64,000 nucleotides of DNA. It comes from Spirosoma sp. KCTC 42546. GTDB taxonomy: Bacteria; Bacteroidota; Bacteroidia; Cytophagales; Spirosomataceae. Within the stretch, counting starts at the first letter, position 1; every line of letters begins with the position of its first letter. Below are positions 1 to 64,000 of this stretch, in pieces. Position numbers and translations under genes: made by a program. The notes under the pieces were generated by a model. The model did no database searches. It was not told where the DNA came from and saw nothing but the letters and a program-made list of their open reading frames with translations. The stretch covers positions 7,172,501-7,236,500 of the forward strand of contig NZ_CP041360.1 of NCBI RefSeq assembly GCF_006965485.1, read 5' to 3'.

Positions 1-762
1 GTGTTGGATTCTTTAGTTATGCATGCTCTTTAGATTAGCTTGCTTCCAAGTTGGCACGAAATATGTAAACAAGGATCAATTATTTACATACTAAGCACAT
101 TACATAAATAGTTGTATACAACTATTCTTTTTGCAAAAATCTATAATATACAGAACTAGCGGCAACAAGTACAAACTTCTGAGCTGGCATACCCTTTGCC
201 TTACGGAACCCTGTTAACCCAATATCAGTAACCTTGGCGATTCAACCTTTATTCCATGTATTTTTTCACTGAGAAGAAATCTTGTGTAGGCTCCCTGAAA
301 TTATATGATTTGCGTCTACCAAGTCTACTTGAAATCCGATTTATGGGTTTAATGGTATGTCTCCTGAACCGAGCCAGACAGATACGATTTAGCAGGCACA
401 TAACACCAGTCCTGAAGCGAGTTTCCCTAACTCGCCAACTTCGGTATGCCGCTATAACTACACTAGTCAATTGCAAAAAACTCAGCAGAGAATATCGATA
501 CAGCCTATAAACTCCATCACTTTCTGACTCCCAGAGATTCAGCTTTTGCCTTTAGCCGCGGCTAATCTGACCAAATGATCCTATTACCGACAATCTAATA
601 TCCACCGTACTTGACTTTATCGTTTACCATATGGATTCACTTTACAGCCATCTTTTTCAGCTAGTTGCCTGCTTGGCGAACCGAAACAATACGATAAAGG
701 CACAAGGACGGCTGAACTATAGCTCGCTCAAACTGCCCAGACTTGAGGGCAAGTTCAACTCT
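1..762. other. Upstream region without a supported gene
   Basis: No convincing gene is seen. Two overlapping ORFs on opposite strands (about 249-510) read an imperfect palindrome and resemble each other for that reason, not because either is real. The sequence aaatctataata at 138-149 also occurs at 6441-6452 in front of the second giant repeat gene, so it may be part of a shared promoter. If so, the first giant gene has a leader of about 600 bases. Confidence 0.4.
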
Positions 763-3700
763 ATGAATAAGAAAGGATTGTTTTTTTTAAGCAGGATTAA
801 ATCCTGCCTAAACACGCCTTTTTTGTGCTTTTTTCTAATACCTATTCTATCACTATTGGTAAGCTGGCAAGAGGCACAGGCTCAAACCCCCTGTGGTCTG
901 TCTATGGTTGTTACACCCGGTCTATGCCAGTCGGCAACGAACAGCTATGTCTTATCGGGAACCATTAACGCCACCAACGTGCCCACCAGTGGGACACTCA
1001 CTATTACATCGGCCGCCCTTTCTCAGCCCAGAACGCTGACCCTCCCAGCAGCCAATACAGTTTCGGGTACGTTTAGCTACTCCGGACTCATTGCCAACGG
1101 GCAGATATATACCATTACCGCCAGCTATTCCGATGGCACCTGCTCGCCCGTTAGCCAGACATTTACAGCGCCGGTTTCCTGCTCGGTGGCACCCATCTGT
1201 AGCCTGAGTGCAACGGCAACTGCAGGAATCTGTGCCACAGCCACCAATACCTACTCTGCTTCGGTAGTTGTCAATCTGACCAATGGAGTTGCCGGGCCAA
1301 TTACGGTTAGTCTGCCGGGTTCAACGCCAATTAGTCAAACGCTGGCAGCCAATACCGGTACGTTTACGGCCGTATTTAATGGCCTCACCTCCGATGGAGC
1401 CAGCCATACGGCGACCATCAGTCTACCTGGTTGCGGCACCACAACGGCCACGTTCACGGCTCCCGCATCCTGTTCGGTAACGCCAATCTGCTCCATGAGT
1501 GCAGTGGCAACGCCCGGACTCTGCCAAACAGCTACGAACACCTATTCCTCAACCGTTGTAGTGACGATACGCAATCCAGCGGCAGGTATTTTAACCATTA
1601 TTGATGGTGACCAGACGCTGACTTTCTCCACGACGGCTAACGCTCAAAACACCTTTACGGCGACCTTCAATGGATTGCTCTCCAATGCAACGACTCATAC
1701 TGTAACGGCTTCACTACCCGATTGCTCAACCACTATCACTACCTATACCGCACCAGCTTCGTGTTCGATAGTGCCAGTTTGTAGTCTGAGTGCCGTGGTC
1801 ACTGTCGGGCTCTGTCAGCCAGCCACTAATACCTACTCTAGTACAGTGGTTGTCACTGTCCAAAACCCGTCAACTGGCATAATCACCATTGGAGACGGAA
1901 CCCTAACCCAGACCTTCTCCACGACGACCACTGCCCGGAACACCTTTACCGTGATTTTCCCTGGCTTGCTTTCTACTGGCACCAGTCATACCGTAACGGC
2001 TTCGCTGCCCGGTTGCTCGACCACCAACACCACCTATACCGCACCGGTGTCTTGCTCGACGACTCCGGTCTGTGCCCTCAGTCTGACGGCCAGTGGTGCC
2101 AACTGTAATCCTGCAACGAACCTATATGTGCTATCGGGTGCGATCACACTGACCAACAGCCCCATCAGCCAGACCCTTACCCTCACTGATGGAAGCTATG
2201 TTCGCTCCCTGACGGCGGCTGCGGGTACAACCACGATCAATTACAGCTATACTACGTTGCAAAGTGATGGAGCCATCCACACCGTAACATTGACCAGCAG
2301 CAGTTGCGGAACCGCGTCTACGACTTATACCGCTCCGGCTTCGTGTACCAGCGCGCCCGCTTGTTCGGTGAGTGCAGTAGCCAGTGCTGGCAGCTGCGCC
2401 ACGGCCACGAATACGTATTCCAGCACGGTGCTGGTGACGCTGACGAACCCCATAGCGGGTACGATGACGGTTGCCGATGGGGTCAACAGTATCACGTTTG
2501 TGGTGCCAGCCTCTGTGGGTACAATTACGGCCTCGGCGGTCTTTAATGGCTCACCTTCTGACGGACTAAGCCACACGGTGACGGTAAGTCTGCCGGGTTG
2601 TTCGAGCACAACAGCTACCTATACGGCCCCAGCGTCTTGCTCAGTAACGCCGGTTTGCTCGGTGAGTGCGGTAGTCACCGCGGGCAGTTGTGCCAGTGCC
2701 ACCAATACGTATTCAGCCACGGCTGTGGTAACGGTTAAGAATCCAACGGCGGGTGTACTGACAGTAAGCACTGGTGCTCAGAGTTTGACCTTCGCCACCA
2801 CGGCCGCTAGCTCAGCCACCTTCACCGCTACCTTCGCCAACTTACCGGCCGATGGGGTTAGCCATACCATAACAGCTTCGCTGTACGGTTGTTCAAGCAC
2901 AACAGCTACCTATACGGCACCGGCGAGTTGTTCCGCAACGCCGGTCTGCTCACTGAGCCTGACCACCACCGGTCTGCCTATCGGTACTGTTGGACAAGCT
3001 TACAGCGCTACACTAACCGCTACCGGAGGAACTGCCCCCTACAGCTTCTCGCTGGCCAGCGGCAGCCTGCCCGCCGGTATCACCCTCAATCCGACTACCG
3101 GTGTGCTTAGCGGAATACCCACCAACTCAGGCAGTTTCTCGACCAGCATCCGCATCACCGATAGCCAGAGTTGTTCGGCCATCCAACCCCTGGCCGTGCT
3201 CCAGATCGAGCTGGCTCCAGTCTGCTCCCTGAGTGCGGTGGTCACCCCAGGCAACTGCGCCAGTGCCACCAATACCTATTCGGCCACCGCCGTGGTAACC
3301 CTGGCCAACCCAACAGCCGGTGTACTAACCATCACAAATGGTGCTCAGAGTTTTACCTTTGCCACCACGGCAACCAACTCGGGCATCTTCACGGCGACCT
3401 TCAGCGGCCTGCCAGCCGATGGAACCAGTCACACCGTAACGGCGTCTCTGCCTGGCTGTTCGACCACCAGCACCACCTATACCGCACCCATCAGTTGTTC
3501 AACAACTCAGGTTTGTTCGATCAGTGCGGTAGCCACTCCAGGCAACTGTGCCAGTGCCACCAATACCTATTCGGCCACCGCCCTGGTAACAGTCCAGAAT
3601 CCAACAGCGGGCATCCTGCTGGTTACCACTGGTAGCCAGAGTTTGACCTTTGCCACCACAGCCACCAGTTCGGCCACGTTCACGGCCGTCTTCAACGGCT

Positions 3701-6153
3701 TACCGGCCGATGGGGCCAGCCACTCCCTGATTGCGTTGGTTCTGGGCTGCTCAACCACCACGACCTATACCGCGCCGGTGAGCTGTTCGGCCCCACCTGC
3801 CTGTTTGGTGAGTGCGGTGTCCACGGCGGGCAGTTGTGCCAGTGCCACCAATACCTATTCAGCCACGGCTGTGGTAACGGTTAAGAATCCAACGGCGGGT
3901 GTACTGACAGTAAGCACTGGTGCTCAGAGTTTGACCTTCGCTACCACGGCCGTTAGCTCAGGAACCTTCACAGCGACCTTCACGAATTTACCGGCCGATG
4001 GGGTTAGCCATACCGTAACAGCTTCGCTGCCCGGTTGCTCGACCACAACAGCTACCTATACGGCACCGGCGAGTTGTTCCGCAACGCCGGTCTGTTCCAT
4101 GAGTGCAACAATTGTCTCCAGTGTATGTAGTACGATTACACCTTCCATCATAGGCGGCACAACACCGTATAACTACAACTGGATTGGGCCGACCATGAAC
4201 GTTACCGTTGCAGCGAAAGACGTAACTCATCCTTACCTTGGTGTTGGTTTTTCAGTAGGCTATGTTATCAATGGTGTACAGGGAAAAGAGCTAACGTTAG
4301 TGCGTGGGGTCAAGTACAGCTTTAATGTGAATTCGCCCGGTCATCCATTTGAATTTACGACTAGCCCCGTAGGCGGAGCCGCAAATGCTGGCGTCATAAT
4401 TACAGCAGGCGTCACTAATGCTGGCGCAACGAGTGGTATACTTACCTTCACACCATCAGCCACAACGCCAGACCTAATTTATTACAATTGTAATTTACAC
4501 GGTAATATGGGTTGGAAGGTGAATATAATAGACCAACAGCCTAATGGGGTCATTGCAAACGCGGCAAATGGTACCTATTCATTAACTGTAACCGATGCAG
4601 CCAACTGCTCTGCTACAACAGTGGCTACAGTTAACTGTCCTTGTAGTGTAAGCATCACTTCTGTAACACCCAGCCAGTGCTCAGCAGCTACTAATACCTA
4701 CTCAGCCACAGCTGTGGTTCGGTTATCAAACCCAACAGCGGGTGTGTTAACCATTACCAATGGTGCGCAGAGTTTGACTTTTGCTGCCACGGCGACCAAT
4801 CCGGCCACCTTCACGGCCGTCTTCAACGGCTTGATCGCCGATGGGGTTAGCCATACCGTAACAGCTTCGCTGCCCGGTTGCTCGACCACCAACACCACCT
4901 ATACGGCACCGGCGAGTTGTTCTGTAGCTCAGGTCTGTTCGGTCAGTGCGGTAGCTACAGCCGGGGTCTGTGCATCTGCCACCAATACGTTTAGCACAAC
5001 AGTAGTAGTCAACCTTAAAAACGTGACAACAGCGGGTACATTGAGTATCACGGATGGACCAACAAGCATTACGTTTGCGACTACAGTTGCTAGCTCAGCC
5101 TCTTTCGCAGCCGTATTTACTGGATTGGTTTCTGACGGTAATTCACACAACGTGACGGCTAGCTTGCCCGGTTGCTCAACTATTACAACTACGTACACAG
5201 CGCCTGGTTCCTGCACGCAACCTGTTGGCACTAAGCTGGTGCTGGATAAACTAGTTAATAAGTCCAAAGCCAAAATCGGGGATTTACTCACTTACACCCT
5301 TGTTCTCACCAACAGTGGGACGACTCTGGCAACGAATGTGGTGGTTCAGGATTCAATGACAACGGGGCTACGTTATGTAGTAAGCTCAGCCACAGCTCCC
5401 GCAGGAACTACGTTTACCCAGGGCACACCGACCAGTACCTGGAAAGTAGCGACCCTCTCGGCCGGGCAAAGTGTGAGCATGACCTTGCAGGCTATTGCCG
5501 ATAGTTCGGGCATTCTCTATAATAAAGCCACAATCCCCGGTGATACCGTAACCGTGTGTACCTCAGTACCCGTTATAGTCTGCTCAGGTGATACCTATCT
5601 TTTCCAGCTGACTGCACCGGCAGGTCGTTCCTCTTATCGTTGGTTCAATGGCTCGGTAGAAATTCCAGGACAAACTACCAATGTGCTGAATATAACTGCA
5701 CCGGGCACCTATAGCCTGGCCGTCGATAACGTATCGGGGAAATGCCCCGACTTCAGTTGTTGCCCCTTCATCGTCGAAGAGGACACGCTGCCCACCTTCC
5801 AGGCACAGGCTGTGCCCGTTACTTGTACAGGTAACACATCCCAGGTCAATGGTAAGATCGTGCTGAGTACCTTCAAAACAGGCTACACCTACCAGTACTC
5901 GCTGGGAAGCAGTTTCAACGAAGCGGCTCCGCTGTCGGGCTCAGCCAAGGTGATTCCAGCAGGTGGAGTGATTGTGAGTAATCTGACTAATCCCGTGGTG
6001 GCTCAGGCCTATACGATTCGGGTGTACAATGCCTCGGGTTGTTACACGGATGTGACGGTGATGCTCTTACCAAATCCGTGTGGTTGCCCAGAAGCAGTAT
6101 GTGTACCGTTGGTAATCAAACAGACTAAAGGGGTTAGACGCCAGGGTCTGTAA
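763..6153 (+). CDS. Giant secreted Cys-rich repeat protein with embedded cupredoxin-like domain
   Basis: Secreted repeat protein of about 1,796 aa. The ORF is open from 631, but the ATG at 763 puts a Lys-rich start and hydrophobic stretch (CFFLIPILSLLVSWQEAQAQ) in signal-peptide position. The body has about 12 modules of about 97 residues, each beginning CSxSAxxTxGxCxxATNTY and ending LPGC...YTAPxSC, so four Cys per module. Other domains: a He_PIG-type Ig domain (about 2955-3220), an SprB-like repeat interrupted by a cupredoxin-like insert (about 4110-4630), a DUF11 domain (about 5225-5580) and a C-terminal module ending in a basic tail (VPLVIKQTKGVRR). No typical T9SS C-terminal domain was recognised. 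Likely a surface or secreted adhesin-like protein; ligand unknown. The next gene is a paralogue. Confidence 0.85.
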   Translation: MNKKGLFFLSRIKSCLNTPFLCFFLIPILSLLVSWQEAQAQTPCGLSMVVTPGLCQSATNSYVLSGTINATNVPTSGTLTITSAALSQPRTLTLPAANTVSGTFSYSGLIANGQIYTITASYSDGTCSPVSQTFTAPVSCSVAPICSLSATATAGICATATNTYSASVVVNLTNGVAGPITVSLPGSTPISQTLAANTGTFTAVFNGLTSDGASHTATISLPGCGTTTATFTAPASCSVTPICSMSAVATPGLCQTATNTYSSTVVVTIRNPAAGILTIIDGDQTLTFSTTANAQNTFTATFNGLLSNATTHTVTASLPDCSTTITTYTAPASCSIVPVCSLSAVVTVGLCQPATNTYSSTVVVTVQNPSTGIITIGDGTLTQTFSTTTTARNTFTVIFPGLLSTGTSHTVTASLPGCSTTNTTYTAPVSCSTTPVCALSLTASGANCNPATNLYVLSGAITLTNSPISQTLTLTDGSYVRSLTAAAGTTTINYSYTTLQSDGAIHTVTLTSSSCGTASTTYTAPASCTSAPACSVSAVASAGSCATATNTYSSTVLVTLTNPIAGTMTVADGVNSITFVVPASVGTITASAVFNGSPSDGLSHTVTVSLPGCSSTTATYTAPASCSVTPVCSVSAVVTAGSCASATNTYSATAVVTVKNPTAGVLTVSTGAQSLTFATTAASSATFTATFANLPADGVSHTITASLYGCSSTTATYTAPASCSATPVCSLSLTTTGLPIGTVGQAYSATLTATGGTAPYSFSLASGSLPAGITLNPTTGVLSGIPTNSGSFSTSIRITDSQSCSAIQPLAVLQIELAPVCSLSAVVTPGNCASATNTYSATAVVTLANPTAGVLTITNGAQSFTFATTATNSGIFTATFSGLPADGTSHTVTASLPGCSTTSTTYTAPISCSTTQVCSISAVATPGNCASATNTYSATALVTVQNPTAGILLVTTGSQSLTFATTATSSATFTAVFNGLPADGASHSLIALVLGCSTTTTYTAPVSCSAPPACLVSAVSTAGSCASATNTYSATAVVTVKNPTAGVLTVSTGAQSLTFATTAVSSGTFTATFTNLPADGVSHTVTASLPGCSTTTATYTAPASCSATPVCSMSATIVSSVCSTITPSIIGGTTPYNYNWIGPTMNVTVAAKDVTHPYLGVGFSVGYVINGVQGKELTLVRGVKYSFNVNSPGHPFEFTTSPVGGAANAGVIITAGVTNAGATSGILTFTPSATTPDLIYYNCNLHGNMGWKVNIIDQQPNGVIANAANGTYSLTVTDAANCSATTVATVNCPCSVSITSVTPSQCSAATNTYSATAVVRLSNPTAGVLTITNGAQSLTFAATATNPATFTAVFNGLIADGVSHTVTASLPGCSTTNTTYTAPASCSVAQVCSVSAVATAGVCASATNTFSTTVVVNLKNVTTAGTLSITDGPTSITFATTVASSASFAAVFTGLVSDGNSHNVTASLPGCSTITTTYTAPGSCTQPVGTKLVLDKLVNKSKAKIGDLLTYTLVLTNSGTTLATNVVVQDSMTTGLRYVVSSATAPAGTTFTQGTPTSTWKVATLSAGQSVSMTLQAIADSSGILYNKATIPGDTVTVCTSVPVIVCSGDTYLFQLTAPAGRSSYRWFNGSVEIPGQTTNVLNITAPGTYSLAVDNVSGKCPDFSCCPFIVEEDTLPTFQAQAVPVTCTGNTSQVNGKIVLSTFKTGYTYQYSLGSSFNEAAPLSGSAKVIPAGGVIVSNLTNPVVAQAYTIRVYNASGCYTDVTVMLLPNPCGCPEAVCVPLVIKQTKGVRRQGL
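4191..4536 (+). other. Cupredoxin-like domain inserted in an SprB-type repeat
   Basis: Within the first giant protein, an SprB-like repeat starts with GGTTPYNYNWIGP, is interrupted, and resumes with ANGTYSLTVTDAANCSATT. The roughly 115-residue insert has the ligand order of a type 1 copper site: His in SPGHPFEF (codon 4342), then Cys (4489), His (4498) and Met (4507) in YYNCNLHGNMGW. Copper binding is inferred from these four residues and the family pattern. Confidence 0.65.
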
Positions 6154-6517
6154 AACGGTGGGTGTTAAAAACGCCTACTACAACAAAAAAACCATCCGAA
6201 AGTAGTTTGCTGATGACTCAGTACTGCTTTCGGATGGTTTTTTTGTTAGTTCAACTAGCTCTTTGATGAGTTATATCTTGAGCTTAATTGATGACTCAAC
6301 TTTGTATGGCTCTGGGCTCAAGCGATTGAACAAAGAACGTATAGATCTAAACAGAGGTGTTTTAGGCTTAATCAGGGCCCAATAAAAGTTACCAATATAA
6401 TACAATAATTAACTAAAACTAGACAATAATAAATTTACATAAATCTATAATACGTATAATATACAAAATAAAACTTATCAATAATAATATGTAGTCATAT
6501 ATGGCACAGGCTTTGCT
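6154..6517. other. Intergenic region: terminator, then AT-rich leader
   Basis: The first part holds a terminator. The second part, about 6390-6517, is very AT-rich and probably carries the promoter of the second giant gene. It includes aaatctataata at 6441-6452, shared with the region upstream of the first giant gene. No ORF is supported here. Confidence 0.5.
6182..6247 (+). terminator. Rho-independent terminator of first giant gene
   Basis: A long stem pairs aaccatccgaaag with ctttcggatggtt and is followed by a run of seven T. The A-run on the left arm makes it usable on both strands. It begins about 28 bases after the stop codon. Confidence 0.85.
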
Positions 6518-9500
6518 ATGCAGTTTCTGATTTATGAACAAATCGACTTCTGTACTCAACTGCTCTGTCATATGCTCAAGTTATTACCTGACCCATTCAC
6601 TTTCCTCTTAGTTTTCAGTACGTTTTGGTTTCGATTTAGATTGGTTAAATGCGGCTTTCCAGGCGCATTAGCCCTATTCCTACTTTTTGGTCAGGCAATC
6701 TCAGCACAATCTACTGATACTCAACTTTCCCTGGACAAGTTGGTCGACAAGAGCAAAGCAAAGATCGGGAATGTAATGACCTATACGGTAGTACTGACGA
6801 ATACGGGTACTACCACCGCTACCAATGTTATTGTCAGAGACTCAATGTCTACCGGGCTCAACTTTGTAACAGGTTCAGCTACGGTTCCAACAGGTACTAC
6901 CTTAACACAAGGCACACCTATTCGTCTGTGGAAAGTAGCCTCTCTAGCCGCAAATCAGAGTGTAAGCCTTACCTATCAGGCGGCTGCCGATAGCTCAGGT
7001 ATTCTTTACAATCAGGCAACCATACCAGGTGATACGGCTACTGTTTGTACGACTATACCCGTTATTTTTTGTGCGGGAGATACCTACCAGATTCGTTTAA
7101 CAGCAGCTCCAGGCCGATCTTCCTATAAATGGTTCAAAAATGACATTGAGCTTACCAGTCAAACAACCAATATACTCGATATAACCGCACCAGGCACATA
7201 CAGTCTGGCCGTTGATAATGTAACAGGAAAGTGCCCGGATTTTAGTTGCTGCCCTTTTATTGTTGAAGAAGATACCCTGCCTACCTTCGGAGCTATTGCC
7301 ACTCCTGCAATGTGCCTAGGTACTGTACCTCAGGCAAACGGTCAGATTACCTTAAGCAACTTTCGTTCTGGTTACACCTATCAATACTCACTGGGCACTG
7401 ATTTCAACCCGGCGGCTTCTCTATCTGGCGCGGCCAAGGCTATTCCAGCAGGGGGCATTATTGCAGCCAATCTGGCGAACCCAGTTACAGCTCAATCGTA
7501 CACCATCCGGGTTTACAATGCCTCGGGTTGTTACACCGATGTAACAGCAGTTTTGCTACCAACAACCTGCTGTCAAGTAAGTATAGTAGCCACTCCTGGA
7601 CTCTGCACACCTCTTACCAACACCTACTCGACAACAGCTCTTATCACATTGACCAATCCGACCGCAGGAACGTTGACGATAACAGATGGCCCACAAAGCC
7701 TGACCTTTGCCACTACCGCAGGCAGCTCAACTACTTTTACGGCTATCCTTGATAATTTAATTCCAAACGGATCTAATCACACAGTCGTGGTTAGCTTACC
7801 CGGCTGCTCAACCGCTAGCACCACTTATACAGCTCCTACCTCCTGTTCCGCCGGCCCTAATTGTTCCATCAGCGCCGTAGCCACTGCTGGACTCTGTCAA
7901 ACAGCCACCAATAGTTACTCCTCAACGGTAGTCATCAGCCTGACCAATCCCACCACGGGGACACTAACGGTCACCAATGGAGCACAGACTCAAACGCTAC
8001 TGACCAACCCAACTACAACCAGTCTAACGGCAACTTTTTCAAATCTGCCCTCCGATGGAGCTAGCCATACTGTGGTCGTGAGTTTACCTGGCTGTTCGAC
8101 TACCAGCACCACCTATACGGCACCAGCATCATGTTCCATAGCCCCTTCGGGATGCAACTTGAATGCGGTAGTTACCGCTGGACTCTGCTCGACGGCCACC
8201 AATACGTACTCCGTTTCGGTGGTGGTCAACCTGAGCAATGCCCAGGCTGGCAACCTCATCGTTGACGCATTCGGAGCAGACTCCGGTAGCCAGCCCGTTT
8301 CGGCGGGCACCAGTTCGGTGACCTTCGTTTTTTCTGGCCTGATCCCCGATGGGCTTACTCGGATCGTCAAGGTGAGCCTGCCCGGTTGTGGCACCACCTC
8401 AGCGGCTTTTACAGCACCCACTGCCTGCACGGCCACTCCGGCTCCGGTTTGTAGTGTGAGTGCGGTGGCTACCGCTGGAGTCTGTCAAACGGCCACCAAC
8501 ACCTATTCCTCAAGAGTGGTCATTACCTTAGTCAATCCCACTACAGGGACACTAACGGTCACCAATGGAGCACAGACCCAAACCCTGCTGACCAGTCCAG
8601 CCACCACCAGCCTGACGGCGACCTTTGCCAACCTGCTCTCGGATGGAGCTAGCCACACCGTACTGGTGAGCCTGCCGGGTTGTTCAACCACCAGCACCAC
8701 TTACACGGCCCCTGCCTCCTGCTCGGTGGCACCGGTCTGCTCTATCAGTGCCCTTGTCACAGCGGGCTTGTGCAGCACGGCCACCAACACCTATTCAGCC
8801 TTGGTGGTGGTCAACCTGAGCAATGCCCAGGCTGGTACCCTGACGGTGAACATACCGGGAGCAACCTCCGTTAGCCAGGCCGTCTCCAGCGGCAGCAGCT
8901 CATTAACGCTTACGCTTCCAGGTCTGCTTTCAGATGGAGTATCACATACGGCGACAGTAAGTCTACCCGGTTGTGGAACCACCACCGCCACCTTCACGGC
9001 ACCTACTTCTTGTTCAGTTGCCCCCATTTGCAGCCTGAGCGCGGTAGCTACGGCTAGCCTCTGTCAAACAGCCACCAATACCTACTCGTCCAACGTAATT
9101 ATCAGTCTGACCAATCCCATCACGGGGACACTCACCATCACCAACGGAGGACAAAGTCAGACGCTGGTGACCAACCCGGCCACCACCAGCCTAACGGCGA
9201 CCTTTGCTAACCTGCCCTCGGATGGTGCTAGCCATCAGGTAGTGGTTAGCCTGCCTGGTTGCTCGACTACCAACGCTACGTACACAGCACCAGCGTCATG
9301 CTCAGTAGTGCCTTCGGGATGCAACCTAAATGCAGTAGCTACCGCTGGACTCTGTCAAACAGCCACCAATACGTACTCCGTTTCGGTGGTGGTCAACCTG
9401 AGCAATGCCCAGGCTGGCAACCTCATCGTTGACGCATTCGGAGCAGACTCCGGTAGCCAGCCCGTTTCGGCGGGCACCAGTTCGGTGACCTTCGTTTTTT

Positions 9501-12500
9501 CTGGCCTGATCCCCGATGGGCTTACTCGGATCGTCAAGGTGAGCCTGCCCGGTTGTGGCACCACCTCAGCGGCTTTTACAGCACCCACTGCCTGCACGGC
9601 CACTCCGGCTCCGGTTTGTAGTGTGAGTGCGGTGGCTACCGCTGGAGTCTGCCAAACGGTCACCAACACGTATTCCTCAAGAGTGGTCATTACCTTAGTC
9701 AACCCCACCACGGGAACGCTCACCGTTACCAATGGAGCACAGACCCAAACGTTGGCGACTAGCCCAGTCACCACCAGTTTAACAGCAGTCTTCGCTAATC
9801 TGATCTCGGATGGAGCTAGCCACACGGTGGTCGTAAGTTTATCTGGCTGTTCGACTACCAGCACCACTTACACCGCCCCTGCCTCCTGCTCGGTGGCACC
9901 GGTCTGCTCCATCAATGCCCTTGTCACAGCGGGCTTGTGCAGCACGGCCACCAACACCTATTCAGCCTTGGTGGTGGTCAACCTGACCAGTGCCCAGGCT
10001 GGTACCCTGACGGTGAACATACCGGGAGCAACCTCCGTTAGCCAGGCCGTCTCCAGTGGCAGCAGCTCATTAACGCTTACGCTTCCAGGTCTGCTTTCGG
10101 ATGGAGACAGCCATACGGCCACGGTGAGTCTACCCGGTTGTGGAACCACCACCGCCACCTTCACGGCACCTACTTCTTGTTCAGTTGCCCCCATTTGTAG
10201 TGTAAGTGCCGTAGCAACGGCGGGGCTTTGCTCGACGGCGACCAATACGTACTCCACTTCGGTAGTCATTACCTTAGCCAATCCCACCACGGGGACACTA
10301 ACGGTCACCAATGGAGCACAGACCCAAACGTTGGCGACTAGCCCAGCCACCACCAGTTTAACAGCAGTCTTCGCTAATCTGATCTCGGATGGGACTAGCC
10401 ACACCGTACTGGTGAGCCTGCCCGGTTGTTCAACCACCAGCACCACTTACACGGCACCAGCCTCCTGCTCGGTGGCACCTGTTTGCTCCATCAGTGCGGT
10501 GGCCACAGCGGGACTCTGCGCAACAGCCACTAATACGTACTCCGTTTCGGTGGTGGTCAACCTGAGCAATACCCAGGCTGGCAACCTCATCGTTGACGCA
10601 TTCGGAGCAGACTCCGGCAGCCAGCCGGTTTCGGCGGGCACCAGTTCGGTGACCTTCGTTTTTTCTGACCTGATCCCCGATGGGCTTACTCGGATCGTCA
10701 AGGTGAGCCTGCCCGGTTGTGGCACCACCTCAGCGGCTTTTACAGCACCCACTGCCTGCACGGCCACTCCGGCTCCGGTTTGTAGTGTGAGTGCGGTGGC
10801 CACCGCCGGTCTTTGCCAAACGGCCACCAACACGTATTCCTCAAAAGTGGTCATTACCTTAGTCAACCCCACCACAGGGACCCTAACGGTCACCAATGGA
10901 GCACAGACCCAAACCCTGCTGACCAGCCCTGCCACCACCAGCCTGACGGCGACCTTTGCCAACCTGCTCTCCGATGGAGCTAGCCACACCGTACTGGTGA
11001 GCCTGCCGGGTTGCTCAACCACCAGCACCACTTACACCGCCCCTGCCTCCTGCTCGGTGGCACCGGTCTGCTCTATCAGTGCGGTGGCCACAGCGGGCTT
11101 GTGCAGCACGGCCACCAACACCTATTCAGCCTTGGTGGTGGTCAACCTGAGCAATGCCCAGGCTGGTACCCTGACGGTGAACATACCGGGAGCAACCTCC
11201 GTTAGCCAGGCCGTCTCCAGCGGCAGCAGCTCAATAACGCTTACGCTTCCAGGTCTGCTTTCAGATGGAGTATCACATACGGCCACGGTGAGTCTACCCG
11301 GTTGTGGAACCACCACCGCCACCTTCACGGCCCCGGTCTCCTGCTCGATCGCACCCATTTGTAGTGTAAGTGCCGTAGCAACGGCGGGGCTTTGCTCGAC
11401 GGCGACCAATACGTACTCCACTTCGGTAGTCATTACCTTAGCCAATCCCACCACGGGGACACTAACGGTCACCAATGGAGCACAGACCCAAACGTTGGCG
11501 ACTAGCCCAGTCACCACCAGTTTAACAGCAGTCTTCGCTAGTCTGATCTCAGATGGGACTAGCCACACGATGCTGGTCAGCTTACCGGGTTGTTCAACCA
11601 CCAGCACCACCTATACGGCACCAGCCTCCTGCTCGGTGGCACCGGTCTGCTCCATCAGTGCGGTGGCCACAGCGGGACTCTGCGCAACAGCCACCAATAC
11701 GTACTCCGTTTCGGTGGTGGTCAACCTGAGCAACCCGACTGCCGGTACGTTAGGCGTGACTTCTCCAGGAGTTCCACCCAGCAGCCAGACCGTTTCGAGC
11801 GGCACCAATGAGGTAACCTTTGTGCTTGACGGCCTAATTTCAGATGGGACCAGTCATACCGTTACGATGAGTCTGCCCGGTTGTGGAACCACTACCGCAA
11901 CGTTCACCGCTCCAGTTTCCTGCTCGGTAGCACCCGTTTGTAGTATAAGTGCGGTTGCTACACCAGGAATCTGTGCCTCTGCGACCAATACCTTTACCAC
12001 AATAGCGGTCATCACCTTAACCAATCCCACCACGGGGACACTCACTGTTACGGATGGGCCAACCAGTCTGACCTTTGCTACTACCAGTGGAAGTAGTGCC
12101 TCGTTTACGGCAACGCTAGCCAATATCGTTTCTAATGGAGCCAGTCATACCCTAACGGCCACACTGTCTGGCTGTAGTTCAACAAGCACGACCTATACCG
12201 CCCCTACCTCCTGCTCGATCGCACCGGTCTGCTCCATCAGTGCAGCGGTTACTGTGGGGTTATGTGCAACGGCGACCAATACCTATTCAGCTACAGCACT
12301 CATTAGTCTGGCCAATGCTCAGGATGGAGTCGTCATTCTCAGTATTCCAGGTGTAGCCCCCATTAGCCAGACAATTACTGCTAGTACAACCTCTCTGACG
12401 GCTATCTTTACTGAACTTCTCTCCGACGGAGCTAGTCATGCTGTCACCGTTAGCCTACCTGGGTGTTCAACTACCACTGCTCTATTCACCGCACCACTTA

Positions 12501-15500
12501 GTTGTACGAGTGAAATTGGCTTAAGCATCACTGACCCTGGCGTCTGTCAGCCTGGCACCAACACGTATACTACGACAGGCGTTATCAGCCTAACCAATGC
12601 GTTGGCTGGGACAGCCCTTATTTCCGATGGAACGAACACAGTTAGTCTTTCGGTGAGTGCAGGTGCAACGTCTGTTCCCTATTCAATGAGTGGCCTCATT
12701 AGTGGAACAGGTACCCACACTGTAACGGTCAGCTATTTAGGGCAAATTTCCAGCACGACCTATACCGCCCCAGAGTCCTGTACAACAGCTCCTATCTGTT
12801 CCATCAACGCCGTAGCCACTGCTGGACTCTGTCAAACAGCGACTAATACCTACTCGTCCAATGTAGTGATCAGCCTGACCAATCCCACCACGGGGACACT
12901 AACGGTCACCAATGGAGGACAGACCCAAACCCTGCCGACCAGCCCAACTACAACCAGCCTGACGGCGACTTTTGCCAACCTGCCCTCCGATGGAGCTAGC
13001 CACACCGTACTGGTGAGCCTGCCGGGTTGTTCAACCACCAGCACCACTTACACGGCCCCTGCCTCCTGCTCGGTGGCACCGGTCTGCTCTATCAGTGCGG
13101 TGGCCACAGCGGGACTCTGCGCAACAGCCACCAACACCTATTCAGCCTTGGTGGTGGTCAACCTGGCCAATGCCCAGGCTGGTACCCTGACGGTGAACAT
13201 ACCGGGAGCAACCTCCGTTAGCCAGGCCGTTTCCAGCGGCAGCAGCTCATTAACGCTTACGCTTCCAGGTCTGCTTTCGGATGGAGTATCACATACGGCC
13301 ACGGTGAGTCTACCCGGTTGTGGAACCACCACCGCCACCTTCACGGCACCTACTTCTTGTTCAGTTGCCCCCATTTGTAGTGTAAGTGCCGTAGCAACGG
13401 CGGGGCTTTGCTCGACGGCGACCAATACGTACTCCACTTCGGTAGTCATCAGCCTGACCAATCCCACCACGGGGACGCTCACCGTTACCAACGGAGCACA
13501 GACCCAAACGTTGGCGACTAGCCCAGTCACCACCAGTTTAACAGCAGTCTTCGCTAATCTGATCTCGGATGGGACTAGCCACACCGTACTGGTGAGCCTG
13601 CCCGGTTGTTCAACCACCAGCACCACTTACACGGCCCCTGCCTCCTGCTCGGTGGCACCGGTCTGCTCCATCAGTGCGGTGGCCACAGCGGGACTCTGCG
13701 CAACAGCCACCAACACCTATTCGGCTTCAGTGGTAGTCAACCTGACTAGTGCAATTTCAGGAACACTGACGGCCAGCCTGCCAGGGGTAACTTCCATCAG
13801 TCAGGCCGTTTCCAGTGGTAGCAATTCCGTTACCCTTGTACTCGAGGGCCTGCTTTCCGATGGAGCAAGCAACAGCGTACTGGTGAGCCTGCCGGGTTGT
13901 TCAACCACCACCGCTACCTTCTCGGCCCCGGCTTCCTGCTCAATAACACCTGCTTCATGTAGCCTAAGTGCGGTAACTACGGTCGGCCTCTGTCAAACAG
14001 CCACCAATACCTATACTTCGACGGCATTGGTTCAGTTGACTAATCCACCAGCGGGTACATTAACCATTACGGATGGAACGCAAAGCAACACCTTTGTTAC
14101 TACGGCTGGGGTATCAGCAACCTTTACGGTTAGCTTTATCGACTTAGTATCCGATGGGGCGGTTCATACCATAACCGCTAGTCTGCCTGGCTGTAGCACG
14201 GCAACTACAACCTATACAGCCCCGGCTTCGTGCTCAGTAGCGCCTATTTGTTCTATTAGTGCATTGCCTCTACCCGGACTTTGTCAGTCAATCACGAACA
14301 GTTACTCGTCAACAGTTATTATCACGTTAACCAATCCCGTTACTGGTACACTCACAGTCACGGACGGAACACAGACCCAAACACTACTGACTAGTCCGGC
14401 TACCATTAATCTGACAGCAGTCTTTACCAATTTGGTCTCTGATGGAATCAGTCATACCGTGGTAGTTAGCCTGCCGGGTTGCACAACTACTAGTTCGACC
14501 TATACCGCTCCGGCTAGTTGCCAATCCGAATTGGGGCTAGCCCTGACGGATCCGGGGGTGTGTCAACCAGGCACCAATACCTACAACACCACGGGTGTCA
14601 TTAGTCTGACCAATGCGGTAGCTGGTCTGGCTACGCTGGTAGATGGTACCAGTAGCCTCACCGTCGTAGTCAGTAATGGAGATACGTCTATTCCCTATTC
14701 GATGAGTGGGCTCATGAGTGGAACAGGTACACATACCGTGACGGTCAGCTATCTTGGGCAAACTGCCAGCACGACCTACACGGCTCCGACTTCCTGCTCT
14801 GTAGAGCCGGTATGTAGTGTAAGTGCGGTGGCCACCGCTGGGATCTGCTCAACAGCGGCCAACACCTATTCCGCTTCAGTGGTAGTCAACCTGACTAATG
14901 CAATTTCAGGAACACTGACCGTTAGTGCCCCTGGAACAGCCCCCAGCAGTCAGACCGTTTCGAGTGGCATTAGTTCCCTAACCATTATCCTTGCTGACCT
15001 GATTTCGGATGGAAACAGCCACACGGCCACAGTCAGTTTGCCCGGTTGTGGAACCACCACAGCTACATTCACGGCCCCGGCCTCCTGTTCAGTAGCCCCC
15101 GTTTGCAGCCTGAGTGCGGTAGCTAGTGCCGGCCTCTGTCAAACAGCCACTAATAGTTATTCGTCGACGGTAGTCATTACATTAACCAATCCCACGGCCG
15201 GAACAGTAACAGTGAGTGATGGGGGACAAAGCCAAACTCTGCTGACCAGCCCAGCCACCACCAGCCTGACAGCCATTTTCGCCAATCTGCTCTCGGATGG
15301 AGTCACTCATATGGTAGAAGTCACTTTACCAGGTTGTTCAACCATTAGTGCCAGCTATAGCGCGCCTGTTAGTTGTACGAGTGAGATTAGTCTAAGCATC
15401 ACAGACCCAGGAGTGTGTCAACCAGGTACCAATACCTACAACACCACAGGTGTCATTAGTCTGACCAATGCGGTAGCTGGCCTGGCTCTCATTTCCGATG

Positions 15501-16033
15501 GAGCCAATACGATTACTCTTTCGGTGAGTGCAGGGGCGACATCTATTCCCTATTCAATGAGTGGGCTCATGAGTGGAACGGGGAACCACACTGTAACGGT
15601 CAGCTATCTAGGTCAGATTGCCAGCACGACCTACACGGCTCCGACTTCCTGCCCTCTGGAGCCGGTATGTAGCGTGAGTGCGGTGGCTACGGCAGTCCCA
15701 GTGACGTGCCTGGGTAATAGTCCCCAGGCAAACGGTAAAATTGTAGTAAGTGGGTTCACAACTGGGGATACGTATCAATATTCAGATGGTTCTATCTTCA
15801 ATCCTGCCGTCGTCCTATCTGGTGCGCCCCAGGTCATTCCAGCAGATGGAGTCATTGTAAGCAACCTGTTTAACCCCGTTGCAGCTCAAACTTACACGGT
15901 ACGAATCTTTTCTACGTGTTACAAAGATGTGACTGTCACGTTGCTACCTACAGTCTGCAATTGCCCGGAAACCAGTTGTGTGCCATTAGTTATCAAACAG
16001 ACAAAAGGAGCTAGACGAGCGGGTAATCCATAA
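6518..16033 (+). CDS. Giant secreted Cys-rich repeat protein (3171 aa)
   Basis: Paralogue of the preceding gene. The start is uncertain: ATG 6518 and ATG 6572 are both possible. A hydrophobic stretch ending ALFLLFGQAISAQ is the likely signal peptide. Order: DUF11 domain (about 6720-7060), a Cys-containing module (about 7080-7560), about 28 modules of about 97 aa (three shortened CQPGTNTY types), then a second copy of the Cys module and the tail VPLVIKQTKGARR. Its N-terminal DUF11 plus module matches the C-terminal end of the preceding protein, so the pair looks like a permuted duplication. Three modules form tandem 388-aa superunits that are nearly identical at DNA level, a sign of recent expansion and a place where assemblies can collapse. 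Probable role: cell-surface or matrix adhesin; partner unknown. Confidence 0.85.
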   Translation: MQFLIYEQIDFCTQLLCHMLKLLPDPFTFLLVFSTFWFRFRLVKCGFPGALALFLLFGQAISAQSTDTQLSLDKLVDKSKAKIGNVMTYTVVLTNTGTTTATNVIVRDSMSTGLNFVTGSATVPTGTTLTQGTPIRLWKVASLAANQSVSLTYQAAADSSGILYNQATIPGDTATVCTTIPVIFCAGDTYQIRLTAAPGRSSYKWFKNDIELTSQTTNILDITAPGTYSLAVDNVTGKCPDFSCCPFIVEEDTLPTFGAIATPAMCLGTVPQANGQITLSNFRSGYTYQYSLGTDFNPAASLSGAAKAIPAGGIIAANLANPVTAQSYTIRVYNASGCYTDVTAVLLPTTCCQVSIVATPGLCTPLTNTYSTTALITLTNPTAGTLTITDGPQSLTFATTAGSSTTFTAILDNLIPNGSNHTVVVSLPGCSTASTTYTAPTSCSAGPNCSISAVATAGLCQTATNSYSSTVVISLTNPTTGTLTVTNGAQTQTLLTNPTTTSLTATFSNLPSDGASHTVVVSLPGCSTTSTTYTAPASCSIAPSGCNLNAVVTAGLCSTATNTYSVSVVVNLSNAQAGNLIVDAFGADSGSQPVSAGTSSVTFVFSGLIPDGLTRIVKVSLPGCGTTSAAFTAPTACTATPAPVCSVSAVATAGVCQTATNTYSSRVVITLVNPTTGTLTVTNGAQTQTLLTSPATTSLTATFANLLSDGASHTVLVSLPGCSTTSTTYTAPASCSVAPVCSISALVTAGLCSTATNTYSALVVVNLSNAQAGTLTVNIPGATSVSQAVSSGSSSLTLTLPGLLSDGVSHTATVSLPGCGTTTATFTAPTSCSVAPICSLSAVATASLCQTATNTYSSNVIISLTNPITGTLTITNGGQSQTLVTNPATTSLTATFANLPSDGASHQVVVSLPGCSTTNATYTAPASCSVVPSGCNLNAVATAGLCQTATNTYSVSVVVNLSNAQAGNLIVDAFGADSGSQPVSAGTSSVTFVFSGLIPDGLTRIVKVSLPGCGTTSAAFTAPTACTATPAPVCSVSAVATAGVCQTVTNTYSSRVVITLVNPTTGTLTVTNGAQTQTLATSPVTTSLTAVFANLISDGASHTVVVSLSGCSTTSTTYTAPASCSVAPVCSINALVTAGLCSTATNTYSALVVVNLTSAQAGTLTVNIPGATSVSQAVSSGSSSLTLTLPGLLSDGDSHTATVSLPGCGTTTATFTAPTSCSVAPICSVSAVATAGLCSTATNTYSTSVVITLANPTTGTLTVTNGAQTQTLATSPATTSLTAVFANLISDGTSHTVLVSLPGCSTTSTTYTAPASCSVAPVCSISAVATAGLCATATNTYSVSVVVNLSNTQAGNLIVDAFGADSGSQPVSAGTSSVTFVFSDLIPDGLTRIVKVSLPGCGTTSAAFTAPTACTATPAPVCSVSAVATAGLCQTATNTYSSKVVITLVNPTTGTLTVTNGAQTQTLLTSPATTSLTATFANLLSDGASHTVLVSLPGCSTTSTTYTAPASCSVAPVCSISAVATAGLCSTATNTYSALVVVNLSNAQAGTLTVNIPGATSVSQAVSSGSSSITLTLPGLLSDGVSHTATVSLPGCGTTTATFTAPVSCSIAPICSVSAVATAGLCSTATNTYSTSVVITLANPTTGTLTVTNGAQTQTLATSPVTTSLTAVFASLISDGTSHTMLVSLPGCSTTSTTYTAPASCSVAPVCSISAVATAGLCATATNTYSVSVVVNLSNPTAGTLGVTSPGVPPSSQTVSSGTNEVTFVLDGLISDGTSHTVTMSLPGCGTTTATFTAPVSCSVAPVCSISAVATPGICASATNTFTTIAVITLTNPTTGTLTVTDGPTSLTFATTSGSSASFTATLANIVSNGASHTLTATLSGCSSTSTTYTAPTSCSIAPVCSISAAVTVGLCATATNTYSATALISLANAQDGVVILSIPGVAPISQTITASTTSLTAIFTELLSDGASHAVTVSLPGCSTTTALFTAPLSCTSEIGLSITDPGVCQPGTNTYTTTGVISLTNALAGTALISDGTNTVSLSVSAGATSVPYSMSGLISGTGTHTVTVSYLGQISSTTYTAPESCTTAPICSINAVATAGLCQTATNTYSSNVVISLTNPTTGTLTVTNGGQTQTLPTSPTTTSLTATFANLPSDGASHTVLVSLPGCSTTSTTYTAPASCSVAPVCSISAVATAGLCATATNTYSALVVVNLANAQAGTLTVNIPGATSVSQAVSSGSSSLTLTLPGLLSDGVSHTATVSLPGCGTTTATFTAPTSCSVAPICSVSAVATAGLCSTATNTYSTSVVISLTNPTTGTLTVTNGAQTQTLATSPVTTSLTAVFANLISDGTSHTVLVSLPGCSTTSTTYTAPASCSVAPVCSISAVATAGLCATATNTYSASVVVNLTSAISGTLTASLPGVTSISQAVSSGSNSVTLVLEGLLSDGASNSVLVSLPGCSTTTATFSAPASCSITPASCSLSAVTTVGLCQTATNTYTSTALVQLTNPPAGTLTITDGTQSNTFVTTAGVSATFTVSFIDLVSDGAVHTITASLPGCSTATTTYTAPASCSVAPICSISALPLPGLCQSITNSYSSTVIITLTNPVTGTLTVTDGTQTQTLLTSPATINLTAVFTNLVSDGISHTVVVSLPGCTTTSSTYTAPASCQSELGLALTDPGVCQPGTNTYNTTGVISLTNAVAGLATLVDGTSSLTVVVSNGDTSIPYSMSGLMSGTGTHTVTVSYLGQTASTTYTAPTSCSVEPVCSVSAVATAGICSTAANTYSASVVVNLTNAISGTLTVSAPGTAPSSQTVSSGISSLTIILADLISDGNSHTATVSLPGCGTTTATFTAPASCSVAPVCSLSAVASAGLCQTATNSYSSTVVITLTNPTAGTVTVSDGGQSQTLLTSPATTSLTAIFANLLSDGVTHMVEVTLPGCSTISASYSAPVSCTSEISLSITDPGVCQPGTNTYNTTGVISLTNAVAGLALISDGANTITLSVSAGATSIPYSMSGLMSGTGNHTVTVSYLGQIASTTYTAPTSCPLEPVCSVSAVATAVPVTCLGNSPQANGKIVVSGFTTGDTYQYSDGSIFNPAVVLSGAPQVIPADGVIVSNLFNPVAAQTYTVRIFSTCYKDVTVTLLPTVCNCPETSCVPLVIKQTKGARRAGNP
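8153..11647 (+). repeat. Three tandem higher-order units of about 1164 bp in coding sequence
   Basis: Units begin at the Cys codons at 8153, 9320 and 10484; the next equivalent codon is 11648. Spacings are 1167, 1164 and 1164 bp. Each unit has four modules in the same order: a NLIVDAFGADSGSQ type, a VITLVNPTTGTL type, a TVNIPGATSVSQ type and a second NPTTGTL-like type. Long stretches are identical between units. Partial copies recur at about 12790-13680. Confidence 0.9.
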
Positions 16034-16108
16034 TGAAACCCAGTATACAACGTTCATTTGCAGTTATACACTCAAATCGTTGTGTTGGCCAAAAACAACC
16101 CACTAGTT

Positions 16109-16147
16109 GCCAAAACCCGCTCTTCATTAGCGGGTTTTGGCATTTTT
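16109..16147 (+). terminator. Terminator of second giant gene
   Basis: Perfect 13-bp stem gccaaaacccgct / agcgggttttggc with a 7-base loop, followed by attttt. It lies 75 bases after the stop codon. Confidence 0.88.
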
Positions 16148-16245
16148 AGCCATGAATCCTGGTAATAGATCAATAAGAATCAGGCACGCCAACTTTTAAA
16201 CCCCCTATTTTGTTACCCTACCAGAACAGATACCGTTTGATCTGT

Positions 16246-16253
16246 TAACTTTG
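16246..16253 (+). promoter_or_regulatory. Candidate Bacteroidota -7 element for sufC
   Basis: TAACTTTG fits the TAnnTTTG consensus of the Bacteroidota primary sigma factor and lies 33 bases before the sufC start. No well-spaced -33 TTTG is obvious, so this is tentative. Confidence 0.4.
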
Positions 16254-16286
16254 CGGCTTTGTTTGCCCGTCACGCTATAACTTATT

Positions 16287-17036
16287 ATGTTATCCATCAG
16301 TAATTTACAAGCCTCAATAGGCGAAAAAGAAATATTAAGAGGTCTCAATCTGGAAGTCAATGCCGGTGAGGTTCACGCCATTATGGGTCCCAATGGAGCT
16401 GGCAAGAGCACACTAGCTTCTGTTCTGGCAGGCCGGGAAGATTATACAGTAACGGGTGGTAGTGTTTTATTTGACGGAAAGGATTTGCTCGATATGGCCC
16501 CCGAAGAGCGGGCCGCCGAAGGTATCTTCCTGGCCTTTCAGTACCCCGTTGAGATTCCGGGGGTTAGCACGACTAATTTTTTAAAGACGGCCCTGAACGA
16601 AATTCGCAAATACCGTGGCCAGGACCCTCTCGATGCCGTGCAGTTTCTGAAGTTGATGAAAGAGAAAATGAAACTCGTTAACATCGACCAATCGCTACTG
16701 AGCCGGTCGCTGAACGAAGGCTTCTCGGGAGGAGAGAAAAAACGGAACGAAATTTTCCAGATGGCTATGCTCGAACCAAAATTGGCTATCCTGGATGAGA
16801 CCGATTCAGGACTAGACATTGATGCATTACGGATCGTAGCCGATGGTGTGAATCAGCTCCGGTCGCCAGAACGGGCCACGATTGTGGTAACCCACTACCA
16901 ACGACTATTAGATTATATCGTACCCGATTACGTACACGTCTTATACAAAGGGCGCATCGTAAAATCAGGCCCGAAAGAACTGGCCCTCGAACTGGAAGAA
17001 AAAGGATACGACTGGATTAAAGCAGAAGCCGTATAA
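16287..17036 (+). CDS. sufC: Fe-S cluster assembly ATPase SufC
   Basis: Cytosolic ABC-type ATPase that powers the SufBCD scaffold for iron-sulfur cluster assembly. Visible motifs: Walker A GPNGAGKST near residue 35, the SufC-type signature LNEGFSGGEKKR, Walker B LAILDETDSGLD, and the switch His in VVTHYQR. At 249 aa it has the normal family length. sufD follows, separated by an inverted repeat. sufB, usually next to sufC, is not in the window; the gene upstream is the giant repeat protein instead. Confidence 0.97.
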   Translation: MLSISNLQASIGEKEILRGLNLEVNAGEVHAIMGPNGAGKSTLASVLAGREDYTVTGGSVLFDGKDLLDMAPEERAAEGIFLAFQYPVEIPGVSTTNFLKTALNEIRKYRGQDPLDAVQFLKLMKEKMKLVNIDQSLLSRSLNEGFSGGEKKRNEIFQMAMLEPKLAILDETDSGLDIDALRIVADGVNQLRSPERATIVVTHYQRLLDYIVPDYVHVLYKGRIVKSGPKELALELEEKGYDWIKAEAV

Positions 17037-17040
17037 ATCA

Positions 17041-17111
17041 GTGAGGAATGTAGAATGAAAAGTGTAGAATAATCACTCTCTACTTTTCATTCTACATTCT
17101 ACATTCTTCAC
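17041..17111. repeat. Intergenic inverted repeat between sufC and sufD
   Basis: Left arm gtgaggaatgtagaatgaaa pairs imperfectly with a right arm ending ttctacattcttcac; the right arm carries an extra tacattct. It resembles the intergenic repeats at 30288-30355 and 40571-40714, which use the same gtaaaatg/gtagaatg vocabulary. Confidence 0.7.
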
Positions 17112-17121
17112 TAACTAAAAG

Positions 17122-18447
17122 ATGACTCCCTCTTACGCATCCTATAACGAATTTAAAGACCAGTTGCTGACGGCTTTCCGGGACAACGAAGATCGCATGA
17201 ACGGTGAGCGAAAAGCACCGGTTCATCAACTCCGTAGGGCAGCCCTGAAGCAGTTCGATCAACTTGGTTTCCCCACAATCCGTCACGAAGAGTGGAAATA
17301 CTCCAGCGTCAATGGGCTACTTAAACAAGCGTTTGAGCTTGATGATACCACGACATTAACAGTTGACGATCTGGCTCCGCTGGAAATTCCAAACCTTGAT
17401 GGGAACTTGCTGTACTTCATTAACGGCCGTTATCATCCTGAGCTTTCCCGCATTATTAGTCCGGCAGATCAGCTACAGATTACGAACTTCGCCACTGCCC
17501 TAAAGTCTGAACCTGAATTAATAGGCACTCATTTTGCCCATTACGCCGATTATCAGGACAACGCCTTTACGGCGTTGAATACCGCCCTGGCCAGCGATGG
17601 TGTAGTGATTCGAGTACCTGACAATACAACGGTTGAGCAGCCCATCATCCTTCGGTTCATTACCGATACCCGTACAAAAAACATTGCCTCACAACCTCGT
17701 AACCTGGTTGTGGTTGGTAAAAATGCGGAGGTCATGATGGCCGAATCGTATCGGACCCTTGGTGAAGGAACAAGCTTTGTCAATGTAGTAACCGAAATCG
17801 TGCTTGACCGCGACGCCCGGATGCAGTACTACAAAGTGCAGAACGAAACCGAGAAAGCCTACCATATCGGCACCACGCAGGTGAGTCAGAAAGACAACAG
17901 TCATTTCTATTCGGCTACGGTTACGCTCAACGGTAACTTCGTTCGCAACAACCTGAACATTGTGCTCAACGGCCAGCATGCCGAAGCGTTTATGTATGGT
18001 TTATACATGCCGAACGGCCGTCAGCATGTGGATAACCACACGCTTGTAGACCACGCCATGCCGAACTCGTACAGCAGCGAACTTTATAAGGGTGTCCTGG
18101 ATGACAATAGCACAGGGGTTTTCAACGGCAAGATTTTTGTTCGGCCCGATGCGCAGAAAACCAATGCGTACCAGTCATGCAAAAACGTGGTTCTGTCACC
18201 GGGTGCATCAATGAACACGAAGCCTCAGTTGGAAATTTTTGCCGACGATGTAAAGTGTTCACACGGTACTACTACGGGTCAGCTTAACGACGAAGCGCTG
18301 TTTTACATGCGCTCGCGCGGTATTCCGAAAGATGAAGCCCGTACGTTATTGCTGTACGCTTTCTCGCAAGACGTACTAAGTCAAATCAAAATTCAGCCTA
18401 TCCGTGAATACCTGGAGCGAGTTATTACGGAGAAGTTAACGAAGTAA
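17122..18447 (+). CDS. sufD: Fe-S cluster assembly protein SufD
   Basis: SufBD-family scaffold protein of 441 aa; with SufB and SufC it forms the SUF iron-sulfur assembly complex. The N-terminal helical part includes the typical GFPTIRHEEWKYSS, and the C-terminal beta-helix core includes CSHGTTTGQLNDEALFYM and SRGIPKDEARTLLLYAF, hallmarks of SufD/SufB. In many Bacteroidota sufS and sufE follow directly. Here they are found 8.2 kb downstream, after an esterase gene and an AT-rich island. Confidence 0.96.
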   Translation: MTPSYASYNEFKDQLLTAFRDNEDRMNGERKAPVHQLRRAALKQFDQLGFPTIRHEEWKYSSVNGLLKQAFELDDTTTLTVDDLAPLEIPNLDGNLLYFINGRYHPELSRIISPADQLQITNFATALKSEPELIGTHFAHYADYQDNAFTALNTALASDGVVIRVPDNTTVEQPIILRFITDTRTKNIASQPRNLVVVGKNAEVMMAESYRTLGEGTSFVNVVTEIVLDRDARMQYYKVQNETEKAYHIGTTQVSQKDNSHFYSATVTLNGNFVRNNLNIVLNGQHAEAFMYGLYMPNGRQHVDNHTLVDHAMPNSYSSELYKGVLDDNSTGVFNGKIFVRPDAQKTNAYQSCKNVVLSPGASMNTKPQLEIFADDVKCSHGTTTGQLNDEALFYMRSRGIPKDEARTLLLYAFSQDVLSQIKIQPIREYLERVITEKLTK

Positions 18448-18465
18448 TTCACCCTATGGAACTAT

Positions 18466-18543
18466 CTAAAACCCCTAAATCCCCTGAAGGGGACTTTGTC
18501 TAAAAGTGAGCCAAGTCCCCTTTAAGGGATTTAGGGGTTTTAG
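18466..18543. repeat. Inverted repeat after sufD
   Basis: Arms ctaaaacccctaaatcccct... and ...agggatttaggggttttag pair over about 31 bp with two mismatches. This cccctaaatcccc hairpin type is a common intergenic repeat in Bacteroidota and may act as a transcription terminator. Confidence 0.7.
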
Positions 18544-18554
18544 GCTGTTAATAA

Positions 18555-18598
18555 AATCGGTCAGTCAACCAGTGTTTTCGCTGTTTGGCTGACCGATT
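18555..18598. terminator. Second hairpin downstream of sufD
   Basis: aatcggtcagtcaaccag pairs with ctgtttggctgaccgatt with two mismatches. No T-run follows, so terminator function is only likely. Confidence 0.45.
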
Positions 18599-18625
18599 CG
18601 CTTCATAACCCATCGTACACTATCT

Positions 18626-19555
18626 ATGAAATCACTACTCGTACTTACCTGGCTTACCATCTGTGCCGCATTCGGTGGTGCCGCATTCGGGCAAAGTCTG
18701 CAATTCTCATTTGAAGGCGATTCATTAACGATGCCTTTTATCCGGGATAGTCTGCGGGGAATTTCGGGTCTTGAGATTGTACCCGCCACAGGCGAGTGGC
18801 ATTTTGTAAGCGACCGGGGCTGGCATTTCGTTTTTGCCAACATCCGGTCCATCCGGGATTTAGGCGATTCATCACACCTGAAACTAGCCCAGAAAAATCC
18901 GTTCTGGTTTGAAAGTGTTCGCTACGATGCCCGAACCAGCACCTATTTCTGGACGGATGAACACGAATTTGTCACGTCGGTACTATATGGCAAGTCAGTT
19001 CGTGATAGTGCCAGCCAGGTTTTGTTGAAAATACCGGTACCTGCACCTAACAAAGGGCTTGAAGGATTGGCAGTCACCTCGTCGGGAGCCTTGTGGGTGG
19101 TGCCTGAAGCCGGTTGGGAAGGCGAAACACTCATGAATCAAGACACGATTACATTCTTTCGTTACCCCAATCCGCTGGCTGCTGATCCTGTTGTTGAGCG
19201 ATTTGCGTATCCAATCAACCGCTGCGCCTTTGCGCAGGGCGAAGAGCGAGTGGGCGGCATTTCGGAAATACTAGCCGTAGATGCCCAGCGCATACTAGTG
19301 CTGGAACGATGCTACGATGCCAGCCAAAAACGAGTTACAGCAAACTTATACGTAGCAACTCCGAATGAGAAAACCCATACCCTAATCAAAGAACTAGCCT
19401 TCGATTTTAATCGTCAATTTCCTGGCGACATCTGCAATCTCGAAGCCATGGCCTGGGCCGATGAGCAACACCAAACGCTAGTCCTTATGGCCGATGATAA
19501 TTTCCGCCGGAACAAAACCTTACGAAATCAGGTGATTGTTTTACGAAGAAAGTAA
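18626..19555 (+). CDS. Secreted phytase-like esterase domain protein
   Basis: 309-aa protein with a clear signal peptide (LVLTWLTICAAFGGAAFGQ) and the repeated landmarks of the 'esterase-like activity of phytase' beta-propeller family: ISGLEIVPATGEWHFVSDRG, NKGLEGLAVTSSGALWVVPE and NLEAMAWADEQ...LMADDNF. It probably acts in the periplasm or outside the cell on an unknown phosphate ester or related substrate. It lies alone on the plus strand between sufD and the converging minus-strand island, so it is not obviously part of either. Family assignment is good, substrate unknown. Confidence 0.85.
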   Translation: MKSLLVLTWLTICAAFGGAAFGQSLQFSFEGDSLTMPFIRDSLRGISGLEIVPATGEWHFVSDRGWHFVFANIRSIRDLGDSSHLKLAQKNPFWFESVRYDARTSTYFWTDEHEFVTSVLYGKSVRDSASQVLLKIPVPAPNKGLEGLAVTSSGALWVVPEAGWEGETLMNQDTITFFRYPNPLAADPVVERFAYPINRCAFAQGEERVGGISEILAVDAQRILVLERCYDASQKRVTANLYVATPNEKTHTLIKELAFDFNRQFPGDICNLEAMAWADEQHQTLVLMADDNFRRNKTLRNQVIVLRRK

Positions 19556-19596
19556 CTTTATTAAAAACTTCACTAGCTCTGGGTTTCTTCCAGGCT

Positions 19597-20541
19597 TTAC
19601 TTAATCGATGAAAAATAACGAAATACGGAAGGTAATTGAGATGCTCTATTACCCATTAAACTATTCTCATTATAAGAAGCTACGATTTGATGAGGGCCTG
19701 GAATATTGTCCATATATATTTTCACAACATACCCTTTACGGATTAACAATATAGTTGGCAGAGTGTGAGTAACTGAGTGTAAAGATTCTTTAGTAACAGC
19801 AATTGTGCGAAAATTAGGAGTCAATTTCTTTCGGTACTCACGAAGTGATTCTGCCGACACCGTGTGGGGATACATCCCTACCACTTCGTCAACTGACTCT
19901 GTTTCTGTATAAGTATTAATAGTTGGAGTTACCTGTTGGCAGTGTGGACAAGCTGGACTGAAAACAAAAAACAATTGGTCTTTATTAAGCGAAATGAAAG
20001 GCCTCATAAATGTATTGTTCAAATTCATTCCCTCATGTACGCTTATTTCAACATAAGTGTTTTTCATTTCAAAACCAGTCATTACGAATGTAATGATACC
20101 CAGTATAACTGCAAAGAAAGTCTTCAAAATAGCTTTACTAGTTTGGCTTTCGGGTTGCCGCCATATACAGAAAGACAAGGCAATCATAAGTATATTACGA
20201 AATAGAGCTACAGTTGGCGACATGCTAATTACATCCCCAAAACAACCACAATCGCTTATATTCAGAAAAATATAACCGAAGGCAAAGATGAGCGTGAGTG
20301 TAATGAGTAACCCCAACGATAGTAGCCCGGCTCGTTGGCGGTACACCTCAAACAATAGCCCAATGCCAAGTGTAATTTCCAACCCAATAATAAATGGGGC
20401 AAACATTCTTAGCCGAGGGATGCCATAGCGGGCAATTACATCGGCAAAGCCATTAATATCCATCGCTTTGCTAATACCGGAAGCAAGGTATAGCAAGCCC
20501 AGAATAACCGAAGCTATTCGGGTTAATACAATAGCATTCAT
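19597..20541 (-). CDS. MauE/DoxX-like membrane protein fused to thioredoxin-like domain
   Basis: 314 aa. Residues 1-125 form four hydrophobic helices of the MauE/DoxX redox family, with the Cys pair DCGCFGD at 98-103. A fifth helix (about 140-155) leads to a thioredoxin-like domain with CPHC at 198-201. Such proteins pass electrons across the membrane for disulfide chemistry, much as VKOR-Trx fusions do. It is the last gene of the minus-strand island, 65 bases after the CarboxypepD_reg-like gene. Two of the three small peptides of the island contain Cys pairs, so a role in forming or keeping disulfides in the peptide product is plausible, but this is inference. The base composition is AT-rich like the rest of the island. 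Confidence 0.85.
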   Translation of the reverse strand: MNAIVLTRIASVILGLLYLASGISKAMDINGFADVIARYGIPRLRMFAPFIIGLEITLGIGLLFEVYRQRAGLLSLGLLITLTLIFAFGYIFLNISDCGCFGDVISMSPTVALFRNILMIALSFCIWRQPESQTSKAILKTFFAVILGIITFVMTGFEMKNTYVEISVHEGMNLNNTFMRPFISLNKDQLFFVFSPACPHCQQVTPTINTYTETESVDEVVGMYPHTVSAESLREYRKKLTPNFRTIAVTKESLHSVTHTLPTILLIRKGYVVKIYMDNIPGPHQIVASYNENSLMGNRASQLPSVFRYFSSIK

Positions 20542-20606
20542 AACTGTAATGATTTTTATGTAACTCCGAATAAGAAATTACTCAGTAGAAACAGGAAGTG
20601 TATCGT

Positions 20607-21827
20607 TTACTGTGGCTCAAATTTCATGTTTCCCATTACGCCCTGTTGCTCAAAGGCTTTAATAGTACTTTCTTCTAAAGGCGTTCGTCGTACTACCGAA
20701 TTATTTCGCCAAAACTCAGCGTCATATTTCGCGCCTTGAATAAGCTTTAAATCTTCACGGTGAATATTTATTGGCTTGTATTTACCTCTAGTAGCTGCAT
20801 TACTGAAGTCATTAATCAATAAAAATGCACTTACCCAATCTTTTCGCTTTTCGCCAGTCGCCCTAATAAGTTGATCAAACTCAACGGTTACTCGAATACT
20901 GTTAAAAACTGTGGTATTTGCTTGAGATGTATAATCCACATCAACTGTATAAACATAATTCTCAGTCAGTGTTTTGGCATTGTTTATTACTGCTCCCATA
21001 CTATTTGGGATCGTCCCGTGCACCTTCACTAATTTATAATTATTCATATTGATATAAACTTTACCCGAAAAGGCTGGGTTTGTATAGTCTTCTCGAATAT
21101 GGCAATCTAATTCAGCTATTTTATCACCACTCGGTTGTGTTAGTACATCCGTTACTTGAACGTCGTAATAATCAGCTACGTCTGGCCGGACTGGGAAAAG
21201 AACTGCATTTTCTGTTGGTTTTGACTGGCTAATTGATTTTTGCGCTAATACTAAGTAAGAAAAATTAGTAAAGCTTAAATACATTTTTTTATCATCAGAA
21301 GGTAATTTCGCATATCGAGCATTACCAATCTGTACACCTTCTATTTTATTACTTGACAATGCAATATTATATGTAACTTCTTGAATTTCAGTAAACTGAG
21401 ATCCATTTTTAGTTAATTGACGGTAAAAAGCATTTCCATAAATTATACTTCTTCCAGCATTTACTTGAGTAAACGCTTGCTTAATTAATTTATAACCAGC
21501 ATTGCTCACCGTTACTGGGTCTAGTTCATGAGCAGCGGGTTTCAGATGTACCGTGTAATTATCCGTTGGCTCAACAATAGTAATTGTATCGGATTGATAA
21601 CTGATGTGAGATACAACTAATTGAACAGGAAAAGATGGAATAGGGAATCCATATTCTCCATTTTCATTACTCAATGTACCTTTTTTTATTTTTGGACAGT
21701 ATATATTAGCGAAAGGAATTCTTTGGTTTGTAATCAGGTCTACTACTGAGCCATTAATTTGCTGGCTATAACTATAAGTTGCGACAAATAAATCAATAAT
21801 TAATAACCACCCTTGTATCTTCCTCAT
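20607..21827 (-). CDS. CarboxypepD_reg-like secreted protein
   Basis: 406 aa with an N-terminal signal peptide (LLIIDLFVATYSYSQ). It starts with a carboxypeptidase-regulatory-like beta-sandwich (QINGSVVDLITNQRIPFANIYC, GTLSNENGEYGFPIP, residues about 22-100), as in the plug extension of TonB-dependent receptors. It has no TonB plug or barrel. The rest, about 110-400, is beta-rich and resembles the unnamed C-terminal part of DUF5686-type proteins. It acts in the periplasm or outer membrane. Placed directly after the three small peptides and before the MauE-Trx gene on the same strand, it could serve export, processing or self-protection for the peptide system. That role is inference. Confidence 0.75.
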   Translation of the reverse strand: MRKIQGWLLIIDLFVATYSYSQQINGSVVDLITNQRIPFANIYCPKIKKGTLSNENGEYGFPIPSFPVQLVVSHISYQSDTITIVEPTDNYTVHLKPAAHELDPVTVSNAGYKLIKQAFTQVNAGRSIIYGNAFYRQLTKNGSQFTEIQEVTYNIALSSNKIEGVQIGNARYAKLPSDDKKMYLSFTNFSYLVLAQKSISQSKPTENAVLFPVRPDVADYYDVQVTDVLTQPSGDKIAELDCHIREDYTNPAFSGKVYINMNNYKLVKVHGTIPNSMGAVINNAKTLTENYVYTVDVDYTSQANTTVFNSIRVTVEFDQLIRATGEKRKDWVSAFLLINDFSNAATRGKYKPINIHREDLKLIQGAKYDAEFWRNNSVVRRTPLEESTIKAFEQQGVMGNMKFEPQ

Positions 21828-21859
21828 ATCATTTTTAACTTATTTCAGGAGCCTTTCGT

Positions 21860-21898
21860 AATTTACTGGGGTATATCAATTAGACACCCCAGTAAATT
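21860..21898 (-). promoter_or_regulatory. Perfect hairpin between peptide gene 1 and downstream gene
   Basis: aatttactggggt / accccagtaaatt, a perfect 13-bp stem with a 13-base loop. On the transcribed minus strand no T-run follows, so it is more likely an attenuating or mRNA-processing hairpin than a full terminator. It would allow more peptide mRNA than downstream mRNA. Confidence 0.55.
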
Positions 21899-21929
21899 AA
21901 GCATCAGTCTGTTACTATTCCCGGCTATA

Positions 21930-22088
21930 TTAAAATGTACATTTTACTGTAGCCGAGCAAGTGCCATCTGAATTAGCTGTAGCCGACACTTCCCATTTGT
22001 TTTCAAGACGCTCTTCAAGTTCTTCTACTTGGAATAAGGCTACTAGTTCACCTTCAGACTGTGCGTCGAATAGATTAACAGTTTGCAT
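21930..22088 (-). CDS. Small peptide 1 of putative RiPP-like precursor family
   Basis: 52-aa peptide not recognised by length-limited gene calling. It begins MQTVNLFDAQSEGELVALFQ and continues with VEELEERLENKWEVSA. The block FQVEELEERLENKWEV is shared with the next two peptides. The tail after it (about 18 residues, two Cys, ending VKCTF) is unlike theirs. A conserved amphipathic N-terminal part with a variable C-terminal part is the pattern of leader and core in ribosomally made, modified peptides. There is no signal peptide and no GG cleavage site. I know no named family for it with certainty. Confidence 0.8.
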   Translation of the reverse strand: MQTVNLFDAQSEGELVALFQVEELEERLENKWEVSATANSDGTCSATVKCTF

Positions 22089-22211
22089 AAAAATAAAATT
22101 AAGAAAGTTTAAGGGCTGTTTAGGTTAACCGACTACTACTGCCCCGTTAGGTAGCAGACGGATGACTTTAGTAGTAACCTTAATTTGTGTTACCTATTAT
22201 ATTTTTGGGTA
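22089..22211 (-). other. Spacer between peptide genes 1 and 2
   Basis: 123 bases. In the frame of peptide 2, after its stop, an open stretch with no start codon (22127 upward) could be read as KVTTKVIRLLPNGAVVVG, possibly a leftover of an older peptide end. Partial pairing between actactactgcc and agtagtaacc is visible. No gene is called. Confidence 0.3.
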
Positions 22212-22373
22212 TCAATCAACAACTACTGTAACCTCCATAGGGGTATCTTCTTGGGGTCCATTATTGACCACATACCATTTATTTTCCAGCCGTTCTTCCA
22301 GTTCTTGCACTTGAAATTGAGACACCAGCTTGTTATCTGGTTGTAAAGGGTCATTTATAATCTTCATGGTCAT
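22212..22373 (-). CDS. Small peptide 2 of putative RiPP-like precursor family
   Basis: 53 aa from ATG at 22373 (a second in-frame ATG lies two codons later). Its conserved block is FQVQELEERLENKWYV at residues 20-35. The tail, NNGPQEDTPMEVTVVVD, has no Cys and is acidic, so the presumed core chemistry differs from peptides 1 and 3. It begins 13 bases after peptide 3 ends, which argues for co-transcription with the M50 protease and peptide 3. Confidence 0.8.
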   Translation of the reverse strand: MTMKIINDPLQPDNKLVSQFQVQELEERLENKWYVVNNGPQEDTPMEVTVVVD

Positions 22374-22386
22374 TAAAAATTAATTA

Positions 22387-22536
22387 TTAGTTATTAATTT
22401 GGGAGTGAGGTCCTTTTGTGTTGCACTCGTCGCAACCTTCTATCTCCCATCGATTTTCAAGCCGCTCTTCGAGTGCTTCCAGTTGAAATAAAAATATAAT
22501 CTTACTTTCCGGATTCCTCACTAATTGTTTTTTCAT
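22387..22536 (-). CDS. Small peptide 3 of putative RiPP-like precursor family
   Basis: 49 aa. Conserved block FQLEALEERLENRWEI at residues 17-32, followed by a short tail with a CDEC pair (EGCDECNTKGPHSQINN). The N-terminus is basic (MKKQLVRNPESK), unlike the other two. It starts 45 bases downstream of the M50 protease gene. The three peptides differ at the DNA level but keep the LEERLEN[KR]W motif exactly, which points to selection on the protein sequence. Confidence 0.8.
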   Translation of the reverse strand: MKKQLVRNPESKIIFLFQLEALEERLENRWEIEGCDECNTKGPHSQINN

Positions 22537-22581
22537 ACACATCAACAGTTAAAAGTAGATAGACTAATATAAAAAAAATCT

Positions 22582-23823
22582 TCACAATCTATTTTCTGTA
22601 ATTGATTCCTCACTCACGTAATTTTTTCTAATATTTTTTAAAAGAATATGCTTATTACTTTGCCATTGGCTAATAATAAACTTTAGAAAAACCACGTAGA
22701 ATAGCAGTACAGTTATATATTGGCGGCTTAAATCCTGCCACGACAATTGAGCGTTTACAGCTTTTGCAAACAATTGCCAAACGATGACTGGGAATTGAAA
22801 CACGATTTCACGATACATAATCAAGGTGTAAATCATTATGGCGACCCACAGCAGCGTATTAATAAAGCCATATATAAACAAGCCAATCTTTTGCCATGAT
22901 AGCTTGCGTAATTGCGTTTTCGGTTGCTGCCAAAAAGTCATCAGGGTGACCCTGCGAATACTTATCCTGAACATTTCATTCGCCTTTTGCAGCAAATTAG
23001 GCGTATTAGTCAAATCAGATAGTACCCAATAGCCATCAAACCGAACGAAAGGATTAAACTCCCAGATGACCATTGTGAATACAGAGAGTGCCACCGCCAG
23101 ACACGTTTCGTTACCGGTCATCAAATACACAACCGCTAAAGCGCTTGCGTAAAGTATCTCATTGAAAATGCCAGCTAAGTTTGCAATTACTCGGTGTGAT
23201 CTATCAACCAACCATACCTCTGTTATGTCGGCGTACATGACGGGCATAATGAAATAAAACCCAAATCCTACCCCGCCATGCTTTAAACCATACTTAGCGC
23301 AGGCTCCAATGTGACCCAATTCGTGAACCAGCATTGTTGCATACAACAGGCTGAAGTATAAAACATAATCTGTTTGAGCAATTATCTGATTTGCATCACT
23401 CACAAAGTACACCATCGGCACAACCAACGAGCATAACAGAAAAGCGATCCAAAACACGTTGAGTGCATACACCCACTGAAGCGGCTTTGACAATACTCCG
23501 ACTACACAAGCCGGTAAAAGCTCTACCTTTAGTTTCAGATAGTTGTTTTTCAGGCTGGGTTTAACGGGTGTTTGATCTTCGATCAGCACGTTATACCCCC
23601 CTAACGTTTGAGCAACTATGTCATTAAATTCCTGCTGATTAAGAGTTAAACCGAATATCTGGTTAAACCGCCTGACAGCTTCTAACCAATCTGACGACTC
23701 CCGCAAAATCTGGTATAGTTGATAGGTAGCCTGATTAATCAAAAAGTTACGTCCTTTGGCTGAGTGAATAACCCAGTTATTTTCGTCGAAGACGTGAACG
23801 CTGGTATCGTTTGCGATAAGCAT
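22582..23823 (-). CDS. M50-family membrane metalloprotease with PqqD/RRE-like N-terminus
   Basis: 413-aa membrane protein of the 'putative peptide zinc metalloprotease' type (relatives include YydH in epipeptide clusters). Residues 1-80 look like a PqqD-type winged helix (NNWVIHSAKGRNFLINQATYQ and a following helix), the fold of RiPP recognition elements. Hydrophobic helices follow, with the zinc motif HELGH at 167-171 and the third-ligand motif NPFVRFDGYW near 257-266, then two or three further helices. It probably binds the leader of the small peptides and cleaves them at the membrane. Its start overlaps the end of the preceding gene by 85 bases, suggesting translational coupling. The RRE assignment is from sequence pattern only. 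Confidence 0.85.
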   Translation of the reverse strand: MLIANDTSVHVFDENNWVIHSAKGRNFLINQATYQLYQILRESSDWLEAVRRFNQIFGLTLNQQEFNDIVAQTLGGYNVLIEDQTPVKPSLKNNYLKLKVELLPACVVGVLSKPLQWVYALNVFWIAFLLCSLVVPMVYFVSDANQIIAQTDYVLYFSLLYATMLVHELGHIGACAKYGLKHGGVGFGFYFIMPVMYADITEVWLVDRSHRVIANLAGIFNEILYASALAVVYLMTGNETCLAVALSVFTMVIWEFNPFVRFDGYWVLSDLTNTPNLLQKANEMFRISIRRVTLMTFWQQPKTQLRKLSWQKIGLFIYGFINTLLWVAIMIYTLIMYREIVFQFPVIVWQLFAKAVNAQLSWQDLSRQYITVLLFYVVFLKFIISQWQSNKHILLKNIRKNYVSEESITENRL

Positions 23824-25715
23824 GGATATTGCTTAGAGATAGTCAATATATTAAAGACTGTACTAGTCGTAAAAACCCGGTTGTGATCATCGACTAGTGT
23901 GTTTACACCAAAAGAGCTTTTTCGCCATCGCTTTACGGTTTCGGGCTGTAATACATTTGTTGCGGGTATTCGCAAAATATGGCTGGTTTGCCAACTACCA
24001 TCCTTAGTTTGATTCATAAGCAGCCAGTTAATTCCACATTGTATAACATTCTGATACAACTTTACATCAATAGCAATTAGTGCTTTTAGGGCAATTGCTG
24101 TATAAAATGCATTGGGTTGATTATCAATAGGATTCACCCAATAGCCATTTGGGTGTTGATTTTGAGCAATCCGGTAACCTAATTGAGGAACATAAGGTAA
24201 ATGAGACGTTCGTTTAGCAAAAGCTAATGCCGTAAATGACAGAGTATATAGGTCACTTGTCCACCAATATGAGTGTAAGCCTCCTCCTACTAAGCGTCTG
24301 GTTAAATAGCGACACGTTGACTCATATACGTTATCAAGGCTGGGTATGTCGGAAAGTATATAAGCGGCAGCAGCACTTACACAATCATGGGCAGAAAGCC
24401 AGCCAGCTATGGTAGTGTGTTTAGTCAATCCTAATCGACCCCGTAATCCATCCTCATCCTGATATGTGGCCCATCCTCCTTTTTCATTTCTGAACAACAG
24501 CCATGAATCCAGAAGTTGATCAGGTATTGACCTGGTAAGCTGCCAATGCAATCCTACCAAAAAATTAGTCGAATCCGCATCCTGTAAGACGCTACCATTG
24601 AATGATCCTTTTGCAGAGAGTTTCTCTAATACTGTTTGAATTAATTGTTTGTCAACGCCACATTCCGCCAGCATACGTCCTGTGTATGCCGTAATCCAGG
24701 TATCACCAGAACCAGCACTAGTAATAAAATCTGACCATGTTCCGCTATCAATGACTGAAGTTAAATATATGAATGCGCTATCTGCGGCTTCACTAACACT
24801 TAGCCTAGGCATTATGACTGAACTTTTAGCTGATTTAATTCGCGTTTTTTTGATAAGGAGATCAATTTCATTCGCAAAATTCTTCGCCAATTCTACTTGT
24901 GTTATCAAATATTCTTCTAATGATGTAAGACCAATTTCTTTTATACTATTGATGGCCTCCTCAAAATGACTAATAGCTTTATTGATTATCGTAGCACCTA
25001 CATTTGACAGGTATAAATATTTGTGCATAAGCTTCTCATCGGCTAATTGCACACCTTGTTCTGTCAAATATTCCTGAACTAACTGATGAGCAAAAGTTCG
25101 TTGTCCGCTAATAAGATCAGCCTCAAAGTCATCAATATCATCAAGATATTGAAAGGCGATATGAATGTGTCGTAAGCATCTTTCAAGCTGATTATCGAAA
25201 GGTGTACACCCATTTAGCGTTACGAGTGCCTGTATTGCGGCATAACAAACTGCCGATTTACCCGCGGCAAGTTGCTCAAAAGTGGCTTCTGAGTACAATT
25301 GCCCAGATTTGGCAAAATGCTTTTCTGTTAAGACAGCTTTTCCATACTCATTTTTGTACTTATTAAATTTAAGCCAAAATGATGAATTGGTTGGAAATAG
25401 TAAAGCTAATTCTCTGATAGCAGCTTCATGTATCTCTACTATACAGTTTAGTTTCTGAGCTTGGGCAATTTTACTTTGCTCTACTACCGTATCTACAATA
25501 GCATCAAACTCTAATAAAAAGCGAAAATACAAATAACCCGCGAACGAGATCTGTTCCTTTTCTGGCTCTAAAATTTTGTCAAAAACAGGCGCGACATAAT
25601 CAATCAAATTAAGATAAAATATATGTTTCTGTTGTGCACCTTCCTGCATCAAGCGCCCCATAGTTAAATCATTTACTGGCAGCCTGCTAATTCTATCACT
25701 GAAGTTACTCCTCAT
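23739..25715 (-). CDS. Fusion of class I prenyl-synthase-like and squalene-cyclase-like toroid domains
   Basis: 658 aa. Residues about 30-290 look like a class I isoprenoid synthase: FLLEFDAIVD (D71, D75) in the place of the first Asp-rich motif, KSAVCYAA near 153, and FQYLDDIDDFEAD...GQRTF (D192-D196) in the place of the second. Residues about 305-630 look like the alpha/alpha toroid of squalene/terpene cyclases and protein prenyltransferases, with repeats such as KGGWATYQDEDG, HPNGYWVNP and KDGSWQT. QDADST at 378-383 matches the class II cyclase motif DxDDT except that the last Asp is Ser; the usual general acid, the middle Asp, is kept. The order (alpha domain first) is the reverse of plant bifunctional terpene synthases. 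It lies between the LuxR-type and M50 genes. A terpenoid or prenylated-peptide product is inferred. Confidence 0.8.
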   Translation of the reverse strand: MRSNFSDRISRLPVNDLTMGRLMQEGAQQKHIFYLNLIDYVAPVFDKILEPEKEQISFAGYLYFRFLLEFDAIVDTVVEQSKIAQAQKLNCIVEIHEAAIRELALLFPTNSSFWLKFNKYKNEYGKAVLTEKHFAKSGQLYSEATFEQLAAGKSAVCYAAIQALVTLNGCTPFDNQLERCLRHIHIAFQYLDDIDDFEADLISGQRTFAHQLVQEYLTEQGVQLADEKLMHKYLYLSNVGATIINKAISHFEEAINSIKEIGLTSLEEYLITQVELAKNFANEIDLLIKKTRIKSAKSSVIMPRLSVSEAADSAFIYLTSVIDSGTWSDFITSAGSGDTWITAYTGRMLAECGVDKQLIQTVLEKLSAKGSFNGSVLQDADSTNFLVGLHWQLTRSIPDQLLDSWLLFRNEKGGWATYQDEDGLRGRLGLTKHTTIAGWLSAHDCVSAAAAYILSDIPSLDNVYESTCRYLTRRLVGGGLHSYWWTSDLYTLSFTALAFAKRTSHLPYVPQLGYRIAQNQHPNGYWVNPIDNQPNAFYTAIALKALIAIDVKLYQNVIQCGINWLLMNQTKDGSWQTSHILRIPATNVLQPETVKRWRKSSFGVNTLVDDHNRVFTTSTVFNILTISKQYPCLSQTIPAFTSSTKITGLFTQPKDVTF

Positions 25716-25810
25716 AACTTTTAGAGTTCTTAATCAAGAAACAATCGCGCCCAAATTTTCGCTACCAGCGACATACTTACCAGCAAATTTATAGGCCTTG
25801 ATCGAGTCAG

Positions 25811-25855
25811 AATATGGAGTAAACTCCTCAATTTTTGAGGAGTTTACTCCATATT
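25811..25855. promoter_or_regulatory. Perfect 21-bp hairpin between LuxR-type gene and fusion-enzyme gene
   Basis: aatatggagtaaactcctcaa / ttgaggagtttactccatatt with a 3-base loop. A T-run follows on the plus strand, so as a terminator it faces away from the island. On the minus strand it sits in the leader of the biosynthetic operon and could act as an attenuator, an operator or a stabilising 5' hairpin. Confidence 0.6.
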
Positions 25856-25923
25856 TTTTCAAATGTTTAGCTTGACAAATTGCATCTTTGGCTTTCCCTT
25901 TTATAGCCTAGATGGCCATATAC

Positions 25924-26244
25924 TTATTGCTTATATTCACAAAAAGGGGATTTAACAACCAGCACCTCATACAATTTCTGTAATTCATGCTGATGTTTTC
26001 GAGCAAACTGAGCCAGCTTTCGAGCACCTTGCAGGTTAAGTTTGCTGCCAATGCGGTTTCTGTAGTTTACAACGCTCTTTGTACTCAAGTAAAGTAGGTC
26101 AGCGATTTCGGCATTGGTCAGGTCTTCGACAACATAGAGCAACACCTGCCACTCTCTGGGTGTAAGCTCAAAAAGGGCCTGGTTTGGCAGGGCGATTTTA
26201 GGCGGTGCCTCGTTACGGTTGGGAGTAAAATGTGGTCGCTCCAT
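25924..26244 (-). CDS. LuxR/GerE-type helix-turn-helix protein
   Basis: 106 aa from ATG at 26244 (a TTG at 26250 is also open). It contains one GerE-type HTH: LTPREWQVLLYVVEDLTNAEIADLLYLSTKSVVNYRNRIGSKL (cited here by its key residues LTPRE, TNAEIA and KSVVNYRNRI). There is no receiver or sensor domain, so it is a stand-alone DNA-binding module. It is the first gene of the AT-rich minus-strand island and is the natural candidate to control the peptide operon 208 bases downstream. A partner sensor is not visible in the window. Confidence 0.85.
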   Translation of the reverse strand: MERPHFTPNRNEAPPKIALPNQALFELTPREWQVLLYVVEDLTNAEIADLLYLSTKSVVNYRNRIGSKLNLQGARKLAQFARKHQHELQKLYEVLVVKSPFCEYKQ

Positions 26245-26698
26245 TTTCAATTACAATCAATACGATATACTACTAACTGAATTCACATGTAACCAATTTA
26301 ATTTATGCGAGACAAATAGCATAGCGTTACTATTGGAAACAATATTTCGTGAGCACAATTGCGTGAAATCACCCTTTTTACGTGTGAAATCAACTAAAAA
26401 GTAAATTATATGACAAAAACTAAATACATTGAATTAAACACCGCAATGGGGATCTCTAGTACATATATAGATAAATGGTGACTACTTATCGATTAGACTA
26501 TTAATAAACTAAAATCATAAAATGAATTATTTATTATTAGATATAACTTTAACTTCACGAATTTCCAATAGTATCAACTCGATTTATTTAAGCCGGGAAT
26601 TTCACCATGGTTGCTCAAACCCCGAACCTAATTCAACCTACTTTGCGTTTTCCAAATAGATTTCGCTAGACTTTTATAGTCCCCTATTCTGTTTCCTC
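26245..26698. other. AT-rich intergenic region between island and sufS
   Basis: About 450 bases between the divergent LuxR-type and sufS genes. It is strongly AT-rich up to about 26600 and then takes on the composition of the suf genes, so one island border probably lies near 26580-26640. It must hold promoters in both directions. No direct repeats or att-like site could be recognised by eye. Confidence 0.5.
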
Positions 26699-27937
26699 AT
26701 GCAGCCAGCCATAGATAATACCCTTGACATTCAACGAATTCGCCAGGATTTCCCGATACTCGATCAAGAGATCAACGGTCGACCACTGGTGTATTTCGAC
26801 AATGCAGCTACGAATCAGAAGCCGCTTTCGGTGATTAATGCCCTGACTCGCTATTATGAGGGCTACAATGCCAATATCCACCGGGGCATCCATCATCTGG
26901 CTGAGCAGGCAACAGCTGCCTTCGAAGCATCCCGCCGGGCGGTTCAGGAATTTCTGAATGCAAAACACTGGCAGGAGATCATCTTCACCTACGGTACCAC
27001 CGATGGGATCAACCTGGTGGCTCAGAGCTATGGCCGTCATTTCCTGAAAGCGGGCGATGAGATCATTATCTCGACCATGGAACACCATTCAAACATTGTT
27101 CCCTGGCAAATGCTCTGCGAAGAAAAAGGGTGCATTCTGAAAGTTATTCCCATCAACGACGAGGGTGAGTTATTGCTGGATGAGTATGAAAAATTGCTAT
27201 CCGAGAAAACCAAGTTCGTTTCCTGCGTTCACATTTCCAATTCCCTGGGAACCATCAACCCCGTCAAATTCATCATCGACAAAGCCCACGAAGTGGGAGC
27301 CGTTGTATTAATTGACGGAGCGCAGGCCAGTTCCCACCTCGAACTTGATGTTCAGGCACTCGATGCCGATTTCTACGTTCTCTCAGCGCATAAGCTTTAC
27401 GGGCCAACGGGCATGGGTGTTCTCTATGGTAAGAAGGAAATTTTAGACGCCATGCCACCCTACCGGGGGGGTGGTGAGATGATTAAGGAAGTTACCTTTG
27501 CCAAAACGACTTACAGCGATCTGCCTTATAAGTTCGAAGCGGGTACGCCTAACATTGCCGACGTAATAGCAGTCAAAACGGCTCTTGAATACATGGCAGG
27601 TTTGGGAAAAGAGAATATTGCTGCCCACGAAAACGATCTGCTTCAGTATGCAACAGAACAACTGAATGAACTGGATGGATTACGAATTATCGGCCAGGCT
27701 AAAGACAAAATTGGGGTCATTTCCTTTGTGCTGGATGGCATTCACCACCAGGATATTGGTGTAATTTTAGACCAGCAGGGCATTGCCGTTCGAACGGGTC
27801 ATCATTGCACCATGCCATTAATGCAACGCCTGGGTATTGCCGGAACTACGCGGGCCTCATTTGCGGTTTATAACACCAGATATGAGGTTGACCGGCTTGT
27901 GCAGGGTTTGCGTCGGGTTCAGAAAATGATGTTGTAA
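26699..27937 (+). CDS. sufS: Cysteine desulfurase SufS
   Basis: 412-aa PLP enzyme that removes sulfur from cysteine for iron-sulfur cluster assembly. The PLP Lys is in VLSAHKLYGPTGMGVLYG, the active-site Cys in AVRTGHHCTMPLMQRLG (group II type), and the N-terminus has the typical QDFPILDQEINGRPLVYFDNAATNQKP context. sufE follows after 5 bases. Together with sufC and sufD 8 kb upstream this completes most of a SUF operon; sufB is absent from the window. Confidence 0.97.
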   Translation: MQPAIDNTLDIQRIRQDFPILDQEINGRPLVYFDNAATNQKPLSVINALTRYYEGYNANIHRGIHHLAEQATAAFEASRRAVQEFLNAKHWQEIIFTYGTTDGINLVAQSYGRHFLKAGDEIIISTMEHHSNIVPWQMLCEEKGCILKVIPINDEGELLLDEYEKLLSEKTKFVSCVHISNSLGTINPVKFIIDKAHEVGAVVLIDGAQASSHLELDVQALDADFYVLSAHKLYGPTGMGVLYGKKEILDAMPPYRGGGEMIKEVTFAKTTYSDLPYKFEAGTPNIADVIAVKTALEYMAGLGKENIAAHENDLLQYATEQLNELDGLRIIGQAKDKIGVISFVLDGIHHQDIGVILDQQGIAVRTGHHCTMPLMQRLGIAGTTRASFAVYNTRYEVDRLVQGLRRVQKMML

Positions 27938-27942
27938 GCAAA

Positions 27943-28374
27943 ATGACCATTAACGAAAAGCAGGACGAAATCATTGAGGAATTTGACTTGTTCGACGACC
28001 TACTCGACAAGACGCAGTATATCATTGATTTAGGCAAGAAATTACCCCCTATGCCTGAAGCCCAGAAAAACGATGAGAATCGGATTATGGGTTGTCAGTC
28101 GAAAGTGTGGGTTGATGCGGAGTTGAAGGACGACAAACTCTATTTCTATGGCGATAGCGAACCAACCGCTCAGATCTCCAAAGGGTTAGTTGGCCTGTTA
28201 ATCCGAGTCTTATCGGGCGAAAAACCCGAAGATATTGCCAACGCCGACCTGTATTTCATCCCTCGAGTCGGTATGGGTAACTTGATTACGTCGTTGCGGG
28301 CCGGTGGGCTGGCTTCGATGATTGAACGCATGAAAGCTTTTGGCCGGGCGTACACAGAAAAAAGTCATTCGTAA
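27943..28374 (+). CDS. sufE: SufE family sulfur-transfer protein
   Basis: 143 aa. Accepts persulfide sulfur from SufS and passes it to the SufBCD scaffold. The reactive Cys lies in NRIMGCQSKVWV, and DLYFIPRVGMGNLITSLRAGGL is typical of the family's C-terminal half. Immediately downstream of sufS, hence co-transcribed. Confidence 0.95.
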   Translation: MTINEKQDEIIEEFDLFDDLLDKTQYIIDLGKKLPPMPEAQKNDENRIMGCQSKVWVDAELKDDKLYFYGDSEPTAQISKGLVGLLIRVLSGEKPEDIANADLYFIPRVGMGNLITSLRAGGLASMIERMKAFGRAYTEKSHS

Positions 28375-28375
28375 C

Positions 28376-28413
28376 CATTGCTAGTCATTGATAGCCATAC
28401 ATGACTAGCAATG
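28376..28413. repeat. Hairpin between sufE and DUF59 gene
   Basis: Perfect 13-bp arms cattgctagtcat / atgactagcaatg with a 12-base loop. It has no T-run and lies inside the suf gene string, so it may slow or process the transcript. Confidence 0.6.
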
Positions 28414-28447
28414 ACGTAACGAAAATGACAATAAATGACCTAAAATA

Positions 28448-28759
28448 ATGACAGACGAAGAATTAAAAGAACAAGTCGTACTAGCGCTTAAAGGTGTATA
28501 TGACCCCGAAATTCCGGTGGATGTGTATGAACTGGGCCTTATTTACGACATTAAGATATTTCCGGTCAACAACGTCTATATCCTGATGACGCTGACCTCA
28601 CCTTCCTGCCCTTCGGCGGGTTCTATTCCGGCTGAGATCGAAGAGAAAGTGCGGGCCATTGAGGGTGTCAGCGATGTAAGTGTTGAACTGACCTTCGATC
28701 CCCCCTACTCTACCGAACTAATGTCGGAAGTAGCTAAATTAGAACTGGGATTTATGTGA
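28448..28759 (+). CDS. MIP18/DUF59 family Fe-S assembly protein (SufT-like)
   Basis: 103-aa protein of the DUF59 (MIP18) family, which helps deliver or mature iron-sulfur clusters. DPEIPVDVYELGLIYDI and the conserved Cys motif TSPSCPSAG are clear. The position directly after sufE matches SUF operons of Bacteroidota. It is shorter than the fused SufT of Firmicutes, which is normal for this group. Confidence 0.92.
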   Translation: MTDEELKEQVVLALKGVYDPEIPVDVYELGLIYDIKIFPVNNVYILMTLTSPSCPSAGSIPAEIEEKVRAIEGVSDVSVELTFDPPYSTELMSEVAKLELGFM

Positions 28760-28787
28760 ATTACGACCGCGCGGGCGGCCCCGTTAC

Positions 28788-28861
28788 GAATTACGATGTA
28801 CGATTTAGGTTGTAGCGTAATTCAAGTTCGTAATTTCTTCCCAAATCGTAAATCGTAATTC
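28788..28861. repeat. Imperfect inverted repeat before bacilliredoxin gene
   Basis: gaattacgatgtacgattta at 28788-28807 pairs with aaatcgtaaatcgtaattc at 28843-28861, with further taatt/cgtaa echoes around. Low-complexity palindromic intergenic filler of the kind found at other gene borders here. Confidence 0.55.
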
Positions 28862-28878
28862 AAAATCGTAAATCAACT

Positions 28879-29310
28879 ATGTATCCTCCTCATTTGCTTA
28901 TCCCGATGCGGGAAGACCTGACCAGCGTTGGGTTTGAAGAATTGACTACTGCCGATGCAGTGGTGAACACAATGGAAAATGCTGAAGGCACCATGCTTGT
29001 TGTGGTGAACTCGGTATGTGGCTGTGCGGCTGGTGCTGCTCGTCCGGGTGTGAAAGCAGCTTTAGCGGCCAGCCCAGTGAAGCCCGATAAAATGGTGTCT
29101 GTATTTGCGGGTGGTGATCTGGAAGCCGTCGCTAAAATGCGTGAGTATCTGTTGCCCTATCCTCCATCATCGCCAGCCATTGGCATTTTCAAAGATGGCG
29201 AGTTAGTGCATTTCATTGAACGGCACCACATTGAGGGTCGTTCGGCGCAGATGATTGCTCAGCACCTCGAAATGGCGCTGGAAGAATTCTGCACGCCCGC
29301 AAACGCATAA
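28879..29310 (+). CDS. BrxA/BrxB family bacilliredoxin
   Basis: 143 aa of the YphP/YqiW (bacilliredoxin) family: thioredoxin-like fold with a CGC active site in NSVCGCAAGAARPGV and a family-typical end (HFIERHHIEGRSAQMIA). In bacillithiol users these proteins remove bacillithiol from oxidised protein thiols. Its place at the end of the suf genes is common in Bacteroidota and suggests thiol protection during sulfur transfer. Confidence 0.92.
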   Translation: MYPPHLLIPMREDLTSVGFEELTTADAVVNTMENAEGTMLVVVNSVCGCAAGAARPGVKAALAASPVKPDKMVSVFAGGDLEAVAKMREYLLPYPPSSPAIGIFKDGELVHFIERHHIEGRSAQMIAQHLEMALEEFCTPANA

Positions 29311-29317
29311 GTTTGAC

Positions 29318-29404
29318 AAACTGAAACGGGATGCGGGACTCGGGACATACGCCATATCTCCAAGATATGGCGTATGTCCCGAGTCCCGCATCCCGTTTCA
29401 GTTT
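29318..29404. repeat. Perfect 42-bp inverted repeat with 3-base loop
   Basis: Left arm 29318-29359, loop cca, right arm 29363-29404, with no mismatch. It fills the gap between the converging bacilliredoxin and eboC genes and almost touches the eboC stop. It may serve as a two-way terminator, but the arms are far longer than needed. Confidence 0.9.
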
Positions 29405-29405
29405 A

Positions 29406-30281
29406 CTATGTTACCGCAAACGCCTTCGCTAAAAACCTTGATAACGGCAATAAGCAGAACACCAGAAAAGCCATCGGAAAATTGGCAAAGGCCGCTACCC
29501 AGGCAGCATTCATCACAATAAGCGATAACACCCCCGCCTTTACGGCCAGACCGATATTTCGGCCAACCGGGTCTTTCACGGCCCGCCAGAGTGGCGGAAA
29601 AATATAGTAGCCAAACAGCGCCAGAAACGGCAACGCTGTACCCAGTTGCTGCTGTCGTTGAGCCAGTGCGGCTACACAACCTATAACAAGCGCATACAAC
29701 ATACCGGCAACGCGTAAGATGGTTGGACTGCCGCCATGTACCTCTCCCCGACTAATCATGGTGATAGCGGCAATGTAGGCAATTGGGACTAGTCCCACCC
29801 ATATCCAGGGCAGTATCTGATCGGGCAGTATACTCACGCCCAGCAGCAAATTTAGTCCCCGGCATAAGCCCATATTAACGGGCCCCAGCCAGTTGTGGTG
29901 CTTTCCGAAACGGTCGTAAACAAGCGACGCAATAGAAATGGCAATCGCCAGAAAGCCCGCCGTTTGGTTGACCATAAATGATGCCCCAATGCCAACCACC
30001 AGCAGGCTAACTCCTAATCCAATAGCTGCCGATTTACTAATCGTTCCGCTCGGAATAGGGCGTTCAGGGCGTTCGATAGCGTCTAATTCCGCATCAAATA
30101 CATCATTAAAAACGACACCTCCCCCGTATAGGCCAACAGTAGCCAGAGACAACCAGCCCGCTGGTGCTGGAGAAGAATCGGGAATCAGAAAATAGCCCGC
30201 AATGGCCATTCCTGCCAATACATCGGCAATGGCGGTGACCAGATTGGCCGGACGGGTAAGGGACAGAAGTGCTTTTATCAT
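29406..30281 (-). CDS. eboC: UbiA-family prenyltransferase EboC
   Basis: 291-aa polytopic membrane protein of the UbiA family (start ATG 30281; a TTG at 30293 is also open). The first Asp-rich motif is NDVFDAELDAIERPERPIPSG; a second-motif equivalent is IASLVYDRFGKHH. The ebo cluster is known from scytonemin-making cyanobacteria, where it is needed to move a precursor to the periplasm; the actual substrate of EboC is unknown. eboB lies directly upstream on the same strand and eboA further upstream, which supports the name. Confidence 0.88.
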   Translation of the reverse strand: MIKALLSLTRPANLVTAIADVLAGMAIAGYFLIPDSSPAPAGWLSLATVGLYGGGVVFNDVFDAELDAIERPERPIPSGTISKSAAIGLGVSLLVVGIGASFMVNQTAGFLAIAISIASLVYDRFGKHHNWLGPVNMGLCRGLNLLLGVSILPDQILPWIWVGLVPIAYIAAITMISRGEVHGGSPTILRVAGMLYALVIGCVAALAQRQQQLGTALPFLALFGYYIFPPLWRAVKDPVGRNIGLAVKAGVLSLIVMNAAWVAAFANFPMAFLVFCLLPLSRFLAKAFAVT

Positions 30282-30287
30282 AGTAAC

Positions 30288-30355
30288 GTACAATGTAAAA
30301 TGAATAATGTAAAATGGTGCTTAGTTCATTAACCATTATTCATTTTACATTGTAC
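30288..30355. repeat. Perfect 22-bp inverted repeat between eboB and eboC
   Basis: gtacaatgtaaaatgaataatg at 30288-30309 and its exact reverse complement at 30334-30355. It belongs to the gtaaaatg-type intergenic repeats also seen at 17041 and 40571. Confidence 0.85.
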
Positions 30356-30360
30356 ATTAT

Positions 30361-31293
30361 TCATTTAATTATCGTTGATTCCTTGTCTACCCGCGGTGCC
30401 TGACCTCCGCGCAATACGGAACTGCCGTTGTAACGCTGGCTTTGGTCAATACCAATCGGTTGTGTTAGATCGTCCAGACTGATTTGACCACTTTGAGCAA
30501 AGGCGGTTAAGGCGTTGGTGAACGTAACCAGTTTAATAGCTTCGTCCGAAATACCGCGTTGTTTCATCAGAGCAGCCGTTTTCGGGACGGCAAGTGGATC
30601 GCTAATGCCCCAATCGGCGGCCGAGTTGATCATAATACGCTCAGGCCCGTACTGCTTTACAACTTCTACCATACGTTCGTTCCCCATTTTGGTAAACGGA
30701 TAAATCGTAAATCCAGCCCAGAATCCCCGATCAAGTACTTCGCGCACCGTTTCCTCATTGTTGTGATCAACGATGACCATACCAGGATCAATTCCATGCT
30801 CAATGGCAATGTCCATACTCCGGCTGGTGCCCTGTTTTTTGTCGCGGTGGGGCGTGTGAATCTGGACAGGTAGGCCCGCTTCCCGTGCCAGTTCCAGTTG
30901 CGCCCGGTAGTATTTATCCTCGGCGGGGGTCTGGTCATCAAAGCCTATTTCACCTACCCCTACTACGCCTTCTTTATAGATGAACAACGGCAGGATTTCC
31001 ATAACCTGCTCGGCTAATTCTTCCTGATTCGCTTCTTTGGAGTTCAGTCCGATGGTACAATAGTGCCGGATACCAAACTGCGAGGCCCGAAAGCGCTCCC
31101 ACCCAACCAGACTGGCAAAATAATCCCGGAATGAGTCGACACCCGTGCGGGGCTGGCCCAGCCAGAAAGCAGGTTCAACGACTGCAACGACGCCTGCGTC
31201 GGCCATAGCCTGATAATCATCAGTTGTTCGGGAGGTCATGTGAACGTGCATATCGAAAAACGACATGCCCCGAATGGAATCCATAAAATCCAT
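30361..31293 (-). CDS. eboB: TatD-family metal-dependent hydrolase EboB
   Basis: 310-aa TIM-barrel amidohydrolase-like protein. Metal ligands are visible: DMHVH near residue 14, GVGEIGFDDQ, QIHTPHRDK and VIVDHNNEE, with MINSAADWGISDPLAVP closing the site. Family members are cytosolic; in the ebo cluster the substrate is not known. It sits between eboC and, across two plus-strand genes, eboA. Confidence 0.9.
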   Translation of the reverse strand: MDFMDSIRGMSFFDMHVHMTSRTTDDYQAMADAGVVAVVEPAFWLGQPRTGVDSFRDYFASLVGWERFRASQFGIRHYCTIGLNSKEANQEELAEQVMEILPLFIYKEGVVGVGEIGFDDQTPAEDKYYRAQLELAREAGLPVQIHTPHRDKKQGTSRSMDIAIEHGIDPGMVIVDHNNEETVREVLDRGFWAGFTIYPFTKMGNERMVEVVKQYGPERIMINSAADWGISDPLAVPKTAALMKQRGISDEAIKLVTFTNALTAFAQSGQISLDDLTQPIGIDQSQRYNGSSVLRGGQAPRVDKESTIIK

Positions 31294-31458
31294 AATACGT
31301 CTTGGTTAACCGCATTTGGCAAATACGGTAGGTAATGAGCGGGTAAAGTTCTCAAAAAAACTGGCTCTGTCCCACATGATTTTTACCCATATTTTAATTC
31401 AGTTTCTGCAAACTTCATAGTAGTCTATTCGTTTTATAGATAGACAATAAATACAGCT

Positions 31459-32124
31459 ATGAATATGCTTCAACAACGCAAGTCAGGAAAAGGGAGCCTT
31501 TGGGCGATACTACTGCTACTAACGGCAGTTGGGGGGTTAACTTCCTGCCGCGAAAATGCAGTCAATGATTTAAGCCCTGCCGATAGTCCGGTCTATATTA
31601 CCAACTATGATCGCTCCATCAACTTCGGTCAGTATAAAACGTTCAGTTTGCCCGATTCGGTTATTGTAGAGTCGAATGATGCCTATGCTACTGCACAAAC
31701 TACTATTTCAAACCAGTTTGTATCGAACGTGGCCAATGCGCTAACCACACGCGGATTCAAGCGGGTAACAAAAGGTGATAGCGCCGATTTGGGTGTGGCT
31801 ATTATTCGGGTGAACAATCAGTACACGGGCATTGCATCTAATCCGTACTCCTACTATTCAAGCTATTGGGGATACGGGGGGTTGGGGGGCTATGGGTATT
31901 CGCCTTATTATCCCAGTTATTACACCTATCAGGTTACTGACCAATACTGGGAAATTCAGATTGTTGACCTGAAAAATCGGGCGACTACGAGTGATGGCCA
32001 GCAACAACTAAATGTTATCTATGATGCTACAATCCGGGGTACCGATATCACGGATACGCAGGCCGTCGATCTGGCAACCACGGCCATTTTCAATCAATCG
32101 CCTTATTTGCAGGTAACCCAATAG
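31459..32124 (+). CDS. DUF4136 lipoprotein
   Basis: 221 aa with a lipoprotein signal (LLLTAVGGLTSC) and the DUF4136 pattern: NYDRSINFGQYKTFSLPDS, repeated conserved NALTTRGFKRV, an Tyr/Gly-rich middle loop, and YWEIQIVDLKN. Outer-membrane or periplasmic lipoprotein of unknown function. The following beta-barrel gene starts 5 bases later, so both are one operon. They interrupt the eboA-eboB pair. Confidence 0.88.
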   Translation: MNMLQQRKSGKGSLWAILLLLTAVGGLTSCRENAVNDLSPADSPVYITNYDRSINFGQYKTFSLPDSVIVESNDAYATAQTTISNQFVSNVANALTTRGFKRVTKGDSADLGVAIIRVNNQYTGIASNPYSYYSSYWGYGGLGGYGYSPYYPSYYTYQVTDQYWEIQIVDLKNRATTSDGQQQLNVIYDATIRGTDITDTQAVDLATTAIFNQSPYLQVTQ

Positions 32125-32129
32125 ACATT

Positions 32130-32783
32130 ATGAAACGGCTTATCGTACTAATCGCCCTGTTTGGTCTGACAACGTCGGCCTGGGCGCAATATAAAAACGA
32201 ATACAACCCGGAATCATCCATTTATGACCGGTACGTCACCTTCAACATTTCAGCTCGCTATGGCGTCTCGTTCCCAATGGGCGGACAACAGAGCTACGTC
32301 GACAAGGTGTCGCCGACGAACCTCGCGCTGGATGCCGAATGGTTATTCCCTAAACGCTTCTCAATCGGTTTAAAGACGGGTTATCAATACACAAAGCAAC
32401 GGTTGCCGAGACAAGTGTATCAATATGACGACCAGTCTATTTCGGCGGTTCAAACCCGAACCTTATCTATGATTCCGGCTATGATTTCATTGTCGTACTA
32501 CTTTTCGGATAACGCAGCAGCCATTAGGCCATATGTGCAGATGGCGGGAGGGGGCGCTTTTGTGGATTACACCAATTATTTTGGTCCGCTTGCCGACCAG
32601 AAAAGTGGCTTTAAAGGGGCGCTTGCACCCGCTATTGGGCTGAAATATTATGGCCGCCGGGAGCAGGGATTGGGTGCCGAAATTCAGGCGCAATATCAGA
32701 ATGTGTTCTTCAATTATGACTTGCTGAAGAACTCAGCTCCCTCATTGATGCTGTCAGCCGGGATTGTGTATCGGTGGTATTAA
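32130..32783 (+). CDS. Outer-membrane beta-barrel protein
   Basis: 217 aa with a signal peptide ending SAWAQ and alternating beta strands (FNISARYGVSFPMG, IGLKTGYQYTK, MIPAMISLSYYF, LMLSAGIVYRWY); the final aromatic residue fits an outer-membrane insertion signal. About eight strands can be counted, like small PorT/OmpW-type barrels. Function unknown; linked to the DUF4136 lipoprotein. Confidence 0.82.
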   Translation: MKRLIVLIALFGLTTSAWAQYKNEYNPESSIYDRYVTFNISARYGVSFPMGGQQSYVDKVSPTNLALDAEWLFPKRFSIGLKTGYQYTKQRLPRQVYQYDDQSISAVQTRTLSMIPAMISLSYYFSDNAAAIRPYVQMAGGGAFVDYTNYFGPLADQKSGFKGALAPAIGLKYYGRREQGLGAEIQAQYQNVFFNYDLLKNSAPSLMLSAGIVYRWY

Positions 32784-32787
32784 ACGA

Positions 32788-32880
32788 GTTTGTAGTTTGA
32801 GGTCCGTAGTTTGACGTTGGCTGACGCGTAAGCTTTTCATGCGTCAGCCAACGTCAAACTACGGACCTCAAACTACAAAC
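32788..32880. repeat. Perfect 40-bp inverted repeat between converging genes
   Basis: Arms 32788-32827 and 32841-32880 are exact reverse complements around a 13-base loop. It fills the gap between the barrel gene and eboA, ending at the eboA stop codon. A two-way terminator role is likely. Confidence 0.9.
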
Positions 32881-33557
32881 TAATTCATCAACTCCTCCAT
32901 ATGGGCAGGCAAACTACGCCCGGCAGCTCGGCGTTCGGCAGCAAAATCAGCCAACGTTTTAGCGAGTCGGGCGTTATTGCGTTCGCTTAATCCGGTAATC
33001 TGCGTAACGTCTTTATCGGTGAAAAATGCTTTCATAACCAGTTGATTCCAGGCGGCTTCATCGAAGTAATCAGCGGGGTACGGATTGTGCAGCATAATGG
33101 CTGATTGCACATCGGCAATGTTGTTTCGAATGCCTTCCGTTGCCTGAAATTTCCACGCTTCAGGGTGCGCCAATACGGGTAGCGATGAATAAAGTGCCAC
33201 TAACTCGTTCATTTCTGCGGCTTTAAACAACTGGCTAATGGTACTCACATAGGTAGCCTGATCATCGGCCGGAAGCTGAAGCAGCCACCACACCCGTGCC
33301 AGTCGGTCGATTGTCCAGCCCGTAACCGTAAAGCCCGGTCGAAGGCGCTCAAGAGCGAAAGCCATATCTGAGGGGACCTCCAGTAACTGTTTCCCCACAA
33401 AACGAGGCAGGGCGGTAAACACCCTATAGAACGCGGAGACCTGCGGACTGGTATGAAAGGCATCGGCCTGCTGCCGCAGATAATTAACCGCTTTTTCGGA
33501 GTTGGGTTGCTGTTCAATCAGATAAAACAGCGTTTGGCTCATCTGGGAAATATTCAT
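32880..33557 (-). CDS. eboA: EboA domain protein
   Basis: 225-aa, mostly helical protein recognised as EboA by its overall layout: an N-terminal helical region, RLARVWWLLQLP, a TEGIRNNIADVQSAIMLHNPYPADYFDE block, and the closing AERRAAGRSLPAHMEELM. Molecular function unknown; it is the first gene of the cluster in cyanobacteria. Here it is separated from eboB and eboC by two plus-strand envelope genes. Confidence 0.85.
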   Translation of the reverse strand: MNISQMSQTLFYLIEQQPNSEKAVNYLRQQADAFHTSPQVSAFYRVFTALPRFVGKQLLEVPSDMAFALERLRPGFTVTGWTIDRLARVWWLLQLPADDQATYVSTISQLFKAAEMNELVALYSSLPVLAHPEAWKFQATEGIRNNIADVQSAIMLHNPYPADYFDEAAWNQLVMKAFFTDKDVTQITGLSERNNARLAKTLADFAAERRAAGRSLPAHMEELMN

Positions 33558-33676
33558 ACTGCAAAAATACTTGCGTTATTAATTAGCCTACTTACAAAAA
33601 TCACATTAGTAGATGACTATACTCGCCTTTACCTAGTCAGGTGATGGCTTCCTACTGTCTTGCCCTTCCTTTGACC

Positions 33677-35494
33677 ATGAAAAAAACAATACTACTTGCA
33701 GTTGCATTCATTTATTTCACGAACCTATGCGTTTTTGCTCAGCAGGCAACTGATTACGTCTGGTGGAACCCTGCTCAGGCCACTACGCCTGTGATTGAAG
33801 GGCAAGCCTGGTCTGGTAAAGCAATCCAGAATCCATATGATCGGTTGCCCACTCAGGCCGAAAAAAGTGTACGGAAAGAAGTCTGGAACTTATCGCACAA
33901 CGCAGCAGGTCTACTGATCCGGTTCAGAGCCAGCACCGATCAGATCATGGTTCGGTATGTTGTAACTGGGAAACAGGCATTGCCCCATATGCCCGCTACG
34001 GGTGTTAGTGGCGTCGATTTATATGCCATTAACAGCGATGGCGATGCGCTTTGGTGCGCAGGCAAGTACACCTTTGGCGATACCATTCAGTACCGATTTA
34101 CCGGCCTCGAACCCAATGACACCTACCATCAGAAAGGACGCGAATACCGTTTGTATCTGCCCCTATACAATTCCGTTAAATGGCTAGAAATTGGCGTACC
34201 CACTAGCGTAACCCTCACTCCTCTGCCCGTTCGAGCCGATAAGCCAATTGTAGTCTACGGCACGTCGATTGCCCAGGGTGCCTGTGCATCGCGACCGGGT
34301 ATGGCCTGGACATCTATTCTAGGGCGAAAGCTGGATCGGCCCGTTATCAATCTGGGTTTTTCGGGCAATGGTCGACTGGAAAAAGAAGTGGTTGATCTCC
34401 TGCCCGAGATCGACGCGAAACTGTACGTGCTGGATTGCCTCCCGAACTTAGTTGCAACGGTTGGCATTAAACCCGACGAGATAAAAACCCGGATCATCGA
34501 ATCGGTAAAAGCCCTCCGGCGGCAAAAACCGACCACCCCGATTCTATTAGTCGAACACGCGGGCTATACAGAAGGCAGCCTGAACCCAACCCGACGGCAA
34601 CTGTATACAGACGTAAATGAACTGATGCAGCAGGCGTTTGCCCAATTGAAAAGCGAAGGTATCCAGAAACTGTATCTGCTGCCCAAATCAGCCATTAATC
34701 TATCCAACGATGCCATGGTGGATGGCACTCACCCCACAGATTTGGGCATGCAGCAATATGCTGACGCCTACGAACGTAGCATTCGCCCGATCCTAAATGA
34801 ACCGGTTGGTGACGTTTCTACGATGAAGCCCCTGACCCAATACCGCGATGCGCGCAGCTACGATTGGGAAACCCGCCATCTGGCCATTTTGGCACGACTG
34901 AAAAGCAATCCTCCGCGCATTGTTTTCTTCGGCAACTCCATCACGCATTTCTGGGGTGGCGAACCGAAAATAGACCGGGCGTCTGGCGTTGATAGCTGGA
35001 ACAGCATCCTGGAGCCGCTGGGTGTTCAGAATATGGGTTATGGCTGGGATCGCATCGAGAATGTGTTGTGGCGAGTATATCATGGTGAACTTGATGGCTA
35101 CTCTCCAGCGCAGATCGTTATCATGATTGGCACGAACAATCTCCAATTCAACACCGATGCCGAGATTGCCGACGGCCTTGGCTTTCTGGTACGCGCTATG
35201 CAGGCTCGCCAGCCCAACGCAGAAATTTTACTGATTGGCCTATTGCCGCGCAGGCAAATGGAGCCCCGCATTACTGCTCTGAATCAACGCATTGCGCAGG
35301 TGGCAGGCGAAGTAAACGCTACGTTCATTCAGCCGGGCACTATATTTCTAAAGTCGGATGGAAAAATTGATGAGGCTTTTTTTAGCGATGGTTTACATCC
35401 AAATGCCGAAGGTTACCGGCAATTAGCCGCCAAGCTAGTGCCTTCGTTGAAAGCTGTTGAGGTAGCGCCAGTTCCTAAAGGCAGAAAAAAATAA
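33677..35494 (+). CDS. Secreted protein with two SGNH/GDSL hydrolase domains
   Basis: 605 aa from the ATG at 33677, which starts a clear signal peptide (LLAVAFIYFTNLCVFAQ); an upstream ATG at 33641 is open but less likely. An N-terminal beta-sandwich (about 35-190) precedes SGNH domain 1 (VVYGTSIAQGACASRPG, NLGFSGNGRLE, DGTHPTDLGMQQYADAY) and SGNH domain 2 (IVFFGNSITHFWGG, IMIGTNNLQFN, DGLHPNAEGYRQLA). Both domains keep the Ser and the Asp-His pair. It probably deacetylates or de-esterifies polysaccharide. The IS element starts 1 base after its stop. Confidence 0.9.
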   Translation: MKKTILLAVAFIYFTNLCVFAQQATDYVWWNPAQATTPVIEGQAWSGKAIQNPYDRLPTQAEKSVRKEVWNLSHNAAGLLIRFRASTDQIMVRYVVTGKQALPHMPATGVSGVDLYAINSDGDALWCAGKYTFGDTIQYRFTGLEPNDTYHQKGREYRLYLPLYNSVKWLEIGVPTSVTLTPLPVRADKPIVVYGTSIAQGACASRPGMAWTSILGRKLDRPVINLGFSGNGRLEKEVVDLLPEIDAKLYVLDCLPNLVATVGIKPDEIKTRIIESVKALRRQKPTTPILLVEHAGYTEGSLNPTRRQLYTDVNELMQQAFAQLKSEGIQKLYLLPKSAINLSNDAMVDGTHPTDLGMQQYADAYERSIRPILNEPVGDVSTMKPLTQYRDARSYDWETRHLAILARLKSNPPRIVFFGNSITHFWGGEPKIDRASGVDSWNSILEPLGVQNMGYGWDRIENVLWRVYHGELDGYSPAQIVIMIGTNNLQFNTDAEIADGLGFLVRAMQARQPNAEILLIGLLPRRQMEPRITALNQRIAQVAGEVNATFIQPGTIFLKSDGKIDEAFFSDGLHPNAEGYRQLAAKLVPSLKAVEVAPVPKGRKK

Positions 35495-35495
35495 C

Positions 35496-36460
35496 TAATC
35501 TAAGTTGTATGTCACAAGTTTGTTTCGAGGGTATAGGCTATCAAAAACAACACGATTTTAATAAGGAAACCGGCTTCAGTAACGGCATGAATTTTCTTAG
35601 GAAATCGCATCGTAATCTGGCTAAAGGCCTGCTCAATCCGTTGGCGAAGTTGCTTTTTGTAAGCAGCTTCCCAAGCTTGATCGGGGCGTTGGCTATTACT
35701 TTTTCGTTGTATTCTTAAATTAACCTCCTCACCCTCAGCATACAAATCCTCTTGCTCGTAATCGGTGTAGCCCGAGTCCCCATAGACTTCGCTACCTGCT
35801 GGCAACGTCAAATGCATCATCTGAAGCGCCGTCACATCCACATACGAACCCGGCAGAATAAAAAACTGAACCGGTTGCTTGTCGCGGGTGGTGATGAGTT
35901 GAACACGAAAGCCAAAAAAGAATCGACGCTTCGACGCAATCTTCCCTCGATATTCCTCCCCTTTGACTAACCGCGATCGGCCAATGCGGATGTTGTCACA
36001 AACTGCCACAGGAAACGAATCGATCAGGTATTCTCCGCTCAGATTGAGTGCTTTGAAAAAATCAGCCAGATAGTAGAACAAGGCACTCAGTGTGGTCGCC
36101 AGGCGGTGAAGACGACGATTGAACGCCGATTTCTCAAGCATGACAATACCTTGCTTATCAGCCATGTAGAGCATAGCCGAGGCTTGATTGCCACCAAAGA
36201 AAGGGGCCGATATGATGGCGGTTGTCAACACGATACTGTCGCTAACTTTAGGAGTTGTCTGGGGTTTTACACTCCCCTGATTTTTGCCCACTTCGATGAA
36301 ATAATCATCCAAAAAGCAATAAATTGCCACTACTTTCTCAGACATAGCTGGTTAGATTTACCTCTGTTTTCGCACTTCAAAGGTAGTCTGGCTTGTGCTA
36401 TGTCTGTTTTTTTAAGGGGTTTGCCTATCAAATCAATCGCCTTTCATACAACTTAGATTA
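35496..36460. mobile_element. IS982-family insertion sequence
   Basis: 965-bp element with 16-bp perfect terminal inverted repeats taatctaagttgtatg (35496-35511 and 36445-36460) around one transposase gene. No clear target duplication is visible by eye. It appears complete. Confidence 0.85.
35512..36345 (-). CDS. IS982 family transposase
   Basis: 277 aa with a DDE layout: YLIDSFPVAVCDNIRIGRS holds the first Asp, VYGDSGYTDYEQEDLY the second, and RQRIEQAFSQITMRFP the Glu. Length and motifs fit IS982. The frame is intact, so the element may still be active. Its stop lies directly at the left inverted repeat. Confidence 0.93.
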   Translation of the reverse strand: MSEKVVAIYCFLDDYFIEVGKNQGSVKPQTTPKVSDSIVLTTAIISAPFFGGNQASAMLYMADKQGIVMLEKSAFNRRLHRLATTLSALFYYLADFFKALNLSGEYLIDSFPVAVCDNIRIGRSRLVKGEEYRGKIASKRRFFFGFRVQLITTRDKQPVQFFILPGSYVDVTALQMMHLTLPAGSEVYGDSGYTDYEQEDLYAEGEEVNLRIQRKSNSQRPDQAWEAAYKKQLRQRIEQAFSQITMRFPKKIHAVTEAGFLIKIVLFLIAYTLETNL

Positions 36461-36492
36461 ACTATCTATTTTAAGCTAAACCCAACGTGACC

Positions 36493-36795
36493 ATGCTTTT
36501 TATCACGCAATTAATCTACATAATTGAAGGGAAGGAAGCGGTGTTTCATCAATTTGAGGACATTGCCATTCCAGCCATCTCAAATTACAACGGGCGGCTC
36601 TTACTACGGGTAAGACCCGAAGCCAGCTCATTTATTGAGCACACGATTGACAAACCCTATGAAATACATCTTGTAGAGTTTGACAGCGAACAGGATTTTA
36701 AAAACTTCATGCAGGACGAAGAGCGCAAGAAGTTTCTGTACTTAAAAGAACAATCCATAAAAGCATCAATCCTGATTCAGGGGACAAAGTTGTGA
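36493..36795 (+). CDS. DUF1330-like small protein
   Basis: 100 aa (ATG 36493; a GTG at 36487 is open). The pattern (LIYIIEGKEAVFHQFEDIAIP, GRLLLRVRPEAS, YEIHLVEFDSEQDFKNFMQDEE) is that of DUF1330/ferredoxin-like dimeric alpha-beta barrel proteins. Substrate unknown. It lies just right of the IS element, which may have separated it from an earlier neighbour. Confidence 0.75.
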   Translation: MLFITQLIYIIEGKEAVFHQFEDIAIPAISNYNGRLLLRVRPEASSFIEHTIDKPYEIHLVEFDSEQDFKNFMQDEERKKFLYLKEQSIKASILIQGTKL

Positions 36796-36953
36796 GGCCA
36801 TCATTAAGCGTAGTCTCGGACCAGGCCGAATGAGGAACAGGTTAGCGTTACCAGTAGGAAAGAAGCATATAGTTTATTTAATTAGCCAACCAATGGCCTT
36901 CTTGAGGGCTGAACAGGCTATTAGTCTACTAGTTGTACTTAAGCTATACAGGT

Positions 36954-38114
36954 ATGCGCAGACATCTATTTATCCTGCTCACGCTACTTATTTTCTTTAC
37001 CGCCGTTATCGAAGCGTGCACAAAAGATGACCCAAATACGACAGTATCTCCCGTAGTAAGTACGCCGACCCAACCTGTTGTGGTTAGTAACCCAATTACC
37101 AATGATACAGCAGCGCTTGGTCAGGCTTTGTTTTGGGATCCAATTCTATCGGGCGATAAAGATGTAGCCTGTGCTACCTGCCATCACCCTACTAATGCGT
37201 ATACCGATGGATTGGACCTTTCATTGGGTGCTCATGCTGTTGGTTATGGCCAAAACCGCCGATTCCTGAAACCGAACGACGTAGTACTCACCAAACGAAA
37301 TTCGCCGACCCTCCTTAATGCGGCCTTCAACGGCATGGATGGCAACGGAAACTATGTGTCGTTGACCGCGCCAATGTTCTGGGATTCACGCGCCCAAAGC
37401 CTCGAAAACCAAGTAATCGGTCCGCTGACAACATTTGAGGAAATGCGTGGTCATGCGTATTCCGAAGCCGTTACCTTAGACAGTATAGTAGCCCGGCTGG
37501 CCAAAATAACTGAGTACAAACAACTGTTTCAGGCTGCCTTTGGCAATAGCCAGGCCATTACGGCGGCCAATATTGGCAAGGCCATTGCAACCTTCGAGCG
37601 TACCCTGACTGCTATGAATTCACCCTACGACCGCTACAAAAAGGGCGATAAAACGGCGCTCACAGACCAGGAAATTCAGGGTATGCGGCTCTTCAACGAT
37701 GAGGGTTGCCCTATTTGTCATTCAGGACCCATGTTTTCCGACTACCAATTGCATGTAATGTCGGTGCCCGATAACAGCCAACTGACCAGTTCCGACGCTG
37801 GAGCGGGAGGTACTTATGCCTTCAGGACTCCCTCATTGCGAAACGTTGGGCTAACGGCTCCCTACATGCACAACGGCTTTTTTCAGAGTCTGAAACAGGT
37901 AATGAAGTTTTATGATGATATCGGCGAGCCTATTTCCCAAAACCCTCACGTGCCTGTACAGCGCTTAGACACCAAAATACAGCGAATTGCTCTTGGTGAC
38001 AGGGAGCAGGAGCAAGTTATTGCGTTTCTGAATGCCTTAACCGACTCCGGTTTTGATAAAACTATCCCGGCTCGTGTTCCTAGTGGCCTCAACCCAGGTG
38101 GCAACATTCGCTAG
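36954..38114 (+). CDS. Di-heme cytochrome c peroxidase family lipoprotein
   Basis: 386 aa from ATG 36954, with a lipoprotein-type signal (LLIFFTAVIEACTKDD). Two haem c sites: CATCHHP and CPICHSGP. Further CCP/MauG signs are LGQALFWDPILSGD, SPTLLNAAFN, MFWDSRAQSLENQ and FRTPSLRNVGLTAPYMHNG. It acts in the periplasm and may reduce peroxide or oxidise a protein partner; no partner gene is adjacent. Confidence 0.92.
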   Translation: MRRHLFILLTLLIFFTAVIEACTKDDPNTTVSPVVSTPTQPVVVSNPITNDTAALGQALFWDPILSGDKDVACATCHHPTNAYTDGLDLSLGAHAVGYGQNRRFLKPNDVVLTKRNSPTLLNAAFNGMDGNGNYVSLTAPMFWDSRAQSLENQVIGPLTTFEEMRGHAYSEAVTLDSIVARLAKITEYKQLFQAAFGNSQAITAANIGKAIATFERTLTAMNSPYDRYKKGDKTALTDQEIQGMRLFNDEGCPICHSGPMFSDYQLHVMSVPDNSQLTSSDAGAGGTYAFRTPSLRNVGLTAPYMHNGFFQSLKQVMKFYDDIGEPISQNPHVPVQRLDTKIQRIALGDREQEQVIAFLNALTDSGFDKTIPARVPSGLNPGGNIR

Positions 38115-38214
38115 ATGGCAACTGTCCGGCATTTTCAGTCTATCTTTCGCCGGTCAGAGGCCGGATAAGACTGCGACATAGTCCGAGACCATGCTGAACT
38201 GGTAGTTGCCCAAC

Positions 38215-39120
38215 CTACTTCTTCGCCTTCGGATGCGCTTGATCGTAGGTTTTCTTAAGCTGTTCGAGACTGGTGTGGGTATAAATCTGGGTTGCTGCCA
38301 GGCTGCTGTGGCCTAGTAAATCTTTGATGGCATTAAGGTCGGCACCCCGGTTGAGCAGATGCGTGGCAAAGGAATGGCGCAGTACGTGCGGGCTTTTCTT
38401 TTCGAGTGTTGTAACAAGGGCTAAATTGCGTTTCACAATCCGCTGAATCAGTACCGGATAGGCGGGAACGCCTTTGTCGCTTACGATTAAAATCGTTGAG
38501 TCGGCCTGGCCCGAAAATTCCTTTTCTTTTAGCTGGCTGTATTGCTGCACCAACTCGAACAAGGGTTGTGTTAAGGGAATGATCCGGTGTTTGTTGCGTT
38601 TCCCCAACACCATAATGGTTTTGTCATAGAGGTTCACATCGGCAGTTTTCAGGCCGGTTAGTTCGCTCAATCGGATCCCGGTGCCGTAGAGCAATTCGAG
38701 TACTAACTTGTCGCGGATACCCTCGAACGTATCCGGAAACTCGATGTCGTTGAGCAGCATGTCCATGGGCTTCTCTTCCACATACTGCGGCAAGCGCTTG
38801 CTCGCTTTCAGCGCCTGAATTTTCGCCATTGGATCGAGGTTGATTACGTTCCGGCGCATCAGAAAACTATAGAAACTCCGCAGCGTGGCAATCTTCCGGT
38901 TCACCGATGACTTATCCATATCAGCCTCTACCAAACTCACAATCCACGACCGAATATGCCGAAAATCAGCCCGCTCCGGTTGGTCGACATTGCATTCCGT
39001 TGCCAGAAACAGCGTAAACTGCTCCAGGTCATTGGCATAAGCCGTGAGTGTATGATGACTCAGTCGTTTTTCGTATCGAATGTGCTGAAGGAAATCTGAA
39101 CCGGGATTTTTTTGATTCAT
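38215..39120 (-). CDS. Tyrosine recombinase XerC/XerD family
   Basis: 301 aa from ATG 39120 (a TTG at 39186 is open further up). N-terminal SAM-like DNA-binding domain (FLQHIRYEKRLSHHTLTAYANDL) and catalytic domain with Arg in GTGIRLSELTGL, HVLRHSFATHLLNRGAD, and LGHSSLAATQIYTH holding the last His and Tyr. Length and motifs match housekeeping XerC/D that resolve chromosome dimers. bS21 lies upstream, a chromosomal neighbour often seen in Bacteroidota, so it is not likely a phage integrase. Confidence 0.92.
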   Translation of the reverse strand: MNQKNPGSDFLQHIRYEKRLSHHTLTAYANDLEQFTLFLATECNVDQPERADFRHIRSWIVSLVEADMDKSSVNRKIATLRSFYSFLMRRNVINLDPMAKIQALKASKRLPQYVEEKPMDMLLNDIEFPDTFEGIRDKLVLELLYGTGIRLSELTGLKTADVNLYDKTIMVLGKRNKHRIIPLTQPLFELVQQYSQLKEKEFSGQADSTILIVSDKGVPAYPVLIQRIVKRNLALVTTLEKKSPHVLRHSFATHLLNRGADLNAIKDLLGHSSLAATQIYTHTSLEQLKKTYDQAHPKAKK

Positions 39121-39280
39121 TTGATTGCTCTGATTATCTAACCGTGCGGGCGGCTCTGCCGAGGAATTTCTGATTCTACTTGTCAAATCTAATTATACCA
39201 ATCTTTTAAATCATATAATCCGGGTTCTGACAAAGAATCATGTCAATCAGTTAAATCACAAAAATCCCGCCGGGCCGGTC

Positions 39281-39314
39281 AAAAAAAAGCAGCAAACATC
39301 CCTGCTTGCTGCTT
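39281..39314 (-). terminator. Terminator of rpsU
   Basis: On the minus strand a 9-bp stem aagcagcaa / ttgctgctt is followed by eight T. It lies about 90 bases downstream of the rpsU stop. Confidence 0.8.
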
Positions 39315-39400
39315 CTATGCCTTGGTTGGCGATTGGGTATCGTTGACTGCGCATTCAACGACCCACTTAGGCCAACTGCGCACCACCGGCGGATGAAATC

Positions 39401-39598
39401 CTATTGCTCGGTGTGGTTGCCGTACATTCTCTCTTTGTACGTGGCCTTAATGATCTCTGTGCGACGCTTTACCGACGGTTTTTGGAAAGCCGTCCGCGAC
39501 CGCAACTGCCGTAACACACCCGTCTTTTCGAACTTCTTTTTGAAGCGTTTCAGGGCCTTGTCAATCGACTCGTTGTCTTTTACGTTAATGATAAGCAT
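39401..39598 (-). CDS. rpsU: Small ribosomal subunit protein bS21
   Basis: 65-aa basic protein: MLIINVKDNESIDKALKRFK, KFEKTGVLRQLRSR and the Lys/Arg-rich end are typical of Bacteroidota bS21. It binds the 30S subunit near the anti-Shine-Dalgarno end of 16S rRNA. A terminator follows downstream; it lies between xerC/D-type and ppx-type genes. Confidence 0.95.
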   Translation of the reverse strand: MLIINVKDNESIDKALKRFKKKFEKTGVLRQLRSRTAFQKPSVKRRTEIIKATYKERMYGNHTEQ

Positions 39599-39653
39599 TG
39601 TTAATATTGTGTTTTAGCTAAAACCGGGTCGCAAAGGTAATAGATTTGCAACT

Positions 39654-40580
39654 ATGAAACAAGCCATAATTGACTTAGGAACCAATACATTTCATCTGCT
39701 CATTGCCGAAACAGACGGCAACATGCCCATGATCCTGTTCCGCGAAAGCATACCCGCTAGAATTGGTCAGGCGGGTATCAATCAGGGAATTATCACCGAA
39801 GAAGGCATTGAACGCGCATTGGGCGTACTGACGTACTTCCGCCAGGTGCTCGACCAACATGCCATTGACCCGGAGCAGGTTCTGGCCATTGGCACCAGCG
39901 CCATTCGGGTGGCGCGGAATCAACAGGAATTTATAGACCATGTTCGGCAGGCAACAGGCATTCCAATCCGGGTTATTTCGGGCGACCAGGAGGCCTTGTA
40001 CATTTATCAGGGTATTCGGGCGACTGGCGCGCTGGATGAGGCCACAGCCCTGGTTATGGATATTGGCGGTGGCAGCGTTGAATTCATTCTGGGTAATCGG
40101 TCACGGGTTTTCTGGAAACAGAGCTTTGAAATCGGGGGGCAACGGCTCCGTGAACGATTCATGACTACAGACCCTATCAACTCCGGCAGTATCCGTCGGC
40201 TGCACGATTATTTTCAGGAACAACTTTTGCCTCTGGCCAACGCCATTCACCAATACCAACCCGCTGTACTGGTTGGCTCGTCGGGTTCGTTTGATACCCT
40301 GGTCGATATGTGGTATATGCACGAACAAAATCACCTACCCGACCCGAATCAGGCCACGTTTACCTTACCCATCGAAGAATTCTACCGCGCCTATGAACTA
40401 CTCATCACGAAAAATCACGCAGAACGTATGCAACTCCCAGGCATGATTGAGCTGAGGGTCGATATGATTGTCGTAGCCGTTTGCCTAATTGACTATGTTC
40501 TGAAAACATACGGTATTTCACAAATCAGAACCTCGATCTACTCATTAAAGGAGGGCGTACTAGCGTCGTTAAATGAGTAA
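39654..40580 (+). CDS. Exopolyphosphatase Ppx/GppA family
   Basis: 308 aa. ASKHA-fold phosphatase of polyphosphate or pppGpp: phosphate-1 loop AIIDLGTNTFHLLIAE, GTSAIRVARNQQEF, ISGDQEALYIYQG, phosphate-2 loop VMDIGGGSVEFILG, and VGSSGSFDTLVDM. It lacks the long C-terminal extension of E. coli Ppx, which is usual in this phylum. Transcribed away from rpsU with 55 bases between. Confidence 0.92.
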   Translation: MKQAIIDLGTNTFHLLIAETDGNMPMILFRESIPARIGQAGINQGIITEEGIERALGVLTYFRQVLDQHAIDPEQVLAIGTSAIRVARNQQEFIDHVRQATGIPIRVISGDQEALYIYQGIRATGALDEATALVMDIGGGSVEFILGNRSRVFWKQSFEIGGQRLRERFMTTDPINSGSIRRLHDYFQEQLLPLANAIHQYQPAVLVGSSGSFDTLVDMWYMHEQNHLPDPNQATFTLPIEEFYRAYELLITKNHAERMQLPGMIELRVDMIVVAVCLIDYVLKTYGISQIRTSIYSLKEGVLASLNE

Positions 40581-40714
40581 TGGATAATGGACAATGTATA
40601 ATGGAACGTAGCAGGTAAGTTTTACTACTATAGAGCTTTTTAAAGTCAATGCGCATTCTCTCTGGTTCACTCGGGCCACCCCCTTATACATTTTACATTA
40701 TACATTATTCATTT
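40571..40714. repeat. Imperfect inverted repeat between ppx-type and transporter genes
   Basis: aaatgagtaatggataatgg...tataatgg at the left pairs loosely with acattttacattatacattattcattt at 40688-40714. The right arm is nearly the same sequence as at 30334-30365, so both belong to one repeat family. Confidence 0.65.
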
Positions 40715-40722
40715 AACCGTCG

Positions 40723-41703
40723 ATGAAAGCCGAAACCAACGACCGATCCTCTTACCGAAACCTTATCTTCACCGCGTTACTCATTGCGTTCGTAGGCGTA
40801 GCCTTTGCCTTTCCGGGGCTATTTCTGAGTATCGGTGATTTTCAGTTAAAGAAACTTATTGTCCCGCTACTGCAAATCATTATGCTGGGCATGGGCACAA
40901 CGATGTCCATCAAAGATTTCGAAGGCGTTATTCAACAGCCCCGCGCGGTGTTTATCGGTGTAGCCTGTCACTTTCTGATCATGCCACTGCTAGGCTACAC
41001 GCTGGCGAATACCTTCTCATTCCCGCCCGAAATTGCGGCAGGCGTCGTGTTAATTGGCTGCTCGCCCAGTGGATTAGCCTCGAACGTGATGTGTTTCATT
41101 GCTAAAGCCAATGTGCCACTGTCCATCACAGTCACGACCCTGTCAACCCTGCTGGCACCGTTTCTGATGCCTGCACTGATGAAACTGCTGGCCGGTCAAT
41201 TCATCGAGATTTCGTTCCTGAAAATGATGGTCGAGATTATGCAGATCGTAATCGCCCCTGTGATTGTTGGATTGATTTTAAATCGGATTTTCCGAAAATC
41301 GGCGGTGATGCTGAATCGCGTTATGCCGCTAATGTCCATGGGCGGCATTATTCTTATCGTCGCTATTATAGCAGCCGCCGGGCGCGACAGTCTGCTAACA
41401 GTTGGCTGGACCCTGGCTTTATGTGTGCTGATTCATAACCTCTCCGGCTTTACGCTGGGCTATTGGTCGGCTAAGTTATTTGGTATGGATGAGCAAAGCT
41501 GCCGGACCATAGCCATTGAAGTAGGTCTCCAAAATGGCGGATTAGCGTCAGGCATTGCCGTACAAATGGGTAAAGTGGCTACGGTGGGGCTCGCTCCTGC
41601 TCTCTTTGGACCCATCATGAACACCAACGGTTCCTTACTGGCCACCTACTGGAGCCAACGCCCGGTAAAAGAAGAAGCTAGCGAATTCATACATATCGAA
41701 TAG
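40723..41703 (+). CDS. Bile acid:sodium symporter family transporter
   Basis: 326-aa membrane protein with about nine to ten hydrophobic helices. BASS-family landmarks: LQIIMLGMGTTMSIKDF, GVVLIGCSPSGLASNVMCFIAKANVPLSITVTTLSTLLAPFLMP (key residues GCSPSG and STLLAP) and AIEVGLQNGGLASGIA. Likely imports an organic acid (bile-acid-like, pantoate or 2-oxoacid) with sodium; the substrate cannot be told from sequence. Stands alone. Confidence 0.92.
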   Translation: MKAETNDRSSYRNLIFTALLIAFVGVAFAFPGLFLSIGDFQLKKLIVPLLQIIMLGMGTTMSIKDFEGVIQQPRAVFIGVACHFLIMPLLGYTLANTFSFPPEIAAGVVLIGCSPSGLASNVMCFIAKANVPLSITVTTLSTLLAPFLMPALMKLLAGQFIEISFLKMMVEIMQIVIAPVIVGLILNRIFRKSAVMLNRVMPLMSMGGIILIVAIIAAAGRDSLLTVGWTLALCVLIHNLSGFTLGYWSAKLFGMDEQSCRTIAIEVGLQNGGLASGIAVQMGKVATVGLAPALFGPIMNTNGSLLATYWSQRPVKEEASEFIHIE

Positions 41704-41850
41704 AAGTAGCCAGGATAATCATGATAGCTTCGTAACAAGCCCCTCAAGCCCAAAGTCGAAACCTCTTTCAAACATGTGTGTATGTCTATTAATTTAGAAT
41801 ACTTCAGAAAGAAAACTAAAGACTAAAGAATTGCCCCATAAATAGAATAT

Positions 41851-42318
41851 ATGCTTGAATTATCAGGAGATGGAGTTTTACCGCCAGGTCGCCACCGTTG
41901 TCAAGTAGATGACTTTTTTAATTTGTTCGTAAAAGCATTTAGCACTAATGCTCATCGACAACGACTTTTTCGGGAATGGGAATCTTATAACGACCGTTTA
42001 TGTGCTAGGGTGGGCCTCACGGGATTAACACAATGGATTGACGGCAGTTTTGTTACTAATAAACCATTTCCCAACGATATTGATTTTGTCACATTTATTC
42101 CTCATTATCTCTATGAACCGTTTGAAGATGGACTGATTGAGTTTTATAGCACAATTTCACTTCATGATAATGGTTTAGATGCATATATATGCCCCATTTA
42201 TCCAGCCGAACACCCTAGTTATCAGCTAACTCGACAGTATAGAGCGGCATGGCAAAAACGATTTAAAAAGAATAAAGACACTTCTGGTGAGAAAGGCTTT
42301 TTAGAGTTAATATTGTAA
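41851..42318 (+). CDS. DUF6932-like nucleotidyltransferase-type protein
   Basis: 155 aa. GLTQWIDGSFVTNKPFPNDIDFVTF looks like the GS...DxD core of a small nucleotidyltransferase fold, as in DUF6932 proteins; the N-terminal ELSGDGVLPPGRHRCQVDDF also fits. The next gene starts 1 base after its stop, so the two are a tight pair. The pair is AT-rich against its neighbours and has no other function link, which suggests horizontal gain. A toxin-antitoxin or defence role is possible but not shown. Confidence 0.6.
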   Translation: MLELSGDGVLPPGRHRCQVDDFFNLFVKAFSTNAHRQRLFREWESYNDRLCARVGLTGLTQWIDGSFVTNKPFPNDIDFVTFIPHYLYEPFEDGLIEFYSTISLHDNGLDAYICPIYPAEHPSYQLTRQYRAAWQKRFKKNKDTSGEKGFLELIL

Positions 42319-42319
42319 T

Positions 42320-42535
42320 ATGGCACGACCCAAATCAACAGAACAGCAGATAAATGATGTACTAGAGTTACTGGCGGATACGAATCGTATGCTCAAAAAG
42401 CTATCGCCGGAGACGAATCGACTTATGTATATTCAAGAACAACGTTTGAAGGGCCAATATCAACAGCAGCTTATAGCCCTGTTGGATGAATACCCTTCTA
42501 CCCTGGTTGTATCAAGGAAGCGTCCAGCATCGTAA
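42320..42535 (+). CDS. Small hypothetical protein paired with DUF6932-like gene
   Basis: 71 aa, charged, probably helical: ARPKSTEQQINDVLELLADT and RLMYIQEQRLKGQYQQQLIALL suggest two helices, possibly a coiled coil. No family recognised. Directly coupled to the preceding gene (1-base gap). Confidence 0.65.
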   Translation: MARPKSTEQQINDVLELLADTNRMLKKLSPETNRLMYIQEQRLKGQYQQQLIALLDEYPSTLVVSRKRPAS

Positions 42536-42619
42536 TGCATATGCCTGCCAACCTAGTGACAGGCTATTTTTTTGATTGCAAAAGTTGCATATACAACTTT
42601 ACTTTTTAACCTTTACACA

Positions 42620-43015
42620 ATGGACACGGAAGCCTATTGTATTGCAGGTCGTTTGCGGATGTTGGCGCGGATCATGACCGGGCGATATAACGACGCCTTC
42701 ACGCAGGAGGGCGTTACATTCGCGCAGGCAGGTCTGCTGATGCACATCTTTGCGCTACCGGGCGTTCGGCAATCCGAGTTATCGAAACGGTTGCAAATCG
42801 AGAAATCAGCGATGAGCCGGGATGTTCAGCTTCTGCAAAAAAATGGCTGGCTAACCGATAACCTTCGAAACGGCCTATTTCTTACCGAAGAAGGCCACCT
42901 ATTGGCCAAACGATGCCATAAAATCTGGAAATCGCTCAACCAGCATGTTTGGGAAGAACTTGGCCCCAATGCCGTTGAGGGGCTTTCTACATTATCGGAT
43001 AAACTATTAAAATAA
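42620..43015 (+). CDS. MarR-family transcriptional regulator
   Basis: 131 aa from ATG 42620. Winged helix with LPGVRQSELSKRLQIEKSAMSRDVQLLQKNGWL as recognition region (key residues SELSKRL and SRDVQLL) and a wing NGLFLTEEGHLLAKRC. Small-molecule or oxidant-responsive repressor type. It precedes a run of DinB-like, DUF4442, thioesterase and esterase genes on the same strand, though an inverted repeat separates it from them. Confidence 0.9.
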   Translation: MDTEAYCIAGRLRMLARIMTGRYNDAFTQEGVTFAQAGLLMHIFALPGVRQSELSKRLQIEKSAMSRDVQLLQKNGWLTDNLRNGLFLTEEGHLLAKRCHKIWKSLNQHVWEELGPNAVEGLSTLSDKLLK

Positions 43016-43016
43016 G

Positions 43017-43114
43017 TAAACACAGAGCCACGGAGACTATAACACAGAGAACACAGGGTTTTAAATTCTTTTCTTATGCTCTCTGTGCTTTATTCTCTGT
43101 CTCTCTGTGTTTAA
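43017..43114. repeat. Intergenic cacagag-type inverted repeat
   Basis: taaacacagagccacggag...cacagagaacacaggg on the left pairs with ctctgtgctttattctctgtctctctgtgttta on the right. This cacagag wording is a known kind of intergenic repeat in many unrelated bacteria. It separates marR from the DinB-like gene. Confidence 0.75.
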
Positions 43115-43129
43115 TAAATCCTACCTACT

Positions 43130-43591
43130 ATGACAACAGAACTCTTATCCCAACTCTGGCAAATGAGCCAGGCCGCTTCACAGGGGCCGATTCGTAAGCT
43201 GACAGCCGACAATTACCGCAACCGGTTAACGCCAGAAACCGCTTCGGCAGGCTTTATTGCCCTGCATACGGCCGAATCAATGCACCGGATGGCCAGCTTA
43301 CTTTTTGGACACGAAATCAGCATTCCGCTTCAGGCCACTGGTGGTGTTTCGGACGAAGGTAAACCTCTTGACTTAGCGTCGATTCAGCAACTGGTAAGCG
43401 ATAGTTTCGCCATGGTTGCCCATCATATTCAACAGACCAGCGATGACCAATGGGCCGAAATTATTCCCTCTCCTTTTGGCGAAGTACCGCGTATGCAAGT
43501 GCTGTCTTTTCTGATGCATCATAACTCCTATCACGCTGGGCAAATTGCGCAGGCGATCAAAAAGGGGAAAGAGTTTTCTCTGGTTATATAA
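43130..43591 (+). CDS. DinB-like four-helix protein
   Basis: 153 aa with the DinB/YfiT-like metalloenzyme fold: helix 2 His in ALHTAESMHRMASLL and the closing HHNSYHAGQIAQAI, which supply the usual three-His metal site. Members include thiol-dependent transferases (for example bacillithiol transferases), which would suit the BrxA gene in this genome. Substrate unknown. Confidence 0.85.
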   Translation: MTTELLSQLWQMSQAASQGPIRKLTADNYRNRLTPETASAGFIALHTAESMHRMASLLFGHEISIPLQATGGVSDEGKPLDLASIQQLVSDSFAMVAHHIQQTSDDQWAEIIPSPFGEVPRMQVLSFLMHHNSYHAGQIAQAIKKGKEFSLVI

Positions 43592-43643
43592 GGCGTTTCA
43601 ACTAGCTGGCGCCTGTATTTACCCGCGCCATAAGCAGTAACAG

Positions 43644-44174
43644 ATGAAACCAGCTTTTCTACAAACTAACCGTACCGAATCGGCTAAATCGTGGCTGTTT
43701 CGGACAGGACTGAACTGGTATCCGATGTATTTCGGAACAGGGGGCAAAATTTTGTTCTGGTCGAGCGATTGGCGAGAAGTGCATGTACGGTTGCGTCGAA
43801 CTATCTGGACATACAACTACGTAGGTACCATTTTTGGCGGCAGTATGTTCTCCGCCACCGACCCGTTTTATATGGTGATGCTCCTGCGTATTCTGGGTAA
43901 TCGGTACGTTGTCTGGGATAAATCGGCTAGTATCCGGTTTCGCAAACCCGGTCGACAGACACTCTATGCCCGCTTCGAAATTACCGACGAGCAACTGGCA
44001 ACCATTCGTACAGAGGTAGCTGCTAATGGTCAGACGGAGCATGTCTTTACAATTCAGTGGCTCGATAAGCAATCCGTTGTACACGCGGAACTCGAAAGGC
44101 TATGCTACATCGCCGATAAGCAGCATTATGAGCAACGCAAAAACGACAGGCAACAATCACGATTTCAGCGGTAA
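43644..44174 (+). CDS. DUF4442 hotdog-fold protein
   Basis: 176 aa. Hotdog fold of the DUF4442 type: KILFWSSDWREVHVRLRR, NYVGTIFGGSMFSATDPFYMV and WDKSASIRFRKPGR. Related to PaaI-type thioesterases. It is followed after 2 bases by a PaaI-type gene, so the two hotdog proteins are co-expressed. Confidence 0.85.
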   Translation: MKPAFLQTNRTESAKSWLFRTGLNWYPMYFGTGGKILFWSSDWREVHVRLRRTIWTYNYVGTIFGGSMFSATDPFYMVMLLRILGNRYVVWDKSASIRFRKPGRQTLYARFEITDEQLATIRTEVAANGQTEHVFTIQWLDKQSVVHAELERLCYIADKQHYEQRKNDRQQSRFQR

Positions 44175-44176
44175 TT

Positions 44177-44686
44177 ATGACTACAGAGCAAACCGAAACG
44201 CAACGGATACGGACCTATTCGTGGGAAGATCAGACAATTGGGGCAAAAGTGGGTGCCACCCTGTCGGGAATGGACTACTTACAGGGCATGATGGCCGGTC
44301 TGTATCCTGCACCCGCCATTGCCAATACCCTCGATATGGGGATTGAATCGGTAGAAGAAGGCAAAGTCGTTTTCTCGATTGTGCCACAGGAATTTCATTA
44401 CAATCCGATTGGTGCTGTTCATGGCGGTGTTTTCTGCACCCTGCTCGACTCCGCGTTGGCCTGTGCGATCCACTCGACGCTACCCATCGGAACAGGATAC
44501 ACTACGCTCGAACTGAAGGTTAACTTCATCCGTCCACTGACGCTTAAAACAGGCAAAGTCCTGGCCATTGGAACACTTGTACACGCCGGACGATCCGTAG
44601 CAACCGCCGAAGGAAAAATCGTAGATGAACAGGGAAAACTCTACGCCCACGCCACCACGACCTGCATGCTATTTCCATGGCGATAA
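44177..44686 (+). CDS. PaaI family thioesterase
   Basis: 169 aa hotdog-fold acyl-CoA thioesterase. Active-site helix GAVHGGVFCTLLDSALACA, then GTGYTTLELKVNFIRPL and VHAGRSVATAEGKIVDE, all typical of the PaaI/YdiI group. Acts in the cytosol on an aromatic or other acyl-CoA; substrate unknown. Confidence 0.9.
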   Translation: MTTEQTETQRIRTYSWEDQTIGAKVGATLSGMDYLQGMMAGLYPAPAIANTLDMGIESVEEGKVVFSIVPQEFHYNPIGAVHGGVFCTLLDSALACAIHSTLPIGTGYTTLELKVNFIRPLTLKTGKVLAIGTLVHAGRSVATAEGKIVDEQGKLYAHATTTCMLFPWR

Positions 44687-44699
44687 CCTCCTCCAACTT

Positions 44700-45371
44700 A
44701 TGACAGAACACCACTTGCTTGTTCAGCGCACGGCCCGCTATTACACCATAGGACAGCTAACTGATCAGACAAAACACATCTGGTTCTGTCTGCATGGTTT
44801 TGGTCAGCTAGCTCAGTATTTCAGCCGTAAATTTACAGATCTGGACGACGGTCAAACCCTGGTTGTTGTGCCCGAAGGCTTATCCCGCTCCTATACCGAC
44901 GGTAATTATCAGCGCATTGGCGCTTCCTGGATGACCCGCGAAGACCGTGATCATGAAATCAGCGATTACGTCCTTTACCTGAATTCACTTTACAACCTCA
45001 TGCTGGATGGGCGCAAACCAGGTGAAGCTGACTTACAGGTCACCGTATTAGGATTTTCGCAAGGTGCAGCGACGGCCTGTCGGTGGCTCAATGCCAACCA
45101 TGTCCATGTCGACCGGCTCATTTTATGGGCAGGTTACCTACCTCACGGTCTCGCCGATCTTATTAACCCGACTACGCTTAGTACGACTGAAACTCATTAC
45201 GTGTATGGTCGGCAGGACGAATACCTGCTGGAGCTAAAGGATATAAACGGCTACTTGAATCGATTGCAAACCGATATACCCACGCTGAAGATTACTGCTT
45301 TTGACGGTGGGCACAAAGTGGAGCCTAGTGTGTTGAAACAATTAGTGGCCAGCCCGGAAACGATTCTTTAA
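44700..45371 (+). CDS. Alpha/beta hydrolase (phospholipase/carboxylesterase-like)
   Basis: 223 aa from ATG 44700, just after the thioesterase stop; the frame is open from 44625. Nucleophile elbow VLGFSQGAATACRWL, oxyanion region WFCLHGFGQLAQYF, acid in VYGRQDEYL and final His in FDGGHKV. Small cytosolic esterase in an operon with two hotdog thioesterase-type genes. Its last 30 bases overlap the end of the converging gene. Confidence 0.9.
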   Translation: MTEHHLLVQRTARYYTIGQLTDQTKHIWFCLHGFGQLAQYFSRKFTDLDDGQTLVVVPEGLSRSYTDGNYQRIGASWMTREDRDHEISDYVLYLNSLYNLMLDGRKPGEADLQVTVLGFSQGAATACRWLNANHVHVDRLILWAGYLPHGLADLINPTTLSTTETHYVYGRQDEYLLELKDINGYLNRLQTDIPTLKITAFDGGHKVEPSVLKQLVASPETIL

Positions 45372-46085
45372 TCGTTGCCAGAACGATAGCTTTTTGTAGC
45401 CTCCCACAACGACCACTTCACCCAGCGCTGTAGTATCTTCATTGAGGTTGACCAACATTGGGGTAGCCTGGTCGGGGCGTCGTTGTATTTCCTGCGTTTG
45501 AAAGCCGATTGAGGCTACAACCAGCGTAATCAAGTCATCTTTCTGTTCCATTGGAACACTCAATTGGAAGTGTCCGGCAGAATCTGTACTAACGCCTGTT
45601 GATGTTCCTTTCAGAACAATACTTACACCCGCAAGACCCGTTTCAGATGACTTCTCGACTACCCGCCCAGTAATTACCCACGACGAGTCCGTTGATGTGG
45701 CTCCATCAACAACTAGCTGATTAGCAATATGGCCAAAGCTTTCTGAAGCTTGCGTAGTAGCAGGAACAACAAACAGGGGTTGTGTTTCGGCCTTTACCGT
45801 TTGATAGCCTAATAATCCTGCCGCTAACAAGCTAAAAAAACGCACTGGTGCCTGAGAAGCTGGCGTCGGAACATGTAATTTTCTATTGAGTTGGCTTAGT
45901 CGAAAACGCCCACAGGTTGAACCTGTAGATTGATTAACCACCTCTACAATCTGCTGATCTGTCAGCCCGGAGAAATCTACCACCGTTTTCTGGCAATGAT
46001 CGCAAAACCGCCCCGTATCCACAGACTTCATTTTCTGCCAATGCTGCTGGCAAGGTGTATCAATTGCAAGATGAATCCGTTTCAT
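45342..46085 (-). CDS. CarboxypepD_reg-like domain membrane protein
   Basis: 247 aa from ATG 46085. N-terminal cytoplasmic part has a zinc-finger-like FCDHCQKTVVDFSGLTDQQI, common in this Bacteroidota family, then a hydrophobic helix (FFSLLAAGLLGYQTV), then a carboxypeptidase-regulatory-like domain (WVITGRVVEKSSETGLAGVSIVLKGTSTGVSTDSAGHFQL; key residues GRVVE and GVSTDSAGHF). Ends with TALGEVVVVGGYK, like a TonB-box stretch. Function unknown. Confidence 0.85.
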   Translation of the reverse strand: MKRIHLAIDTPCQQHWQKMKSVDTGRFCDHCQKTVVDFSGLTDQQIVEVVNQSTGSTCGRFRLSQLNRKLHVPTPASQAPVRFFSLLAAGLLGYQTVKAETQPLFVVPATTQASESFGHIANQLVVDGATSTDSSWVITGRVVEKSSETGLAGVSIVLKGTSTGVSTDSAGHFQLSVPMEQKDDLITLVVASIGFQTQEIQRRPDQATPMLVNLNEDTTALGEVVVVGGYKKLSFWQRLKNRFRAGH

Positions 46086-46201
46086 AGGGATTGGGGCAGG
46101 TGTCAATTCGGGTAAACCTTAATTGGTGCCGGATGGCCTTGACCTAAGAAGATGTCCGGCAAAAGAAACAAAGAAATACAGGCGTCTTTGCTTTTAACAA
46201 G

Positions 46202-46645
46202 TTAATACAAGGAAAATTGATAAACCCTATTTCCGTTGAATTTTTGCGCTGCCCCCTGGCTAGTCTGAGCACTCACCTCGTCAAACTGAATTACATACCG
46301 ATCACCAGCCTTTGCTTTTTTTGATAAAACGATTGCCAGCGGTTCGTTGCCTGCCCAGTCGATAAAACTCACTCGTTCGGTACCTCGTACTAAACTGATC
46401 GTTGCTTTATTGATCTCAACATCTGGATTGAGTTCGGGATGCTCCTGTCTGCTTTTTGTAGAAAGTTGCCCACTTATATATACGTTTTTAGCCGTAATGG
46501 GGATTCCTTTCACTATATCAATCGGTTTGTCATCAACCAGTATCGACACAGCATAGGTAAGTTCTTTATCCACCCCTTGAGCCCGTAAAGAAAGCGGTGC
46601 CAGATAGATCCATATGAGACAGGAAACGAAGAACAATGAGCGCAT
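46202..46645 (-). CDS. Hypothetical secreted protein
   Basis: 147 aa with a signal peptide (LFFVSCLIWIYLAPLSLRAQG) and a predicted beta-rich body (ISLVRGTERVSFIDW, RYVIQFDEVSAQTS). No family is recognised with confidence; the layout resembles the small C-terminal domain of GldM-like proteins, but this is weak. Same strand as the preceding CarboxypepD_reg-like gene. Confidence 0.65.
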   Translation of the reverse strand: MRSLFFVSCLIWIYLAPLSLRAQGVDKELTYAVSILVDDKPIDIVKGIPITAKNVYISGQLSTKSRQEHPELNPDVEINKATISLVRGTERVSFIDWAGNEPLAIVLSKKAKAGDRYVIQFDEVSAQTSQGAAQKFNGNRVYQFSLY

Positions 46646-46863
46646 TGGACAGAAATATTAAGGATGAAACCTGTCTGGATAACGGAGCCGATGCGGCATT
46701 AATTTTAGGAATTTTGCCATTTTAACTAAAAATATAGTTTCGCTAATTAATTCACTGTCAGAAAAATGCAAAACAAGCAGGTACTGTCGTCTTCAGCAGA
46801 TACAGTAGAAATATACTCACCTGGCCAGTTTCATCTGTATCCAGTTCTAACCAATCACAACAA

Positions 46864-46901
46864 ACCCGCCCGCTGGAATTAATGAGCTCCAGCGGGCGGG
46901 T
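46864..46901 (-). terminator. GC-rich terminator of SDR gene
   Basis: Perfect 14-bp stem acccgcccgctgga / tccagcgggcgggt, 28 bases after the SDR stop on the minus strand, followed by ttgttgt rather than a full T-run. Confidence 0.7.
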
Positions 46902-46928
46902 GTACTTAACACGATATAAAATCCAGGA

Positions 46929-47681
46929 CTACTTCCTGTAAATTGTTGTAGGAGCGGCCTGCGCACCAGCCAGAATTGTCATGTCGGCAATAGTAACGTG
47001 AGCGGGAGCCGTTACAGCAAACACGATTGTATCCGCAATATCTTCGGCAGTGAGGGGCGTAAATCCAGCATATACTTTAGCTGCCCGCTCGGCATCTCCT
47101 TTAAAACGAACTACCGAAAACTCTGTTTCCACCGCGCCAGGAGCAATATTCGTCACTTTAATACCATGTTGGGTCAAGTCCAGCCGCATGCCGGTGCTGA
47201 GAGCTTCAACGGCGGCTTTACTCGCGCAGTACACCGCGCCGTTGGCGTACGTTTCTTTACCCGCCACCGAGCTTAGATTAACAATATGACCACTTTTTCG
47301 CTCAACCATACCGAGCATAACTGCTTTCGAAACATACAGTAATCCCTGCACATTGCCGTCAATCATCTGGTCCCAATCGTCAGTCGATCCATCCTGAATA
47401 GGCGACATGCCATGTGCATTACCGGCGCTATTCACCAGAATATCAATCGCCTGCCATTCTTCCGGTAACGTACGGATAGCGTCGTCGACTTCAAGCCAGT
47501 TGCGCACGTCGAAATTAAGCGTTGTAACCGTTGTTTGTTGGCTCAGCCGTTCCTGTAGTTCATCTAACCGATCCTGCCGACGTCCACAGAGAATCAACCG
47601 GAAATCAAGATCAGCGAAGGCTTCGGCAGTAGCGCGGCCAATACCAGAGGTAGCGCCTGTGATAAGTGCAATACGAGACAT
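46929..47681 (-). CDS. SDR-family NADP-dependent oxidoreductase (YdfG-like)
   Basis: 250-aa short-chain dehydrogenase. Cofactor loop TGATSGIGRATA, LCGRRQDRL favouring NADPH, NSAGNAHGM, and the catalytic Ser-Tyr-Lys in NLSSVAGKETYANGAVYCASKAA. The end, ADTIVFAVTAPAHVTIADMTI, is typical of YdfG-type serine/3-hydroxy acid dehydrogenases. Cytosolic; physiological substrate unknown. Confidence 0.93.
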   Translation of the reverse strand: MSRIALITGATSGIGRATAEAFADLDFRLILCGRRQDRLDELQERLSQQTTVTTLNFDVRNWLEVDDAIRTLPEEWQAIDILVNSAGNAHGMSPIQDGSTDDWDQMIDGNVQGLLYVSKAVMLGMVERKSGHIVNLSSVAGKETYANGAVYCASKAAVEALSTGMRLDLTQHGIKVTNIAPGAVETEFSVVRFKGDAERAAKVYAGFTPLTAEDIADTIVFAVTAPAHVTIADMTILAGAQAAPTTIYRK

Positions 47682-48002
47682 AAATAGGATGAATAAAATT
47701 GGTTCTGCAAAGATAAACCAGCTACTGAACGTTTGTTATTGGCACGTATCGTTTATCCTATGCCTGTGTTTAAACCAAAACTAATTAACCATATACAACT
47801 AACTATATCACAAGAACTTACTACCAGACATATCGCCATTTAATAAACTACCACCGATTTTGGTTAGGTTTTTGTATTACACTGGGCAGGCCGTAATTCC
47901 AGAAAACACGAGTTATTAAGCCAGTCTATACCTCGGGCAACAGGGGTTTCTTGCCAATTAGACCCACCAGTCTTATCACTATTCTTTTCATTACGCGTTT
48001 TT
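47682..48002. other. Intergenic region between divergent SDR and glycosyltransferase genes
   Basis: About 320 bases; promoters in both directions are expected. No hairpin, RNA gene or small ORF stands out. Confidence 0.4.
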
Positions 48003-48992
48003 ATGCTACCTGAATTCTCGGTTGTGATTCCCACGTATCAGCAACCGGCCTTACTCCTCAAATGTCTAGACGCACTCGGACGTCAACGACTTCCACGCGA
48101 TCAGTTCGAGATCATTGTGGTGGATGAAGGTAATTCGCCGGAAACCGAAATGGCAGTCCATCTTTTTGCCAAACAGATTGCCCGGGACGGTGGGCCGCTT
48201 GAAGTTCGTTACCTGGGTCAACCGGAACGACAGGGTCCGGCTGCCGCCCGAAATCGGGGTTGGCGGGCGGCCAGGGGTCGAGTTATTGCCTTCACAGATG
48301 ACGACTGCTTACCTGAATCCGAATGGCTTATGTCGGCTTTAGCTTGTTTCAAACGTGGAGCGCAGGTAATGAGCGGGCAACTACGCGTGCACTTACCCAA
48401 CCAGCCTACCCCTCTCGACCGAACGGCCACCATCTTAAAAAGAGCTGAGTTTATGTCGGCCAATTGTTTTTGTCGAAAATCGACGCTGGAACGAGTAGGC
48501 GGATTTGAAGAAGCCTTTGATACGGCCTGGCGCGAAGACAGCGATCTCCAGTTCAAGTTCATTCAGGCAGGGATTCCCATTGGAAAATGTACCGAAGCGG
48601 TAGTTGTCTATCATATCCGCCCCTGCCCCTGGTATGGCCTCCTCCGCGACGAACGGAATAATAGCTACGATGCATTGCTGTACAAACGGCATCCAAGCCT
48701 GTTTCGGGAACGTATCCCATCATATCGCCGTCAGGTAATCCAGTATTATGTATCGGTTATCAGTGTCTGCCTCAGCCTGATCGGTTTACTAACGGGGCAG
48801 GGAGCTATTGCCATGATTGGTCTGAGCATCTGGGCTATCTTATCGGCGGACTTAATTATACGGCATCTACCTCATGACCCCTTAACCTGGACAACCATTA
48901 AACATGCTGTACTAACAGCCCTGGCCACCCCATTTCTGTCGGTTTACTGGCGACTTCATGGGGCCTTCAAATACAAGGTTCTTTACCTATAA
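48003..48992 (+). CDS. Family 2 glycosyltransferase
   Basis: 329 aa. GT-A domain: FSVVIPTYQQPALLLKCL, FEIIVVDEGN, GPAAARNRGWRAA, acceptor DxD-like FTDDDCLPE and catalytic WREDSDLQFKF. The C-terminal part has two or three hydrophobic helices (VSVISVCLSLIGLLTG and following), so it is membrane-bound. It lies upstream of eboD on the same strand but is separated by an inverted repeat and a likely promoter. Confidence 0.9.
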   Translation: MLPEFSVVIPTYQQPALLLKCLDALGRQRLPRDQFEIIVVDEGNSPETEMAVHLFAKQIARDGGPLEVRYLGQPERQGPAAARNRGWRAARGRVIAFTDDDCLPESEWLMSALACFKRGAQVMSGQLRVHLPNQPTPLDRTATILKRAEFMSANCFCRKSTLERVGGFEEAFDTAWREDSDLQFKFIQAGIPIGKCTEAVVVYHIRPCPWYGLLRDERNNSYDALLYKRHPSLFRERIPSYRRQVIQYYVSVISVCLSLIGLLTGQGAIAMIGLSIWAILSADLIIRHLPHDPLTWTTIKHAVLTALATPFLSVYWRLHGAFKYKVLYL

Positions 48993-49007
48993 GCAGGGGG
49001 CATGGGT

Positions 49008-49062
49008 CACGGAGCAGGGTTACCGCTCGCCATACTCCCTGCCCCACGCTCCCTGCTCCGTG
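49008..49062. repeat. Hairpin after glycosyltransferase gene
   Basis: cacggagcaggg at 49008-49019 pairs with ccctgctccgtg at 49051-49062; extra ccctgcccc/gcaggggg pairing is available. Possible terminator. Confidence 0.65.
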
Positions 49063-49135
49063 CACCTTACTAAACGCGAAACGCTTATTTTCTGCATTAG
49101 AAGGCCATTTTAAGGAACCATTAACGATTCGATTG

Positions 49136-49143
49136 TATTTTTG
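49136..49143 (+). promoter_or_regulatory. Candidate -7 element of eboDEF
   Basis: TATTTTTG fits TAnnTTTG and lies 41 bases before the eboD ATG. The -33 side is weak. Confidence 0.4.
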
Positions 49144-49183
49144 ACAGATAAAGACAGTACTACTCAACTATCTTTATCCGTTC

Positions 49184-50350
49184 ATGGATCATTTGCAGCA
49201 GGCATTTAGTGTTCAGTTTACCTATACCGTTTTCTTCACCAAACAGCTTTTTGATAAGGCCAACTCTCTGTTGGTCGATTTTTTCAAGCAGCAATCCAAC
49301 GACGAAACCCGGAAGAAGCTTCTCTTCGTCATTGATTCGGGCGTTATTGAAGCCCACCCCAATCTACAATCAGCGATTCATACGTATTTCGGTCAACACG
49401 CTGATTTCATTGAACTTATCCCCGACTTACTAATCATTCCCGGTGGCGAAACCGCCAAAAACGAACCCGTATTCGTCGAAAAGATCGTGGATGCTGTGGA
49501 TAAATATGGCATTGACCGGCACTCGTATGTAGTGGCTATCGGTGGCGGGTCAATCCTGGATCTAGTCGGCTATGCGGCTGCTATTTCGCACCGGGGCATC
49601 CGCCACGTTCGGATACCAACAACCGTACTGTCGCAGAACGATTCAGGTGTGGGTGTCAAGAACGGCGTCAACTACCGGGGCAAGAAAAATTTCCTGGGTA
49701 CGTTTGTCCCTCCCGTTGCCGTCTTTAACGACAGTTCGTTTCTGGCCACGCTCGATGACCGGGACTGGCGGTCGGGCATTTCGGAAGCGATTAAAGTAGC
49801 GCTGATCAAAGACGCTCGCTTTTTCGACTGGATCGAGGCCAATGCACAGGCACTTGCCGCCCGCGATGCGGTGGCAATGGACTACCTCATTCACCGATGC
49901 GCCCAAATGCACCTGCACCACATTTCGGGGGGCGACCCTTTTGAAATGGGTTCATCACGCCCATTAGACTTTGGCCACTGGAGTGCCCATAAACTGGAGC
50001 AGCTCACCAATTTTGAGCTTCGTCATGGCGAGGCCGTTGCTATTGGTATTGCCATGGATAGCCTGTACTCGCAGCAACTCGGCTGGCTCACCGCGGTGGA
50101 TACCAACCGTATTCTGGCCACGCTCCGGACACTGGGATTCTCGCTTTACCAACCCATGCTCGATGCGAATGATAGTGCGGGCGTACTCAAAGGTCTGGCT
50201 GAATTTCGTGAACACTTAGGCGGTCAGCTTACCATCATGTTATTGGAAGACATCGGTAAGGGTGTTGAAGTGCATGAGATGAACCCTGATCTCGTTCGAC
50301 AGGCAATTGCTACGCTTAAGGAACAGGAACAACAGGCCCAACTCGTATGA
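49184..50350 (+). CDS. eboD: 3-dehydroquinate synthase-like EboD
   Basis: 388-aa sugar-phosphate cyclase/DHQS-fold protein. NAD and metal site motifs: IPGGETAKNEPVF, AIGGGSILDLVGYAAAI, RIPTTVLSQNDSGVGVKNGVNY, GISEAIKVALIKD and the metal His in DFGHWSAHKLEQ and RHGEAVAIG. The gene overlaps eboE by 4 bases, which marks it as EboD, not the housekeeping AroB. Reaction product unknown in ebo. Confidence 0.93.
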   Translation: MDHLQQAFSVQFTYTVFFTKQLFDKANSLLVDFFKQQSNDETRKKLLFVIDSGVIEAHPNLQSAIHTYFGQHADFIELIPDLLIIPGGETAKNEPVFVEKIVDAVDKYGIDRHSYVVAIGGGSILDLVGYAAAISHRGIRHVRIPTTVLSQNDSGVGVKNGVNYRGKKNFLGTFVPPVAVFNDSSFLATLDDRDWRSGISEAIKVALIKDARFFDWIEANAQALAARDAVAMDYLIHRCAQMHLHHISGGDPFEMGSSRPLDFGHWSAHKLEQLTNFELRHGEAVAIGIAMDSLYSQQLGWLTAVDTNRILATLRTLGFSLYQPMLDANDSAGVLKGLAEFREHLGGQLTIMLLEDIGKGVEVHEMNPDLVRQAIATLKEQEQQAQLV

Positions 50351-51573
50351 AGTATCCTGCTCTCGGACACATCGGCTATTGTACCAACATCCACGCAGGC
50401 GAAACCTGGGCCGATCATTTTGTGGCCTTACAACAGGCCATTCCTGAATTAAAACAACGGCTATCGCCCGATGCGCCTTTTGGTATCGGCCTTCGGTTAT
50501 CAAACATAGCCAGCGAAGAACTGGAGCTTCCCGAAAATCTGGTAGCCTTCCAACACTGGCTGGCCAATAATGACTGTTATGTATTCACGATGAACGGGTT
50601 CCCGTTTGGCGGCTTTCACCATACAGTTGTTAAAGATCAGGTGCATACGCCGGATTGGACAACCGAAGCGCGCGTTGACTACACGAAACGGCTATTTCGG
50701 ATTTTATCCGTTCTGCTACCAGTCGATGAATTAGGCAATGCCATTCAGGGGGGAGTGTCCACCTCGCCCCTCTCTTACCGGCGTTGGTTCGAATGGGAAC
50801 AACCTGCCGCCCGTGATTATATTTTTTCGCAGACGACTCAAAATGTGCTCGAAGTAGTAGCCGATCTGATGCGGTTACGGCAGCAAACCGACCGGTTGAT
50901 GCACCTCGATCTGGAGCCCGAACCCGATGGGATCATTGAAACAACGGACGAGTTCATCACCTGGTTTACAGATTACCTGTTGCCTATGGGTATCGAGCAG
51001 ATCAGTGAAGAATTTGGGCTAACCGACGAACAGGCCGAGAACGCGATTTGCGAACATGTTCGGTTGTGTTTCGATGTTTGCCATGTTGCAGTGGGCTACG
51101 AAAAACCAGCCGAGGTATTGGCAAAGCTGAAAGCTTATAACTTACGGGTTGGGAAGGTACAGATCAGTGCTGCGCTAAAAGCCGAGTTCCCGGACGATCC
51201 GGCAGGACGGGAGACTGTACGTCAGGCTTTTGCCCAGTTCAATGAACCAACCTACCTGCATCAGGTAGTAGCGCGTACACGATCGGGCGAGTTACTCCGC
51301 TTTGCCGATTTACCCGATGCATTGGACGCATTCAACGACGACCATGTGGAATGGCGCTCCCATTTCCATGTACCGATATTTATAGCCGAATATGGCGTTC
51401 TGCACTCAACACAGGACGACATCCTGGCTACGCTTAGCTTGCAGAACACCAGTAAGTTTACGAACCAGATGGAAGTTGAAACCTACACCTGGGATGTTTT
51501 ACCGGCCGATCTGAAACTAGGCATAGTTGACTCAATTGACCGGGAGATGAAGTGGGTTTTACAAAATTCTTAA
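50347..51573 (+). CDS. eboE: EboE, TIM-barrel metabolite-traffic protein
   Basis: 408 aa, xylose-isomerase-like TIM barrel recognised as EboE: GHIGYCTNIHAGETWADHF, NGFPFGGFHHTVVKDQVH, HLDLEPEPDGIIET, CFDVCHVAVGYE and FHVPIFIAEYGVLHSTQ. Metal-binding Glu, Asp and His are present. Starts inside the eboD end (ATGA overlap), so translation is coupled. Confidence 0.93.
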   Translation: MKYPALGHIGYCTNIHAGETWADHFVALQQAIPELKQRLSPDAPFGIGLRLSNIASEELELPENLVAFQHWLANNDCYVFTMNGFPFGGFHHTVVKDQVHTPDWTTEARVDYTKRLFRILSVLLPVDELGNAIQGGVSTSPLSYRRWFEWEQPAARDYIFSQTTQNVLEVVADLMRLRQQTDRLMHLDLEPEPDGIIETTDEFITWFTDYLLPMGIEQISEEFGLTDEQAENAICEHVRLCFDVCHVAVGYEKPAEVLAKLKAYNLRVGKVQISAALKAEFPDDPAGRETVRQAFAQFNEPTYLHQVVARTRSGELLRFADLPDALDAFNDDHVEWRSHFHVPIFIAEYGVLHSTQDDILATLSLQNTSKFTNQMEVETYTWDVLPADLKLGIVDSIDREMKWVLQNS

Positions 51574-51655
51574 CCGCAAAGGGCGCAAGGGTTTCGCAAA
51601 GGCGCTAATTAATTCTTTGCGATCTTTGCGCTAACCCTTGCGCCCTTTGCGGTTA
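51571..51655. repeat. Perfect 23-bp inverted repeat between eboE and eboF-like genes
   Basis: taaccgcaaagggcgcaagggtt at 51571-51593 and its exact reverse complement at 51633-51655, with weaker pairing inside. The left arm overlaps the eboE stop codon. The accgcaaagggcgcaag wording recurs as an intergenic repeat in many Bacteroidota. Confidence 0.88.
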
Positions 51656-51665
51656 GAAATACATT

Positions 51666-53054
51666 ATGAAAAAGACTGTAGTACTCGACGTTGTGGGCCT
51701 GTCGTATTCGCTGATTGGCGAACACACGCCTTTTCTGAAACAGTGGTTTGCCAATAAACATCAGGCCACAATCGACCCCATGCTCCCGGCGGTAACCACG
51801 TCGGTACAGTCTACCTACGTAACCGGTAAGTGGCCGAGCGAAACCGGTATTGTTGGCAATGGCTGGTACGATCGGACCGATTCGGAAGTCAAATTCTGGA
51901 AGCAGTCGAACAAGTTGGTAGCGGGTGAAAAAATCTGGGAACGGGCCAAGAAGATTGACCCCAGCTTTACTGTCTCCAAAATGTTCTGGTGGTACAATAT
52001 GTATTCCACCGCCGATTTTTCGGCCACGCCCCGCCCCCAGTACCCATCAGACGGCATGAAGATCCCGGATTGCTATACGCAGCCCGGCGACCTCCGCGAC
52101 AGGCTCCAGAAAGAGCTTGGTACGTTCCCGTTATTCCAGTTCTGGGGCCCTGCTACAACCATTAAAAGTTCGCGCTGGATTGCCGATGCGTCTATGCTGG
52201 TCGATAAGTGGCACAATCCAACCCTGACGCTGATTTATTTGCCGCACCTGGATTATTGCTTACAGAAATTTGGTCAGGATTTCTCAAAAATCGCGAATGA
52301 TCTAAAAGAGATCGATGACGTCTGTCGCGATCTGATTCAATACTATGAGCAGCAAAATGCCGAAGTAATTGTGCTGTCGGAATACGGGATTACGAATGTG
52401 AGTAAGCCCATTCACATTAACCGAATTCTGCGCGAAGCCGGTATGATCCGATACCGCGAAGAACGTGGTCTGGAGTTGTTCGATGCCGGTGCCTCACCTG
52501 CCTTTGCTACCCCCGACCACCAGATTGCTCATGTGTACATAAATGACCCGGCGGTCTTCGATAAAGTACGATCGTTACTGGAAAAGACACCGGGTATTGA
52601 ACTGGTTCTGGACAAAGAACAACAGAAGAAATACAACATCGACCACGAACGCTCCGGCGACCTTGTCGTAGTTGCCGACGCCGAAAGCTGGTTTACGTAC
52701 TACTATTGGCTCGACGATGCCCGTGCTCCGGATTTTGCCCGACTGGTGGCTATTCACCAAAAACCTGGTTACGATCCTGTTGAGATGTTTATGGACCAAA
52801 CCAACCCACTTATCAAACTCAAAGCGGGTTACAAACTAGGTCGCAAATTACTGGGGTTCCGCTATCTGATGAACGTCATTTCGCTGGATGCTACACTTGT
52901 GAAAGGATCACACGGGCGAATAAATACGGCCCCTGAGTATCATCCTGTATTTGTCAGCAGCAAAAACGTAGGAAAGTCATTGTCGGCTACCGACGTGTAC
53001 GACCGAATTTGGGACACATTATCGGTAGAATTACCCGAAAAACAGATGAAATGA
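51666..53054 (+). CDS. Alkaline-phosphatase-fold phosphodiesterase, EboF-like
   Basis: 462-aa nucleotide pyrophosphatase/phosphodiesterase-type protein. The nucleophile Thr is in MLPAVTTSVQSTYVTG, and metal-site residues in LPHLDYCLQKFG, VLSEYGITNVSKPIHIN and KGSHGRINTAPEYHP. No signal peptide is seen. In ebo clusters that have a sixth gene this family follows eboE, so it is the likely eboF; I leave the symbol blank as the naming differs between reports. Confidence 0.88.
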   Translation: MKKTVVLDVVGLSYSLIGEHTPFLKQWFANKHQATIDPMLPAVTTSVQSTYVTGKWPSETGIVGNGWYDRTDSEVKFWKQSNKLVAGEKIWERAKKIDPSFTVSKMFWWYNMYSTADFSATPRPQYPSDGMKIPDCYTQPGDLRDRLQKELGTFPLFQFWGPATTIKSSRWIADASMLVDKWHNPTLTLIYLPHLDYCLQKFGQDFSKIANDLKEIDDVCRDLIQYYEQQNAEVIVLSEYGITNVSKPIHINRILREAGMIRYREERGLELFDAGASPAFATPDHQIAHVYINDPAVFDKVRSLLEKTPGIELVLDKEQQKKYNIDHERSGDLVVVADAESWFTYYYWLDDARAPDFARLVAIHQKPGYDPVEMFMDQTNPLIKLKAGYKLGRKLLGFRYLMNVISLDATLVKGSHGRINTAPEYHPVFVSSKNVGKSLSATDVYDRIWDTLSVELPEKQMK

Positions 53055-53093
53055 GTTCTTGGTTATTAGGCTGAAAGCCTGTAATTTAACTCT

Positions 53094-53648
53094 ATGAAAG
53101 CCTTCCTTGCCCTCATTCTGCTCGCTTCTGCCTGTACGTCGAACCGGCCAGCGGCAATCAACGCCCCTGCCGACGGTGCTGAATACTACCAGCCTTACCA
53201 GCCTCTGGCGGTTGTACAACCCCGGCTTTATCCTGATCCACAGGGTGGACTTGGTCACTCGCAGGACCCCGATATTCGGGTCACAGACATTAAGTTGACG
53301 GCCAGCTACACGGTATTGTATTTAACGTTTGGCAAAGACCCGAACGGCCGCGACAACAATTACTACGGCACCAGTAGCATTTCGTTCAACCCAAAAGCGG
53401 TACTGGCCTCGGCCGATGGAAAGAAAACCTATGCACTGGTCAAAACGGAAGGCATACCCATGACACCCGAGTCACGCGAGATCAAGAATGATGAAAAAGT
53501 ACCCTTCGTTCTCTATTTCGAGCGACTGGATAAAGGTGTTGAATCCTTCGATCTATTTGAGTGCAAGAGCGACAATCAAAATTCCTGCTTTAACGTAGCC
53601 GGAATGGCTATTCACAATCCCCTTAGTGCAACTGCCACGCAGAACTAG
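53094..53648 (+). CDS. Hypothetical lipoprotein
   Basis: 184 aa with a lipoprotein signal (LALILLASACTSN) and a single beta-sandwich-like domain (TDIKLTASYTVLYLTFGKD, KVPFVLYFERLDKGVESFDLFEC). The pattern is like other Bacteroidota proteins that compare a reference property 'TxxxTVLYLTF...ISF'. No function assigned. It follows the eboF-like gene by 39 bases and could be co-transcribed. Confidence 0.75.
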   Translation: MKAFLALILLASACTSNRPAAINAPADGAEYYQPYQPLAVVQPRLYPDPQGGLGHSQDPDIRVTDIKLTASYTVLYLTFGKDPNGRDNNYYGTSSISFNPKAVLASADGKKTYALVKTEGIPMTPESREIKNDEKVPFVLYFERLDKGVESFDLFECKSDNQNSCFNVAGMAIHNPLSATATQN

Positions 53649-53703
53649 CCATTTTTAAGAAAAAATAGCTAGTTCTGTGTAGCAACATCACGAAAAGGTT
53701 AAT

Positions 53704-53733
53704 GTGATGTCAGATGCTTACATCTGACATCAC
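53704..53733. terminator. Hairpin after hypothetical lipoprotein
   Basis: Perfect 13-bp arms gtgatgtcagatg / catctgacatcac with a ctta loop, 56 bases after the stop; no T-run. Confidence 0.55.
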
Positions 53734-53859
53734 GAAGTACCATCCCAAGCCGACTATAAAAAAAAGAAGCTTTCCTGCCAGCGTTTTCTACGCGTTGATC
53801 GTCTATGTCTTTAGAAGTCAGAATGACCTTCTTTCCCAAGAGATCAACGTTCAAACGTC

Positions 53860-54933
53860 ATGAAAACGATTTTCACTTTCTCATGCAGGCTCCTGATCAG
53901 CCTACTTATCGGCTGGATAAGTGCGGGGTGCAGCCGTAGTTCAACGGAAGCCAATCCGCAAGGCGACTGCCGGATTCAGCAGTACAACGCTGTATCCAAA
54001 TCGGCACTTTCCAATACCAGTAGTCAAACTACCTATGAGTACGACCCGCAGGGTAATCTGACCAAAACCGTAGCCACCTTTACGAAGCAATCAACGCCCG
54101 CCACGAATCAACAAACAAGTACCACAACCGTTTTATACAGTTATGATACGGATGGGTATTTGACGAAGATGAACTCGCAACTCGTCACGATAACCACCGC
54201 TACGGGTAAAATCACCACTGAACAGATAGCCATGGCCAACAGTTATTCATACACCAATGGGAGGCTGACCAGTGCAAGCAAGCGAACGGTGGGCGCGTAT
54301 GGTCTGAACACGACCGTTAGCGAGTTGTACGAATACGATGGAGCCGGTGCTCTGGCAACGAAAACAGCCCAAACTCATTACGACTATGACCCAGCCGTAA
54401 CGCACGAGATTCCAGGTAGTCCAACAGGGCCGCTACAAATCTGGACCTATCAGCAGAATGTGTTGATCGATTACGTTGAGAAATCAGGAGCGCTGGAGTC
54501 TCGTCCTATTACGATTCAGAATGGGTTAGCAACGTCAATCACGATTCCCGGCAATTATAAAGTCATTTGGGCGTATGACAACCAGCAGCGGCAAACCAAA
54601 TTAGCTGAGTATGTTGGTGATACACTCACCAGAACAACCACTCAGACCTGGGGTAATGCAAAGCCGGCTAGTGCCTCTTTACCTGCTTTCAAAGGATTTC
54701 CGAACACGATTCCAACATCCGAATTTGGGCAATCGGGTGTTCTGGCCACTTCCAACTATTTGTATTGGAATTCGATCAGTAAAAAAATGGAGACGTTTTC
54801 AGAGCAAACAACTGTTAGCCAGACAAACGAACAGGGATTTGCAACAAATGTCGTTAGTACCGTTAAACACCCATTGGCGGTCGATCAGGATTATACAACG
54901 ACTGAAACCTATACCTATTCAGGTTGTCAATAA
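53860..54933 (+). CDS. YD/RHS-like repeat lipoprotein
   Basis: 357 aa with a lipoprotein signal (LLIGWISAGCSRS). The body has spaced YD-type strands: TYEYDPQGNLTKTVATF, LYSYDTDGYLTKMNS, YSYTNGRLTSASKR, LYEYDGAGALATKT and IWAYDNQQRQTKLAEY. This is the loose RHS/YD pattern seen in many Cytophagales lipoproteins. Function unknown. The sigma factor gene starts 24 bases after its stop. Confidence 0.8.
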   Translation: MKTIFTFSCRLLISLLIGWISAGCSRSSTEANPQGDCRIQQYNAVSKSALSNTSSQTTYEYDPQGNLTKTVATFTKQSTPATNQQTSTTTVLYSYDTDGYLTKMNSQLVTITTATGKITTEQIAMANSYSYTNGRLTSASKRTVGAYGLNTTVSELYEYDGAGALATKTAQTHYDYDPAVTHEIPGSPTGPLQIWTYQQNVLIDYVEKSGALESRPITIQNGLATSITIPGNYKVIWAYDNQQRQTKLAEYVGDTLTRTTTQTWGNAKPASASLPAFKGFPNTIPTSEFGQSGVLATSNYLYWNSISKKMETFSEQTTVSQTNEQGFATNVVSTVKHPLAVDQDYTTTETYTYSGCQ

Positions 54934-54957
54934 TACAGGCTCAACAGTTCGATCAAC

Positions 54958-55533
54958 TTGACTGAACGTCCTTTAGTAGACATTATAAAAGACTGCCGAC
55001 GGGGAAAGGAGGCAGCCATGCAGGCGCTTTACGAGCGCTTCTACAGCTACGCCCTATCGGTTTGTCTGGCATATGCCAGCGACCAGGAAGACGCCCGCGA
55101 AATGCTTAACGATGGTTTCCTGAAAGCATTTCGGCATCTGGATACGTTAAAAAATGAGGATGTACTCGTACCCTGGCTACGACGAATTCTGATAAACACC
55201 GCCATTGATTATTACCGTCGAAACCGGAAACGGGCCTTGGATCTATCAACGGATGAACTTGCGTATACACTTGAAGAACCCTACCTGAATGACGAAGCAA
55301 TTTTTGCCCAACTTTCAGCCGAGCATATTCTTGCCGTAATCCATCAATTGCCCCTTCCCTACCGAATGGTTTTTAGTCTGTATGTGCTGGAAGGCTATAC
55401 ACACCGCGAAATCTCGGAACAGCTTGGCCTTGCCGAAAGTACGTCACGAGCGCATTTATCGGAAGCAAATCGATTATTACGTAAAGCGCTGACCAACCAA
55501 CTTCCCACTACCCATGAGCGAACAAACCGATAA
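54958..55533 (+). CDS. ECF-type RNA polymerase sigma factor
   Basis: 191 aa from a TTG start. Region 2: ALYERFYSYALSVCLAYASDQEDAREMLNDGFLKAFRHL (key residues DAREMLNDGFLKAF); region 4: LPLPYRMVFSLYVLEGYTHREISEQLGLAESTSRAHLSEANRLLRK (key residues YTHREIS and STSRAHLS). Directs polymerase to an unknown regulon. The next gene overlaps its end by 20 bases and encodes a membrane protein in the position of an anti-sigma factor. Confidence 0.94.
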   Translation: MTERPLVDIIKDCRRGKEAAMQALYERFYSYALSVCLAYASDQEDAREMLNDGFLKAFRHLDTLKNEDVLVPWLRRILINTAIDYYRRNRKRALDLSTDELAYTLEEPYLNDEAIFAQLSAEHILAVIHQLPLPYRMVFSLYVLEGYTHREISEQLGLAESTSRAHLSEANRLLRKALTNQLPTTHERTNR

Positions 55534-56749
55534 ACCGCTCCATGACTGGGTACGTCAGTCACTGGACACCTACCGCCCCGATTATAACCCGACCGATTGG
55601 GCACGTCTCCAGCGTACGTTGCGTCGTCGGCGATGGGGGCGCTGGGGTGCTCTTACGAGTGTATGTCTGCTTCTTGTCGGTTTGATCAGTTGGTTCGTTG
55701 TTGAACAGCAAACAGACAACGTAAAGCAGAGTTCTACTACTCTTCTCTTACGTAGCCCCAAACCAGCGCTTATACTGGATTCTATTGAGGCACATAATTC
55801 TGATGCGCTCACTAGCTCATCAGGAATTCCGAAAATGGAAAAATTGATGCCCACAGCAGCGAGATCTAGTCCATTTTATTCATTCGCGACAGTCAAACCA
55901 ACATCCGTTTTACAACCCGTTATTGATATACTAAGTCCGACTCGTAAGCTAAACTTGTTGCCAACCGACATAAATGAACACATTCCATTACCACATCTAA
56001 TTGCCTTTAGCCCTGAAGAAACCGCCATCAAGCAACAAATGATAACGGGCGACTTCGGCCTAGACTCAACTTCCTATCGTGTTTTGGATCGTAACCTACG
56101 TACGTGGCCAGACGCGGTAGTTGTCTGTGACTTTACAACCAGTATGTATCCATACACGACACAACTCTTTGCCTGGTTCCGAAAAAATGCCCGTAACCCG
56201 GCCATTAAAGGCATGGTATTTTTTACAGATTGTGATAGTCTGGGTCAACAAACACGCCCTGGCGGTCCAGCGGGGCGCATGTTTGTGACACGAGAGCGGG
56301 ACCCAGCCAAAGCCTTACCAATTTTACTGGATGCAGCTCGCAATACCACTCGTAACAACGACGATGCTGAAAATGATATAGAAGCACTTTTGTTTGCACA
56401 ACAGACCTTTCCTGAGGCTAAGCATCTGATTCTGCTTGCCGATAACATCAGTACGGTTAAAGATATAGCTTTGTTGAGCAAGGTAAAGAAACCGGTTCAT
56501 GTGGTGCTTTGCGGAACAACAGGCAGTGATACAACACGGGCCTTCCAACCTGACTATTATACGATTGCCAGTCATACACAAGGCAGTGTGCATACCCTCG
56601 AAGATGACCTTACGCCCAGCCTGTTATCCCGAACAACTACCCTCCGGGTTGGCTCACATTATTATCGGTATGTAGCGCACAAAAAACAATTTAAACTTAC
56701 TCCCTTTTCCCACAGACCCAGGCACTTTCTAAAACTCATCTGGCTGTAA
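55514..56749 (+). CDS. Membrane protein with VWA-like domain, candidate sigma-factor partner
   Basis: 411 aa. A cytosolic N-terminus (residues 1-40), one membrane helix (ALTSVCLLLVGLISWFVV, about 45-62), then a periplasmic region with a VWA-like fold: VVCDFTTSMYPY is a DxTxS form of the MIDAS motif, followed by IKGMVFFTDCDS and AKHLILLADNIS. The 20-base overlap with the ECF sigma gene and the single-helix layout suggest an anti-sigma-type sensor, but the N-terminal region has no recognisable anti-sigma motif. Inference. Confidence 0.75.
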   Translation: MSEQTDKPLHDWVRQSLDTYRPDYNPTDWARLQRTLRRRRWGRWGALTSVCLLLVGLISWFVVEQQTDNVKQSSTTLLLRSPKPALILDSIEAHNSDALTSSSGIPKMEKLMPTAARSSPFYSFATVKPTSVLQPVIDILSPTRKLNLLPTDINEHIPLPHLIAFSPEETAIKQQMITGDFGLDSTSYRVLDRNLRTWPDAVVVCDFTTSMYPYTTQLFAWFRKNARNPAIKGMVFFTDCDSLGQQTRPGGPAGRMFVTRERDPAKALPILLDAARNTTRNNDDAENDIEALLFAQQTFPEAKHLILLADNISTVKDIALLSKVKKPVHVVLCGTTGSDTTRAFQPDYYTIASHTQGSVHTLEDDLTPSLLSRTTTLRVGSHYYRYVAHKKQFKLTPFSHRPRHFLKLIWL

Positions 56750-56866
56750 AGAATGAACGAGCGGTTGCTGACCAATAGGAACTTATCTTTTTCTATTCAT
56801 ATATGTACCGAATTTATTAATCGGACGTTAGTAGAAGATAGTACTGTATGTAGTTCGTATCTGGTT

Positions 56867-57379
56867 ATGCCTCTTTTTGCCTCTAGTCGTCGTCGTTTAC
56901 GCATCTCTTTTATTATTGCGATCAGCCTGATTTTTAGTCTTGTTACAGTTGCCCAACTTAATTTAACCTACCATCTGCTCAACGGCTATTTCTTGAGTAG
57001 CGATGCCCCTGTTAATAAAGGAAAGCCTACCCTATTTGTATTCGAACAGGCCGAAACATTCGGGAACGTGTTCAAACCAGCCACTACTATGAGTAAGCGG
57101 CCTGATGCGGTGAATTTCACCAAAGAAATGGCCATTGGTATTGCCCTACCACCAACTAACAAGCCCCCAAAGCTTTCCGTAAGCAAAGTATTCGTCCAGG
57201 ATTCCGTTTTGACGGTCCGCTATATTCGCATTGCAGACACCACCTTAACGAATAATCCGCAATCCTTTACAAGTCAGCCTATTCTGCTATTTGCTATCCC
57301 GAAGCAGGTAGTTCTAAAAACTAAACTTGTTGAAAATGGCAAAGTGGTGCAGTTGCTTAAGAAACGTGAAGAAGAGTAA
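56867..57379 (+). CDS. Hypothetical exported or membrane-anchored protein
   Basis: About 170 aa from ATG 56867, where RRRLRISFIIAISLIFSLVTVAQ makes a signal peptide or anchor; the frame is open from 56753, 4 bases after the preceding gene. The body (TLFVFEQAETFGNVFKPAT, LSVSKVFVQDSVLTVRYIRI) is beta-rich. No family recognised. Probably the third gene of the sigma factor operon. Confidence 0.65.
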   Translation: MPLFASSRRRLRISFIIAISLIFSLVTVAQLNLTYHLLNGYFLSSDAPVNKGKPTLFVFEQAETFGNVFKPATTMSKRPDAVNFTKEMAIGIALPPTNKPPKLSVSKVFVQDSVLTVRYIRIADTTLTNNPQSFTSQPILLFAIPKQVVLKTKLVENGKVVQLLKKREEE

Positions 57380-57509
57380 CGCTCTTTTTTGACCTTAGGC
57401 TAGCCTGTTGCACCTGATATATATAGCGATCACAGGATGAGTTTGACTCCGTAAAGTTGACAAGAACATAGAACCGCCTGACAGCTAAAGTCATCATAGA
57501 GTAAATGGG

Positions 57510-57541
57510 AACGCTGGTCTTTGCAAAGACCAGCGTTTTTT
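57510..57541 (+). terminator. Terminator of the sigma factor operon
   Basis: aacgctggtcttt / aaagaccagcgtt with a 2-base centre, followed by tttt. Confidence 0.85.
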
Positions 57542-57552
57542 AGTTCGTAAAC

Positions 57553-57579
57553 AAAAAGCCCCATCTTGATGATGGGGCT
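57553..57579 (-). terminator. Minus-strand terminator 3
   Basis: On the minus strand agccccatc / gatggggct, followed by ttttt. No minus-strand ORF precedes it. Confidence 0.7.
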
Positions 57580-57660
57580 AAGTATTTTTCTTGATAAACG
57601 TGATCTTATGGGTCAGATGCACTTGGATACTTATTAGACGTAGAAAGTGTTATTTGGACA

Positions 57661-57697
57661 CAAAAAAAACGTTGGGTCTAAAAGTCCCAACGTTTCA
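57661..57697 (-). terminator. Minus-strand terminator 2
   Basis: On the minus strand aaacgttggg / cccaacgttt, followed by a run of eight T. It lies inside an outer 15-base pairing (57605-57619 with 57696-57710, one mismatch). Confidence 0.75.
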
Positions 57698-57813
57698 TCT
57701 AACCCATAAGAGCTCGCAAACTGACAGACCGACAGCTTGCAATCAGTACCAATTTAGTTGTAAAACAACCAAATTGGTAACTTATTGATTATATGGCCAA
57801 CAGAATAGACAAC

Positions 57814-57857
57814 AAAAAAAACGCCAGTTCTACTAGAACTGGCGTTTCTGCATTCCG
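57814..57857 (-). terminator. Minus-strand terminator 1
   Basis: On the minus strand aaacgccagttct / agaactggcgttt, a perfect 13-bp stem, followed by eight T. No ORF precedes it on this strand. Confidence 0.78.
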
Positions 57858-58424
57858 TTCAAACCTAAACTCACCCTAAGAGCGGCATAGGTTATTTAAA
57901 TATAAATCTTGTGCCTCAGAGGATTGCATTAAAATTGATCGGCATTATGAACAATTACACCAAATCCGTTTAATCCAGAAGCCTGTTTCACGTCTCAATC
58001 ATCAATATGGTTTTCCCACGGCCAAAAATATCTCATGGACATAGCTCCTTTACGTGATGTAAGTACAGGCGGCCTGTGATTGTCTGTAATTTATGGCACT
58101 CCTTTTTTATCCGTCCTTAGCTCTACTTAGATATCATCCTGACCTTCGAAACTATCGACAATATCGTTCATCAATTTTGGGCAATTTTCCTCATAAATCG
58201 GGCGCTTACCTGACTATTCCAGTTAGTAAAATTTTTACAGCATGATTTTGCCTGTTCATATGCTTAACAAGTGATTTTATAGACAAAAACCAGATATTGA
58301 CACACTAAATGAGGCCTTAATGCTTCCTTACTCATAACATATGACCGAATAGTATATTTTTAAACACGAATAGCTTGTCTGGCAAGGTTTTGGCGCTTTG
58401 TGAATTCTATAAAACTCATAAATC

Positions 58425-58757
58425 ATGGAACGCAACATCAACCCGGATTTACTTAAGGAATACATCAAAACACTTATCGCTACGGATGTAGTATTCCCCG
58501 GTATACTGCCTCGCCAGTGGGGTAATGACTTCAATCGTATGGAATTACAGGTAATTCACTTCACACTGAAATTTATCCTCAAAACAGCTGATCCAAAAAC
58601 CAAAAAAGTTCTGATTGAAGCCTTCAAAAAGGTTGAAGAGCATGACTTAAGCCTACACTGGTTTCTATGCGACTTCTGGGAAGCTATTGTTCCCATACTG
58701 ATCAAATACCCGTATTGGCCAACTCGAAAATCGTCATTTCAACACGAATTGAATTAA
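58425..58757 (+). CDS. Hypothetical helical protein
   Basis: 110 aa, mostly helical and soluble (LLKEYIKTLIATDVVFPG, MELQVIHFTLKFILKTAD, LIEAFKKVEEHDLSLHWF). No family recognised and no signal peptide. It converges with dinB 10 bases away; the spacing and clean start codon support a real gene. Confidence 0.65.
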   Translation: MERNINPDLLKEYIKTLIATDVVFPGILPRQWGNDFNRMELQVIHFTLKFILKTADPKTKKVLIEAFKKVEEHDLSLHWFLCDFWEAIVPILIKYPYWPTRKSSFQHELN

Positions 58758-58767
58758 TAAAATCTCA

Positions 58768-59847
58768 CTATATACCCAGGGTCAGCTGCCCTCCCTGAAC
58801 CGTTGCTATAGGCTGTAAACTTGATAGTGAGACACCCAGCAAACGAACACCTTTTGGCAGAGGGAGTAAAGAAGCCAATAAGTCGAGGCTGATTCTGGCA
58901 AATACCGATTGGTCCGCAATGACGCTGAGGGACGTTCGACTGCGGGTAATCTGCTGAAAATCGGCATATTTAACCTTCAGCGTAACCGTCCGGCCTACCA
59001 GGCCCATTCGCTCACAGTAGGCCCATACGCTTTTTATCAACGGTTCCAGCTCCGTTGCCAAATCGGCATAGTCTGTTAAATCCTGTTCAAAGGTGTTCTC
59101 TGAACCTACAGATTTGCGCTCCCGATCCGGAGTCACCGGGCGGGTGTCGATGGCCCGGGCGATGCTATAATAGTGATGGCCTACTTTACCGAAATGGTCC
59201 AGCAAAAACGCTTCGCTTTTCTGCCGCAAATCCAGACCGGTAAAAATGCCCAGTTGATTCATTTTTGCTGCCGTCACGCTGCCAATCCCGTGAAACTGCC
59301 CAACCGTCAGGCCTTCTACAAAGGCTAGTCCCTGATGCGGCTTAATGACAAACAAGCCATCAGGTTTTCGGTAATCGGAAGCCAGTTTCGCCAGGAATTT
59401 GTTATAAGAAACGCCCGCTGATGCCGTCAGACCCGTTTCCTGTTTGATCTGCTCTTTGATGGCCTGAGCCGTTTGCGTAGCGGTGCGTTGGTCCGTCAGT
59501 GTATCCGTTACATCGAGGTAGGCTTCATCCAGCGACAGCGGTTCAATCAGGCTGGTAAACTGAGCGAAAATAGCCCGTATCTGACTGGAAACGGCCTTGT
59601 ATACATCAAAGCGAGGCTTTACAAATAGCAGATCCGGGCACTTGCGAAGAGCGATGGATGAAGCCATGGCCGAGCGTACGCCATATTTTCGGGCTTCATA
59701 ACTGGCGGCAGCTACCACGCCCCGCTGTCGGGAGCCCCCTACGGCTACGGGTTTCCCGCGCAGATCGGGGTTATCGCGCTGCTCAACAGATGCGTAGAAA
59801 GCGTCCATATCGATATGGATGATTTTTCGGGTACCGGGCTGCTCCAT
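58768..59847 (-). CDS. dinB: DNA polymerase IV
   Basis: 359-aa Y-family translesion polymerase from ATG 59847 (a TTG at 59853 is open). Catalytic residues in IHIDMDAFYASVEQRDNP and EPLSLDEAYLDVTD; steric-gate region Tyr-containing FYASVE; GVSYNKFLAKLASDYRKPDG, HhH motif GQFHGIGSVTAAKMNQLG and the little-finger domain (RKSVGSENTFEQDL). It starts 7 bases after the arginyl-transferase-like gene, so the two form an operon. Confidence 0.95.
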   Translation of the reverse strand: MEQPGTRKIIHIDMDAFYASVEQRDNPDLRGKPVAVGGSRQRGVVAAASYEARKYGVRSAMASSIALRKCPDLLFVKPRFDVYKAVSSQIRAIFAQFTSLIEPLSLDEAYLDVTDTLTDQRTATQTAQAIKEQIKQETGLTASAGVSYNKFLAKLASDYRKPDGLFVIKPHQGLAFVEGLTVGQFHGIGSVTAAKMNQLGIFTGLDLRQKSEAFLLDHFGKVGHHYYSIARAIDTRPVTPDRERKSVGSENTFEQDLTDYADLATELEPLIKSVWAYCERMGLVGRTVTLKVKYADFQQITRSRTSLSVIADQSVFARISLDLLASLLPLPKGVRLLGVSLSSLQPIATVQGGQLTLGI

Positions 59848-59854
59848 ACTCAAA

Positions 59855-60517
59855 TTACCCGTTTCTGTATACCTCTGCCAGCCGTGTTACAACATCCCAT
59901 GAAAACGGAAGCCATTGATCACGGGTGCTGTCAAATACTTCGGTAGCTGCTTCGCAGGCGAACAGCTTATAATCAAACTTGGGGTAATTACTGACCAAAT
60001 AGCCCGGATAGTAGTACTCTTTCTGGTAGCGTTGGGCAAACTTAATTTTCTGTAGCATCAGGTATTTCCCCAAGCTATGTTTACGGTAATCCGGGTGGTA
60101 AAAATTCATGATACCCGCAATGCTTTGAGCGCCATTATCGAAGATACCGGCAGCAATCAAACTGGCTCCGTCCCGCACTTCAACTACGTACGTATCAAAC
60201 ACATTATACACGGCTCCGTCCAGCAGGCAAGATTCAACAGATTCGGGGGCGTCAAAATTTATGGAACTTCTGTACAAGGCATACAGGCTCTCCAGTTCCT
60301 GCGAAAGCACAAAGGGCTTCACCGCAACGGAGAATTTCTCATTGCTTCGTAATAGCCGGAGCTGTTTTGTGCCATATGTAACAGTTGCGAGTGTAATACG
60401 TAACCAGTGTACCGCACAGAGCGAATCATCGAACAGGACAAACCGGCAGGTAAAAACATCCTGCTGCATCCGAAAATAGCCTTTGCTCAGGCACAAATCC
60501 AGCATACTTCCTTTCAT
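59855..60517 (-). CDS. Arginyl-tRNA--protein transferase-like (Ate1/Bpt C-terminal type) protein
   Basis: 220 aa. GNAT-like core as in leucyl/arginyl-tRNA-protein transferases of the Ate1/Bpt group: LESLYALYRSSINFDAPESVESCLL, VVEVRDGASLIAAGIFDNGAQSIAGIMNFYHPDYRKHSLGKYLML (key residues AAGIFD and YHPDYRKHSLGKY) and YYYPGYLVSNYPKFDYK. The N-terminal Cys cluster of Ate1 is missing, and the protein is shorter, so its acceptor may differ. Co-transcribed with dinB, an unusual partner. Confidence 0.82.
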   Translation of the reverse strand: MKGSMLDLCLSKGYFRMQQDVFTCRFVLFDDSLCAVHWLRITLATVTYGTKQLRLLRSNEKFSVAVKPFVLSQELESLYALYRSSINFDAPESVESCLLDGAVYNVFDTYVVEVRDGASLIAAGIFDNGAQSIAGIMNFYHPDYRKHSLGKYLMLQKIKFAQRYQKEYYYPGYLVSNYPKFDYKLFACEAATEVFDSTRDQWLPFSWDVVTRLAEVYRNG

Positions 60518-60527
60518 AGGTAGGTTG

Positions 60528-60649
60528 GGATAGCGCGAACGTCTACGTTCGTGCTGATTATTCTCCGGCCTCTGGCCGATTGGTGATTAGTTGGCTTCAG
60601 GCCAAAGGCCGGGAAATAGTCAGCACGAACGTAGACGTTCGCGCTATCC
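60528..60649. repeat. Perfect 30-bp inverted repeat with nested palindromes
   Basis: Arms 60528-60557 and 60620-60649 are exact reverse complements, and each arm is itself palindromic (cgaacgt...acgttcg). Inside, ccggcctctggcc faces ggccaaaggccgg. It fills the gap between two minus-strand genes. It may be a mobile palindromic element (REP/MITE-like) or a terminator. Confidence 0.85.
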
Positions 60650-60651
60650 TA

Positions 60652-61554
60652 TCACTTTCCGGTGGTTATCTCTTCATAAGCGGCCTGCAGGCTCCGTATA
60701 ATGCCATCACCCTGCCACTCTGTTACACCCGGAATAGCTGTTGCTTTCAGAATCTCGTCTTTCGATTTTCCCGCTTTGACTTCTCCCCCAACAAACACCA
60801 GGAGCTTCTCCAGATAGTCTTTAAATGCCTTGATATCTTCTTTACTTCCCGTAATTTTTTCGGGGTCGAAGGCGTGCCCAAACACGAAGATGGTTTTGTT
60901 ATCGAAAGTCGTCAGCGTTTTATCCAGAACTGTAATCCAGTTTTTAATACTGGCTCCCGCACTTTTATCAATAAACGGATACCGACGATTCGACATTAAG
61001 TCGCCCATGTGCAGCACGTTGGCGTTCTCGAAATGGATTAAGCCATCGCCATCCGTGTGGCCCGGTCCGAAATAATAGGCCCGAATACTTTCGCTGCCTA
61101 CCTTCCGCTTCCAACCCTCATTAAAGGTGATATCGGGATAGAGTTGCTTATCCTCGGTCTTTGCTTTTTCGGCGACTGCTTTCTGGTTTTTCAACGAATT
61201 CTCGTGCGCTACTACGTGACCCACCATCCCTTTAAACGCAATGTTTCCCGACGTATGGTCGCCGTGGTGATGCGTATTAATCAGTAAGGGAAAGGCTTTA
61301 TCTTCCGTTTTTTTCAGGGCGTCAATTAAATGCTGCGCCTGTTCGGGAAATTCAGAATCGACAACTACCCAGCCCTCTTTGGTTTGGAGATAGGCAATCG
61401 TGCCGCCTTTTTCGGTAAAAACGCCCACATTATCGCGAACCATCTTCATTTTGAATGGGTCGTCGGCCAACCGATTGGCAAACAATGCGTGCTGAAACAG
61501 GGAAACGCCCCCTAAAGTTAAGGCCGTGTGTTGAACGAAACGTCTGCGATTCAT
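60652..61554 (-). CDS. MBL-fold metallo-hydrolase, exported
   Basis: 300 aa. Zinc ligands in INTHHHGDHTSGN, FGPGHTDGDGLIHF and FGHAFDPEK. The N-terminus, MNRRRFVQHTALTLGGVSLFQ, is Tat-like. Closest in pattern to the SoxH/quinoprotein-relay type MBL proteins. Substrate unknown; periplasmic. Confidence 0.9.
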   Translation of the reverse strand: MNRRRFVQHTALTLGGVSLFQHALFANRLADDPFKMKMVRDNVGVFTEKGGTIAYLQTKEGWVVVDSEFPEQAQHLIDALKKTEDKAFPLLINTHHHGDHTSGNIAFKGMVGHVVAHENSLKNQKAVAEKAKTEDKQLYPDITFNEGWKRKVGSESIRAYYFGPGHTDGDGLIHFENANVLHMGDLMSNRRYPFIDKSAGASIKNWITVLDKTLTTFDNKTIFVFGHAFDPEKITGSKEDIKAFKDYLEKLLVFVGGEVKAGKSKDEILKATAIPGVTEWQGDGIIRSLQAAYEEITTGK

Positions 61555-61688
61555 GGACTTGTCGGTTCGGGTTTAGCGATTTTTTAGCCGATGGCTAATT
61601 GAGTTGAAAGTTACTCAAAAAGCCGATACAAGTCTGTTTCGTAACCGCTCGTCCAAACTAGATTCTATTGATTCTTCAACACAATTTT

Positions 61689-61722
61689 TGGTGCTGTCAG
61701 TTTCTTAAAACTGACAGCACCA
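61689..61722. terminator. Perfect 15-bp hairpin between XDH-type and MBL genes
   Basis: tggtgctgtcagttt / aaactgacagcacca with a ctta loop. No T-run. It may be a Rho-independent-like structure or a processing site. Confidence 0.55.
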
Positions 61723-61759
61723 GCAGTGTTCATCAAATTAACGAATCAGGTAACGACAC

Positions 61760-61789
61760 GTCTGGGCCAAGCTGGAGCTTGGCCCAGAC
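61760..61789. terminator. Perfect 14-bp hairpin downstream of XDH-type gene
   Basis: gtctgggccaagct / agcttggcccagac with a 2-base centre, 12 bases after the stop of the molybdenum hydroxylase gene on the minus strand. Confidence 0.6.
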
Positions 61790-61800
61790 CCTATAGACGG

Positions 61801-63966
61801 CTAGGATTTGGCCAGGTCTTCCGGGCGAACCGGTAATTGCCGGAGTCGTTTTCCGGTAGCGGCAAAAAGGGCGTTAACAAGCGCCGGGGCAATAGGTGGC
61901 ACGCCTGGTTCGCCAGCACCGCCCATTGGTCCGGTGCTGGGTACAATGTATACGTCAATGACTGGCATTTCATCGATACGTAGCATACGGTAGTCATGGA
62001 AATTGCTTTGCTGAACCCGGCCCCGCTCCAGGGTAATTTCACCGTAAAGAGCAGCCGTGAGACCATACACAATACAGCTTTCCATCTGCGCCCGAACGCC
62101 ATCGGGATTTACAGCCAGTCCGCAATCAATGGCGCAGACCACGCGGTGGAGATGAATCTTTTGTTTATCAACCGATAACTCAACGACTTGCGCGATGTAA
62201 CTTCCCATAGCCGCATGGACAGCCACGCCCCTGAATCGACCAGGCGGTAGTGGTTTTTCCCAGTTGGCTTTTTCGGCAGCAAGGTTAAGTGCCGCCAGAT
62301 GCCGGGGATGCTCGTTCAAAAGCATACGTCTGTAGGCAACAGGGTCTTTGCCCGCTATAGTCGCGAGTTCATCCACTAACGTTTCCATCACAAAAGCGGT
62401 GTGCGTATTACCAACGGACCGCCAGGGAAGAACAGGAACATGGCAGGTAGTTGTGTGAAGCTCAACGGAATGGTCAGGAATCTTTGCCAGGTAAGGCGAT
62501 CCATGCACCCCACCTACCGAACTATAATCAATACCCTTCTGAACAATTTCCGCGGCCAATGGGGTATTAGTAAAAAGAGATTGCCCAACAATTCGGTGTT
62601 GCCAGGCTGTCGGGAATCCGTCTCGGCCAATCCCGATTGTTGCCCGATGCAGATAAACGGGCCGGTAATAGCCGCCTTGGATATCATCCTCCCGAGACCA
62701 TATCAGTTTGATAAACTTACCACTGACTTTAGCGATCTGAACGGCTTCCATAACCCAATCGGCGTTAAAGGAACCCCGCCTACCAAAACTCCCTCCCAGA
62801 AAAGGCGTGTTAAACGCAACCTGCTCGGGCTTTATTCCCAAAAACGCAGCCACTTCCTGCTGATGAAGAAACGGCGATTGCGTACCAGTCCAGATCTCGC
62901 ATCGGTCGTTAAGGATCTTAACGGTACAGTTCAACGGCTCCATGGGTGCATGCGCGAGGTACGGAAACGTGAATTCTGCATCAATGGTTTTGGCCGCTGT
63001 TGACAAAGCACTTGCTACATCCCCTTTTTGCTGGCTGGGGATTCCTTTTGTTGTGGCTAGCTCCCTGTATGTGTCCAGTTGAGTTTTGCTGTCAACGGGC
63101 TCATCGGTTCCCAGACTCCAGTCTATTTTCAGGGCATCACGACCGAGCCTGGCAGCCCAATAGTGATCAGCCAATACGGCCACACCCGTTGGAATCTGAA
63201 CAACGGCCCGAACTCCCTGTATAGCTTTCGCTCGGCTGGAATCGACTGATTTTACTGTTCCACCGAACACGGGCGCATGGGCTACAACTGCCGTAAGTAA
63301 GCCAGGGAACTGAACATCAATCCCATAGGTCGCTTTCCCATTGATCTTTTCGGGACTGTCAACCCGCTTTTGAGAGTTACCGATGTACCTCCATGCTGTA
63401 GGTTCACGAAGTTTAACGGCAGGTACCGGTAGTGTTGACGCTTCAGAAGCAAGTTCGCCATAACTGACACGCCGGGCACCCGCAATGACATACCCATTTT
63501 CCGTTCGGCAGTCCCTGGGTTGTAGACCTAATCGGTTGGCCGCTGCCTGCACCAGCATGGTACGGGCCGTTGCGCCCGCCAGCCGATACCGATCAAATTC
63601 GGAACAGGTTGAATCAGACCCTCCGGTAGTCTGTACCGAAAGCGGTTCGGCAAAATCAGCCCCTTTGCCAGCTGGCCGGTGTTCAACCTGTATGTTGTTC
63701 CAGTCACAGTCCAGCTCTTCGGCAATCAGCATAGTTAGGGTCGTCCAGATACCCTGACCCATTTCTACCTTCGAGAGAATAAGTTGTAGGCTATTATCCT
63801 CGCCAATACGCAGGAACGCATTCAGTTTCCGAGCCGGTCGGGTTGACGGAGAGGCTGTAAAGCTGGACGGGGTAGCGCTGACAGGCATACCCAAAGCGAT
63901 AACAAGACCGCCAAGTGAGCTTGTTTTAAGAAAATCTCGACGACTAACAGGCCTTGTTTCCTTCAT
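61801..63966 (-). CDS. Xanthine dehydrogenase family molybdopterin-binding large subunit
   Basis: 721 aa, Tat-exported ([19 protein letters not shown]), of the isoquinoline 1-oxidoreductase/aldehyde oxidase beta-subunit type. Mo-cofactor motifs: [67 protein letters not shown] and the active-site Glu in [26 protein letters not shown]. It needs a small [2Fe-2S] subunit, which is expected just upstream, beyond the window end. Substrate unknown: N-heterocycle or aldehyde. Confidence 0.93.
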
Positions 63967-64000
63967 TTTACATCTTTTTCGTTGCGCATAGCCGCCCGAT

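Follow-up and report, generated by a model that had tools for sequence, protein, structure and literature searches.

A compact set of genes on one strand of a Spirosoma genome is probably a RiPP cassette that makes terpene-lipidated peptides, in which the P domain of a fusion enzyme would prenylate a tryptophan of the precursor, the C domain of the same enzyme would cyclise the attached chain, and an M50 protease would bind and remove the leader. We base this reading on the anatomy of the cassette, the predicted folds, the conservation of motifs, the co-occurrence of the genes in other genomes, and a tryptophan rule in the peptide cores; from these we infer the chemistry. A first-pass annotation had taken the peptides as precursors, the M50 protein as the protease that recognises and cuts them, and the fusion as an enzyme that adds or forms an isoprenoid, and all three proposals are supported by comparison and structure prediction.

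The cassette and its genes

The window is the whole stretch of 64,000 nucleotides that was analysed (G000:C1:7172501-7236500), part of an 8.66 Mb genome in a single contig. The cassette (Table 1) runs on the minus strand from 26244 to 19597, in the order regulator, fusion, M50, three peptides, CarboxypepD_reg protein, and MauE-Trx protein. Every gene named in the first-pass annotation is there, on that strand and in its place, and the 85-base overlap it reported, between the fusion and the M50 genes at 23739-23823, is real. The overlap arises because the fusion has a C-terminal tail; the last 20 residues of the fusion are among the least confident in the structure model. L057, a relative with 73% identity, has a fusion ORF of 634 aa that shares a single base with the start of the M50 gene. 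L057 also has a LuxR-type homologue at the equivalent position. For the LuxR-type gene of the window, the ATG at 26244 fits better than the TTG at 26250 given as the start in the ORF list. Anti-phage defence was considered as a function, and PADLOC reported zero families for four cassette proteins.

Table 1. Features of the cassette, in window coordinates
Feature	Position	Strand	Evidence
Stand-alone LuxR-type (GerE) DNA-binding protein, probable regulator	25924-26244	-	GerE E 5.1e-14
Perfect 21-bp inverted repeat with two GGAGTNNACTCC palindromes, regulator/fusion intergenic	25811-25855	.	
PC fusion, probable peptide prenyltransferase (P) + class II terpene cyclase (C), 658 aa	23739-25715	-	
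P domain, residues 1-298, predicted trans-IDS fold	24822-25715	-	
P-domain D71/D75	25491-25505	-	
P-domain Q189-x-x-DDxxDxxxD	25116-25151	-	
C domain, residues 303-633, predicted monodomain class II cyclase fold	23817-24809	-	
C-domain D379-x-D381	24573-24581	-	
M50 (site-2-protease-like) peptidase, 413 aa, N-terminal RRE/PqqD-like domain	22582-23823	-	
RRE/PqqD-like domain of M50 protein, residues 1-82, probably leader-binding	23578-23823	-	predicted
M50 HELGH	23311-23325	-	
Precursor peptide 1, 52 aa, core with NRW and CDEC pair	22387-22545	-	
Precursor peptide 2, 53 aa, core with NKW, without Cys	22212-22373	-	
Precursor peptide 3, 52 aa, core with NKW and two Cys	21930-22088	-	
CarboxypepD_reg-like protein, accessory, C-terminal part unassigned	20607-21827	-	PF13715 E 4.9e-15
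MauE-like membrane protein + weak thioredoxin-like domain, accessory	19597-20541	-	PF07291 E 2.4e-19; thioredoxin E 0.019

The fusion enzyme

In the structure model, the fusion begins with a trans-isoprenyl-diphosphate-synthase fold (P) and continues as an MstE-like class II terpene cyclase (C), and this joining of a trans-IDS-like P domain to an MstE-like C domain in a single chain is the ChrPC type of architecture. In the fold search, the P half matches true synthases and the C half matches class II cyclases, with MstE as the best cyclase match; Ord1 is not among the 50 matches listed. The second aspartate-rich motif (SARM) of the P domain keeps DDxxD in all 12 aligned sequences, which sets the family apart from the ComQ pattern of a FARM present and a SARM lost. 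The C-domain motif D379-x-D381 is invariant in the alignment. We do not use Q189 as a mark of tryptophan prenyltransferases, because both ordinary synthases of the source genome carry FQxxDD as well. We read the Pfam matches to TED_complement and FliX as side effects of helical folds.

Precursor peptides and the core tryptophan

The three window peptides are paralogous, with 11 invariant columns. They share a leader that ends in LEERLE, the cores after it are variable, and a tryptophan stands at +3 in each. Peptides for comparison were chosen by the leader motif alone (approximately VEELE-x-RLE), and none of the 16 that we aligned matched an NCBIfam model at E 0.01. Among the resulting 35 cores, from 23 loci, tryptophan is the only amino acid found in every one, followed by Gly and Asn with 30 each. 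A Trp-bearing precursor beside the enzyme, as in the ChrPC type, is thus what we see in all three window peptides and in 35/35 cores. Taking one core per locus, Trp is present in 23/23, and 20,000 composition shuffles average 15.0 and never exceed 20, a comparison that ignores kinship between the loci.

The position of the tryptophan varies. In 20 of the 23 one-per-locus cores it lies 3-8 residues past the leader's R-x-E, and in the other three (L068, L072, L100) it is at most 2 residues from the C-terminus. In these three alone among the 25 fusions, residue 189 is something other than Gln, so that C-terminal Trp and loss of Gln189 coincide in 3/3 such loci and in 0 other distinct fusions.

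One locus runs counter to the rule. L083 (G751) has a P-only enzyme with an M50 protein and Cys-rich leader-like peptides without Trp (627-830 and 21-263), one precursor having 10 Cys in its core; it is possible that the L083 enzyme uses a different acceptor residue. This Trp-less precursor, and the many cores that are rich in Cys, favour an alternative in which the peptide is prenylated without cyclisation, or on Cys or another residue, with the C domain as a binding scaffold. We consider this unlikely given that Cys is found in 26/35 cores vs. Trp in 35/35, that D379-x-D381 never changes, and that the C domain of ChrPC is described in a review as cyclising its substrate (PMC13290415).

Occurrence of the neighbourhood

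Collapsing near-identical copies and including the window, we have 25 distinct fusions. The first-pass annotation had asked whether fusion, M50 and peptides occur together in other Bacteroidota, and they do. An M50 gene is in the locus of 24/25, the exception being L070, where the fusion is broken by a stop; in L085 the M50 is a piece at the contig end, and in L062 it lies three genes on. Leader-bearing precursor-like ORFs are found at 24/25 fusion loci, and the remaining one, L085, stops at the contig border. The P-only loci L077, L079 and L083 also have an M50. We found no M50 at the weak P relatives L086 and L087, the P fragment L065, or the truncated fusion L102.

Among 222 genomes of the family, 11 have a fusion match, 13 have a peptide match, and 10 have both (counting G108, whose fusion is no more than an 80-aa fragment), a co-occurrence that exceeds chance. 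The one genome with a fusion and no peptide match (G038) has its contig end beside the fusion. Peptides spread widely without the enzymes had been named beforehand as evidence that would speak against the system; the only such cases in the family are a decayed operon with a peptide, a CarboxypepD_reg gene in two pieces and a piece of MauE (G191, L128), a 33-aa remnant (G163, L129), and a match to a stretch inside a 652-aa ORF (G098). In wider samples, any fusion match is found in 17/390 genomes of the order and 26/395 of the phylum, many of them single-domain or weak. The peptide profile matches 7/380 genomes of the order sample: G000, G423 and G441, where a fusion is present, again G163 and G098, G235, where the match falls inside a 258-aa ORF, and G318, where it holds stops. 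G532, a genome with a fusion, is not among these 7 and may fall outside the 380 sampled.

A scan of contigs gave 15 named loci, from Spirosoma sordidisoli, an Emticicia MAG, Hymenobacter metallicola, Belliella calami, four Allomuricauda/Muricauda, one Flagellimonas, one uncultured Croceitalea, one Saprospiraceae MAG, Chryseobacterium sp. ISL-6, and three other MAGs. The Chryseobacterium fusion (L100) is a relative of the window fusion with 24% identity in the best segment. Two loci are in MAGs labelled Ignavibacteriae and Zambryskibacteria (L092, L097); the L092 enzyme is that of Allomuricauda (L069), and therefore its MAG label looks like a binning error.

These counts bear on whether the fusion could be a free-terpenoid synthase, similar to bifunctional copalyl diphosphate synthases, with a P domain that makes FPP/GGPP, a C domain that cyclises it, and peptides that are unrelated neighbours. 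Its two domains do have the folds of true synthases and class II cyclases, those of the fungal bifunctional PvCPS are among the fold matches listed, the DDxxD of the SARM is intact, and the FARM is canonical in 4/25 fusions. But the other 21/25 depart from DDxxD and have the PalQ spacing, the best cyclase match was solved with prenyl dihydroxybenzoates, and M50 and peptide each accompany 24/25 distinct fusions, while the five cyclase-only relatives (L078, L080-L082, L084) have neither an M50 nor a leader-like ORF in the stretches examined. We find this explanation very unlikely.

Four of those relatives (L078, L080, L081, L082) are free-standing MstE-like cyclases, perhaps belonging to separate terpenoid pathways; the L078 cyclase adjoins a divergent polyprenyl-synthase-like gene that is below the Pfam cut-off.

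The M50 protease

The M50 protein has HExxH and an NPxxDG-type motif in a site-2-protease fold, and in the alignment of its relatives HExxH and NP..DG are invariant. In NCBIfam it matches two maturation proteases, both below their cut-offs: the daptide intramembrane metalloprotease (daptide_HExxH, NF041824; E 1.5e-29, 103.3 bits vs. a cut-off of 300) and the YydH/LiaK epipeptide protease (NF058609; E 3.6e-22, 79.2 bits vs. 225). The N-terminal domain is predicted to have three strands and three helices resembling PqqD/TbiB1, as in an RRE, and one of 17 M50 members also matches the PqqD model TIGR03859. From the predicted fold, this domain probably binds the leader.

Site-2 proteases often cut regulators, and no leader cut site was identified here, so one may ask whether the M50 protein is the operon's regulator or immunity protease and not its leader peptidase. 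The RRE/PqqD-like domain, the family match to the daptide and YydH/LiaK proteases, and the pairing of M50 also with three P-only loci all argue otherwise, and make such a role quite unlikely.

A relative of the M50 protein is found in L131 (G318, 7903-9042; HMM E 5e-58), a stretch with no fusion, in which the weak peptide match beside it contains stops.

Accessory genes

CarboxypepD_reg homologues are near the fusion in several loci. A phmmer search with the MauE-Trx protein of the window finds a homologue in 5/25 fusion loci, and 5/5 of these have cores with at least two Cys. We claim no rule linking MauE to Cys pairs, because ten loci have such cores without a MauE homologue (L067, the L069/L091 group, L070, L071, L073, L074, L075, L076, L095, L098), and that the MauE-Trx protein acts on Cys pairs is a guess. 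Some relatives have radical SAM genes (L062, L064, L068, L100), a P450 (L100), a TonB-plug receptor with DUF4249 (L062), or a thioredoxin (L074).

Regulation and genomic site

The palindrome GGAGTNNACTCC has 8 occurrences in the 8.66 Mb genome, and the two between the regulator and the fusion are the only ones close together. In L057 the core of the inverted repeat is identical, and its outer arms have changed on both sides with pairing kept. Judging by the sequence, the repeat is possibly an operator or a leader hairpin. We prefer these to a terminator of the regulator gene, because there is no T run downstream in the operon direction.

The neighbours of the cassette are a phytase-like gene (18626-19555) and a sufS-like gene (26699). 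Using gene names that we take to be those of suf genes, the order at 16287-28374 is sufC, sufD, phytase-like gene, cassette, sufS, sufE. We searched 12 other genomes of the genus and read 11 other loci. In 3/11 the phytase-like gene and sufS are directly consecutive, about 100 bases apart (L141-L143); in 4/11 sufS directly follows sufD (L146-L149); in 2/11 there is a phytase-like gene and no sufS in the remaining 266 and 390 bases (L144, L145); and 2/11 have neither neighbour within 1.5 kb (L139, L140). Because this spot varies across the genus, the cassette looks inserted among suf-like genes, with intergenic sequences too diverged to fix the exact borders. Elsewhere in the window, positions 6518-16033 encode a 3171-aa protein with many similar Cys/Thr/Ser-rich repeats.

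Proposed pathway and its significance

The pathway that we propose starts from the three peptides, with their shared leader ending in LEERLE, their variable cores, and a Trp three residues past the leader. By analogy with ComQ, PalQ, and the P domain of ChrPC, the P domain would attach a prenyl chain to the core Trp, using a diphosphate donor that is probably C15 or C20. With its DxD acid, the C domain would then protonate and cyclise the attached chain, in the way that MstE handles a prenylated aromatic acid. The M50 protein would grip the leader with its RRE domain and cut at the membrane, and perhaps also pass the product out. The CarboxypepD_reg and MauE-Trx proteins would work in the envelope, where MauE-Trx may handle the Cys pairs present in two of the three cores, and the LuxR-type protein would control the operon, perhaps via the conserved double palindrome.

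A bolder proposal makes the system a Gram-negative counterpart of the ComX pheromone, in which a LuxR-type switch governs polycyclic-terpene peptides that act as signal or toxin and that the RRE-M50 protein frees and exports without an ABC transporter; in the same proposal, P-only relatives whose precursors lack Trp (L083) prenylate a different residue. Taken together, this seems rather improbable to us.

Few enzymes that make peptides with ring-folded terpenes have been characterised, and the review names NctPC and ChrPC (PMC13290415). The cassette is a clear further case in a young, little-explored enzyme family that is already in print. Together with relatives in Spirosoma, Emticicia, Hymenobacter, Belliella, Allomuricauda and Chryseobacterium, it forms a family open to genome mining, for which the search rule is sharp: a leader of about VEELE-x-RLE, a Trp in the core, and a P domain adjoining an RRE-M50 protease. 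Among the relatives are naturally occurring differences in Trp position, naturally occurring P-only enzymes, and loci with additional radical SAM or P450 genes. With so compact a gene set, and with cultured strains in the genus, the chemistry is directly testable.

Comparison with known systems

The first-pass annotation knew of no earlier peptide system with a terpene-type fusion enzyme at its centre. According to the review (PMC13290415), ChrPC and NctPC belong to systems of this kind, and therefore we file the window cassette with the ChrPC-type RiPPs. What we add here is the Trp rule as seen in loci across Bacteroidota, the pairing with an RRE-M50 protein, a family of peptides that no NCBIfam model matches, and the location among suf genes. 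The leader motif, the RRE-M50 pairing and the Spirosoma cluster were not found described in the literature searched, in which subscription papers were thinly covered; Hubrich et al. 2024 or Hubrich's 2026 review may describe some of them.

The closest system is ChrPC, known here by the review's description only. Its trans-IDS-like P domain modifies an internal Trp with C10-C20 donors, and its C domain cyclises the attached chain (PMC13290415, citing Hubrich et al., Chem 2024, 10, 3224). It has the same domain kinds in one enzyme and the same target, a Trp of a ribosomal peptide; set beside that description, the window differs in having three precursors with Trp at +3. NctPC, which according to the same review moves C20 to Trp and then cyclises it, shares the fusion logic, the MstE-like C domain and the Trp target, but its P domain is an ABBA-type alpha-beta barrel, whereas that of the window is predicted to be all-alpha trans-IDS (PMC13290415).

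ComQ/ComX and PalQ/PalX also rely on a trans-IDS-like prenyltransferase acting on a peptide Trp, and the window FARM has the D-x-x-x-D spacing of PalQ. In contrast, ComQ and PalQ stand alone as described, with no cyclase domain mentioned in the accessible part of the source; ComQ lacks the SARM that the window fusion keeps, and PalX has an NHLP leader and a C-terminal Trp (PMC10853753).

On the protease side, EpeP/YydH of the epipeptides and the daptide M50 belong to the same family of intramembrane HExxH proteases of RiPP clusters, and EpeP is thought to cut and export (PMC10885120). The window protein differs from them in its scores below the curated cut-offs, in adjoining a terpene fusion enzyme, and in having no ABC transporter gene in its cassette. 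Finally, MstE has the fold predicted for the C domain and the same DxD-S/T-T motif, but it is a monodomain enzyme, solved with prenyl dihydroxybenzoates, whereas the window cyclase is joined to a prenyltransferase-like domain in one chain.
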